Shown here piece after piece: positions 1 through 64,000 of a DNA stretch of 64,000 nt. A program made the position numbers and the translations under genes. Position 1 is the first letter of the stretch; every line of letters begins with the position of its first letter. A model generated the notes under the pieces. The model ran no database searches. It was not told where the DNA came from and saw only the letters and a list, made by a program, of their open reading frames with translations. The stretch covers positions 3,596,001 to 3,660,000 of the forward strand of contig OX359197.1 of assembly GCA_947172415.1 (NCBI GenBank). The letters are read 5' to 3'. The stretch is from Chondrosia reniformis. Its lineage: Eukaryota > Porifera > Demospongiae > Chondrillida > Chondrillidae.

Positions 1-2070
1 AGTTGTATGTACTGGTTGTATGTGCTCGTAGCTAGTTGTATTTACAAGTTGTATGTACTAGTTATATGTACTAGTACTAGTTTTATTTACTAGTTATAGG
101 TAATAGTTGTACGTACTAGTTGTAGGTACTAGTTGAATTTACTATCTGAATGTAATATTTGTATGTACTAATTGTGTGTACTCGTTCTATGTACTAGTTT
201 TATGTACTAGTTGCATGTATTCATTCTATACACTAGTTGTATGGACTAGTTGTATGTACTAGTTTTATATACTAGTTTTATGCAGTAGTTGTGTGTACTA
301 GTTGTATCTAATACTTCTATGTACTAGTGGTGTGTAATTGTTTATGTACTAACTATATTTACTAGTTGTATGTACTAGTAACTAGTTGTATGTACAAGTT
401 AAATGTACTAGTTGTATTTATTAGTTGTATGTGCTAGTTGTGTGTTACAGTTGTATGTACTAGTTGTATGAACTAGTTGTATGTACTCGATACTAGTTGT
501 GCGTACTAGTTGTGCGTACTAGTTATATGTACTAGTTGTACATATTAGTTGTATGTACTAGTTGTATGTACTAGTAACTAGTTGTATGTACAAGTTATAT
601 GTACTAGTTGTACATATTAGTTGTATGTACTAGTTGTATGTACTAGTAACTAGTTGTATGTACAAGTTATATGTACTAGTTGTATTTATTAGTTGTATGT
701 ACTGGTTGAATGTACTAGTTGTTTGTACTGGTTCTATGTACTAGTTGTAAGTACTAGTTCTATGTACTAGTTGCATGTACTAGTGTTATGTACTATTTAT
801 ATGTACTAGTTGTAAGTACTAGTTGTAGGTTCTAGTACTCGTTGTAACAGGTACTAGGTAGGTTCTATAGTTGTATGTACTAGTTCAATGTACCAGTTGG
901 ATGTTCTAGTTTTTTTCTAGTTGCATACACTATTTATATGTACTAGTTACTTTTGTATGAATTAGTTTTATGAAGCAGTTGTGATTACTAGATATATGTA
1001 CTAGTTGTGTGTACTAGTTGTATGTAGTAGTTGTATGTACTAGTTGTATGTACTAGTTCAATGTGCAAGTTGTAGGCACTATTTATATGTACGCGTTGTA
1101 TGTACTGGTTGTAAGTACTAGCTGTATATACTAGTTGTAAGTACTAGGTGTAGGTTCTAGTAGTAGTTATACTAGGTACTAGGTTGGTACTATTTGTATA
1201 TACTAGTTGTATGGACTAGTTGTATGTACTAATTGTTGTACTTGTTGTATGCACTCATACTTGTTGTATGTACTAGTTGTAAGTACTAGTTTTATGTACT
1301 CGATACTTGTTGTGTGAACTAGTTGTATGTTCTAGTTTATGTTCTAGTTGTATATACTATTTATATGTACTTGTTACCTGTGTATAGACTAGTTTTATAT
1401 AGTAGTTGTGTGTACTAGTTATATGTGTATGTAAAAAGTATATGTACTAGTTGTATGTACTAGGTGTATGTAATAGTTATAGGTTCTAGTACTAGTTATT
1501 GTGGTTAACAGGTGGGTACAAGTTGTATGTACTACCTGTTTGTACTATTTGTATGTATTAATTGTATGTACTAGTTGATTTTACTTGTTGTATATACTAG
1601 TACAAGTTATATTTACTAGTTGCAGGTACAAGTTGTATGTAGTAGTTGCATGTGGTGGTTGTATGTACAAATTGCATATACTGGTTGTATGTAATAGTTG
1701 CATGTACTAGTTATGTACCAATTGTATGAACTAGTTGTTTGTATATATAACTTGTATGTACTAGCTGTGTACTAGTTGTATATACTAGTTTTATGTGGTA
1801 GTTTTATGTTCACCTTCTATGAACTAGCTGTATGAACTAATGTCTTGTTGTTCATACTAGTTGTATGTATGAGTTTTATGTACTCTTTCTATGTACTAGT
1901 TGCATATACTAGTTTCTTGTTGTATGTACTAGTCGTATGCACTGGTTGTGTGTACTAGTTGTATATATTACTTCTTTGTCCTAGTTGTATGTACTAGGTG
2001 TATGTACTATTAATATATACTAGTTATATGTGTATGGTCTAGTTGCATGTACTAGTTGTATGTACCAGTA
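1..2070 (+). repeat. Satellite A, 13-bp tandem repeat, forward
   Basis: Degenerate tandem copies of TAGTTGTATGTAC, visible directly as the recurring words ctagttgtatgta and actagtt every 13 bp, with substitutions, small indels and occasional skipped units. Longer words recur (for example the block with ttttatgtggtagttttatg near 1790, found again near 24370, 27000, 32370 and 37930), so the 13-mers sit in higher-order blocks. A local 72-bp duplication is seen near 520-670. No gene is visible here. Confidence 0.95.
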
Positions 2071-2072
2071 GT

Positions 2073-5000
2073 GCACACAACTGGAACATACAACTTGAAC
2101 CCACAACAAGGAAATATTGCTAGTACCTACAACTAGCAAACATAACTAGTACTAGTACTTAAATCTAGTACACACAACTAGTATATACAACAATTGCATG
2201 CAACTAGTACATACAACTAGTACATAAGACTAATATATACAACTAGTGTATACAATTAGAACCTACAACTAGTAGATACAACTAGTACACACAACCTAAA
2301 AGTATAGCTAGTACTAGTACATACAAATAGTACATACAAATAGTACATGCAGTTAGTACATACAATTAGTACAAACAACTAGGATATACATACAACTAGT
2401 ACATACAACTAGGTCATACAACTAGAACTACAAATATTATATAAAACTAGTCCAAAAATGAGAACATAAAACAAGTAAATTCAACTACTAGTACATAGAA
2501 CGAGGACATACAACAAGTACATACAGCTAATACATAAAACTAGTACATAGAACTAGTACGTACAACTAGTACATACAGCTAGTTACTAGTACAATCAACT
2601 AGTACATACAAAGAGTAACTACAACTTATATACACTAGTATATACAAAAATAACCCACTACTAGTACATATAACAAGTACGTACACATATAACTACTACA
2701 TATAAATATTACATACAAATAGTATATACAACTAGTTCATACAACTAGTACATACAATTAGTACATACACTAGTACATACAACAATTACCCACAACTAGT
2801 TCTTACACCTAGTACATACAACTAGTATCAATTACATACAACTAGTGCCTACCTAGTACTTAGAATAACCAGTACTAGAACCTACAACTAGTAAATATAA
2901 CTAGTACATACACCAATTACCCACAACCAATACAATCAACTAGTACATACAAATAGTACAAACAACTAGTACATACAACTAGAACCCACCTAGTACCAGG
3001 TACAACTAGCACTAGAACCAACAACAATTGCATACAACTAGTACATAATACAATTATACATAACTAGTACATACAACTAGTACATACAACTAGAATCTAG
3101 TATATCTAGTACTAGAACCTACAACTAGTACATAAAACTAGTACATATAAATGATGCGTACAACTAGTACATAAAACTAGTACATACAAATAGTACATAC
3201 ACCTAGTACATACATATAGTAAATACAACTAGTGCATATAAATAGTACAGACAACTAGTACATACAACTGGTAAAGACAACTAGTGCATACAACTAGTAC
3301 ACACAGCTAGTACATACAACTAGGACATACACTTAGTACAAACAGTATTACATACAACTATTACACACAACTAGTTAATACACCTAGTGTATACAATAAT
3401 TACACACAACTAGTACATACAAATAGTACATACAACTTGTATCTAGTCCATGCAACTAGGATCTACATAGTACCTAGTATAACTAGGACTAGAACCTACA
3501 ACCAGTACATACAACTAGTACATATAACTAGTTCATACAGTTAGTATATACACCTAGTACACGCAACTACTACATATAACTAGTACATACACAGATAAGT
3601 AGTACATATAAATAGTATATACAACTAGAACATAAACTAGAACCTACAACTAGTACATACAACTAGAAGCTACCTAGTACGTGGTACAACTAGTATTAGA
3701 AGCGACAACTAGTGTCTACACCTTGTAAAACAACTATTATCGAGTACACACAACTAGTACAAACAACTAATACATGCAACTAGTATATACAACTAGGACA
3801 TACAACCAGGACATACTACTAGTATATATATACAACAAATACACACATCTAGTATATAAAACTAGTACATACAACTTCTATCCAGAACATACAACTAGGA
3901 TCTACCTAGGACCTAGTATAACTAGTACAAGAACTAACAACTAGAGCATAGAACTAGCACATACAACTAATACATACAACTAGTGCCTACAAGTAGTAAA
4001 TATAACTATTACATACAACTAGTACAAACAATTAGAACCTAAAACTGGTATGTATATAAAATACATACAATTAGTACATACAACTAGAACATACAACTAA
4101 GTTACTGGTACAACAACTAGTACATACAACTAGTAACTACAAATAGTAAATATAGTTAGTACATACAACAATTAGACACAACTAGAACATATAACTAGTA
4201 CATACACATATAACAAGTGTATATAAATGGTAAGTACACCTAGTAAATACAACTAGGATATACAAGTATTTTAAACAACTAGTACACACAACCAGTACAT
4301 ACAACTAGTGCAGAGAACTAGAAACTAGTATATACATACAACTAGTACATAGCTAGTACATACAAATAATATATAAATACAACTAGTACATACATTGGGT
4401 ACATAACTAGTACATGCAACTAGTTCTTACAACTAGTACATAAAATTAGTACATGCAACTTCTACATCCAACTACTACCTACAATAATACCAACAACTAT
4501 TGAATATAACTAACACTAGTACATACAACTAGTAGAGAAAACTAGTCTATACACCTAGTACATAAAATTAGTACATACAACTAGTACACACAACTACTCC
4601 ATATAACTAGTACATACAACTAGTACATACAACTAGTACATACAACTAGTACATAGAACGAGTACATAAAACTAGTACATAAAACTAGTGCATACAATTG
4701 GTACATAACTAGTACACACAACTAGTACATATAACCAGTACATATAACTATTACATACAAGTTCTACATACAACTAGTACCTAAAACTAGTAGATATAAT
4801 TTGTATTAGTATATAAAATTAGTACAATCAACTAGTACATACAATTAGTACATACAAATAGTACAAACAGCTAGTACATACAACTTGTATCTATCTAGTA
4901 CGCACTATAACTAGTACTAGAACCCATAACTATTACATACACCTAGTAAATACAACTAGTACATATGCTTATTACGTACATATATAATTAGTACACAACT

Positions 5001-8000
5001 ACTACATAAAACTAGTCAATACACAGGTAACTAGTACATATCAAGAGTATATACAGCTAGAACATAAACTAGAACATACCACTAGTACATTGAACTAGTA
5101 TAAACATACAACTAGAACCTATCTAGTACCTAGTACAATTAGTACTAGAACCTACAACTAATACTTACAACTAGTACATACAACAAATATCGAGTATATA
5201 GAACTAGTACATACAACTAGTTCATAGAAATAGAAACTAGTACAAACAACTAGTACATACAACTAGTACATACAACTAGTACATAGAAGGAGTACATAAA
5301 GGTAGTACATACAACTAGTATATACAAATGGTACATAACTAGTTCATACAAGTAGTACATACAACCAGACAATACAACTAGTACATACAACTAGTAAATA
5401 GTACATAAAACTAGTACATATAACTAGTACATACAAGTAGTACCTACAACTTGTTAATATTACCAGTACTAGTACCTACAACTAGTGCCTACAACTAGTA
5501 CACATAACTAGTACGTATAACTAGTACATACATTTAGAAGGTACAACTAGAACTTATAACTAGTAACTAGTACATATAACTAGTACATATAAATAGTACA
5601 TACAACCAGAACATACAACTAGTACATACAACTAGTTCATATAACTAGTACATACAAGTAGTACCTACAACTATTTGAAATTACCAGTAATAGTACCTAA
5701 AACTAGTTCCTACAACTTGTTCATACAACTAGTACGTCAAAAGTGCATAAAACTAGTTAAGACAACTAGCACAAACAACTACAACATAACTACTACATAC
5801 AACTAGTATGTACAACTAGAACATACAATTGGTACATACAACTATTACATTAAACCTGTACATACAACTTTTATCTACAACTAGTAAATAAACCTAGTAC
5901 TAGTACATAAAACTAGTACATGTAACTAGTTCATACAACTAGTAAATATTACTACTATATACAACTAGTACAATCAAAATAGTCCATAAAACTAGTTCAT
6001 ACAACTAGTACGCACATTTAGTATCTACAACGAGTAAATATAAGAGTACTAGTTCATACAACTAGTACATACAACTAGTACATAAAACTAGCAACGTGTA
6101 CACACGATTACTTACAACTAGTACATAAAACTACTTCATACCACTAGTACATATAACTTATTACTTACATCTAGTACATATGACTAGTATCTAGAACTAG
6201 TACATAAAAGTAGAGCTAAAATTTGTACATACAACTAGTACACACAAGTAGTACATATTACTAGTTCAAACAACTAGTACAACTAGTAAATAGAACTAGC
6301 AAATAGTACACACAACTAGTACATATAACTAGTACATACAAGTAGTACCTATAACTTGTTAATATTACTAGGACTAGTACCTATAACTAGTGCCTACTAC
6401 TAGTACACACAGCTAGTACATATAACCAGTACATATAACTAGTACATACAAGTAGTACCTACAACTATATAATATTACCTGTAATAGTACCTACAACTAT
6501 TTAATATTACCTATAACAGTATCTACAACTAGTTCATACAACTAGTACATAAAAGTGCATAAAACTAGTTAAGACAACTAGCACAAACAACTACTACATA
6601 ATTGGTACATACAACTAGGACATACAACTAGTACATACAATCAGTACAAACAACTATTACATAAACCTGTACATACAACTTGTACCTACAACTGGTAAAT
6701 AAACCTAGTACTAGTACATACAACTAGTCCATACACCTAGTAAATATAACTACTTCCTGCAACTAACAAATATAACCAGTACATACAACTAGTACATTCA
6801 GCTAGTCCATAAAACTAGTTCATACAACTAGAACGTACGTTTAGGATCTTCAACGTGTTAATGAAACTAGTACTAGTACATACAACTAGTAAATTACTTA
6901 CACTCAGTTCATACAACTAGTTCATGCAAATAGTACATACACCTAGTACCTACGGTCTGAACATACAACTAGTTTTGAGTACATACATGTAGAACATACA
7001 AATCGTACAAACAACCAGTAACGAGTACATAAAAACTATTCCATTCAACTAATACATACAACTAGTACATTCTAATAGTAGATACAACTAGTACATACAT
7101 ATAGTATTGACAAATATTAAATATTATATTCAACTGATACATAAAACTAGAACATAAAACTAGTACATAAACTAGTACAAGTCTAGTACATATATCTATA
7201 GTAAATACAACTAGTACATACCACTAGTACAATTCTAGTACATACATCTATAGTAAATACAACTAGTACATACAACTAGTACATTCACCTAGTACATACA
7301 ACTAGTCCAATAACTAGTATATATAATACATACAACAAGTACATATAACTAGAAAATACAACTAGTGCATACAACTAGTACCTACCGAGTACTTAGTATA
7401 ACTAGTACTAGAACGTACTAAATAAAACATAGTACATACAAGTACTATATATAACTTGTACAAACAACTAGTACACAAACTAGTATCGCGTACATACAAC
7501 TAGTACATATAACTAGTACAAACAATTAGAACATACAACTAGTAAATACAAATAGTACATGTAACTAGTACAAACAACTACTAAATATAACTTGTACAAA
7601 CAACTAGTACACAAACTACTATCGAGTACATAAAACTAGTACATATAACTAGTACAAACAATTAGAACATACAACTAGTACATACAACTGTACCATACAA
7701 CTAGTACATACAACTAATACGTACCACTAGTACATATAACTAGTAAGCACAACTAGTACCCACAACTAGTATCGAGTACATACAAAACTAGTACATACAA
7801 CTAGTACAAACAATTAGAACATACAACTAGTACATACAATTGAAACATACAACTAGCACATATAACTAATAAATACAACTAGTACATATAACTTGTACAT
7901 ACAACTAGTTACTAGTACATATAACTTGTACATACAACTAGTTACTAGTACATACAACTAGTACATACAACTAGTAACTACAAATAGTAAATATAGCTTG

Positions 8001-11000
8001 TACTTAAACAATTACACACAACTAGTTCATAGAAGTATTAGATACAACTAGTACACACAGCTTGTTCACAGAACGTGTACATAAATCTACCACATAAAAC
8101 TAGTACATACAACTGGTACGTAAAACTGGTACATACACCTAATACTTACAATTAGTACATACAACTAGTCCACACAACTACACCTAGTACATACAACTAG
8201 TCCATACAATTAGTACATAGAACGAGTACATACAACTAGTACCTAAAACTAGGACCTACCTATTACATATTTCAACTAGTACTAGAACCTACAATTAGTG
8301 CATACAACTAGTACATACAACTTGTAAATATAACTAGTACTAGTCCATACAACTACTACATACAATTACTTCATATAACTAGTTCATACACCTAGTACAT
8401 ACAACTAGTCCATACAATTAGTATATAGAACGAGTACATACAACTAGTACATAAAAAAGGACCTACCTATTACATGGTTCAACTAGTACTAGAACCTACA
8501 ATTAGTGCATACAACTAGTACATACAACTAGTAAATATAACTAAGACTAGTCCATACAACTAGTACATACAAATAGTACCTAGAAGTAGTAAATACAACC
8601 AGTACTAACACATACAACTAGTACATACACCTAGTACATACAACTAGTACATACACCTAGTCCATACAACTAGTACACACAAGTAGCAAATACAATTAGT
8701 TCTATAATTAGTGCATAGAACTAGTACATATAACGGGTACATAAAACTAGTACATACAACTAGAACATATAACAGGTACGTAGCCATTACATACAATTAG
8801 TTCATAGTACTTGTAAATATAACTGGTACACATCTAGTACATATGCCTAGTACATACAACTAGTACATTCAATTAAAACAAATACATAGAACATACACAC
8901 ATAACTAGAACATATAAATAGTACATATAACTAGTACATTCAACTAGAACATAAAACTAGCACAAACAATTAGTACTTACAACTAGTAACTAACAAAAAC
9001 AACTAGTACATACAACGAGTACACACAATTAGTACATACAAATATTACATTCAGCTAGTAAATTCAACTAGTACCTACAACTAGTACATACAACTATTAC
9101 CTACAACTAGTAAATATAGCCAGTACTAGTACATATAACTAGTACATACAACTAGTACATACAACTAGCTACGAGTGCATACAACCAGTACATACAACTA
9201 GCTGCAAATACATACAACTTGTACCTAAAACTAGTATATACAACTACTTCATAAAACAAGTCCATAAACAGGTAACTAGTACATATACATACACACATAA
9301 CTAGAACATAAACTAGAACATACAATTAGTATATTGAACTAGTACATACAACTAGAACCTATTTAGTGTCTATTACAACTAGTACTAGAACCCACAACTA
9401 GTACTTAAAACTAGTACATACAACAACCATCAAGTACATAAAACTAGTACTTACAACTAGTACTTACAACAAGTATCGAGTGCATACAACTAGTACATAC
9501 AACTAGTCCATACAACTAGTACATACAACTAGTACCTACCTAGTACCTAGTATAACTGATACTAGAGCGTACAACTAGTAATTACAACTAGTACATACAG
9601 CTAGTACTTACAACCAGTACATTCAACGCGTATATATAAATAGTGCCTACAACTAGTACATGCAACTAGTACATACAACTAGTACATACAACTAATACAT
9701 TCAACTAGTCCATACAACTAGTACATACAACTAGTACATTCAACTAGGACACACAACTAGTACATATTACTAGTAAACACAACTGCTACATAAAACTAAT
9801 TCATACAGAGGTAACTAGTACATATAAATAGTGTATGCAACTAGAACATAAACTAGAACATACAACTAGTACATTGAACTAGTATATACAACTAGAACCC
9901 ACGTAGTACCTAGTACAATGAGTACTAGAACCTACAACTAGTACTTACAACTGGTACATATAAATAGTGTATACAACTAGTACATGCAACTAGGACATAC
10001 AACTAATATATACAACTAGTACACACAACCAGTGCATACAACTAGTACATACAACTAGAAACTAGTACAGGCAACTAAACTAGTACATAAAAAGAGTTCA
10101 TAAAACTCAAACACACAACTAGTACGAACAACACGACATTAGTACAAACAACTAGTACATTCATCTAGTACATACAACTAGTCGATACAACTAGTTCCTA
10201 CAACTAGTTCCTACATAGTACTTAGTATAACTAGTTCTAGAACGTACAACTAGTACCTACAACTAGTACATACCACTAGTTATTACAACTAGTACATACT
10301 ACTAGTACATATAAATAGTGCATACCACTAGTACATGCAACTAGTACATACAACTAGTACATACAACTAGTACATATAAGCGGTTCATACAACTACTAAA
10401 TATAACTCGTACAAACAACTAGTACACAAATTAGTATCGAGTACATATAACTAGTACATATAACTAGAACAAACAATTAGAACATACAACTAGTACATAC
10501 AATTGGAACATAAAACTAGTACATACAACTAGTACATACAACTAAAACGTAAAACTAGTACATATAACTAGTACGCACAACTAGTACACACAACTAGTAT
10601 AGAGTACATACAACTAGTCCAGACAAGTAGTACATACCACTAGTTTTTTCAACTAGTACATACTACTAGTACGTATAAATAGTGCATACAACTAGTACAT
10701 GCAACTAGTACATACAGCTAGTACATACAACTGGAACATACAACTAGCACATACAACTAAAAAATACCACAAGTACATATAACTTGTACATACAACTAGG
10801 TACTAGTACATACAACTAGTACATACAACTAGTCCATACAACTAGTCCATACAACTGGTACACACTACTAAGACCTACCTATTACATAGTTCAACTATAC
10901 TAGAACCTACAATTAGTACATAAAACTAGTACATACAACTAGTACATACAACTAGTACATACAACTAATAGATTCAACTGGGACATAAACTAGTTCATAT

Positions 11001-11862
11001 ACCTAGTGCATACAATTAGTGCATATAACTAGTAAATATTACTAGTACTAGTCCATACAACTAGTACACACAAGTAGCAGATACAATTAGTTCTATAATT
11101 AGTATATAGAAGTAGTACATAAAACGGGTACATAAAACTAGAACATACAACTAGTACATATAACAGGTACGTAGCCATTACATACAATTAGTTCATAAAA
11201 CTTGTAAATATAACTGGTACACATCTAGCACATATACCTAGTATATACAACTAGTACATTCAATTAGTACATTTAAATAGAACATACACATATAACTAGA
11301 ACATATACATAGATCATGAAACTAGTACATTCAACTAGAACATAAAACTAGCACAAACAACTAGTACTTACAACTAGTAACTAGTAAAAACAACTAGTAC
11401 ATAACTAGTACTTAAGACTAGTTTTTACAACGAGTACGCACAATTAGTACATACAAATATTACATTCAGCTAGTAAATTCAACTAGTACCTACAACTAGT
11501 ACGTACAACTATTACCTACAACTAGTAAATAAAACCAGTACTAGTACATATAACTAGTACATACAACTAGTACATACAATTAGCTACGAGTACATTCAAC
11601 CAGTACACACAACTAGCTACGAGTACATAAAATTTGTACCTAAAACTAGTATATCCAACTACTTCATAAAACTAGTACATAGAACGATTACTTACAACTA
11701 GTAAATACATCTACTACATACAAATAGTACATAAAACTAGTCCTACAAATAGTACATACAACGAGTGCATACTACTAGTACACAAAACTAGTTCATATAA
11801 CTAGAACATACAACTAGTACATACAACTAGTACATAAAAATATTACATACAACTAGCACATA
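2073..11862 (-). repeat. Satellite A, inverted domain
   Basis: The same 13-bp satellite, but every unit reads as the reverse complement (GTACATACAACTA). Orientation changes abruptly near 2071-2073 and returns near 11862. The domain holds its own higher-order duplication: roughly 8640-9260 recurs at roughly 11030-11650, about 2.39 kb apart, marked by the rare word ggtacgtagccatt at 8775 and 11166. No gene or non-satellite island was seen inside it. Confidence 0.93.
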
Positions 11863-13447
11863 GGTACTAGTTCCATGTACTAGTTGTATGTACTAGTTGT
11901 ATGTAGTTATATGAACTAGTTGTATGTGATGACTGTGTGTAATTGTAATTTCTAGTTATATTTACTAGTTGTAGTTACTAGTTGTATGTACTAGTAACTA
12001 GTTATATGTACTAATTCTATGTACTAGTTCTATGTACTAGTTTAATGTACTAGTTGTATGTAGAAGTTGTATGTACTAGTTGTAAGTATTAGTAACTCTC
12101 TGTATGTACTAGTTGTATGTACTAGCTGTATGTACTAGTTGTATGGACTAGTTATATGTTCTAGTTGTATGTAGTAGTTGTATGTACTAGTTGTATGTAG
12201 TAGATGTATGTACTAGTAACTGTCTGTATGAACTAATTGTTTGCTGTAGTTATATGTACTAGTTGTATATATGTACTAGTTTTAGGTACTAGATACTAGT
12301 TGTATATACTCGTTGTATGTACTAGTTATATATACTAATTGTATTTACTGATTGTGTGTAATTGTTGTATGTACTACTTACATTTACTCGTAACTAGTCG
12401 TAAGTACTAGTTATATGTACCAGTTGTATGTACTAGTTGTATGTAGTTATATGTACTATTTGTAGGTACTAGTTGTGTCTAATTGAATGTATTAGTTATA
12501 TTTACTAGTTGTAGTTACTAGTTTTATGTACTGGTTATATGTACTAGTTGTATGTACTAGTTGCATTTACTAGTTGTATGTACTAGTTGTATGCACTAGT
12601 TGTATGTACTAATTGTATGTACTAGCTGAATGTACTAGTTGTATGTACTGGTTGAACAAACTCCTTACTAGTTGTATGTTATAGCTGTAAGTACTAGGAC
12701 CACTTTACTAGTTGGAGGTTCTAGCTGTATGTACTCAAGTCTAAGTAGTAGTTGCATGTTCTAATTGTATGTACTTAATATATGGACTAGTAATATGTAT
12801 ATAGTTATATATATGTACTAGTTATATATACTGGTTTTATATGTTAGTTGTATGTACTAGTTGTATGTACTTGTATTTACTAGTAGTATGTACTAGTTGT
12901 ATGCACTAGTAAATAATTGATATACAAGTTATATGTACTAGCTGTATGTACTAGTCTTCTGTACTAGTTGTATGTACTAATTGTATGTTCTAGTTGTATG
13001 TACTAGTAAGTTGTTGTATGTACTAATTATATGTACTAGTTGTATGTACTAGTTGTAGGTACCAGGTGTATGTACTAGTAAAAATCTGTATTTACTAGTT
13101 GTATGTACTAGTTGTATGTAGTTATATGTACTAGTTGTATGTAGTAGTTGTGTGTAATTGTTGTCGTACTAGTTATATTTATTAGTTGTAGTGACTAGGT
13201 GTATGTACTAGTTGTATGCACTAGTTCTATGTACTGGTTTTATGTACTAGTTGTATGACGAAGTTGTATGTACAAGTTATATGTACAAGTAATCATCTCT
13301 TTGTACTAGTTATATGTACTAGTTGTATGTACTAGTTGTGTGTAATTATTGTATGTACTAGTTATATTTACTACTTGTAGTTACTAGTTTTATGTACTAG
13401 TTGTATGTACTAGTTGTATGTACTACTAGTTGTATGTTCTAATTGTA
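11863..13447 (+). repeat. Satellite A, forward
   Basis: Forward 13-bp units resume after the inversion boundary and run to the first non-satellite island. Higher-order words such as agttgtgtgtaattgttgta recur every few hundred bases. Nothing else is visible. Confidence 0.93.
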
Positions 13448-13980
13448 TGAAAAATCTAAGATACCATTTTCCTACATGCTATGCCTATTCTGTAAAAGAG
13501 CCTATAGGGGAACTAAACCTGAAGAGAGCTTTGGATGAAGATACAGGAGTCTTTTCTTCCTTCTTTTCCCTTCTTTCATCTTCTTCTCTACTGGGTCAGA
13601 CAGCCGTTTCTGGGAATTCCACCTTTTATCAGTGATCCTGAGAGTCTTTATCTTTTCTTTATCTTGATCTTCTGTGAATCTTTGGCTCTCTATACTAAAT
13701 CTAGGGGCCTTATATACACTAATTTGGCGCCAAAAGTTAAATAAGGTGTTAATTGAGACACATGATGAAATTTAATTTTATGAAAGGAATGTAAGTCAAA
13801 TTAAATTTTATGAATTTAATCTATTAGTAATCTTGCTTGTACAGGTAAAACAGATTCAGCATAACCATAGACACAAGTAGGACATATTACATAAGTCTAT
13901 CCTTAGGTCTTATAGTAGTAACATTCCTTTAGAGGTGGGGTAACACAATATGGGGTAACACAAAACAGTCCTTAAGCATA
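13448..13980 (+). mobile_element. Dispersed repeat island, unclassified
   Basis: About 530 bp of non-satellite DNA with sharp satellite edges on both sides. Positions 13447-13680 closely match the reverse complement of 30017-30225 inside the foldback element, so this is a dispersed repeat. Short open frames run through the shared part (a peptide containing LNLKRALDEDTGVFSS), but the two copies differ by frame-changing indels, so I do not call a gene. The right part is AT-rich and contains the perfect 12-bp palindrome TTTGGCGCCAAA at 13723-13734, which resembles an E2F-type site. No terminal repeats or target duplication are obvious. It could be a fragment of an LTR or of a larger DNA transposon. 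Confidence 0.6.
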
Positions 13981-15780
13981 CTAGCTACTATATAGTTGTA
14001 TGTACCAGCTGTATGTACTAATTATATGTTCTACTTGTATGTACTAGGTGTATGGACTAATAACAATCTGTATTTACGAGTTGTATGTACTAGTTGTATG
14101 TACTTATTGTGTGTAATTGTTGTACGTACTAATTATATTTACTAGTTGTAGTTACTAGTTGTAGTTACTAGTTTTATGGACTAGTTGAATGTTCTAGTAA
14201 CAAGATGTATGTACTAGTTGTATGTACTAGTTGTATGTACTAGCTGTATGTCCTAATTGTATGTACTAGTTGTACGTACTTGTTGCACGTACTAGTTGTA
14301 TGTTCTAGTTGTCTGTACTCGTTGTATGTAGTTGTTGTATGTACTAGTTGTATGTACTAATTGTATGAACTAGTATGTAATTTTATGTACTAGTTTTATG
14401 AACTAGTTGTATGTACTAGCTAAATGTACTAGTCACAAACCTTATTTACTACTTGCATTTACTAGTCATATGTAGTTATATGTACTAGTTATTTGTGCTA
14501 GTTGTGTGAAATTGTTGTACGTACTAATTATATTTACTAGTGATAGTTACTAATTGTATTTACCAGTTTTATGTACTAGTTTTTTGTAATTATATGTACT
14601 AGTTGTATGTACAAGTTGTGTGTAATTGATGTACATACTACTTATTTTTACTAGTTGTAGTTACTAGTTGTATGTACTAATTTTAGGTACTAGTTGTATG
14701 TCCTAGTAACTAGTTGCATATACTAGTTGTATGTACTAGTTCTATGTTCTAGTTTAATGTACTAGCTGTATGTAGAAGTTGTATGTATTAGTTGTATGCA
14801 CTAGTAACTATCTGTATGTGCTAGTTGTATGCACTAGTAACTATCTGTATGTACTAGTTGTATGCAATAGTTGTATGTACTAGTTGGATGTAGTTATATG
14901 TACTTGTTGTATGTACTAGTTGTGTGTAATTTTTGTACATACTAGTTATATTTACTAGTTGTAGTTACCAGTTTTATGTACTAGTTATCTGTCCTAGTTG
15001 TATGTCCTAGCTGTATGTACTAGTTTTATGTACTAATTATATGTACTTGTTGTTTGTACTAGTAAGTAGTTGCATTTACTAGTTATATGTACCAGTTCTA
15101 TGTACTAGTAGAATGTACTAGTTGTATGTACTAATTGCGTGTACTAGTTGTATGTACTAGTTGTGTGTGCTAGTTGTATGTACTAGTTGTATGTACTAGT
15201 TGTATGTACTAGCTGTATATATGTTCTAGTAAGTAGTTGTATGTACTAATAACTTGTACTAGTTATATGTATTAGTTGTATGTACTAGGTGTATGTACTA
15301 GTAACAGTCTGTATTTACTAGTTGTATATAGTAGTTGTATGTACTAGCTGTGCGAAATTGTTGAACGTACTATTTATATTTACTTGTTGTAGTTACTAGC
15401 TGTAAGTACTAGTTTTATGTACTAGTTGTATGCACTAGTAACTAGTTGTATGTACTAGGTGTATGTATTAGTTCTATGTATTAATTGTATGTACTAGTTG
15501 TATGTAGTTATATGTACTAGTTGTATGTACTTATTGTGTGTAATTGTTGTACATACTAGTTATATTTACTGGTTGTAGTTACTAGTTACAAGTTTTATGT
15601 ACTAGTTGTATGTTCTAATAACAAGGTGTATGTTCTAGTTGCATGTACTAATTGTATGTTCTAGTTGTATGTACTAGTTGTATGTACTAGTTGAATGTAC
15701 TTGTTGTATGTACTAGTTGTGTGTACTTGTTGTATGTAGTAGTTGTGTGTACTAGCTGTGTGTACTAATTGTATGTACTA
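13981..15780 (+). repeat. Satellite A, forward
   Basis: Forward 13-bp satellite between the dispersed island and the RT/RLE retrotransposon. Blocks containing aactatctgtatgt and agttgtgtgtaattgttgta recur, showing higher-order structure. No other feature is visible. Confidence 0.93.
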
Positions 15781-15867
15781 CATTGCATCAGAATTACTCA
15801 CTTACACCTACACTAATGATCTTTTACCTATGGCTCAACGAGCCATGAGAAAAGGAGGTGGGGCTGT

Positions 15868-17854
15868 GTGGACTGTCTACTGCTGGATCAATCAATCTGT
15901 CTAGATGCCAAAATTATGGGCAAGCCACTTAGTGTGGCATGGATCGATTATGAGAAGGCATATGACAGAGTCCCTCACAGGTGGGTGATGAAGGTGCTAA
16001 AAACCATCAAGTGCCCAGGTTGGATCCGGAGGTCTATAGAGCTCTTCTCCAAACACTGGGCTACTGTGCTTGAGTTGAGGACCGCGGGGAAGGTGGTTAG
16101 GAGCACCCCTGTTAAATATAACAGGGGACTCTTCCAAGGAGACTCCCTATTGCCACTCCTCTTTTGTCTGGCCATAGCTCGTATATCCCAAGTTCTTAAC
16201 AGAACCAAGGGATATACCCTCTGGCATAATGGGGAAAGGAACACCATGTCACACTTGCTGTACATGGATGACCTTAAGATATATGCTGGAGGGCCTGATA
16301 AACTCAGGGAAGCCATGGAATGTGTGGAGAAAACCTCAAATGCCATTGGCATGAGGTTTGGAGTGAGAAAGTGTGGAACAGCTCACATGCAAAAGGGGAA
16401 AGTTCTGGCTGGCCCAGACAACCCTGAACGCAGTGAAGAATCCATAAGGAGCCTTGAAAAAGGTACTACCTATAAGTACCTAGGGCTAGAACAACTGTTT
16501 GAGGTAGATGACAGCAAGGTCAAAGCTTGCTTGATCAATGAATTGAGGAGGAGACTCCACAAAGTGTTGGGCTCTCACCTCAATGGTAAGAATGCTGCAG
16601 AAGCCTCTAACATGTTGTGTGCCTCTCTATTGAGATAATCTTACCCAGTTTTGAAGTGGACTCAAAGTGAGCTTCCAAAACTGGACCGAATGGTGAGAAA
16701 GATCATGAGAAAGTACCAGTGTCATCACTATAACTCTGCCATTGAGAAGGTAAACTTGCCTCGCTCTCAAGGTGGTAGAGGGCTCTCTAGTTTTCCTTTG
16801 GATCACGACAGGGCTGTTGTGAATCTGGCAAGATACCTCCATACTGCCAATCATCCACTCACAGCTGTTGTGGTTTAACACCAAAAGTGGCTGGAGTGCT
16901 CAAAGCAGAGGAGGACTGTCTTTAAAGAAGCCAGATTGATACTGGGAAGCCATGGAATAGAACTAGCACCAGAAATGGGGCTAAGGACAGATCCCTCACA
17001 AAATAGTGTAAGACAATGGAGGAGAGTGGTGGCACGTGAACTCCGGGAGGTTTAGACTGAAAGGTTAGAAAGTAACCTAGCCAAAAAGTCTCACCAGGGC
17101 TCATACCACAGACAGGTCACAAATAGGGAGTCTTATGTGTGGCTTTCTGAGGGGAGACTCATATCTCAAACTGAGGCTCTGATTCTTGCATGATGTGCTG
17201 CACACTAGGTGGTACCGAAATAGGATTCTGAGGAATTCTAACCTCCTAATGTGCAGAGAATGTGGCAAGGCTATGGAAACAGTCAAACACAGACTAAACA
17301 TGTGTGAGCCCAAGGGCTTTTCTCTCTACAAAGAGAGGCATGACCAGGCAATACTGATAGTGTTGTGGAGATTGTTGAAAGAATATGGATTCAAGCAGGA
17401 AGAGCCCTGGTACAAACTAGAAGCAAAACCAGTCTATGAGAATAGGTCTGTCAAAATCTTGTGGAATCCTAGCATCCCTACAGATGAAGAAATGACAGAA
17501 AGAAGGCCAGACTTAGTGGTTGAGGATCGGCTATGTAAGTCCATCTACATTATTGAGATGTCAGTTCCTACTGACAGCAATATTAATGAAAGATGGCAAG
17601 AGAAGTTCCAAAAGTACCAGAAGCTGGCGGCTGATATGAGGAAACAATTTAGGGGCTACCGAATTAAGGTAGTCTTGATGATAATTGGTGCTTTGGGGAC
17701 AGTGGACACGCTCCTGGAAGACCTTAGGGGAATTCCAAAGCTGTCAAAAGATGTAGTAGAAGTGATGGGAGTGATGCAGAGAACTGTTTTCTGCTCGGCT
17801 GTAAGGATATTGAGGCGACATCTATCTGTTGAGGGATTGGGGCCTGGACGATAA
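15868..17854 (+). pseudogene. RT + restriction-like endonuclease polyprotein, broken
   Basis: Remnant of the retrotransposon polyprotein that copies element RNA into DNA at a nicked target. The first segment (15868-16638) carries RT motif A (WIDYEKAYDRVPH, residues 25-37), motif B (GLFQGDSLLPLLF, 87-99), the YMDD catalytic motif (132-135) and TYKYLG (201-206), so the aspartates are intact. A TAA at 16636-16638 interrupts the frame, which continues in the same frame to a second stop at 16876-16878. A degenerate linker follows, with stops and a frame change. The last segment (17186-17854) has a zinc knuckle (C23, C26, H35, C40) and RRPD followed by E124, a PD-X14-E restriction-like endonuclease signature, then conserved-looking IGALGTV. 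Upstream of 15868 the frame is shifted near 15860. With several stops and shifts it cannot make a functional protein. The domain assignment is firm; the clade is not. Confidence 0.85.
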
Positions 17855-17904
17855 GTAGTCCTGTCCCATTCCTTGCCTGTCGACCTCTGGAAAGTAGTGG
17901 TGGA

Positions 17905-18122
17905 TTTGTGTATGGAGGTACTCCCTCCTATTATGACGGTCAACTTTGGCCCGACGTGCACCTGTCTGCTGCTGCTGGAAGGAGGCAAAGCCGAGGCTTC
18001 TGGCTTAAAACCCAAAGAAAGGAAAACATAACTGACTGAGGGTTGTTCAAGCGAGACACTCCTTGCCCTAGTAAACTAAGGCAAGAAGTAACAAGGTTCT
18101 CCATTAAGGCTTTTGTTTCTAA
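17905..18122 (+). repeat. 3' terminal module of the RT/RLE element, copy 1
   Basis: This 218-bp stretch matches 26506-26723 at equal length with scattered substitutions. It includes an imperfect palindrome at 18064-18083 (TGCCCTAGTAAACTAAGGCA), which is perfect in the other copy, and ends in ttttgtttctaa at the satellite edge. In this class the 3' UTR is usually what the RT recognises, so a conserved hairpin here is plausible as a recognition structure; that role is inferred. Confidence 0.8.
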
Positions 18123-21100
18123 GTATATATATCTTAGTTTTTTTTACTAATTGTATGTACTATGTGTATATACTATTTGTATGTACTAGTACTAGCTATA
18201 GTTTTAAGTTGTGTGTACTAGTTGTATCTACTAGTTGTAGGTGCTAATTGTATACACTAGTTGTATGTATTGGTCTTATGTACTAGTTGTATGTACAAGT
18301 TGCATGCAGTAGTTGTATGTACTAGTTGTGTGTACTAGATTTAAGTACTAGAACTAGTTAGTTGTAGGTACTAGGTATATTTTCTTGTTGTAGGTTTAAG
18401 TTGTATGTTCCAGTTGTGTGCACTAGTTGTTGCTTCTAGTTATATGTATATATTCTTTCTATGTACCAGTTGTATGTACCAGTTACTAGTTGTATATACT
18501 AGATATATTTTCTAGTTATATGTACTTGTTGTATGTATTAAGTATATGTACTAGTTAATGGACTAGTGGTATGTACTAGGTGAATGTACAAGTTGTATGT
18601 ACTAGTTGTATGTACTATAGATGAATGTACTAGATGTGTAGTTTGTACCAATTCTATGTATTATATACTTGCATGTCCTAGTTTTATGTACTAGTTATAT
18701 GTATTAGTTGTATGTACTATGTATGTGGACTAGTTTAATGTTCCAGTTGTATGAACTATTTGTATATACTAGTTGTATACACTAGCTGTGTGTACAAGTT
18801 CTATGTACTCATTAGTAGTTGTGTCTACTAGTTGTGTGGACTTGTTGTATGTACTAGGTTGTATGTACCAATACTTGTTATACTTACTAGTCGCAGGTAA
18901 AAGTTGTGTATACAAGTTGTATGTACTACTACTAGTTATATTTACTAGCTTTAGTTATTAGTTTTATGTATTATTTGTAATTAATAGTTGTATGTACTAG
19001 TTGTATTTTCTAGCTGTATATACTAGATATATGTACTAGTAACAATCTGTATTTACTAGTTGTATGTACTAGTTGTATGTACTAATTGTATGTACTAGTT
19101 GTGTATAATTGTTGTACATACTAGTTATATTTACTATTTGTAGTTAATAGTTGTATGTACTAGTTTTATGTACTAGTTGTGTGTAGAAGTTGTATATACT
19201 AGTTGTTTGTACTAGTAAATATCTGTATATACTAGTTGTATGTGCTAGTTGTTTGTAGTTATATGTACTAGTTGTATGTACTAGTTATATATACTAGTAA
19301 CTATCTGTATGTACTAGTTGTAAGCACTAGTTGTATGTTCTAGTTGTATGTAGTTATATATACTAGTTGTATGTACTAGTTGTGTGTACTAGTTTTATGT
19401 ATTAGGTGTATGTCCTAGTAACTAGTTGTATGTACTAGTTGTATGTACTAGTTCTATGTACTAGTTCTATGTACTACTTTAATGTACTAGTTGTATGTAA
19501 ATAGAAGTGGTATGAACTAGTTGTGTGTAATGTTTGTATGTACTAGTTATATTTGCTGGTTTTAGTGACTAGTTTTATGTACTAGTTGTATGTATAAATT
19601 GTAGTACTAGTTTTATGTACTATATAGTGGTATGTACTGTTGTGTGTACTAGTTGTTTGGACTGGTTATATGTACTAGTGTTATGAACTAGTTGTATTTA
19701 CTAATTGTATGTATATCTTAGTTTTTTGTACTAATTGTATGTACTAATTGTATGTACTCTTTGTATGGACTAGTACTAGCTATAGTTTTAAGTTGTGTGT
19801 ACTATATAGTTGTATTTACTAGTTGTAGGTGCTAATTGTATACACTAGTTGTATATACTAGTTGCATGCAGTAGTTGTATTTATTAGTTGTGGGTACTAG
19901 ATTTAAATACTAGAACTAGTTATCTTTTGCTAGTTGTAGTCACTTGTTAAATTTTGCTTGTTGTAGGTTCTAGTTGTGTGTACTAGTTGTACGTACTAGT
20001 TGTAGTTACTGATTGTATGTACTAGTTGTATGTACTTGTTGTGTGTACTAGTTCTATGTACTAGTTCTATGTACTGGTTACTAGTTGAATGTACTAGTTT
20101 TATGTTCTCATTCTATGAACTAGTTCTATATAACATTTGCAGTTGTAGTTTTATGAATTAGTTGTATGTACTAGTTGTATGTATATCCTAGTTGTTTGTA
20201 CAAATTGTATGTACTAATTGTATGTACTAGTACTAGCTATAGTTTTAAGTTGTGTGTACTAGTTGTATCTACTAGTTGTAGGTGCTAATTGTATACACTA
20301 GTTGTATGTATTAGTCTTATGTACTAGTTGTATGTACTAGTTGTGTGTACTAGTTGCATGCACTAGTTATATGTACTAGTTTTATTTAATGGTTGCATGT
20401 ACTAATTGTATGTACTAGTTTTATGGACTAGTACATACAGCTCTAGTACATACAACTAGTAGATACAACAAGTACATACAACTAATACATCCAACTTGTA
20501 CATAACTAGTACATACAACTGGTACATATAACTAGTTGTAGGTACTAATTATATGTACTAATTTTATGTAATAGTTGTATATACTAGTTGTATGTACTAG
20601 TTGCATATAAAGGTTGTATGTACTAATTCTAGGGACTACTTGTATGTACTCGTTACTAGTTGTATGTTCTAGTTGTAAGGACTAGTTTTATGTACTAGTT
20701 GAATGTGCTAGTTGTATAAAATAGTCATATGTACTAGTTATATGTACTAGTTGTATATACTAGGTATATATACTAGTTATATATATATAATAGTTATATA
20801 CTACTTGTATGTACTAGCTAAAATACTAGCAGTATGTACTAGTTGTATGTACTAGTTGTATGTACTAGTTGTAGGAACTGATTGTATGTAATTTACTAGT
20901 TGTATGTACCATTACTAGTTATATTTACACGTTGAAGATCCTAAATGTACGTGCTAGTTGTATGAACTAGATTTATGGATTAGCTGAATGTACTAGTTGT
21001 ATGTACTAGTTATATTTATTAGTTGTATTAACTAGTTATATTTACTAGGTGTATTGACTAGTTGTATGTACCAGTACTAGGTTTATTTACCAGTTGTAGG

Positions 21101-21409
21101 TACAAGTTGTATGTACAGGTTTATGTAATAGTTGTATGTGCTGATTGAATGTGCTAGTTGTATTAATAACTTTATGCACTTTTTATGTACTAGTTGTATG
21201 AACTAGTTGTATGAACTAGTTGTAGGTACTACTACTGGATAATATTAAATAGTTGTATGTACTAGTTATATGTACTAGTTGTATGTACAAGGTATATATA
21301 CTAGTTATGTACTACTTCTATGTACTAGTTGAAATACTAGTTATATGTACTGGTTTTATGTGCTATTTGTATGTACTATTTGCATGCACAAGTTATATTT
21401 ACTAGCTGT
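18123..21409 (+). repeat. Satellite A, forward
   Basis: Forward 13-bp satellite with clear higher-order blocks: the segment with tagtactagctatagtttta occurs near 18188, 19770 and 20227, and again near 35075. It contains one short inverted patch, listed separately. No gene is visible; small open frames rich in Y, V, L, C and S are translations of the 13-mer. Confidence 0.93.
20428..20535 (-). repeat. Short inverted patch within satellite A
   Basis: About eight units read as the reverse complement (tagtacatacaactag) within otherwise forward satellite. A homologous inverted patch with matching downstream sequence lies at 40945-41045, so the patch belongs to a larger duplicated higher-order block. 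Confidence 0.85.
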
Positions 21410-21422
21410 ATGTACCGGTACT

Positions 21423-22564
21423 TGGACTACCGGGGTATTAGTCTACTAATTGTTCCAGGGAAGGTGTACGCTACTGTATTTGATAAGAGGATACGAGCCA
21501 TCACTGAAGAGAGTGTACTAGAAGAAAATGGTGCATTCCGGAGGCAAAGAAGCTGCATTGATCAGTTATTCACAGTGAGACAACTCGAGGAGAAGATAAT
21601 TGAGAAGAACAAAACAATGAACATGGTATGCATAGACCTAGAAAAAGCCTTTGACACAGTGAATAGGATGTTGCTATGGTTGGTGGTAGAGAGATATGGT
21701 GTCAAGAGGAGGCTGAAGGAAGCAGTGAAGTCTCTGTACCTAAGAAGTGAAGCATGTGTACGGATACAGGGGCAAAATTCAGACTGGTTTGGTGTAGAGA
21801 GAGGGTGTGAGACAGGGGTGCACCTTGTTGCCTTGGCTTTTTAACCTATTTCTGGACAACATAGTGAGGGAGGCGAGGGAGAGTTTCCAGGGTGGTGTGC
21901 AGTTGGAAGCAAGTAAGGTACAATTTCTTATGTTTGCGGAAAACCTTGCGGTAGTGACTGAAAAGGAGGAGGACATGAAAAGAAATGTTGAAGTGCTCAA
22001 TGAAGTAATGACAGAGTGGAAGATGAAGATAAACTGGGAGAAGACCAAGGTGCTGGTAGTACAGAGGGGAGGTGGCACATGTCACATAGCTGTGGATGGA
22101 GTTGAGGTGGAAGGAGTACAGACAGCAAAATATTTGGGGGCCATGTTTAATGATGAAGGATCATGCGATCATGAGATTGAGAACAGGATTGGGGCAGCAG
22201 CAAGAATGGTGGGGGCATTAAGAAGTGAAATTATTGAACGCAAAGAGCTGTGGAGATGAGGTACCTTAGGAGAGTAGAAGGTGTGACCAGAATGGACAGA
22301 TTAATAAATGAAGATATTAGAAGAAGGCTGGAGGTTGAAGCAGTTTTAGAAGTGGCAGATAGGAAGGAGGAGTGGAGGAAAAACATGGAGGAAATGCCTC
22401 AGGAGAGGTTGGCGAGAAGAGTGTTTGAGGAAGAGGTGTGTGGTAAACGACCAAAGGGCGGCCAAGAAAGAGATGGAGAGATGACACTTAATGATTTTGC
22501 CTATATATTATTATGCAGAACAGTCTATATTCCTATAGAAACTGAAAATTTAAAGTATTTTTAA
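21423..22564 (+). pseudogene. LINE reverse transcriptase remnant, catalytically dead
   Basis: Decayed RT of a LINE. The first segment reads YRGISLLIVPGKVYATVFDK and then motif A, IDLEKAFDTVNR, to a stop at about 21842. One extra base near 21805 shifts the frame; motif B (RQGCTLLPWLFNLF) lies in the next frame from 21807. The catalytic motif that should be Y/FADD is FAEN (residues 43-46 of that segment), so both active-site aspartates of motif C are lost. A thumb-like region (VQTAKYLGAMFNDEGS) runs to 22259. The C-terminal motif RYLRRVEGVTRMDR (from about 22256) then follows in a third frame directly after ELWR, with no sequence between them, which implies an internal deletion compared with family members as I know them. 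The remainder ends at 22564. It is clearly non-functional; the family assignment rests on motif recognition, and clade choice between RTE-like and Jockey-like is open. Confidence 0.82.
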
Positions 22565-22603
22565 TGTATGTAACAGCGACCTCCTACTGAGGAGATGAGC
22601 TAC

Positions 22604-22627
22604 ATGATGATGATGATGATGATGATG
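22604..22627 (+). repeat. (ATG)8 microsatellite tail of the LINE
   Basis: Eight exact ATG units at the 3' end of the LINE fragment, running straight into the target-site duplication. Short tandem tails instead of poly-A are typical of several LINE clades. Confidence 0.9.
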
Positions 22628-25397
22628 TACCGGTACTAGTTATATTTACTCGTTGAAGATACTAAATGTATGTACTAGTTCTTTGAACTAGTTTTATGGA
22701 TTACTTGAATGTACTAGTTGTGTGTAGTAGTTTTATTTACTACTTGTATGAACTAGTTACATGTACTGGTTATATGTACTAGTACTAGGTTTATTTACTA
22801 GTTGTAGGTACAAGTGGTATTTAAAGGTTTAATGTAAAAGTTGTATGTACTAATTGTATGTTCTAGTTGTATGTACTAGTTGTATGTACTAGTTATGTTG
22901 TAGTTGTTCGTGCTAGTTGTATTAACTAGTTGTATGCACTATTTATAACTAGTTGTATGAACTAGTTGAATGAAATAGTTGTAGGTACTATTACTGGTAA
23001 TATTAACTAGTTTTAGGTACTACTTGTATGTACTAGTTATATGTACTAGTTGTATGTACTCTTTACTAGTTGTATGTACAAGTTGTATGGTCTGGTTGTA
23101 TGTACTAGTTGTATGAACTAGTAATATGTACTAATTGTCTGTATTAGTTGTATGTACTGGTTGTAGATAATAGTCGTATGTACTAGGTGTAAATAATAGT
23201 TATATGTCCTAGTTGTATAAAGTAGTTGTATGTACTAGTTGTATGAACTCGTATGTACTCATTTCTAGTTTTATGTACTAGTTGTATGTACTAGTTTTAT
23301 GAACTAGTACTAGTTATATTTACTCGTTGTAGATACTAAATGTACGTACTAGCTGTATGAACTAGTTTTATGGACCAGTTAAATGTACAAGTTATGTAGT
23401 ACTTTTTTGTGCTAGTTGTTTTATCTAGTTGTATGCACTATTTATATACTAGTAGTTGTATGAACTAGTTGTCGGTACTATATCTGGTAATATTAAGTAG
23501 TTGTAGGCACTTCTTGTATGTACTAGTTGTATGTACTATTTGTATGTACTAGGTTTGTACTAGTAGTTTGTGCTAGTTGTATGTACTAGTTGTATCAACT
23601 AGTCATGTACTAGTTGTATGAACTAGTTGTATGAGCTAGTCACTAGTGTTAAGTTCTAGTTGTATGTTCTAAATACATGTACTAGTTATATGTACTAGTT
23701 GTGTGTATTAGTTCTATGAACTAATTTTCTGTTCTAGTTGAATGTACTAGTCGTATCGACTAGTTCTATGTACTCGTTGTGTGAACTAGTTGTGTCTACT
23801 AGTTATATGTACTATTTGTATGTACTAGTTGTATTTACTAGTTGTAGCACTAGTTTTAAGTACTAGTTGTATGTACTAGATGTATGTACTAATTGTAAGT
23901 AAGGGTTCTATGTACTAGTTGTATGAAGTAGTCGTATGTACTTGTTGTATGTACTATTTGTATGTACTCGTTACTAGTTTTTCGTACTAGTTGAACGTAC
24001 TAGTTGTATATTCTAGTTGTGTATCCTAGTTGTTATCACTAGTAACTAGTTGTATGGTCTAGTTGTATGTACTAGTTGTATTTACTTGTTGTATGTACTG
24101 GTTATAACTAGTACTTGTGTGTACTAGTTGTATGTACAAATTGTATGTACAAGGTGTATGTACTAGTTTTATTTACTAGTGTTATGTACTAGTATTAGTT
24201 ATATTTAATAGTTGTAGGTACAAGTTGTATGTAGTAGTTGCATGTAGTAGTTTTATGTACGAATTGTATGTACTAGTTGTATGTAATAGTTGCATGTACT
24301 AGTTATGTACCAATTGTATGTACTAGTTGTATGTATATATTACTTGTATGTACTAGCTGTGTACTAGTTGTATATACTAGTTTTATGTAGTAGTTTTATG
24401 TTCACTTTCTATTAACCAACTGTATGTACTGGTGTCTTGTTGTTCGTACTAGTTGTATTGATGAGTTTTATAATCTCTTTCTATGTACTAGTTGCATATA
24501 CTAGTTTCTAGCTAGTTGTATGCACTGGTTGTGTGTACTAGTTGCAAATAATACTTGTATGTCCTAGTTGTATATACTGAATGTATGTACTATTTATATA
24601 TACTAGTTATATGTGTATGTACTAGTTATATGTACTAGTTATATGCAGTACTTGCGTGTACTAGTTGTATGTACTAATATTATATACTAGGTGTATGTAC
24701 TAGTTTTATGTACAAGTTGTACGTACTAGTATTAGGTATACTTAATAGTTGTATGTAGTAGTTGCATGTAGTAGTTGAATGTACGAATTGTAAATACTAG
24801 TTGTATGTAATAGTTGCATGTACCAGTTATGTACCAATTGTCTGTACTAGTTGTACGTATATATTACTTGTATGTACTAGCTGTGTACTAGTTGCATATC
24901 CTAGTTTCTTGCTAGTTGTATGAACTGGTTGCGTGTACTAGTTGCAAATATTACTTGTATGTCCTAGTTGTATATACTAGGTGTGTGTACTATTTATATA
25001 TACTTGCTATATGTGTATATAATAGTTATATGTACTAGTTATAGGCAGTACTTGTGTGTACTAATTGTATGTACTAGTTTTATGTACAAGTTGTACGTAC
25101 TAGTATTAGGTATACTTAATAGTTGTATGTAATAGTTGAATGTAGTAGTTGTATGTACGAATTGTATATATTAGTTGTATGCAATAGTTGCATGTACTAG
25201 TTATGTACCAATTGTATGTACTAGTTGTACGTATATATTACTTGTATGTACTAGCTGTGTACTAGTTGCATATACTAGTTTTATGTGGTAGTTTTATGAA
25301 CTAGCTGTATGTACTAGTTGTATGCACTGGTTGTGTGTATTAGTTGTATATATTACTTGTATGTCCTAGTTGTATGTACTAGGTGTATATACTATTA
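22628..25397 (+). repeat. Satellite A, forward
   Basis: Forward 13-bp satellite. Blocks with agttatatttactcgttg plus agatactaaatgta (near 22640 and 23300) and the block ending ctgtgtactagttgcatatac (24360, 24890, 25260) recur, showing nested higher-order duplication. No other feature is visible. Confidence 0.93.
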
Positions 25398-26453
25398 GAC
25401 AGGCTGTGGCCTAGGTGCACCAGTGGTGAAGAAAACCCTGGGTCAACCAGAATAGGTGATTCCACTGGTGCCTCCCAGGTGGATGCACCTGAATATAATA
25501 GCCTTTCTTCGGTCCCCATGACAAACCAACCAGACCTCTAGACCGAGGACATGGTTAGGGCACTAATTGATTGCTATGAGCGATCTGAACCCAAAAGAGG
25601 TGGCTATCAGAAGCGTTTAGAGCAGGAATGGCTGAGCAAATACCCACATTTGCCTCAGACCGGTCGAACCCTTGCCTTCCAAGCCAAAAGGAACTTGGTA
25701 GGAGACGGAGTACTGCAAGTAACTGGTAGCCGAGATTTAGATTTTGTTAATGATGCACCGCAAGGTGCCTCTAGAAGGAGAAGGATCCAAGGGGTGATCT
25801 GGAACCTTCAGAGGGATAATATCCTCATGGAGCTCTACCGAGAAAGTAAGCCCATGGAAAAGGGGTATGCCGAGCGGTTGTACCAGGCTTGGAATGCTAA
25901 AATGCCAGACCATAAAACCACAAAGGTAGCGCTAACTACAAGAGTTAGCAGAATCCAAAGAGGTCAAGGTCTCTCGAGACTAAACCTTGTGGAACCTGAC
26001 TCTCGTGGTTTAGCCACCCTAACTGAGACTGTCGAGGAAGGTGTGAGAGCCCAGGGGCAGGAAGAGCCACACCAAGTTCAGGCCAGGACTGGACAAAATG
26101 GTGAGCTGTTTACAGGCGCTGTTGAAACTCCCTCACATTATCATCCCAGTCCCAGGACAAGTGGCAATGATCATCTGTTGCAACTTTTAGGCAAAGCAAA
26201 AGATGCCTGTCTCCGAAAGAAACCTGGAGATTTCTCTGATAGAAAACCCTGTGGGGCGGTGCGGTTCAACCATGTTGATACGGCACTGCTTCAGGAGGCA
26301 AATGATTGGGTGGAGAAAGAGTGGCAGGAAGGCCCTAGGTTGGCCTGGCACCTGAACTGCCTGGTCTACTCTGTTGCTATGGCTGTGAGGGGAAAAATAA
26401 CCAACGAATCGCAGCCATGCAACTAAGGAAGGAAATCAGACAATCAAAAGAGT
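25398..26453 (+). pseudogene. N-terminal region of the RT/RLE element, with duplicated DNA-binding-like motif
   Basis: The frame is open from the island edge at 25398 except for a TAG at 25539-25541 (context DL-stop-TEDMVRAL; possibly a decayed TGG), then open from the ATG at 25551 to 26426 (291 residues). It contains two copies of a 29-residue motif, residues 4-32 and 91-119, that align without gaps at 12 identical positions (L, Y, S, P, G, Y, R, L, Q, W, K, P). The pattern of one W with spaced L, Y and R suggests a small helical, Myb-like DNA-binding fold, but this is inference. The middle (about residues 140-215) is low-complexity and probably disordered. Near the end a frame shift places IAAMQLRKEIRQSKE in another frame up to the TAG at about 26451-26453. 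No catalytic domain is present. It is a fragment of a mobile-element protein, not a host gene. Confidence 0.65.
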
Positions 26454-26505
26454 AGTAAGAGACAGGGAGGTCACATAAGTGACATAAAGGCCAAAGCCCT
26501 TAGGG

Positions 26506-26723
26506 TTTGTGTATGGAGGTACTCCCTCCTATTATGACGGTCAACTTTGCCCCGACATGCACCTGTCTGCTGCTGCCGGAAGGAGGCAAAGCCGAGGCTT
26601 CTGGCTAAAAACCCGAAGAAGGGAAAACATAACGGACTGAGGGTTGTCCAAGCCAGACACTCCTTGCCTTAGTTAACTAAGGCAGGAAGTAACAAAGTTC
26701 TCCATTAAGGCTTTTGTTTCTAA
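26506..26723 (+). repeat. 3' terminal module of the RT/RLE element, copy 2
   Basis: Colinear with 17905-18122, same length. It contains the perfect 20-bp palindrome TGCCTTAGTTAACTAAGGCA at 26665-26684. In copy 1 the same position has changes that break the symmetry. The palindrome probably forms an RNA hairpin near the 3' end of the element transcript. Confidence 0.8.
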
Positions 26724-29700
26724 AGTATACTAGGTGTATGTACTATTCATATATACTAGTTATATGTGTATGTACTAGTTATATGTACTAGTTATATGCA
26801 GTACTCATGTGTACTAGTTGAATGTACTAATTTTATGCACTAGGAGTATGTACTAGTTTTATGTACTAATTGTATGTACTAGTATTAGGTATACTTAATA
26901 GTTGTATGTTGTAGTTGTATGTACGAATTGTATGTACTGGTTGTATGTATATATTACTTGTATGTCCTAGCTGTGTACTAGTTGTATATACTAGTTTTAT
27001 GTGGTAGTTTTATGTTCACTTTCTATGAACTAGCTGTATGTACTAGTGTCTTGTTGTTCGTATTAGTTGTATTCATGAGTTTTATAATCTCTTTCTATGT
27101 ACTAGTTGCATATACTAGTTTCTAGCTAGTTTCAGTGCACTGGTTGCGTGTACTAGTTGCAAATATTGCTTGTATGTCCTAGTTGTATATACTTAGTGTA
27201 TGTACTATTTATATATACTAGTTATATGTGTATGTACTAGTTATATGTACTAGTTATATGCAGTACTTGTGTGTACAGTTGTATGTACTAATTTTAGGTC
27301 TAGTTTTATGTACTAGTTGTAGATACTAGTCGTATGTACTAGTTGTAAGTTATAGTTATATGTACTAGTTGTATGAAGTAGTTTTATGTACTAGTCGTGA
27401 GTAATCGTATGTACTCGTTGCTGGTGTTATGTACTAGTTTTATGTACTAGTTGTATGAACTAGTACTAGTTATATTTACTCGTGGAAGATCCGAAATGTA
27501 CGTAGAAGTTGTATGAACTAGTTTTTTGGACTAGTTGATTGTACTAGTTCTATTAAGTAGTTATATTTACTAGTTGTATGAACTAGTAACATGTACTAGC
27601 TGTATGTACTTGTACTAGGTTTATTTACTAGTTGTAGGTAAAAGTTGTATGTACAGGTTTAATGTAATAGATGTATGTACCAATTCTATATGTTCTAGTT
27701 GTATATACTAGTTGTATGTACTAGTTATGTTTTAATTGTTTGTGCTAGTTGTGTTAACTAGTTGTATGCACTATTTATGTACTAGTTGTATGAAATAGTT
27801 GTAGGTACTATTACTGGTTATATTAACTAGTTGTAGGTACTACTTGTATGTACTAGTTATATGTACTAGTTGTATGTACTACCTACTAGTTGTATGTACT
27901 AGTTGTGAGTATTATTTACTAGTTGTATGTACTAGTTGTATGTACTTGTTGTAAGTACTAGTTGTATGTACTAGTAATATGTACTAGTTGTGTGTACTGG
28001 TTGTAAGTAATCGTTATATGTACTAGTTGTATTAAGTAGTTTTATGTACTAGTTGTAGGTTCAAATTGTTTTTACTAGTTGTGTGTACTATTTACTAGTT
28101 GTATGTACTAGTTGTATGTACTAGTTGTATGTACTAGTTATATGTACTAGTTGTAGGTTCTAGTTCTAGTTATACTAGGGACTAGGTAGATCCTAGTTGT
28201 AAGTACTAGATACAAGTTGATGTACTTTTATTTTAAGTATTTACTAGTTATATGTGTATGTAATAAGTATATGTACTAGTTGTGTACTACTTATATGTAG
28301 TAGTTGTATGTACTAGCTGTTTGTACTATTTGTATGTACTAATTGTATGTACTAATTGTATGTACTACTTGATTGTACTAATTGTATGTACTAGTACAAT
28401 TTATTTCTACTAGTTGTAAGCACTAGTTGTATGTAGTAGTTGTATGTAATAGTTGTATGTACTAGTTATATGTACTGGTTGTATGTACTAGTTGTATGTA
28501 CTAGTTATGTACCAGCTGTATACACTAGTTGTATGTACTACCTTTATGTACTCGTTCTTTGTACTAGTTGTATGTACTAGTTGCTGTACTAGATATGCAC
28601 CAATTGTGTATATTACTTGTATATACCAGCTATGTACTAATTTTATGGATGAGCTTTATGTACTCTTTCTATGTTCTAGTTGTTTGCACTAGTTTCTATT
28701 TCTATGTACTAGTTGTAAGTACTAGTTGTATATACTCGATACTTGTTGTATATACTAGTTGTAAGTACTAGTTGTAGGTTCTAGTACTAGTTGTACTAGG
28801 TATTAGATAGGTTCTAGTTGTATGTCCTAGTTCAATGTACTAATGGTATGTTCTAGTTTATGTTCTAGTTGTATGTACTCTTTATATGTACTAGTTACCT
28901 GTGTATGGACTAGTTTTATGTAGTAGTTGTGTGTACTAGTTATATGTGTATGTAATAAGTATATGTACTAGTTGTATGTACTAGGTGTATGTAATAATTA
29001 TAGTTTCTAGTCCTAGTTATAGTGGTTACTAGGTGGGTACAAGTTGTATGTACTAGCTGTTTGTACTATTTGTATGTACTAATTGACTGTACTAGTTGAT
29101 TTTACTAGTTGTATGTACTAGTACTAATTATATTTACTAGTTGTAGGTACAAGTTGTATGTAGTAGTTGTATGTAATAGTTGTATGTAATAGTTTATGTA
29201 CTAGTTGTATGCACTAGTTCTATGTATACATTACTTGTATGTACTAACTGTGTACTAGTTGTTTATACTAGTTTTATGTAGTAGTTTTAAGTTCACGTTC
29301 TATAAACTAGCTGTATGTACTGGTGACTTGATGTTGTATGTATGAGTTTCATGTACTCTTACTATGTACTTGTTGCATGTACTAGTTTCTAGTTGTATGT
29401 ACTAGTTGTATGCACTGGTTGTGTGTACTAGTTGTATATATTACTTGTATGTCCTCGTGGTATGTACTAGGTGTATGTACTTGTTCTATGTACTAGTGGT
29501 ATGTAGTAGTTGTATTTACTAGTTGTATGTACTAGTTCTATGTAGTAGTTGTGTATACTAGTTGTATGTGCTAATTTTATGTACTAGGTGTATATACTAG
29601 TTTTATATACTAGTTGTATGTACTAGTATTAGTTATATTTAATAGTTGTAGGTACAAGTTGTTTGTAGCAGTTGAATGTAGTAGTTGTATGTACGAATTG

Positions 29701-29812
29701 CATGTACTAGTTGTATGAAATAGTTGCATGTACTAGTTATGTACCAATTGTATATAATAGTTGTATGTATATATAACTTGTATGTCCTAGCTGTGCACTA
29801 GTTGTATATATA
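26724..29812 (+). repeat. Satellite A, forward
   Basis: Forward 13-bp satellite with the same higher-order blocks as 22.6-25.4 kb (for example the ttttatgtggtagttttatg block near 27000 and the ctagttatactaggkactaggta block near 28170). Small open frames at 28492-28771 are satellite translations. No gene is visible. Confidence 0.93.
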
Positions 29813-29974
29813 CTAGAAACAATAAAAATTTTCTACAAAAATAGTAAAGATGTAGGGATGGCATAAAAAAGCACAGAAACAAGAAAGAATGTTTCACATT
29901 GAAGTATTATATAGCCATGCATAAATTTTACAAGCAAGGATGTTGCACCATATCCCTACATATATGGCAGCATT
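29813..29974 (+). repeat. Left arm of foldback element
   Basis: Begins CTAGAAACAATAAAAATTTT and ends at ggcagcatt. It is the reverse complement of 30427-30588 apart from a few substitutions. Confidence 0.85.
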
Positions 29975-30426
29975 GGCATAGGGACTGGGGCAAATGAAGC
30001 TGCATTACCCTAACAGGATTCACAGACAAGACTCTCAGGACCACTGATGAAGGGTGGAATTCCCAGAAACGGCTGTCTGACACAGTGGAGAAGAAGATGG
30101 GAAGAGAAGGAAGAAAGACTCCTATATCTTCATCCAAAGCTCTCTTCAGGTTTAGTTCCTTATAGTCTCTTTTACAGAATAGGCATACGTAGCATGTAGG
30201 AAAATAGTTTCTTAGATTTTTCATGTATACTTGGACACAGTCACAATTTCTCTTGAGTAGAGCAAAGAAGATGTTTGTTACACGTTATGTGTAAAATTTA
30301 AGTGGTTCAAAGGAATAAAACATTTGTGGGCACTATATAGCTATAAGAATGGATGGACCAAGGCTACCTGTTTACCTATGTACATGGGAAGTAGACACCA
30401 GCTTTTAGTGGAGGCAAAACATTCAA

Positions 30427-30588
30427 AATGCTGCCATATATGTAGGGATATGGTGCAACATCCTTGCTTGTATAATTTATGCATGGCTATATAATACTTC
30501 AATGTGTAACATTCTTTCTTGTTTCTGTGCTTTTTTGTGCCATCCCTACATCTTTACTATTTTTGTAGAAAATTTTTATTGTTTCTAG
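30427..30588 (-). repeat. Right arm of foldback element
   Basis: Inverted partner of 29813-29974. The paired coordinates sum to a constant (60401) at both ends of the arms, which shows gap-free symmetry. Confidence 0.85.
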
Positions 30589-31934
30589 TTTCTGTACTTT
30601 TTATGGAGCATGAGCTGGGAATTACCTTCCTTGCATAACTTCTTTAAATTACATATTAAATTTCTAATAACTTTATGATTTCAAAATGATCCAGAGTCAA
30701 ACTACATGTACAATATACATGTACTAACCAGCAAGCAAAGAGGGATGCCAAGACTTTGTTAAATAATCTTTAATGCATATCCTCATTACCAACAAATTAG
30801 TGAAGTCTTGCACAAAGAAACGCTTCCATTCTATTGCCAACCATAATTATAGATTTAAAGAATGTCTACATCAACTAATCACCGCAAGAATACTACATAG
30901 AAACACATGCAGTCGTACATACACGCTAGGGATAAGCTAAAGAGCTAAGCTACGCAGCCCTAGGCCTCCTAAAAATTAATTCATGCTACTGATAAGCTCG
31001 AGTTAAAGTGTTTCTAAACAAACTCTAATGTTATCTTTCTAGTAAGGCTTACACCTTTTATGCTATCACTAATCTAACTTCTAACTTAGGCCTTAGGCAT
31101 TCTAATAATTCATTTACGATAGCGATAAGATTATCTGTTTTACAAATTAAAGTGTTTCTAAAGAACTAAGCTACGTAGCCCTAGGCCTCCTAATAATTCA
31201 TTCACGCTATTGATGAGCTTAGCTCTTTTTCGAATTAAAGTGTTTATAAACGTAACATTGTAATGAGTCACTCAAAAGACTCGCACATAAAAACGCCCAT
31301 CCATCCATTCCACATGTTACTTTTAATAATGTTAGCTTGTAAGGTTTACACCTTTCAAGCTACCCCTAACCTGACTTATAATGTTAAATACTTTTGACCG
31401 TAGTCTTAGGCATTCTAATAATTCATTCACGATAGTGATAAGATTGTCTCTTTTACAAATTAAAGTGTTTCTTAACGTTCTACTGAAATGTGTCGCTTTA
31501 AAGACTTGCACATAGAAACGCATCCGAAAAAGGAGTTACACTGTTAATGTAATGACTGACAGAGAGCTACACAAATAGACGACATACAACACTGTTAGGC
31601 CACACCCTACCCTAACAAACTGTTTCAGAATACAGTTTAGACACACACAGATCGCCTCTGTTAATTCAATTGCTGTAGTTTCACTCACCAAGTTCTGTGT
31701 CACTTATCCGAGGCAGCCATCTGACTAACTTTGAAGCGGGTTAGCCCATTAAAGATGTCGAGGGTACCAAAACGAAAATACATAGCTAGCAATTTGCGAA
31801 CAATATAAAATCACTTCTAGGCAATACTACATCGCCAATATAATAGCGTACGTAGCTATGTACGTACATTTCTATACTCAAATACTCAAATAAAGGCCTA
31901 CTTTTATTTTGCAATCTCCAAGGTATCCTAGAGA

Positions 31935-31942
31935 TGACGTCA
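31935..31942. promoter_or_regulatory. CRE-like palindrome TGACGTCA
   Basis: Exact 8-bp CREB/ATF consensus, about 150 bp upstream of the ATG at 32092. An 8-mer can occur by chance and no transcript is shown, so this is only suggestive of a captured promoter. Confidence 0.3.
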
Positions 31943-32100
31943 TTATTAAATGGCGGATTTATTGATGCCTTTGCTACGGGGGCTACAAAAACCGTCATGC
32001 CCAATAATAATGTTATCGCTCTCGCTCCTACAAAAGAATACAGCGCGGAAAATTTGCAATAGTTTCTAAAAGCTTAAGTAGTTTTTTAGTTATGGCTGAC

Positions 32101-32150
32101 GAAGAAGAATAAGAAGAAGAAGAAGAAGAAGAATATGAAGAAGACGAAAA
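32101..32150 (+). repeat. GAA-rich microsatellite
   Basis: Imperfect (GAA)n tract after ATGGCTGAC at 32092-32100. It would encode an acidic run, but a TAA at 32110-32112 stops the frame after MADEEE. Confidence 0.75.
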
Positions 32151-32337
32151 TGGGAATTTTTAAAGTTTATTATTTAGCCAGCGGGACATATTCGCTTGCT
32201 TTTAAGGTCTATTTAGAGTATGTATATTGTATATTTAGCTATACATAGCCTTGTTTTGTCGATTTTTGGCCTATTTCGGGATTTTGCTCCTATACCAATG
32301 TATAGGGAAAACGAAAAAAAACGTGTCATCCCTACAT

Positions 32338-32359
32338 AGGGAGTACTACCGTACTCCCT
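32338..32359. other. Terminal hairpin at the end of the insertion
   Basis: A 9-bp perfect stem (AGGGAGTAC / GTACTCCCT) with the 4-nt loop TACC, one base before the satellite resumes. A hairpin just inside the end followed by CTAG recalls a Helitron 3' end, but the opposite end does not begin with TC, so that identity is not supported. Confidence 0.6.
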
Positions 32360-34198
32360 GATACTAGTTTTATGTGGTAGTTTTACATTTCACCTTCTAT
32401 AAACTAGCTGAATGTACTAGTGTTTGGTTGTTCGTTCAAGTTGTATGCACTGGTTGTGTGTACTAGTTGTATATATTACTTTTATGTCCTAGTGTTATGT
32501 ATGAGTTTTATGTACTCTTTCTATGTAATAGTTGCATGTACTAGTTTCTAGTTGTATCTACTAGTTGTATGCACTGGTTGTGTGTACTAGTTGTAGGTAT
32601 TACTTGTATGTCCTAGTTGTATGTACTAGGTGTATGTACTATTTATGTATACTAGTTATATGTGTATGTACTAGTTATATGTCCTACTTGTATATACTAG
32701 TTGTAGGTTCTAGTTCTAGTTATACTAGGTACTAGGTAGATCCTAGTTGAATGTACTAGATACAAGTTGATGTACTATTATGTATGTACTAGTTATATGT
32801 GTTTGTAATAAGTATATGTACTAGTTGAATGTACTAGCTGTATGTAATAGTTAGAGATTCTAGCACTAGGTATAGTGGGTACTAGATATATAGAAGTTGT
32901 ATGTACTAGCAGTTTGTACTATTTCTATGTACTAATTGTACGTACTAGTTGATTGTACTAATTGTATATACTAATACAAATTATATCTACTAGTTGTATG
33001 TACTAGTTGTATGTACTAGTTATGTACCAGTTGTATGCACTAGTTTAATGTACTAGTTTTATGCACTCGTTCTATGTACTAGTTCTATATACTACTTTTA
33101 TGTACTAGGTGTATATACTAGTTTTCTCTACTAGTTGTATGTACTGGTATTAGTTATATTTAATAGTTTTTGGTATAGTTGCATGTTGTAGTTGCATTTA
33201 GAAGTTGCATGTATGAATTTTATGTACCAGTTGAAGAACTAGTTGCATGTACTAGTTATGTACCAATTGTATGTACTAGTTGTATGTATTTATTACTTGT
33301 ATGTACTAGCTATGTACTAGTTGTATGTATATACTAGTTTCTAGTTCTATGCACTAGTTGTACTGGTTGTGTGGACTAGTTGTTTATAATACTTGTATAT
33401 CCTAGTTGTATGTACTAGGTGTCCTAGTTATATGTTCTAGTTGTGTCCGATTGTTGTATGTACTCACAATATTTACTATTTGTAGTTACTAGTTGTATGT
33501 ACTAGTTGTTGTACCAGTAACTAGTTGTAGGTTCTAGTTGTACGTACTAATTGTATGTATTATATGTATGTACTAGTTTTATGTTCTAATTTTTTGTATT
33601 AGTTGTATGTATTTTGTGTGTACCAGTTGTATATAGTCGTTGTCTGTACTGTTTACAGGTACTAGTTGTGTGTACTAGTTGTATGCACTATATAGTTATA
33701 TGAACGAATTGTAAGTACTAGTTATATGTACTAGTTGTATATATGTTCTAGCTGTATGTAATAGTTATAGGTTCTTTATGGTACTAGTTATAGTGGGTAC
33801 TAGGTAAGTACAAGTTATATGTACTACCTGTTTGTTCTATTTGTATGTACTAATTGCGTGTATTATTTGTATGTACTAATTGTATGCACTAATTATATGT
33901 ACTAGTTGTAGGTACTAGTTGTATGTACTAGTTGTATGGAGTAGGCGTATATACTAATTGTATCTAGTAGTGTTTTGTACTAGTACTAGTTGTATTAACT
34001 AATTGTAGGTATTGGTTGTGTGAACTAGGTGTATGTAGCTATATCAACCATTGTATATACTAGTTGTATGTATTAGCTGTGTACTAATTGTATGTACTAG
34101 TTGTTTGTACTAGTCCTATGTACTAGGTGTAAATACTATACATATGTACTAGTTATATGTGTATGTACTGAATATATGTATTAGTTTTGTGTAATTGT

Positions 34199-34594
34199 TG
34201 TATGTACTAGTTGTATGCACTAGTTGTATGTCATTGTTGTATTTTCTAGTTGTGGGTACTAGTTTTATGTACTAGTTGTACGCATCATATATATGTACTA
34301 GTTGTATGTACTAGTTGTAGGTTCTAGTACTAGTTATACTAGGTACTAGTTGTATGTACTAGTTGTTTGTACTAGTTCTATGTACTCAATACTAGTTGTA
34401 TGTACTAGTTGTATGCACTAGTTGTATGTCATTGTTGTATTTTCTAGTTGTGGGTACTAGTTTTATGTACTAGTTGTACGCATCATATATATGTACTAGT
34501 TGTATGTACTAGTTGTAGGTTCTAGTACTAGTTATACTAGGTACTAGTTGTATTTACTAGTTGTTTGTACTAGTTCTATGTACTCAATACTAGT
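34199..34594 (+). repeat. 198-bp recent tandem duplication in satellite A
   Basis: 34199-34396 and 34397-34594 are nearly identical (one difference noted: tgtatgtac versus tgtatttac) and share the rare word cgcatcatatatatg. 198 bp is not a multiple of 13, so the break points fell out of satellite register. Confidence 0.85.
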
Positions 34595-37500
34595 TGTATG
34601 TACTAGTTCTAGGTAATTGTTGTTGGTTCTAGTGCTAGTTGTACCAGGTACTAGGTGGGTTCTAGTTGTATGTACTACTTGTGTGTACTAGTTGTATGTA
34701 CTAGTTGTATGAACTAGTTATATATACTAGGTGTATGTAATATTTATAGTAGTAGTTATATGTGTACGTACTTGTAATAGTGTGTTGTATATAATAGCTA
34801 TATTTACCAGTTGTAGTTACTGTTTGTATGTACTAGTTGTATGTGTCTAGTTGTATATACTCGTTGTATATACTAGTTGTGTGTAATTGTTGCATGTTCT
34901 AGTTGCATGTACTAGTTGTATGTTCTAGCTGTTTGTACTAGTTGTACGTAATAGTTCTATATACTAGTTTTATGTATTAGTTGTATGTACTAGTTGTATG
35001 TAAATCCTAGTTGTTTGTACTAATTTAATGTACTAATTGCATGTACTATTTGTATGTATTCTTTGTATGTACTAGTACTAGCTATAGTTTTAGGTTGTGT
35101 GTACTAGTTGTATCTACTAGTTGTAGGTTCTAATTGTATACACCAATTGTAGATATTAGTCGTATGTACTAGTTGTATGTACTAGTTGCATGCAATTGTT
35201 GTATATACTAGTTGTGTGTGCTAGATTTAAGTACTAGTACTAGTTATGTTTGCTAGTTGTAGGTACTAGTAATATTTCCTTGTTGTAGGTTCAAGTTGTA
35301 TGTTCCAGTTGTGTGCACTAATGGTAAGTAACAGTAACTTGTTGTATGCACTATATAGTTGTGTTTTCTAGTTATATGTACTTGTTGTATGTATTAGGTG
35401 TATGTACTAGTTAATGGATTAGTTGTATATACTAGGTGAATGTACTAGTGGTGTGTACTAGTTGTATGAACTCTAGATGTATATACTAGATGTATACTAG
35501 TTGTATGTACTAGTTGTGGTTCTAGTTTTATGTAAAAGTTGTATGTACTAGTTGTGTATACCAGTTGTATGTATTATATATTGCGTGTACTAGTTTTATG
35601 AACTAGTTATATGTATTAGTTGTATGTACTATGTATATGTACTAGTTTAATGTTCTAGTTGTATGAACTATTTGTACGTACTAGTTGTATGCACTAGATG
35701 TGTGTACTACTTCTATGTACTCATTAGTAGTTGTATCTACTAGTTGTGTGTTCTTGTTGTATGTACTAGTTGTATGTACTAATACTTGTTATATTTACTA
35801 GTCGCAGGTATTAGTTGTGTATACTAGTTGTATGTACTACTACTAGTTATATTTACTAGGTTTAATTATTAGTTGAATGTATTAATTGTAATTAATAGTT
35901 GTATTTACTAGTTGTATATACTAGATGTATTTACTAGTTATATTTACTCATTACTAGCTGTATGTGCCAGTTGTATGTTCTAGTTGTATGTACTAATACT
36001 AGTTTTATTTACTAGTCGTAGATACCAGTTGTATGTACCAGTTGTATGTACTGGTACTAGGTATATTTAATATTTGTAGGTACTATATGTATGTACTAGT
36101 TGTAGGTACTAGATTTATGTTCCAGTTGTAGGTAGTAGTTGTATGTATTAGTTGTATGTAATAGTTTTTATGTACTCGTTACTAGTTGTTGGTACAAATA
36201 GCATGTACTACATGTATGTACTCATAACTAGTTGTATATACTAGCTGAATATACTAGTAACTAGTTGTGTGTACTAGTTATATGTACTAGTTGTATGTAT
36301 TAGTTGAATGTACTAGTTGTATGTTCCAGTTGTATGTAGTAGTTGTATGTTCTAATTGTTTGTACTAGTTGTATGTACTAGTTGTATGTACTCAAAACTA
36401 GTTGTGTGTACTAGTTGTATGTCCTAGTTATATGTACTGGTTGTATGTTCTAATTGTTTGTACTAGTTGTATGTACTAGTTGTATGTACGCGATACTAGT
36501 TTTGTGTACTACTTGCATGTACGAGTTATATGTACTAGTTGTATGTTCTATTTGTGTGTAATCGTTGTATGTACTAGTTATATTTAGTAGTTGTATGTAC
36601 TAGTTGTATGTACCAGTTTCATGTACTAGTTGTATATATGCACTATTTATATGTACTAGTTGTACTTATTATTTGTATATACTAGATGTGTGTTCCAGTT
36701 GTATGTACTTGTTATATTTAGTAGTTGTATGTTCTAGTTGAATGTATAGTTGTTTGTACTTGTTGTATGTACTAGTTGTATGCACTATTTATATGTACTT
36801 CTTTAAGTACTAGTTGTATGTTCTAGTACGCGTTATACTAGGTACTAGTTAGGTTCTAGTTGGATGTACTAGTTCAATGTACCAGTTGTATGTTCTAGTT
36901 AATGTTCTAGTTGCATACACTATTTATATGTACTAGTTACCTGTGTATGAATTAGTTTTTTGTTGCAGTTGTGTTTACTAGTTATATGTACTAGTTGTAT
37001 GTACTAGTTGAATCTGCTAGTTGTATGTACTAGTTGTATGTACTAGTTGTAAGTACTAGTTGAACATTCGCGTACTAGTTATACTAGGTACTAGGTGGGT
37101 ACTAGTTGTATGTACTAGTTGTATGGACTAGTTGTATGTACTACTTGTTTGTACTAGTTGTATGTACTAATTGTATGTACTCGATACTCGTTGTATTTAC
37201 TAGTTGTAAGTTCTAGTTGTAGGTTCTAGTACTAGTTGTAAGTACTAGTTTAATGTACTAGTTGTATGTTCTAGTTTATGTTCTAGTTGTATATACTATT
37301 TATATGTACTAGTTACCTGTGTATGGACTAGTTTTATGTAGTAGTTGTGTGTACTAGTTATATGTGTATGTAATAAGTATATGTACTAGTTGTATATACT
37401 AGCTTTATTGAATAGTTATAGGTTCTAGTACTAGTTATAGTGGTTACTAGGTGGGTACAAGTTGTATGTACTAGCTGTTTGTTCTATTTGTATGTACTGA

Positions 37501-40500
37501 TTGTATGTACTAGTTGATTTACTAGTTGTATGTACTAGAACAAGTTATATTTATAATTGTAGGTAGAAGTTGTATGTAGTAGTTGTGTGTAATAGTTTAT
37601 GTACTAGTTATATGTCCTAGTTGTCTATACTTGGTTTATGTACTCGTTCTATGTACTAGTTGTATGTACTAGTTATATCTATTACTTGTGTGTACTAGTT
37701 GTATGTACAAATTTTATGGACTAGGTGTATGGACTAGTTTTATGTACTAGTATTAGTTATATATAATAGTTGTAGGTACAAGTTGTATGTGGTAGTTGCA
37801 TGTAGTAGTTGTATAAACAAATTGTTTGTACTAGTTGCATGGACTAGTTATGTACCAATTGTATGTACTAGTTGCATGTATATATTACTTGCATGTACTA
37901 GCTTAGTACTAGTTGTATAATTACTAGTTTTATGTGGTAGTTTTATGTTCACATTCTATGAGCTAGCTGTATGTACTGATGTCTTATTGTTCGTACTAGT
38001 TGTATGCATGAGTCTTATGTACTCTTTCTATGTACTAGTTGCATGTACTAGTTTCTAGTTGTATGTACTAGTTGTATGCCCCGGTTGTGTGTACTAGTTG
38101 TATATATTACTTGTGTGTCCTAGTTGTATGTACTGGGTGTATGTACTATTTATATATACTAGTTATATGTGAATGTAGTAGTTATATGTTCACGTTGTGT
38201 CTAATTATTGTATATACTAACTCTATTTACTATTTGTAGTAACTAGTTGTATGTACTAGTTGTACGTACTAATTGTATGTATTAGGTGTATATACTAGTT
38301 GTAAGTTCTAATTGTTTGTACTAGTTGCATGTACTAGTTGTATGTACGAGTTATATGTACTAGTTGTATGTTCTAGTTGGGTGTAATAATTGTATGTACT
38401 AGTTATATTTTCTAGTTGTAGTTACTAGTTGCATGTATTAGTTGTATGTACTAGTTCTATGCCGTAGTTGTAAGTTCTAGTAGTAGTTATACAAGGTACT
38501 AGGTAGATCCTAGTTATATTTATTGGATATAAGTTGTATGTAGTAGTTTTACATACAAGATGGGTGTAATTTGTGTACGTACTAGTTGTATGTACTAGGT
38601 GTATATACTATTTATATGTACTATGTATATATGTATGTACTAGTTATATTTAGTAGTTGTGTGAACTAGGCGTATATACTAGTTGTTTGTACTAGTTATA
38701 TGTACTAGTTGTATGTACTAGTTGTATGCACCATTTATATGGACTAGTTGTATATACTAGTTGTAAGTACTAGTTGTAAGTTCTAGTACTAGTTTATACT
38801 ACGTACTAGGTTGGTTCTAGTTGTACGCACTAGTTGTGTGTACTAGTTGTTTGTACTAGTTTTATGTACTCAATACAAGTTGTATGTACTAGTTGTATGT
38901 ACTAGTTATATGTACTAGTTGTTTGTACTAGTTGTATGTACTAGTTGTTTGTACTAGTTCTATGTACTAATTGTATGTTCTAGTTATGTTGTAGTTGTAT
39001 ATAGTATTTATATGTACTAGTTTAATGTTGTAATTGTGTGTACTAGTTATATTTACTGGTTGTGTGTACTAGTTGTATGTTCAAGTACAAGTTATAACAA
39101 AGTATTAGGTGGGTACTAGTTGTATGTACTAATCGTTTGAACTAGTTCTATATACTAATTGTATATTCAAGTTTTAGGTACTAGTTGTATTTATGTACTA
39201 GTTGTATGTACTGGTTGTATGTACTATTTATATTTACTAAGTATATGTGTATGTGCTAGTTATATGTAGTAGTTGTGTGTACTACATGTATATACTAGTT
39301 GTATAAAGTAGTTATATGTACTAGTTGTATGTACAAGTTATAGGTTCTAGTATTAGTTATACTAGGTACTAGGAAGATTTTAGTTGAATGTACTAGACAC
39401 AAGTTGTATATACTATGTATTAATTGTGTGTTATTGTTGTATGTACTTGTTGTATGCACTATTTATATGTATTAACTGTATGTACTAGTAGTAAGTACTA
39501 GTTGTAAGTACTAGTTGTATGCTCTAGTACTAGTTTTACTAGGTACTAAGTAGGTACTAGTTGTATGTACTAGTTGTATGTACTAGTTGTATGGACTATT
39601 TGTATGTACTAGTTGTTTGTACTAGTTGTATGTACTCGATACTAGTTGTATGACTAGGTGTAGATACTAGTTGTAGGTTCTAGTACCAGTTCTACTACGT
39701 ACTAAGTGGCTTCTAGTTGTATGTACTAGTTTAATGTACCACTTGTAGCTTCTAGTTTATGTTCTAGCTGTATATACTATGTATATGTGCTTGTTTTCTG
39801 TGAATGCACTAGTTTAATGTAGTAATCGTGTGTACTAGTTATATTTACATAGTTGTGTGTAGTAGTTGTATGTACTAGTTGTATGTACTATTTATATGAA
39901 CTGGGTATATGTGTATGTACTAGTTATATGTAGTAGTTGTGTGTACTAGGTGTATATACTAGCTGTATGTTCTAGTTATATGTACTAGTTGTATGTACTG
40001 GTTGTAGGTTCTAGTCCTAGTTATACTAGGTAATATGTAGGTCCTAGTTGCATGTACTAGACACAAGTTGTATGTACTATTTGTATGTACTAGTTGTGTG
40101 TACTAGTTTTATGTACTAGTTGTGTGTAGTAGTTGTACGTACTACCTGCACTTATTATGAGTATGTACTAGTTGTATCCATTAGTTATATGTACGAGTTG
40201 TGAGTACTACTTGTATGCACTAGTTGTATATATGTTCTGGCTGTATGTAATAGTTAAAGGTTCTTTATAGTACTAGTTATAATGGGTACTAGGTAAGTAC
40301 AAGTTGTATGTCCTATCTGTTTGTACTATTTGTATGTACTAATTATATGTACTAGTTGTATATACTAATTATGTACCACTTGTATGTACTAGTTGTATTT
40401 AGTAGTTGTAAGTACTATTTATATGTACTAGTTATATGTGTATGTACTAGTTTTATGTAGTAGGTGTATGTATTACTTGTAATTAATAGTTGTATGTACT

Positions 40501-40944
40501 AGTTGCATATACTAGGTGTATTTACTAGTTATATGTACACATTACTAGCTGAATGTGACAGTTGTACGTTTTAGTTGTATGGACTAATGCTAGTTTTATT
40601 TACTAGTCATAAATACTAGTTGTTTGTAGTATTTGTATGAACTGGTACTAGGTATATTTAGTATTTGTATCTACTATATGTATGTACTAGTTGTATGTAC
40701 TAGATTTATGTTCTAGTTGTATGTTGTAGTTGTATGTATTAGTTGTATGCATTAGTTTTTATGTACTCGTAAATTGTTGTTTGTACTAATTGTATGTACT
40801 ACATTTATGTACTCATAACTAGTTGTGTGTAGTAACTGTATGTACTAGTTGTATGTATTAGTTGTATGTACTAGTTGTGTGTACTGGTTGCATGCACTAG
40901 TTATATGTACTAGTTTAATGTAATAGTTGTATGCACTAGTTATA

Positions 40945-41045
40945 TACATATAACTAGTACATACAACTAGTACATACAACAAGTACATGCAACTAATACA
41001 TACAACTTTTAAATAACTAGTACAAACAACTAGTAAATATAACTA
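40945..41045 (-). repeat. Short inverted patch within satellite A, second copy
   Basis: Reverse-complement 13-mers flanked by forward satellite. The patch and the following sequence (ggtactaattatatgtacta, then gttgcatataaaagttg) match 20428-20700, so this is a distant copy of the same higher-order block. Confidence 0.8.
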
Positions 41046-42049
41046 GTTTTAGGTACTAATTATATGTACTAAATGTATGTAATAGTTGTATGTACTAGTT
41101 GTATGTACTAGTTGCATATAAAAGTTGTGTGTACTAGTATTAGGGACTACTTGTATGTACTCGTTACTAGTTGTATGTACTACTTGTAAGGACTAGTTGC
41201 ATGTACATACTGGTTGAATGTACTAGTTGTATAAAGTAGTCATATGTACTAGTTATATGTACTTGGTGTATGTCTAGGTATATATACTAGTTTTATATAT
41301 CTAATAGTTATATACTACTTGTATGTACTAGTTGTATGTACTATTTGTATGTACTACTTGTAATAACTGATTGTATGTAATTTACTTGTTGTATGCACCA
41401 GTACTAGTTACATTTTCACGTTGAAGGGCCTAAATGTACGTGCTAGTTGTATGAACTAGTTATATTTACTAGTTATATGAACTAGTTATTTTTACTAGGT
41501 GTATGGACTAGTTGTATGTACTAGTATATTCTAGGTTTATTTACCAGTTGTAGGTACAAGTTGTATGTACAAGTTTATGTAATAGTTGTTTGTACTGATT
41601 GCATGTACAAGTTGTATGTACTAGTTGTAAGTACCAAATATGTCGTAGTTGTTTATGCACTTTTTATTGACTAGTTGTATGAACTAGTTGTGTGAACTAG
41701 TTGGAGGTACTATTACTGGTAATATTAAGGAGTTGTAGGTACTACTTGTATGTACTAGTTATATGTACTAGTTATATATACTAGTTATATGTACTAGTTA
41801 TATGTACAGGTATATATACTAGCTATATATATATACTAGTTTTGTATTACTTCTATGTACTAGTTGAAATACTAGTTATATGTACTAGTTGTATGTTCTA
41901 TTTGTATGTATTATTTGCATGTACTAGTTATATTTACTAGTTGTAGGTTTCAGTTGTGTGTACTAGTTGTATGAACTGATTGTATGTAATTTACTAATTG
42001 TATGTACTGGCACTAGTTAAATTTACTCTTGAAGATACTAAATGTACCG

Positions 42050-42286
42050 TGTGAGTGAAGAGAACTGACCAGGCTCTGAATGCGACCGCATAGGGTTAGG
42101 GTAAGGGTTAGTGCCTGGTCCGTTCTCTTCACTTGATTCGTAAGGCTAAACTTGACGAGAATTTACTTCCTCATTCGTAAAAACAACCTTACCTTACACG
42201 TAGCGCTTACGTACATCACGTGGCCTTCGAAAAAGTCAGTCATAAGGTAAAGGCCGCCCACGCAATAAGTTGGCGCGGAATGGGTT
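42050..42286. other. Hairpin island with telomere-like sequence
   Basis: About 237 bp of non-satellite, GC-richer DNA. The left part is an inverted repeat of 20 bp (42057-42076 and 42115-42134, one mismatch) whose loop holds a TTAGGG-like tract. The rest includes cttacgtacatcacgtgg and ends in ggcgcggaatgggtta. No open frame of note. It could be a small non-autonomous element; no target duplication was identified. Confidence 0.6.
42057..42134. repeat. Inverted repeat enclosing TTAGGG-like tract
   Basis: The stem is GTGAAGAGAACTGACCAGGC paired with GCCTGGTCCGTTCTCTTCAC. The loop includes tagggttagggtaagggtta (42093-42112), close to three units of the common animal telomere repeat with one change. 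Confidence 0.8.
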
Positions 42287-43308
42287 AATATACTAGCTGT
42301 AGGTACTATATTTATGTACTAGTTATATGTCTATGTTCTAGTCAAAGGTACTAGTTGTAAGTACAAGTTACATGAACGAGTGGTATGTACTAGTACTGGT
42401 AATATTAACTAACTGTAGGCACTAGTTGTATGTACTAGTTGTATGTACTAGTTGTATGTACTAGTTGTATGTACTAGTCCAAATTATATTTACTAGTTAT
42501 ATTTACTAGTTGTATGTACTAGTTGTATATACTAGATGTATGTACTTTTAGTTGTGTACTAGTTGTGTCTACTACTTGTATGTACTAGTTGTATGTACTA
42601 GTTGTATGTACTAGTTGTATTTACTAGTTGTATACACTAGTTGTATGTACGAGATGTATGTACTGTTTATGTATTAGTTATATATAGTAGTTGTTTGTTT
42701 TAGTTATATGTACTAGTTATGTACTAGTTGAATGTACTAGTGCAATGTACTAGTACTGGTAATATTTACTAACTGTAGCCACTAGTTGTGTGTACTAGTT
42801 GTACGTAATTGCACTTGTTATATTTATCAGTTGTAAGTACTAATTCTATGTACTAGTTGAATGTAATAGTTGTATGAACTAGTTGTATGTACTAGTACAA
42901 GTTATATTTACTACTTGTAGGTATTAGTTGTATCTACTCTTTGTATATACTATATGTATGTACTAGTTATATGTTTGTGTACTAGCTATATGTAGTAGTT
43001 GTATGCACTAGCAGTATGTATTAGTTGTATATACTAGATGTATGTACTAATTGTATGTAATAATTCTATATACTAGTTGGAGTTCTAGTTTAATGTACTT
43101 GTTGTAGGTACTATATTTATGTACTAGATATATGTCTATGTTCTAGTCATAGGTACTAGTTGTAAGTACAAGTAGTACGAGTGGTATGTACTAGTACTGG
43201 TTATAAAAACTAACTGTAGGCAGTAGTTGTATGTACTAGTTGTATGTACTAGTCCAAATTATATTTACTAGTTATATTTACTAGTTGTATGTATTAGTTG
43301 TATATATA
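42287..43308 (+). repeat. Satellite A, forward
   Basis: Forward 13-bp satellite between the hairpin island and the Tigger relic. The block with agtccaaattatatttactag occurs twice (near 42477 and 43252), about 775 bp apart, which indicates a local higher-order unit. Confidence 0.92.
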
Positions 43309-43310
43309 TA

Positions 43311-43828
43311 CAGTGCAGTCCACTTAATTCGAATCGGTTTTCGACGAAATTTCGCCTATTTCGAATAGAACTCCGATTCCCTGTATAGCCCCAGTACATG
43401 AATTTCGTTGGGAATTTTCGTTTATTTCGGAGAGAATACGGAAGTATTTCAACGCAAATAAGCAAGCTCAAAGTTATTTAAGAGGCAATCGCACCTTTAA
43501 CGGTTAAGAATTTTAGCTAAATCGTCATTAATTATTCTCAGTACGATGTTATTCTCTAGCTATGCAACATTCACGGTACCAATCACTTATTCTGGAATGA
43601 AAACTAGAGATTATCGATCTCGTGGACAATGCCCCATCTGGAAAGAAGAAAAAGGACATTGCTACTACTACTTGGTTGCGTAATATTCTCTTTTTCATTA
43701 TATTTCAAATGTATTTTTGGTGTTTAGATATCACTTTGCTATTTTATACATAATCCTGATAATTCAAAATTCCTGTTATTTCAAATTTTCCTGATTCCCT
43801 GGAGATTCGAATTAGGTTGACTGCACTG
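43311..43828 (+). mobile_element. Tigger/pogo-like (Tc1-mariner) transposon relic
   Basis: 518 bp bounded by 24-bp terminal inverted repeats (43311-43334 and 43805-43828, 22 of 24 matching, starting CAGTGCAGTC and ending TAATTCGAAT) and by TA on both outer sides, as expected for Tc1/mariner insertion. The interior holds a fragment coding for the N-terminal CENP-B-type helix-turn-helix, so the ends and interior agree on Tigger/pogo. The catalytic DDE domain is absent; this is an internally deleted, non-autonomous copy. Confidence 0.85.
43601..43690 (+). pseudogene. Fragment of Tigger transposase N-terminal HTH (CENP-B-type)
   Basis: This frame reads KLEIIDLVDNAPSGKKKKDI, then ATTTWLRNIL, about 30 codons. 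The first 20 residues match the psq/CENP-B N-terminal helix-turn-helix pattern typical of Tigger and Jerky-type transposases (KLEII..VE.G..KK.DIA). An in-frame TGA lies immediately upstream (43598-43600), and after ATT the usual helix sequence is not recognisable. In the full protein this domain binds the transposon ends. Here it is a relic too short to fold independently. Recognition is by motif only, but its position inside matching Tigger-like ends supports it. Confidence 0.7.
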
Positions 43829-43830
43829 TA

Positions 43831-45762
43831 CTAGATGTATGTACTTTTAGTTATGAACTAATTGTGTCTACTACTTGTATGTACTAGTTGTATGTACTAG
43901 TTGTATGTACTAGTTGTATGTACTAGTTGTATGCACTAGTTGTATGTGCGAGATATATGTATTTTTTATGTATTAGTTATATATAGTAGTTGTTTGTTTT
44001 AGTTAGATGTACTAGTTATGTACTAGTTGAATGTACTAGTGCTATGTACTAGTACCGGTAATATTTACTAACTGTAGCCACTAGTGGTATGTACTATATA
44101 GTTGTACGTATTAGCACTTGTTATATTTATCAGTTGTTATTACTAATTGTATGTACTAGTTGTATGTACTAGTACCAGTTATATTTACTAGTTGTAGGTA
44201 TTAGTTGTATCTACTCGTTGTATGTACTATGTGTATGTACTAGTTATATGTTTGTGTACTAGTTATATGTAGTAGTTGTATGCATTAACTGTATGTACTA
44301 GTTGTATATACTATTTATAATTAAAGGTATATGTGTATTTACTACCTATATGTAGTAGATATATGTACTAGTTATATATATGTCTTAGCTGTTTGTCCTA
44401 GCTGTATGTACTAGTTGAATATACTAGTGGTATGTGCTAATTGTATGTACTAGTGGTGCGTACTATTTATCATTTACTAGTTGTATGTACTAGTTGCATG
44501 TACTAGTTGTATGTACTAATTGTTTGTATTAGTTGTATGCACTAGTTATATATACTAGCTCTAGTTATATTTACTAATTGTAGGTACTAGTTGTATGTAG
44601 AAGTTGTATGTAGTAGTTGCATGGACTAGTTTTGTTCTAGTTATATGTATAGTTTTATGTACTATTTCTGTATACTAGTTGTATGTACTAATTGTATACT
44701 AATTGTATACTATTTGTATGTACTATTTGTAGGTTCTTATTGTTTGTACTAGGTGTATGTGCTTTTTATAGGTACCAGTTATATGTGTTTGTAAAAGTTA
44801 TATGTAGTAGTTGGGTAATAGTTATAGGTACTTGTTAGATGTACTAGTTGTATATCCTGGTTTTATGTACTAGTTGCAGGTTCTAGTATTAGTAAAACTA
44901 TGTACTAAGTAGGTACTCGTATGTACTATTTTAAGTACTAGTTAGATGTACTAGTTCTAGTTATATTTACTAGTTGTATATACTAGTTGTACATACTAGT
45001 TTATGTAGTAGTTGTATGTACTAATTGAATGTACTAGGTATATGTACAAGTTGTATGTACTAAGTATATGAACTAGTTGTAGTACTAGTTGTATGTTCCA
45101 GTTGTATGTAATAGTTGTATGTACTACTAGTTTTATGTACTAGTTGTAATACTAATTGTTTGTACTAGTTGTATGCACTAGTTGTATTTACTAGTTATAT
45201 GTATTAATTGTATGTAGTAGTTTTATGTACTAGGTGTAAGAACTAGTTGTATGTATATACTAGTTGTTGGTACTAATTGATTGTCCTAGTTGTATATACT
45301 AGTTGTATGTACTAGTACTGGTTGTATTTACTAGTTGTAAGTACTAGTTGTATGTACTAGTTATATTTACTAGTTGTAAGTGTATACTAGTTGTATGTAC
45401 TCAATTGTATGTAGTAGTTGTATGTACTAATTGTATGTACTAGTTTTATGTACTAATTGTGTGTAATTGTTGTATGTACTAGTTCTATGTACTAGTTTTA
45501 TATATGTACTAGTACTAGTTATATTTACTAATTTTAAGTATACACTAGTTGTATGTCCTCAATTTTATGTAGTAGTTTTATGTACTAATTGTATGTACTA
45601 GTTTTATGTATTAGTTGTGTGTAATAGTTATATTTACTAGTTGTATTTACTAGACGTATTTAGTAGTTGTATATATGTTCTAGTTGTATGTACTAGTTAT
45701 ATATATGTACTAGTTATATGTACTAGTCGTATGTACTAGTTGTATGTACTAGTTGTATGTAC
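43831..45762 (+). repeat. Satellite A, forward
   Basis: Forward 13-bp satellite. The first part (about 43840-44300) repeats the order of blocks seen at 42540-43050 (tagttgtgtctactacttgta, then agttgtttgttttagtta), so the Tigger element sits in a duplicated block. No gene is visible. Confidence 0.92.
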
Positions 45763-46062
45763 AAACGATTAGAAACGATTAGCATACATGATTTTAAGAA
45801 AAGAAGAGGCAACCATACGCAACTACAATCTACTGGATGAGACGTATGCTCAATTTCTCACTACTGCAATCTGCTGTGACATGCCTAAGAGGATCTAAAC
45901 ACTAATCCAAAAAGCTAAGTGTACCAGACTTCATCGAGCTAACAAATTCCTAGGCTAGATATTGTTTTTTTATATACATAAACTTATCCATTATAAATCT
46001 ATTATCTATATATATATATAGTCATATTATTGTACAATTATCGTATTATAATAAAATGGTTA
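45763..46062 (+). other. Unclassified 0.3-kb island with small ORF
   Basis: Non-satellite DNA starting with a 10-bp direct doublet (aaacgattag twice). An ATG at 45788 opens a 36-codon frame ending at 45896-45898 (MILRKEEATIRNYNLLDETY and 16 further residues, ending CCDMPKRI). I do not recognise it. The frame is open only a few codons upstream of the ATG. The right half is AT-rich with a TA microsatellite (about 46004-46018) and an aataaa word near its end, which would suit the 3' end of a transcript or retroelement. No target duplication was seen. Confidence 0.45.
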
Positions 46063-46209
46063 ACTAGTTGTATGTACTAGTTGTATGTACTAGTTGTATG
46101 TACTAGTTGTATGTACTAGTTGTATGTACTAGTTGTATGTACGTACTAGTTGTATGTATTAGTTGTAGTACTAGTTGTATGTAGTAGTTGTGTGTTCTAA
46201 TTGTATGTA
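46063..46209 (+). repeat. Satellite A, nearly homogeneous block
   Basis: Six or more consecutive perfect 13-mers follow the island, then a few variants, ending at the junction with satellite B. This is the most homogeneous stretch of satellite A seen in the window and may be recently amplified. Confidence 0.9.
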
Positions 46210-48195
46210 GCCGAACCTGAATTTGAAGGTCCCCGAAGCTTTACAACCTATTTCCGAGTAAAAATGGCCGCCAATTTCCAAACTTTGGGCCATGAAGCCG
46301 TACAGAAGACCTTACCAATGGTAAAAATGGCCTCTGAACCTGATTAAAGGGTCCCTGAAGCTCTACGACCTATCTGCAAATAAATATGGCCACTGCTTTG
46401 AAAAGTTTGGTCTATGTAGCCGTAACAAAGGCACTCCCTAGGGTAAAAATGGCCGCCAAACCCGATTTAAGGGTCCCCGGAGCTCGATGATCTATATCTG
46501 AGTAAAAAATGGCCACCGATTTCCAAAGTTTGGGCTATGCAGCTGTAGCAAAGACTCTCCTGAGGGTAAAAATGGCCACTGAACCCGATTAAAAGTCCCC
46601 GAAGCTCTACTACCCTTTTCCGAGGTAAAATGGCCGCCGATTTCGAAAATATGGGGTATGAAGCCGTACCGAAGACCATTCCTAGGATAAAAATGACCGC
46701 CAAACCCGATTTAAGGGTTCCCGAAGCTCTATTACCTATCTCCGAGTTAAAAATGCCCACCGATCTTGAACATTCTGGCTATGAAGCCGTACCGAAGACC
46801 GTTCCTAGGATAAAAATGGCCGCCGAACCCGATTTAAAGGTCTCCAAAGCTCAACGATTAACCTCAGAGTTACAAATGGCTGCCGATTTCAAAAATATGG
46901 GCTTTCAAGCCGTACAGAAGTCAGTTTCTAGGATAAAAATGGCCGCGAACTCAATTAAAAGGTCCCAGAAGCTCTACGACCTATAACAGAGTTAAAAATG
47001 GTTGCCGATTTAGAAAATTTGGGCTATGAAGCCCTACCGAAGACCGTTCCTAGGATAAAAATGGCCGCCAAACTCGATTCCGGGTCCCTGAAGTTCTATT
47101 ACCTATCTCCGAGTTAAAAATACCCACCGATTTTGAAAATTTGGGCTATGAAGCCGTACCGAAGACGGTTCCTAGGATAAAAATGGGTGCCGAACCAGAT
47201 TTAAGGATCCCCGAAGCTCAACGACCTATCTCAGATTTAAAAATGGCCGCCGATTTCGAAAATATGGGCCATGAAGCCGTACCGCAGACCGTTCCTGGGA
47301 TAAAAATGGCCGCCGGACTCGATTAAAGGGTCCTGAAGCTCTACGACCTATCGCCGAGTTAGAAATGGCCGCTGATTTCGAAAATATTGGCTATAAAGCC
47401 GTACCGAAGACGGTTCCTTGGAAAAAAATGGCCGCCGATTTTGAAAATATGGGTTATGAAGCCGTACCAAAGACGGTTCCTAGGATAAAAATGGCCGCCA
47501 GATTCGCTTGGAAGGTCCCCGAAGCTCTATGACACATCGCCGAGTTAAAAATGGCCGCCGATTTGGAAAATATGGGCTATGATGTCGTACCGAAGACCGT
47601 TTCTTGGATAAAAATGGCCGCCGGGCTCGATTGAAGGGTCCCCAAAGCTGTACGACCTATCGCCGAGTTAAAAATGGCCGCCGATTTCGTAAATATGGGC
47701 TATGAAGTCGTACCGAAGACCGTATCTTGGATGAAAATGGCCGCCGCAGTCGATTAAAGGGTCTTCGAAGCTCTACGACCTATAGCCGAGTTAAAAATGG
47801 CCGCCGATTTCAAAAATATGGGCTATGAAGCCGTACCGAAGACGTATCCTAGGATAAAAATGGCCGCCGGACTCTATTAAAGGTTCCCCGAAGCTATACG
47901 AACTATTGGCCAGGTAAAAATGGCGCCGATTGTGAAAATATGGGCTCTTAAGCTGTACCGAAGACCGTTTCATGGATAAAATGGCCGCCGGACTCGCTTA
48001 AAGGGTCCCCGCAGCTCTACGACCTATCGCTGAGTTAAAAATGGCAGCCGATTTCGAAAATTTGGGCTATGAGGCCGTACCGAAGACGGTTCCTGGGATA
48101 AAAATGGCCGCCGGACTCGATTAAAGGTTCCCTGAAGGTCTATGACCTATCGCTGAGTTAAAAATGGCTGCCGATTGTGTAAATATGGGCTATGA
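46210..48195 (+). repeat. Satellite B, 123-bp tandem repeat, array 1 left part
   Basis: Tandem units of 123 bp marked by aaaatggccgccgattt, atgggctatgaagccgtacc and gaagctctacgacctat. The phase at the junction is GCCGAA. The first kilobase is a divergent subfamily (gccgaacccgatttaagg, ccgttcctagg). From about 47300 units resemble the ggactcgatt / ttcttgg subfamily. Short open frames such as 46630-46986 are translations of the repeat: 123 bp equals 41 codons, so one frame repeats a 41-residue peptide. Confidence 0.95.
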
Positions 48196-48878
48196 CAGGG
48201 GCGGATTTAAAGGGGGGGCTTAGGGGGCTAAAGCGCCCCCTTCAACCAAGAAATTGAATTCCAAATATGAAACATTCTGCTGAATCTGAAAGAGACAGTG
48301 GAGAACCAACCACAGCCACACTTACAGGTTAAACTTAGGTATCTTCATCCATACACAGCTTGTATCAAGCACTGCAGTTCAATACATGCTTAGTTTCATT
48401 CTCTGATAGTTCCTCCCATGTTAGGCGGCCATTTTGGTTCTGCCCTTGTTTATTCTATTAAACGCCCATTGTTCCTCATGGTTAAACACGAGGTTAAAAC
48501 ATGGCTGAACCTGGGTTGAACACCAGGAAGCTTCTTGAGATTGCTTGTACACTGCCAGTCACGAGTGCAGTCCGTTAGTCGACTAGAATTATCTAACCCA
48601 TTTATTGAGACAGCAGAAGTGTAAAGAACTAAACATAATAATTATTTCACGTTTCTACCACTGACATGCATATTTTCATATCTTGGTGCTCTTCACTTTT
48701 TGTTGCTATGTTGTTGCTTGCTTACTACTTACTGCAATTAAGCATTAACAATTATGCTTAAATCAAAATTTAGCTATCCCGAGTGAGTTGCCCCCAGACC
48801 CTCTCCCCTTTCCGCCATGTTTTAATATCATACTGTTCGAGTTAGCCCCCCCTTCACAACATCCTAGATCCGCCACTG
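48196..48878. mobile_element. MITE-like DNA transposon, possibly hAT-related
   Basis: 683 bp inserted in satellite B. The ends are imperfect inverted repeats (CAGGGGCGGATTTA at the left; the right end read inward is CAGTGGCGGATCTA, followed by a G-rich run on both sides). TATGA flanks both ends (48191-48195, 48879-48883), which fits the interrupted unit (gggctatgaagcc) as a 5-bp duplication. CAGNGGCGGAT ends with a G-run resemble hAT-type MITEs, but hAT normally makes 8-bp duplications, so the class is uncertain. The interior has no transposase. It contains GGCGGCCATTTT at 48424-48435, the complement of the core box of satellite B. Confidence 0.75.
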
Positions 48879-51800
48879 TATGAAGCCGTACCGAAGACCG
48901 TTTCATGGATAACAATGGCCTCCAGACTTGCTTAAAGGTCCCTGGAGCTCTATGACTTATCGGCGAGTTAAAAATGGCCGCCGATTTCATAAATATGGTC
49001 AATGAGACCGTACCGAAGACCGTTTCCTGGATAAAAATGGCCGCCGGATTCGATTAAAGGTCACCGAAGCTCTACGACCTATCGCCGAGTTAAAAATGGC
49101 CATCCATTTCGTAGATATGGGCTATGAAGCTGTACTGAAGACCGTTTCTTGGATAAAAATGGCCGCCTAACTCGATTAAAGGGTCCCCGAAGCTCTACGA
49201 CTTATCGCCGAGTTAAAATGGCCATTGATTTCGTAGATATGGGCTATGAAGCTGTACTGAAGACCGTTTCTTGGATAAAAATGGCCGCCTAACTCGATTA
49301 AAGGGTCACCGAAGCTCTACGACTTATCGCCGAGTTAAAAATGGCCGCCGATTTCGAAATTATGGGCTATGAAGCCCTACCGAAGACGGTTCCTTGGATA
49401 AAGATGGCCGCCGGACTCGTTTAAATATACCCCGAAGCTCTCCGACCTATCGCTGAGTTAAAAATGGCCGCCGATTGTGAAAATATGGGCTATAAACCCG
49501 TACCGAAGACGGTTCCTTGGATAAAAATGGCCTCCGGACTCGATTAAAGGGTCCCCCAAGTTCTACGACCTATTGCGGAGTTAAAAATGGCCGCTGATTT
49601 GGAAAATATAGGCTATTGAGCCGTATCGAAGATAGTTTCTTAGATAAAAATGGCTGCTGGATTCGATTAAAGGGTCCCTAAAGCTGTATGACCTATTGCC
49701 GAGTTAAAAATGGCCGCCGATTTCGAAAATAGGGCTATGAAACCGTACCGAAGACCGTTTCTTGGATCAAAATGGCCGCGGGACTCGATTAAAGGGTCCC
49801 TGAAGCTCTACGACCTATCGCCGAAGTAAAACTGTCCGCCGATTCGAAAAATATGGGCTATAAAGCCGTATCGAAGATCGTTTCTTGGATTAAAATGGCC
49901 GCCGGACCAGATTAAAGGGTCCCCGAAACTCTACGACCTATCGCCGAGTTAAAAATGGCCGCTGATTTCGAAAATATGGGCTATGAAGCCGTACCAAAGA
50001 CGGCTCCTTGGATAAAAATAGCCGCTGGACTCGATTAAAGGGTCTCTGAAGCCCCACGACCTATTATCAAGTTTAAAATGGCCGCCGATTTCGAAAATAT
50101 GGGCTATGAAGCTTTTCCGAAGACCGTTTCTTGGATAAAAACTGCCGCCGGACTCGATTAGAGGGACCCCGAAGCTCTACAACCTATCGCCGAGTTAAAA
50201 ATAGCCGCCCATTTCGAAAATATGGGCTATGAAGCCGTACCGAAGACCGTTATTTGGATAAAAATGGCCGCTGGACTTGATTAAAGGGTCCCCGAAGCCC
50301 TACGATCTATCGCCGAGCTAAAAACGGCCGCTGATTTCGAAAATATTGGCTATGAAGCTGTATCGAAGATAGTTTCTTAGATAAAAATGCCGGACTCGAT
50401 TAAAGGGTTGCTGAAGCTGTACGACCTATTGCCAAGTTTAAAATGGCCGCCGATTTCGAAAATATGGGCTATGAAGCCGAACTAAAGACCGTTTCTTGGA
50501 TAAAAATGGCCGCCGAACTCGATTAAAGGTTCCCCCAAGCTCTATGCCCTATCGCTGAGTTAAAAATGGCCGGCGATTTCGAAAATATGGGCTATGAAGC
50601 CCTACCGAAGATCGTTTCTAGGATACAAATGGCCACTGAAGTCGATGAAAGGGTCCCCAAAGCTCTATGACCTATCGCCGGGTTAAAAATGGCCGCCGAT
50701 TTCGATATTATGGGCTATGAAATCGTACCGAGGACGATTCCTTGGAGAAAAATTGCCGCCGGACTCAATTAAAGGGTCCCCAAAGCTCTACGACCTATCG
50801 CCGAGTTAAAATGGCTGCTGATTGTGAAAATATGGGCTATGAAGCCGTATCGAAGCTGGTTCCTTGGATAAAAATGGCCACCTGACTCGATTAAAGGGTC
50901 CCCGAAGGTCTACGACCTCTCCGAGTTAAAAATGGCCGCCGATTTCGAAAATATGGGCTATGAAGCCGTCCCGAAGACGGTTCCTTGGATAAAAATGGCC
51001 GCCGGTCTCGATTAAAGGGTCCTCGAAGCTCTATGACCTATCGCCGAGTTAAAAATGGACGCCGATTTCGAAAATATTGGCATTGAAGCCGTACCAAAGA
51101 CGGTTCCTTGGATAAAAATGGCTGCCGGTTTCGATTAAAGGGTCCTTGAAGCTCTACGACCTATCGCCGACTTAAAAATGGCCGCCGATTTCGAAAACAT
51201 GGGCTATGAAGCCGTACCAAAGACCGTTTCTTGGATAAAAATGGGCGCGGGACTCGATTAAAGGGCCCCGAAGGTGTACGACCTATCGCCGAGTTAAAAA
51301 TGTCCGCCGATTTGGAAAATATGGGCTATAAAGCCTTATCAAAGATCGTTTCTTGGATAAAAATGGCCGCCGGACTCGATAAAAGGGTCCCCGAAGCTCT
51401 ACGACCTATCGGTGAGTTAAAAATGGCCGCCGATTTCGAAAATATGGGCTATGAAGCCGTATTGAAGAAAATTTCTTGGATTAAAATGGCCGCCGGACTT
51501 GATTAAAAGGTCCCCGAAACTCTACGACCTATCGCCGAGTTAAAAATGGCCGCCGATTTCAAAAATATGGGCTATGAAACCGTACCGAAGACGGTTCCTT
51601 GGATAAAAATGGCTGCCGTACTGGATGAAAGGGTCTCCGAAGCCCCACAACCTATCGTAGAGTTTAAAATGGCCGCCGATTTCGATAATAGGGGCTATAA
51701 AGTCGTAATGAAGACCGTTTCTTGGATAAAAATGGCCGCCGGACTCGAATAAAGGGTCCCCGCAGCTCTACGACCTATGATCGAGTTAAAAATGGCCACC

Positions 51801-51968
51801 GATATCGAAAATATGGGCTATGAAGCCGTTCCAAAGACCGTTTCGAGGATAAAAATGGCCCCCGGACTAGATTAAAGGTTCACCTAAGCTCTACGATCTA
51901 TCGCCGAGTAAAAATGGCCGCCGATTTCGAAAATATGCGGTATGAAGCCGTATCGAAGATAGTTTCTT
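48879..51968 (+). repeat. Satellite B, array 1 right part
   Basis: Continues the 123-bp array after the MITE. The typical unit here carries ggactcgattaaaggg, tcgccgagttaaaa and gtttcttggataaaa. A nearly exact one-unit duplication lies at about 49099-49343 (shared variants ttcgtagatatggg and cgcctaactcg). Many units contain single-base deletions in the A-run before atggcc, so no reading frame is maintained. The array ends at gatagtttctt, where satellite A resumes. Confidence 0.95.
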
Positions 51969-54453
51969 TGTATATACTAGTAACTAGTTGTATGTATTAG
52001 TTGTATGTACTAGTTCTATGTACTAGTTCTATGTACTAGTTTTATGCATAAGCTGTATATCCTAATTTTCTTCAATACTTATATGTACTAGTTGTTTGAA
52101 CTAGTTGAATGTAGTTTTATGTACTACTTGTATGTACTAGTTGGGTGTAATTTTTGTATGTACTAGTTATATTTACTAGTTGTAGTTACTGGTTTTATGT
52201 ACTCGTCGTATATACAAGTTGTATGTACTAGTAGTATATATTAGAAGTATGTACAAGTTTCATGTACTAACATCTAGATGTATGCATTAGTTGTATGTAC
52301 TAGTTGTATCTACTAGTTTTATGGACTAGTTCTATGTACTAGTTGTATAGATGTGCTAGTAAGTAGTTGTATGTACTAGTTATATGTATTAATTGTATGT
52401 ACTAGCTGTATTGATTAGTGTATGTACTAATTGGATGTACTAGTTGTATGTACTAGTAACTATCAGAAAATACTAGTTATATGTACTAGTTGTTTGAACT
52501 AGTTGTACGTAGTTATGTGGACTACTTGTATGTAATCGTTGTGTGTATTTTTCGTATGTACTAGTAACTAGATTTATGTACTTGTTGGATATACTTGTTG
52601 AATGTTCTAGTTGTATGTGCTAGTTGTATGTACTTGTTGTACATTTGTTCTAGTAAGTAGTGGATGCACTAGTTATATGTACTAGTTTTATCAACTAGAT
52701 GTATGTACTAGTTGAATGTACAAATTTTATGTACTAGTAGTGTGTACTAGTAGTTAGTTGTATTTACTAGTTGTATGTACTAGTTGTATGTATTAGTTGT
52801 ATGTACTAGGTGTATAAAGGAGTACCAATCTGTATTTACTAGTTGTAAGTACTAGCTGTATTTAAAATTTGTATGTAGTTATATGGACTAGTTGTATGTA
52901 GTAGTTGTGTGTAATTGTTGTATCTACTTGTTATATGTACTGGTTGTATGTTCTAGCTGTATGTACCAGTTTTATGTACTAGTTGTAAATACTAGTTGTA
53001 CATACAAGTAACTAGTTGTATGTATTTGTTGAATGTACCTATTCTATGTACTAGGTTTTGGTATAAGCTGATTGTACTAGTTGTTTTACTAGTTTTATAT
53101 ACTAGTAGTTTGAACTAGTTGTATGTAGTTATATATATTACTTGTATGTACCAGTTGTGTGTAATTTTTGTGTGTACTAGTTATATTTACTAGTTGTAGT
53201 TACTAGTTTTATGTAATAGTTATATGAACTAATTGTATATACTAATTGTGTGTAATTGTTGTATGTATTACTTATATTTACTAGTTGTAGTTACTAGTTG
53301 TATGTACTAGTTGTATGTAGTAGTAACTAGTTGTATGTAATACTTGTATGCACTTGTTTTATGTACTAGTAGTATGGACTAGTTGTATGTACTAGTTGTG
53401 TGTAATTGTTCTATGTACTAGTTATATGGAGAAGTTGCCTGTACTAATTGTATATACTAGTAACTAGTTGTATGTACTAGTTGTATGTACTAGTTGTATG
53501 TACTGGTTGTATGTACTAGTTCTATGTACTAGTTTTTTATACTATGTATATACTAGTTGTATGTAGTTATAGGTACTACTGGTATGTTCTGGTTGTATGT
53601 ACTATTAACTGAATGTATGTTCTTGTTGTATGTGCTAGTTGTATGTCCTAGTTGTATGTAGTTATATGTAATAGTTGCATGCATATACGAGTTGTTTGTA
53701 ATTATTTTATGTACTAGTTATATGTAGTAGTTGTATGTAGTAACTGTATGTGTTAGTTTTAAGTACTAGTAAGTACTTGCGTGTACTAGTTATATGTACT
53801 AGTTGTATGTACAAGTTGTATGTACTAGGTGTATGTACTAGTAACAATCTGTATTTACTAATTGTATTTACAAGTTGTATGTACTAGTTGTAAGTAATTA
53901 TATGTACTAGTTGTATTTACTATTTGTGTGAAATTGTGGTATGTACTAGTTATATGTTCTAGTTGTATGTAATATTTCTATATATCAAATGCATATACTA
54001 GGCGTAAGAACTAGTAACAATCTGTATTTACTAGTTGTAGGGACTAGTTGTATGTACTTGTTGTATGTAGTAGTTGTATATAATAATATGTACTAGTTTT
54101 ATGTGCTAGTTGTGTGAAATTGTTTTATGTATTAGTTATATGAACTAGTTGTATGTACTTGTTGTATGTACTAGGTGTATGTACTAGTTGTATTTCCTAA
54201 TAACTAAATATATGCACTAGTTGTGTGTAGTAGTTGTATGTACTAATGGTATGAACTAGTTGTAAGTACTAATAAGTAGTTGCATGTACTAGGTATATGT
54301 AATAGTTGTATGAACTAGTTGTAGGTACTAGGTGTAGGTACTAGTAACAATCTGTATTTACTAATTGTATATACCAGTTGAATGTACTTGTTTAAAGTAA
54401 TTATATGTACTACTTGTATGTACTAGTTGTGTGAAATTGTTGAATGTACTACT
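51969..54453 (+). repeat. Satellite A block between two satellite B arrays
   Basis: 2.5 kb of forward 13-bp satellite with sharp edges. Blocks such as aacaatctgtatttactagt and agttgtgtgtaattgttgta recur and match those of 12-15 kb, so this block belongs to the same higher-order family. No other feature is visible. Confidence 0.93.
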
Positions 54454-57400
54454 GCCGAATCCGAATAAATGGTCCCCGAAGCTCTAAGACCTATCACCGA
54501 GTTAAAAATTGCCGCCTATTTTGAAAATATGGGCTATGAAGCCGTACCGAAGATAGTTTCTAGGATAAAAATTGCCGCCGAATCCGATTAAAGGGTCCCC
54601 GAAGCTCTACGACCTATCCCTGAGTTAAAAATGGCCGCCGATTTCGAAAATATGGGCTATGAAGCCGTAACGAAGACCATTTCTAGTATAAAAATGGCCG
54701 CCGAATCCGATTAAAGGTTCCCCGAAGCTCCACGACCTATCACCGAGATAAAAATGTCCACCGATGTCGAAAATATGGGCTATGAAGCCGTACCGAAGAC
54801 AGTTTCTAGGATAAAATGGCCGCCGAATCTGAATAAAGGGTCCCCGAAGGTCTACGACCTATCCTTGAGATAAAATGGTCGCCGATTTCGAAAATATGGG
54901 CTGTGAAGGCTTACCGAAGACCTTTCTGGGATAAGAATGGCCGCCGAATCCGATTAAAGGGTCCCCGAAACTCTACAACCTATCCCCGAGTTAAAAATGG
55001 CCGTCGATTTCGAAAATATGGTCTATGAAACTGTACCGAAGACCGTTTCCAGGATAAAAATGGCCGCCGAAACGAACTGAAGGGTCCCCGAAGCTCTACG
55101 AACTATCACCGAGTTAAAAATGGCTGCTGATTTCGAAAATATGGGCTATGAAGCCGTCCCGAAGATAGTTTCCAGGATAAAAATGACTGCCAAATCCGAT
55201 TAAAGGGTCCCCGAAACTCTACAACCTATCCCCGAGTTAAAAATGGCCGTCGATTTCGAAAATATGGTCTATGAAACTGTACCGAAGACCGTTTCCAGGA
55301 TAAAAATGGCCGCCGAAACGAACTGAAGGGTCCCCGAAGCTCTACGAACTATCACCGAGTTAAAAATGGCTGCTGATTTCGAAAATATGGGCTATGAAGC
55401 CGTCCCGAAGATAGTTTCCAGGATAAAAATGACTGCCAAATCCGATTAAAGGGTCCCCGAAGCTCTACGACCTATCCCCAAGTTTAAAATGGCCCCCGAT
55501 TTTGAAAATATGGGCTATGAAGCCGTAACAAAGACAGTTTCTAGGATAAAAATGGCCGCTGAATCCGATTAATGGGTCCCCGAAGCTCTACGACCTATCC
55601 CCGAGTTAAAAATGGACGCAAATTTCGAAAATATGGGCTATGAAGCCATAACGAAGACCGTTTTTAGGATAAAAACGGTCGCCGAATCTGAATAAATGGT
55701 CCCCGGAGCTCTACGACCTATCCCCGAGTTAAAAATGGCCGCCAATTTGGAAAATATGGGTTTTTGAAGCCGTACCGAAGACCGTTTCTAGGATAAAAAT
55801 GGCCGCCAAATTCAATTAAAGGATCCCCCGAAGCTCTACGACCTATCCCCAAGTTAAAAATGGCCGCCGAATTTTAAAATATGGGTATTAAGGCTTACCG
55901 AAGACAGTTTCTTGGATAGAAATGGCTGCCGAATCCGATTAAAGGGACCCCGAAGCTCTACGACCTATCCTCGAGTCGAAAATGGCCGCCAATTTCGAAA
56001 ATATTGGATATGAATCCGTAAAGAAGACCTTTCTAGGATTAAAATGGCCGCCGAATCCGATTAACGGGTTCCCGAAGCTCTACGACCTCCTTCCGAGTTA
56101 AAAATGGTCGCCGATTTTGAATATATGGGCTATGAAGCCGTACCGAAGACCTTTTCCAGGATAAAAATGGCCGCCGAATCCGAATAAAGTGTCCCCGAAG
56201 CTATACGACTAATACCCGTGTTAAAAATGACCGCCTATTTTGAAAATATGGGCTATGAAGCCGTACCGAAGACCGTTTCTAGGTTAAAAATGGGAGCAGA
56301 ATCTGAATAATGGGTCCCCAAAGCTCTACGAACTATCACCGAGTCAAAAATGGCCACCGATTTTGAAAATATGGGCTCTGAAGTCGTACCGAAGACCGTT
56401 TCAGGATAAAAATGGCCGCCGAATACGAATAAAGGATCCACGAAGCTCTACGACCTATCACTGAGTTAAAATGGCTGCCGGTTTTGAAAATATGGGCTAT
56501 GAAGCCGTAACAAAGACCGTTTCAAGGATAAAAATGGCCACCGAATCCGAAAAAAGGGTCCCCGAAGTTCTACGATCTATCACCGAGTTAAAAATGGTCG
56601 CCGATTTCGAAAATATGGGCTATGAAGCCATACCGAAGACCTTTTCTAGGATAAAAATGGCTGCCGAATCCGAATAAATGGTCCCCGAAGCTCTACGACC
56701 TATCACCGAGTTAAAAATTGCCGCCTATTTTGAAAATATGGGCTATGAAGCAGTACCGAAGACGTTTCCAGGATATAAATGGCCGCCGAATCCGAATGAA
56801 GGGTCCCCGAAGCTCTACGACCTATCATCGAGTTAGAAATGGTCTCCGATTTTGAAAATATGGGCTATGAAGTCGTACCTAAGACCATTTCCAGGATAAA
56901 AATGGCCGCCGAATTCGAATAAAGGGTCCCCGAAGCTCTACGACCTATAACCGAGTTAAAATTGCCGCCCATTTTGAAAATGTGGGCTATGAAGCCGTAC
57001 TGAAGACGTTTCCAGGATAAAAATGGCCGACGAATCCGAATAAAGGGTCCCTGAAGCTCTACGACCTATCACCGAGTTAAAAATGGCCACCGATTTCGAA
57101 AAAATGGGCTATGACGCCGAACCGACGACTGTTTCCAGGATAAAAATTGCCGCCAATTTTGAAAATATGGGTTATGAAGCCGTACCGAAGAACGTCTCTA
57201 GGTTAAAATTGGCCGCAGAATCAGAATAATGGGTCCCCGAAGCTCTACGACCTATCACCGAGTCAAAAATGGCCACCGATTTTGAAAATATGGGCTATGA
57301 AGCCGTACCCAAGACAGTTTCTAGGATAAAAATGGCCGACGAATCCGAAGAACTGATCCCCGAAGGTCTTCGACCTATTGCCGAGTTAAAAATGGCCGCC

Positions 57401-60400
57401 AATTTCGAAAATATGGGCTATGAAACCGTAATGAAGGTCGTTTCTAGGATAAAAATGGCCGCCGAATTTGATTAAAGGGTCCCCGAAGCTCTACGACCTA
57501 TCCCCGAGTTAAAAATGGCCCTCGACTTCAAAAATATGGGCTATGAAGTTGTAACAAAGACTGTTTCTAGGATAAAAATGGCCGCCTAATCCGATTAAAG
57601 GGTTCCTCGAAGCTCTACGACCTATCCCGAGTTAAAAATGGCCGCCGATATTGAAAATATGGGCTATGAAGCTGTACCGAAGATAGTTTCTAGGATAAAA
57701 ATTGCCGCCGAATCCGATTAAAGGGTCCCCGAAGCTCTACGAACTATCCCCGAGTTAAAAATGGCCGCCGATTTCGAAAATAAGGGCTATGAAGCCTTAA
57801 CGAAGACCATTTCTAGGATAAAAATGCCGCCGAATCCGATTAAAGGGTCCCCGAAGCTCCACGACCTATCACCGAGATAAAAATGTCCACCGATTTCGAA
57901 AATATGGGCTATGAAGCCGTACCGAAGACAGTTTCTAGGATAAAAATGGACGCCGAAACTGAATAAAGGGTCCCCGAAGGTCTACGACCTATCCTTGAGA
58001 TAAAAATGGTCGCCGAATTCGAAAATATGGGCTGTGAAGGCTTACCGAAGACCTTTCTGGGAAAAGAATGGCCGCCGAATCCGATTAAAGGGTCCCTGAA
58101 GCTCTACGACCTATCTCCGAGTTAAAAATGGCCGCTGATTTCGAAAATATGGTCTACGAAGTTGTAACAAAGACCATTTCTAGGATAAAAATGGCCGCCG
58201 AATGCGATTAAAGGGTCCCTGAAGCTCTACGACCTATCCCCGAGTTAAAAATGGCCGTCGATTTCGAAAATATGGGCTATGAAACGGTTACGAAGAACAT
58301 TTCTAACATAAAATGGCCGCCGAATCAGAATTAAGGATCCCAGACGCTCTACGACCTATCACCGAGATAAAAATGGCCGCCGATTTCGAAAATATGGGCT
58401 ATGAAGCCGTATCGAAGACAGTTTCTAGGATAAAAATGGCCGCCGAATCCGATAAAAGTGTCCCCGAAGCTCCACGACCTATCACCGAGATAAAAATGTC
58501 CACCGATTTCGAAAATATGGGATATGAAGCCGTCCCGAAGACAGTCTCTAGGATAAAAATGGCCGCCGAATCTGAATAAAGTGTCCCCGAAGGTCTACGA
58601 CGTATCACCGAGTTAAAAATGGCCGCTGATTTCGAAAATATGGGCTATGAAACCGTAACGAAGATCATTTCTAGGAAAAAACTTTCCCCCTGAATCCGAT
58701 TAAAGGGTCCCCGAACCTTTACGACCTATCCCTGAGTTAAAAATGGCAGTTGATTTCGAAAATATGGGCTATGAAGCCGTACCGAAGACAGTTTCTAGGA
58801 TAAAAATGGCCGACGAATCCGAAGAACGGATCCCCGAAGGTCTTCGACCTATCACCGAGTTAAAAACGGCCGTCGATTTCGAAAATATGGGCTATGAGGC
58901 CGCACCGAAGATAGTTTCTAGGATAAAAATGGCCGCCGAATCCGATTAAAGAGTCCCCGAAGCTCTACGACCTATCCCTGAGTTAAAAATGGCCGTCGAT
59001 TTTGAAAATATGGGCTATGATGTCGTCCCGAAGTCCGTTTCTAGGATGAAAATGTCCGCCTAATCTGATTATAGGGTCCCAGAAGCTCTACGACCTATCC
59101 CGAGTTAAGAATGGCCGACGATTTCGAAAATATGGGCTATAAAGTTGAAACGAAGACCATTTGTAGGATAAAAATGGCCGCCTAATCAAATTAAAGGGTC
59201 CCCGAAGCTCTACGACCTATCCCCGAGTTGAAAATGGCCGCCGATTTCGAAAATATGGGCTATGAAGCCTTAACGAAGACCATTTCTAGGATAAAAATGG
59301 CCGCTGAATCCGATGAAAGGGTCCCCGAAGCTCCACGACCTATCACCGAAATAAAATTTCCACCTATTTCGAAAATATGGGCTATGAGGCCGTACCGAAG
59401 ACAGTTTCTAAGATAAAAATGGCCGCCGAATCTGAATAAAGTGTCCCCGAAGGTCTACGACGTATCACCGAGTTAAAAATGGCCGCTGATTTCGAAAATA
59501 TGGGCTATGAAACCGAAAAAACTTGCCCCCGAATCCGATTAAAGGTCCCCGAAGCTTTACGACCTATCCCTGAGTTAAAAATGGCCGTCGATTTCGAAAA
59601 TATGGGCTGTGAAGGCTTACCGAAGACCGTTTCTAGGATAAAAATGGCCGCCAAATCCGATTAAAGGTTCTCCGAAGCTCTACGACCTATCCCTGACTTA
59701 AAAATGACCCCCGATTTCGAAAATATGGGCTATGTAGTTGTAACGAAGACCGTTTCTAGGATTAAAATGGCCGCCTAATCCGATTAAAGGGTCCCAGAAG
59801 CTCTACGACCGATCCCGAGTTAAGAATGGCCGACGATTTCGAAAATATGGGCTATAAAGTTGTAACGAAGACCATTTGTAGGATAAAAATGGCCGCCTAA
59901 TCCAATTAAAGGGTCCCCGAAGCTCTACGACCTATCCCCGAATTGAAAATGGCCGCCGATTTCGAAAATATGGGCTATGAAGCCCTAACGAAGACCATTT
60001 CTAGGATAAAAATGGCCGCTGAATCCGATGAAAGGTCCCCGAAGCTCCACGACCTATCACCGAAATAACATGTCCACCTATTTCGAAAATATGGGCTATG
60101 AAGCCGTACCGAAGACAGTTTCTAGGATAAAAATGGCCGCCGAATCTGAATAAAGTGTCCCCGAAGGTCTACGACGTATCACCGAGTTAAAAATGGCCGC
60201 TGATTTCGAAAATATGGGCTATGAAACCGTAACGAAGATCATTTCTGGGAAAAAACTTGCCCCCGAATCCGATTAAAGGGTCCCCGAAGCTTTACGACCT
60301 ATCCCTGAGTTAAAAATGGCTGTCGATTTCGAAAATATGGGCTGTGAAGTCTTACCGAAGACCGTTTCTAGGATAAAATGGCCGCCAAATCCGATTAAAG

Positions 60401-63385
60401 GTTCTCCGAAGCTCTACGACCTGTCCCTGACTTAAAAATGACCCCCGATTTCGAAAATATGGGCTATGTAGTTGTAACGAAGACCGTTTCTAGGATTAAA
60501 ATGGCCGCCTAAACCGATCAAAGGTCCCCGAAACTCAACGAGCTATCCCCAAGTTAAAAATGGCCGCCGATTTGAAAATATGGGCTATGAAACCGTAACG
60601 AAGATCGTTTCTAGGATAAAAATGGCCGCCGAATTTGATTAAAGGGTCCCCGAAGCTCTACGACCTATCCCTGAGTTTAAAATGGCCGCCGATTACGAAA
60701 ATATGGTCTATGAAGTTGTAACAAAGACCGTTTCTAGGATAAAAATGGCCGCCTAATCAAATTAAAGGGTCCCCGAAGCTCTACGACCTATCCCCGAGTT
60801 GAAAATGGCCGCCGATTTCGAAAATATGGGCTATGAAGCCCTAACGAAGACCATTTCTAGGATAAAAATGGCCGCTGATTCCGATGAAAGGGTCCCCGAA
60901 GCTCCACGACCTATCACCGATATAAAATGTCCACCTATTTCGAAAATATGGGCTATGAAGCGGTAACGAAGACTATTTCTAGGATAAAATGGCCGCCGAA
61001 TCAGAATTTAGGATCCCCGACACTCTACGACCTATCGCAGAGATAAAAATGGCCGCCGATATCGAAAATATGGGCTATGAAGCCGTACCGAAAGGTTTTG
61101 TAGGATAAAAATGACCGACGAATTCGAAGAACTGATCCCCGAAGGTCTTCTACCTATCACCGAGTTTAAAATGGCCGCCGATTTCGAAAATATGGGCTTT
61201 GAAACCGTAATGAAGGTCGTTTCTAGGATAAAAATGGCCGCCGCATTTGATTAAAGGGTCCCCGAAACTCTACGACCTATCCCTGAATTAAAAATGGCCG
61301 CCGATTTCAAAAATATGGGCTAAGAAGTTGTAACAAAGACCGTTTCTAGGATCAAAATGGCCGCCTAATCCGATTAAAGGGTCCCCGAAGCCCTACGACC
61401 TATCCCGAGTTAAAAATGGCCGCCGATTTGGAAAATATGGGCTATGAAGCCGAACCGAAGATAGTTTCTAGGATAAAAATGGCCGCCGTATCCGAATAAA
61501 GGGTCCACGAAGCTCTACGACCTATCTCCGAGTTAAAAATGGCCGCCGATATCGAAAATATGAGCTATGACACCGAAACGAAGACCATTTCTAGGATAAA
61601 AATGGCCGCCGAATCCAATTAAAGGGTCCCCGAAGCTCTACGACCTATCCCGAGTTAAAAATGGCTGGCGATTTTGAAAATATGGGGTATGAAGCCGTAA
61701 CCAAGATAGTTTCTAGGATAAAAATGGCCGCCGAATCCGAATAAAGGGTCCCCGAAGCTCTACGACCTATCCCCGAATTACAAATGGCCGCCGATTTCGA
61801 AAATATGAGCTATGAAACCGAAACGAAGACCATTTCTAGGATAAAAATGGCCGCCGAATCCGATTAAAGGGTCCCCGAAGCTCCACGACCTATCACCGAG
61901 ATAAAAATGTCCACCGATTTCGAAAATATGGGCTATGAAACCGTAATAAAGGTCGTTTCTAGGATAAAAATGGCCGCCGAATTTGATAAAGGGGTCCCCG
62001 AAGCTCTACGACCTATTCCTGAGTTAAAAATGGCTGCCGATTTCGAAAATATGTGCTATGAAGTTGTAACAAAGACCGTTTCTAGGATAAAAATGGCCGC
62101 CTAATCCGATTAAAGGGTCCCCGAAGCTCTACGACCTATCCCCGAGTTAAAAATGGCCGCCGATTTTGAAAATATGGGATATGAAGCCGTACTGAAGATA
62201 GTTTCTAGGATAAAAATGACCGCCGAATCCGATTAAAGGGTCCCCGAAGCTCTACGACCTATCCCCGAGTTAAAAATGGCCGCCGATTTCGAAAATAACG
62301 GCTATGAAGCCGTACCGAAGACCGCTTCTAGGATAAAAATGGCCGCCGAATCCGAATAAAGGGTCCCCGAAGCTCTACGACCTATCCCCGAGTTAAAAAT
62401 GGCCGCCGATTTCGAAAATATAAGCTATGAAGCCGAAACGAAGACCATTTTTAGGATAAAAATGGCCGCCGAATCCGATTAAAGGGTCCTCGAAGCACTA
62501 CGACCCATTCCTGAGTTATAATGGCCGCCGATTTCGAAAATATGGTCTATGAAGCCGTAACGAAGACCATTCCTAGGATAAAAATGGCCGCCGAATCCGA
62601 TTAAAGGGACCCCGAAGCTCCACGACCTATCACCGAGATAAAAATGGCCACCGATTTCGAAAATTTGGGCTATGAAGCCGTATCGAAGACAGTTTCTAGG
62701 ATAAAAATGTCCGTCGAATCCGATTAAAGGGTCCCCGAAGCTCTACGACCTATCCCCGAGTTAAAATGGCCGCCGATTTCGAAAATATGGGCTATGAAGC
62801 GGTACCGAAGACCTCCTCTAGGATAAAAATGGCCGCCGAATCCGAATAAAGGGTCCCCGAAGCTCTACGACCTATCCCCGAGTTAAAAATGGCCGCCGAT
62901 TTCGAAAATATAGGCTATGAAGCCGAAACGAAGACCATTTTTAGGATAAAAACGGCCGCCGAATCCAATTAAAGGGTCCCCGAAGCTCTACGACCCATTC
63001 CTGGGTTAAAATTGCCGCCGATTTCGAAAATATGGTCTATGAAGCCGTATCGAAGACCATTTCTAGGATAAAAATGGCCGCCGAATCCGATTAAAGGGTC
63101 CCCGAAGCTCTACGACCTATCCCCGAGTTAAAAATGGCCGCCGATATCGAAAATATAAGCTATGAAGGCGAAACGAAGACCATTTTTAGGATAAAAACGG
63201 CCGCCGAATCCGATTAAAGGGTCCCTGAAGCTCTACGACCCAGTCCTGAGTTAAAATGGCCGCCGATTTCGAAAATATGGGTTATGAAGTTGTAACAAAG
63301 ACCGTTTCTAGGATAATAGTGGCCGCCGAATCCGATTAAAGGGTCCCCGAAGCTCTCCGACCTATCCCCGAGTAAAAAATGAACT
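54454..63385 (+). repeat. Satellite B, array 2 (about 72 units)
   Basis: 8.9 kb of 123-bp units, spacing checked directly (the word ttaaaggg at 62110 and 62233). The typical unit differs from array 1: gaatccgattaaaggg, tccccgagttaaaa and gtttctaggataaaa. Higher-order structure is present: an exact two-unit duplication at 54961-55452, a block of about six units repeating near 59.1-59.8 and 59.9-60.5 kb, and units with gccgaaacgaagaccattttt near 62434, 62924 and 63164. Each consensus unit has one TAA in the 41-codon frame; a few units carry GAT-GAA instead, giving chance open frames of 60-90 codons. Confidence 0.95.
54961..55452 (+). repeat. Exact two-unit (246-bp) tandem duplication in satellite B
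   Basis: 54961-55206 and 55207-55452 read identically by eye, including private variants (ggccgtcgatttcg, gccgaaacgaactgaagg, atgactgccaaatcc). Exact identity amid diverged units points to a very recent unequal exchange or an assembly duplicate. Confidence 0.85.
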
Positions 63386-63399
63386 CCAATTTTAAAAAA

Positions 63400-64000
63400 T
63401 AAACCTTTTTTTGCCCTCAGAGACCAGTAAGGCCATTAAGAACATCATCGCCAAAAGTGCCGATGAGGTCCAAAACGGCCATTTTGGAAATGAAGCACTT
63501 AATGGCCTCACTGGCCGGCGGGTGTCAAAATGGCATTTTTCAAAAAACGCCGTTTTTGACCCCACAGGCCAGTCAGGCCGTTAAGAGCCTTATCGCCAAA
63601 AGGGCCGATGGGATCCAAAACGGCCATTTTGGAAATGACGCCCTTAACGGTCTTACTAGCCGGCGAGTCAAAATGGCATTTTTCAAAAAACGCCGTTTTT
63701 GCCCTCACAGGTCAGTTAGGCCGTTAAGACCCTCATCGCCAAAAGGGCCGATTGGGTCCAAAACGGCCATTTTGGAAATGACGCCCTTAACGGCCTTACT
63801 GGCCGGCGGGTGTCAAAATGGCATTTTTCAAAAAACGCCGTTTTTGCCCCCACAGGCCAGTCAGGCCGTTAAGAGCCTTATCGCCAAAAGTGCCGATGAG
63901 GCCCAAAAGGGCCATTTTGGAAATGACGCCCTTAACGGCCTTACTGGCCGGCGGGTGTCAAAATGGCATTTTTCAAAAACGCCGTTTTTGCCCCCACAGG
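63400..64000. repeat. Satellite C, about 144-bp quasi-palindromic repeat
   Basis: Four units to the window edge, with spacing of 143, 145 and 144 bp measured on the word acgccgtttttg. Each unit has two dyad axes about 72 bp apart (for example near 63541.5 in tttttcaaaaa and near 63614 in ggatcc). The arms 63567-63585 and 63643-63661 pair around the second axis, and GGCC at 63513-63516 and 63567-63570 are equidistant from the first. The array is therefore alternating head-to-head and tail-to-tail units of about 72 bp. The open frame on the minus strand at 63508-63708 is a repeat artefact. The array continues beyond the window. Confidence 0.9.

What the first reader, a model, noticed from the sequence alone, without database searches (positions are those of the whole stretch)
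63400..64000. Satellite C is an array of alternating inverted 72-bp units
Seen directly: each unit of about 144 bp folds on two axes 72-73 bp apart. Around 63614 the arms GGCCAGTCAGGCCGTTAAG and CTTAACGGTCTTACTAGCC pair, and the inner words CCAAAAGGGCCG and CGGCCATTTTGG also correspond. Around 63541.5, GGCCGGCGGG and the A/T tracts mirror CCCCACAGGCC. Most satellites are head-to-tail; a strictly alternating inverted array could form serial hairpins or cruciforms and yield double-stranded RNA if transcribed from either strand.
Basis: partly seen in the sequence, partly recalled or inferred. Interest (0 to 1): 0.75.

Follow-up and report, generated by a model that had tools for sequence, protein, structure and literature searches.

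The report
Palindromic candidate centromere of a sponge
The odd mirror-image repeat at the end of this window is the middle of what looks like the centromere of a sponge chromosome: each of the 14 chromosomes carries one such ~2 kb core, and the repeats on its two sides face it like mirror images, a layout best known from fission yeast and hardly reported in animals.

Summary
Satellite C is a ~145-bp unit that is nearly its own reverse complement (consensus 105 of 137 aligned columns; score 140 against 25.1±5.9 for shuffles), with an axis every ~72.5 bp. The neighbouring 122-bp satellite B has no such symmetry. The more important fact lies beyond the window. Chromosome lengths identify the genome as the sponge Chondrosia reniformis (14 chromosomes). 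Satellite C was found at one place on each of the 14, well inside the chromosome. There it forms a 1.5-2.3 kb core at the axis of a far larger palindrome: satellite B points inward on both sides of 13 cores (1014 of 1014 full-length units in the fetched flanks), and on chromosome 3 a different satellite replaces B in the same inverted layout. The 13-bp satellite A also points inward near the core (19 of 19 sampled arrays within 60 kb, with exceptions in other samples); the rule fades beyond ~150 kb. The two B arms are not copies of each other, which argues against a fold-back artefact. Best reading: the centromere, with C at its symmetry axis. CENP-A binding is untested. Hairpins or double-stranded RNA remain possible but unshown.

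The parts
63357..64000 (+). Satellite C core of the chromosome 9 candidate centromere, left part (whole core = C9:3659357-3661453, 2097 nt, ends 1453 nt beyond the window). Of 13 full-length units counted in the whole core, 12 read + and the last, at the right end, reads -.
63357..63440 (+). Junction from satellite B into the first C unit ('alpha' type end unit, typed by eye; mean identity 0.863 between chromosomes over aligned junctions of this type)
63567..63711 (+). One satellite C unit (145 bp, imperfect palindrome; axis at 63614), used as the genome-wide probe
54488..63356 (+). Satellite B array (122/123-bp unit, itself two related ~61-bp halves in direct order), pointing at the core; mirrored by B- units from C9:3661454 on
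46246..48142 (+). Outlying satellite B+ block, same orientation
48879..51967 (+). Outlying satellite B+ block, same orientation
11864..45762 (+). Satellite A (13-bp unit, CTAGTTGTATGTA-like) reading + with interruptions (some are retroelement fragments); right of the core the same repeat reads -
2151..11862 (-). Satellite A block of opposite orientation: the inward rule breaks about 52 kb from the core on this arm (bases 1-2069 read + again)

Best explanation
The array is the symmetry-axis core of the centromere of chromosome 9 of the sponge Chondrosia reniformis. Each of the 14 chromosomes has one such core: 1.5-2.3 kb of the palindromic 145-bp satellite C, flanked by satellites that run toward it from both sides (B on 13 chromosomes, a ~250-bp satellite on chromosome 3), with satellite A farther out. 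Shown: one core locus per chromosome, its interior position, the inward orientation of the adjacent flanks, the palindromic unit, junctions shared across chromosomes, and divergent CENP-A-like histone exons in the genome. Inferred: the locus is the centromere; satellite C (or the core plus adjacent B) is where CENP-A chromatin and the kinetochore sit; the inverted satellites are pericentric heterochromatin; and the mirror layout arises and is renewed by inverted duplication or polar amplification about the core. Chromosome 3 would be a recent renewal, since its arms are still 97% identical.
For: One locus on each of 14 chromosomes: the first look found 14 candidate regions, all scored, and all 150 listed matches (of 283) lie in them. 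The chance that 14 random loci hit 14 different chromosomes is 7.0e-6; the shorter arm is at least 37.5% of every chromosome. The 14 chromosome lengths agree with Table 3 of the genome note to within 0.01 Mb (passages). Telomere repeats stand at 3 of 4 ends examined. Satellite B: left of core 528 + and 0 -, right 486 - and 0 + on 13 chromosomes (full-length units in the fetched flanks). Chromosome 3: core flanked by another satellite, left + and right -, arms 97.0% identical over 1927 nt and mirror-placed about the core. Satellite A on chromosome 9: 6761 + against 112 - words within 51.5 kb left, 53 + against 9444 - within 64.5 kb right. Fission yeast and Candida tropicalis centromeres have a core flanked by inverted repeats, and plasmid tests in C. 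tropicalis found the inverted orientation important for centromere function (PMC4741521, passages). CENP-A-like exons: six open copies and one with stops on chromosome 4, 46-55% identical to H3; for the one compared with solved structures the best matches are Cse4 and Cnp1, by a narrow margin over H3 (84.3 and 84.2 against 82.5 bits for the best plain H3).
Against: No CENP-A ChIP, Hi-C or cytology could be examined. The CENP-C family model found nothing, although genes split into exons are easily missed. There is no CENP-B box (17-base pattern recalled, not from a call) in the 13 cores scanned or their fetched flanks. The inward rule has exceptions: satellite A mixed at C4 left and C6 right, about 20 kb out, and reversed from 52 kb on C9 left; B units on the 'wrong' strand at C7:3843116 and C10:3330291. 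Satellite A and the ~250-bp satellite are near random beyond ~150 kb. The C search says nothing on copies too diverged for its first look.
Confidence: 0.82

Rival explanations
1. The locus is the centromere region, but satellite C is only the place where array polarity turns. CENP-A chromatin sits on satellite B or A arrays, and the C core is a recombination or replication landmark.
For: The core is only 1.5-2.3 kb, room for about 10-15 nucleosomes (my estimate), small for an animal centromere. B has its strongest A/T-step period near 10.25 bp, the kind usually linked to nucleosomes (recalled), with a second peak at 12.25; C has 9.0 bp (only harmonics of the unit length can appear).
Against: C is the one satellite found at the axis of all 14 chromosomes; no B was found in the 10 kb around the chromosome 3 core. 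Dyad-rich DNA is a reported property of several centromeres, though not of human or most Drosophila ones (PMC9070824, passages).
Confidence: 0.35
2. One reading: the inverted units act by folding into hairpins or cruciforms, or by giving double-stranded RNA that recruits silencing.
For: Strong single-strand folding of two C units and none of two B units. Columns that match across the dyad are better conserved (0.918 against 0.876; 0 of 146 circular shifts as large).
Against: No co-variation between the two halves of a unit. The conservation difference is partly expected, because unmatched columns are by definition those that have changed. Nothing here tests transcription or extrusion in cells.
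Confidence: 0.15
3. The macro-palindrome has no function of its own: it is the trace of repeated inverted duplication and polar amplification around a site of frequent breakage, and any satellite that enters is copied outward with a fixed polarity.
For: Three flanking satellites (A, B and the ~250-bp one) follow the same inward rule near the core, and A and the ~250-bp one lose it with distance. Chromosome 3 has a young palindrome made with another satellite. Nearest relatives of B units are mostly in the same arm or on other chromosomes: 427 and 392 of 859.
Against: The layout survives on 13 B-flanked chromosomes although the arms show no specific similarity to each other (opposite-arm nearest relatives 40 of 859, 33 expected), which suggests that orientation is kept. 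This rival is compatible with the centromere reading.
Confidence: 0.4
4. Assembly artefact: fold-back reads or mis-joins made the inverted arms.
For: Satellite regions are hard to assemble; the assembly has 42 contigs in 14 scaffolds.
Against: No N in any stretch fetched up, which include all 14 cores. The B arms differ as much from each other (mean identity 0.864) as from other chromosomes (0.863). Chromosome 3 arms differ by 3%. The pattern repeats on 14 chromosomes.
Confidence: 0.02
5. A once-per-chromosome site other than the centromere, for example a meiotic pairing or replication site.
For: The sequence alone does not prove kinetochore function; since satellite A is strand-biased in G and C, its skew changes sign at the core (follows).
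Against: Interior position on all chromosomes and nested tandem satellites around it. The listed long exact matches of satellite A lie within 1.5 Mb of a core except one array at C3:7003504 (lists capped), as expected of pericentric DNA.
Confidence: 0.06

Closest known systems
Macro-dyad satellite arrays of Tribolium beetles (PMC13081366; passages read)
   Same: Putative (peri)centromeric satellites whose arrays turn orientation to make kilobase-scale palindromes; conserved inversion points with one degenerate unit (here the diverged 'beta' end unit, 8 chromosomes); an inner satellite that also has a palindromic unit.
   Different: Tribolium madens has thousands of satellite arrays with such symmetry in multi-megabase regions. 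Here there is one axis per chromosome at a ~2 kb core, with B, then A, nested around it. That paper states that such symmetries were documented only in Tribolium; Chondrosia is a sponge.
Inverted-repeat regional centromeres of fission yeast and Candida tropicalis (PMC4741521; passages read)
   Same: Short core flanked on both sides by repeats in inverted orientation, at one place on every chromosome.
   Different: There the core is described as heterogeneous or non-repetitive, and in C. tropicalis arms of one centromere are more alike than across centromeres. Here the core is itself a tandem satellite with a palindromic unit, and B arms of one chromosome are no more alike than across chromosomes; only chromosome 3 has near-identical arms.
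Dyad-rich, non-B-form centromeric DNA (model of Kasinathan and Henikoff, as reported in PMC9070824; passages read)
   Same: Inverted repeats in a candidate centromere without CENP-B boxes.
   Different: The surveyed dyads are under 10 bp; here the dyad spans the whole 145-bp unit.

Membership tests
Centromere | CENP-A nucleosomes and kinetochore assembly | not testable with these tools
   No chromatin data
Centromere | One site per chromosome (monocentric), shared repeat class | tested here: met
   14 candidate regions, one on each of C1-C14
Centromere | Genome encodes a CENP-A-like H3 variant | tested here: met
   Divergent H3 exons on C4, 46-55% identity to H3 over the matched core. For the one exon compared, best solved-structure matches are Cse4 (84 residues against 84) and Cnp1 (84 against 87), while H3 needs 84 against 81; bit scores are close, 84.3 against 82.5. 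Whole genes were not put together.
Centromere | CENP-C present | tested here: inconclusive
   PF11699 no match at E<=0.001; six-frame search, introns not handled
Inverted-repeat regional centromere (fission yeast type) | Core flanked by repeats in inverted orientation on every chromosome | tested here: met
   13 of 13 with satellite B and C3 with another satellite
Inverted-repeat regional centromere (fission yeast type) | Non-repetitive central core | tested here: not met
   Core is a tandem satellite
Inverted-repeat regional centromere (Candida tropicalis type) | Arms of one centromere more alike than arms of different centromeres | tested here: not met
   Opposite arm 0.864, other chromosomes 0.863, 13 chromosomes; C3 had no B arms to enter, its arms are 97% identical over 1.9 kb
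Macro-dyad satellite array (Tribolium type) | Satellite array turns orientation at a conserved inversion site | tested here: met
   One strand flip in 13 of 13 B-flanked cores, read by the better-matching strand; the 'beta' end unit marks it on 8 chromosomes (typed by eye), identity 0.887 between chromosomes. On the other 5 the flip lies inside the core and was not tested for a conserved site; C3 has several flips.
Macro-dyad satellite array (Tribolium type) | Many intermingled macro-dyads per chromosome | tested here: not met
   One C locus per chromosome found
CENP-B box satellite | 17-bp CENP-B box | tested here: not met
   0 in 13 cores and fetched flanks (C3 not scanned)

The most novel reading that the evidence does not exclude
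A sponge specifies each centromere by a ~2 kb, sequence-defined, palindromic satellite core, and the core imposes a polarity on whatever satellite lies within about 60-150 kb, so that the repeats face it. What is conserved in this animal centromere would then be its mirror geometry, not the sequence: chromosome 3 replaced the flanking satellite and kept the geometry.
Probability: 0.35. Interest if true: 0.9.

Novelty: new variant of a known kind. Interest (0 to 1): 0.8.

Why it matters
I found no description of a sponge centromere in the searches that combine sponge terms with centromere terms (listings, two papers opened; no preprints held). If this is one, an early-branching animal has compact, gap-free, individually resolved centromeres on all 14 chromosomes with a mirror architecture like fission yeast. 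That makes two open questions testable with ordinary mapping: whether dyad symmetry helps to place CENP-A, and whether centromere geometry is conserved while satellites turn over. Chromosome 3 is a natural experiment for the second.

Tried and rejected
Nucleosome phasing by satellite C: the 145-bp unit is nucleosome-sized, but its A/T-step rhythm is 9.0 bp and not about 10 bp, so I do not claim it. Co-variation of the two halves of a C unit: none. Kinship of C and B: none beyond chance (score 22 against shuffles 18.3±3.1). Satellite B as a palindrome: rejected (z -1.1). Fold-back assembly artefact: rejected. Age gradient of B with distance from the core: only slight (identity to consensus 0.925-0.930 within 2 kb, 0.905-0.921 at 2-5 kb). 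A 24-base exact piece of C in viral and prokaryote contig collections: 0 matches in each, as expected for an animal satellite. CENP-C: not found. One histone hit looked at as a possible divergent H3 (C8:5330358) reads as H2A (named by eye). Literature asked for any two terms and listed 10 of 637 and 12 of 6453 papers, none about sponges by title; they say little.

Rows dropped before counts. Unit counts use full-length matches only, and for C at least 75% identity, so partial end units (for example the leftmost C+ unit of C7 and C10) are left out. One search uses 859 of 1014 B units (within 5 kb of the core). Orientation of satellite A was first counted from an uneven hand selection of 98 rows (21 of 21 within 60 kb); I replaced it, which uses all 100 rows listed of 189 and all 27, same-strand rows within 1 kb taken as one array. 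The ~250-bp satellite uses all 150 rows listed of 406, collapsed at 10 kb. The capped list ends on C9, so C10-C14 enter only through.

Full report
What was checked. Satellite C begins at about 63357 and has a direct period near 145 bp. Axes of inverted symmetry stand every ~72.5 bp with 60-74% ungapped complementarity over 72-nt arms; the mean over all axes is 25%. The consensus of 151 units, 147 nt, aligns with its own reverse complement at 105 of 137 columns; the score is 140, against 25.1±5.9 and at most 48 in 500 shuffles. The neighbouring satellite B does not (score 16 against 21.3±4.6); it is instead two related ~61-bp halves in direct order. Two C units fold far better than shuffles as single-stranded DNA (z -3.95 and -4.78), two B units do not.

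Where it lies. The window is C9:3596001-3660000 of a 117,379,552-base genome in 15 contigs. The 14 large contig lengths agree with Table 3 of the Chondrosia reniformis genome note to within 0.01 Mb (PMC12181767, passages).

One core per chromosome. A 145-bp C unit found 14 candidate regions, one on each of C1-C14; all 150 listed matches of 283 lie in them. The cores lie at 37.5% or more of the chromosome length from the nearer end. Random placement of 14 loci on 14 different chromosomes has probability 7.0e-6. Three of four chromosome ends examined carry TTAGGG repeats.

The macro-palindrome. On 13 chromosomes the order is B(+), C core, B(-). Core length between the B arrays is 1524-2319 nt. 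Full-length B units in the fetched flanks: left 528 + and 0 -, right 486 - and 0 +. Within these cores the C array, read by its better-matching strand, turns once, at a place that differs between chromosomes. End units were typed by eye on the alignment: 13 'alpha', 8 diverged 'beta', 4 of a third kind, and C12 left unlike these. Eight chromosomes have a beta unit at one end, and the strand turns there; C5, C8 and C13 have alpha at both ends and C4 and C6 the third kind at both ends, and these five turn inside the core. Junction identity between chromosomes is 0.863 for alpha, 0.887 for beta, 0.845 for the third kind and 0.743 between alpha and beta; on most chromosomes B is cut at the same phase (by eye; exceptions C4, C6, C12 left). 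So the junctions are shared among chromosomes.

Chromosome 3. Its core (C3:3688268-3689755) is a diverged C array with several strand turns. No satellite B was found in the 10 kb around it, but a ~250-bp satellite that is again inverted on the two sides. The arms match at 97.0% over 1927 nt and are placed symmetrically about the core. The same satellite occurs near other cores: within 100 kb of a core 10 of 10 clusters point inward, at 100-300 kb 4 of 9, beyond 3 of 4 (150 rows listed of 406).

Outer satellite A. On chromosome 9 its 8-base words read 6761 + against 112 - within 51.5 kb left of the core and 53 + against 9444 - within 64.5 kb right of it; farther left the sense reverses (541 + against 2421 -). 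In genome-wide samples of long exact matches, arrays pointing inward are 19 of 19 within 60 kb of a core, 8 of 11 at 60-150 kb, 3 of 11 at 150-300 kb, 13 of 26 at 300-600 kb, 12 of 23 at 600-1500 kb and 1 of 1 beyond (with rows collapsed at 10 kb, 15 of 15 and 8 of 10 in the first two bins). In twenty 1.5-kb samples about 15-20 kb out on ten chromosomes, A was mixed at C4 left (97 + and 192 -) and C6 right (279 + and 132 -), inward where otherwise present in number, and nearly absent beside C3. Among the listed satellite B matches of 848, two stand on the 'wrong' strand farther out (C7:3843116, C10:3330291).

Are the arms copies of each other? Not on the B-flanked chromosomes. Among 859 B units the closest relative is in the same arm for 427 (33 expected), in the opposite arm for 40 (33 expected) and on another chromosome for 392 (793 expected); mean identities are 0.873, 0.864 and 0.863. 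For the 151 C units the closest relative is on the same strand of the same core for 87 (7 expected), on the opposite strand of the same core for 12 (3 expected) and elsewhere for 52, so C units may exchange across the turn. Core end junctions of one chromosome are 0.72-0.94 alike, high where both ends are of one kind. The B result argues strongly against a fold-back artefact and shows that orientation has outlived arm-specific similarity. There was no N in any stretch fetched up.

Centromere proteins. Three H3 genes and an H3.3-like gene in two exons were found (H3.3 named by eye). Six open H3-like exons and one with stops on chromosome 4 (2.37-3.00 Mb) are 46-55% identical to the H3 core. For one of them (L059) the best solved-structure matches are the centromeric Cse4 (84 residues against 84) and Cnp1 (84 against 87), where H3 gives 81; this fits the longer first loop of CENP-A (that hallmark is recalled), but the scores are close, 84.3 against 82.5 bits for the best plain H3. 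CENP-C was not found.

How it most likely works. The locus is most likely the centromere (0.82). Within it the C core is my first choice for the seat of CENP-A chromatin (about even odds), with the inverted satellites as pericentric heterochromatin. Inverted duplication about the core, followed by same-arm tandem expansion and exchange with other chromosomes, explains how the arms keep orientation but not specific likeness; chromosome 3 looks like a recent round with another satellite. Whether geometry itself matters is open. In Candida tropicalis plasmid tests found inverted orientation important for centromere function (PMC4741521, passages), and in Tribolium unrelated satellites of sister species show macro-dyads (PMC13081366, passages).

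Against the folding hypothesis: own halves of a C unit pair at 0.7075, halves re-dealt among all units at 0.7067 (145 of 500 as good or better), within chromosomes at 0.7086 (376 of 500). For it: dyad-matched columns are better conserved (0.918 against 0.876; 0 of 146 circular shifts as large), but that comparison is biased toward this result.

Literature. Searches that combine sponge terms with centromere terms listed 2, 3 and 9 of 10 papers; none by title describes a sponge centromere. I read passages of two, PMC7385117 and PMC10232365: the first mentions a chromosome likely split at its centromere, the second places centromeres of unicellular relatives by Hi-C. The others were not opened, and preprints are not held.

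Noticed in passing
G000:C4:2369640-3003688 (L059-L062 hold four of the seven): Seven divergent CENP-A-like H3 exons (six open, one with stops) spread over 0.63 Mb of chromosome 4; a multi-copy centromeric histone would be unusual for an animal.
   Followed up: partly
L029:1695-8214: Chromosome 3 core sits in a young 6.5-kb palindrome with 97% identical outer arms made of a different satellite.
   Followed up: yes
window 1-15780: Satellite A changes strand at about 2.1 kb and 11.86 kb, so a ~9.7-kb block is reversed against the inward rule.
   Followed up: partly
window 15868-16638 and 21371-22259: Reverse-transcriptase fragments (Pfam RVT_1) inside satellite A; the neighbouring frame 17186-17854 has no Pfam match.
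   Followed up: partly
window 25551-26426: 291-aa open frame between satellite A blocks without a Pfam match at E<=0.01.
   Followed up: no
L051 (G000:C9:7702373-7702672): Right end of chromosome 9 shows no TTAGGG repeats but a degenerate CCTACCGCCGCAAAC-like repeat; left end is telomeric.
   Followed up: no
L009, L016-L028, C cores of 13 chromosomes: The place where the C array turns strand differs between chromosomes, as if the core or parts of it could invert.
   Followed up: partly
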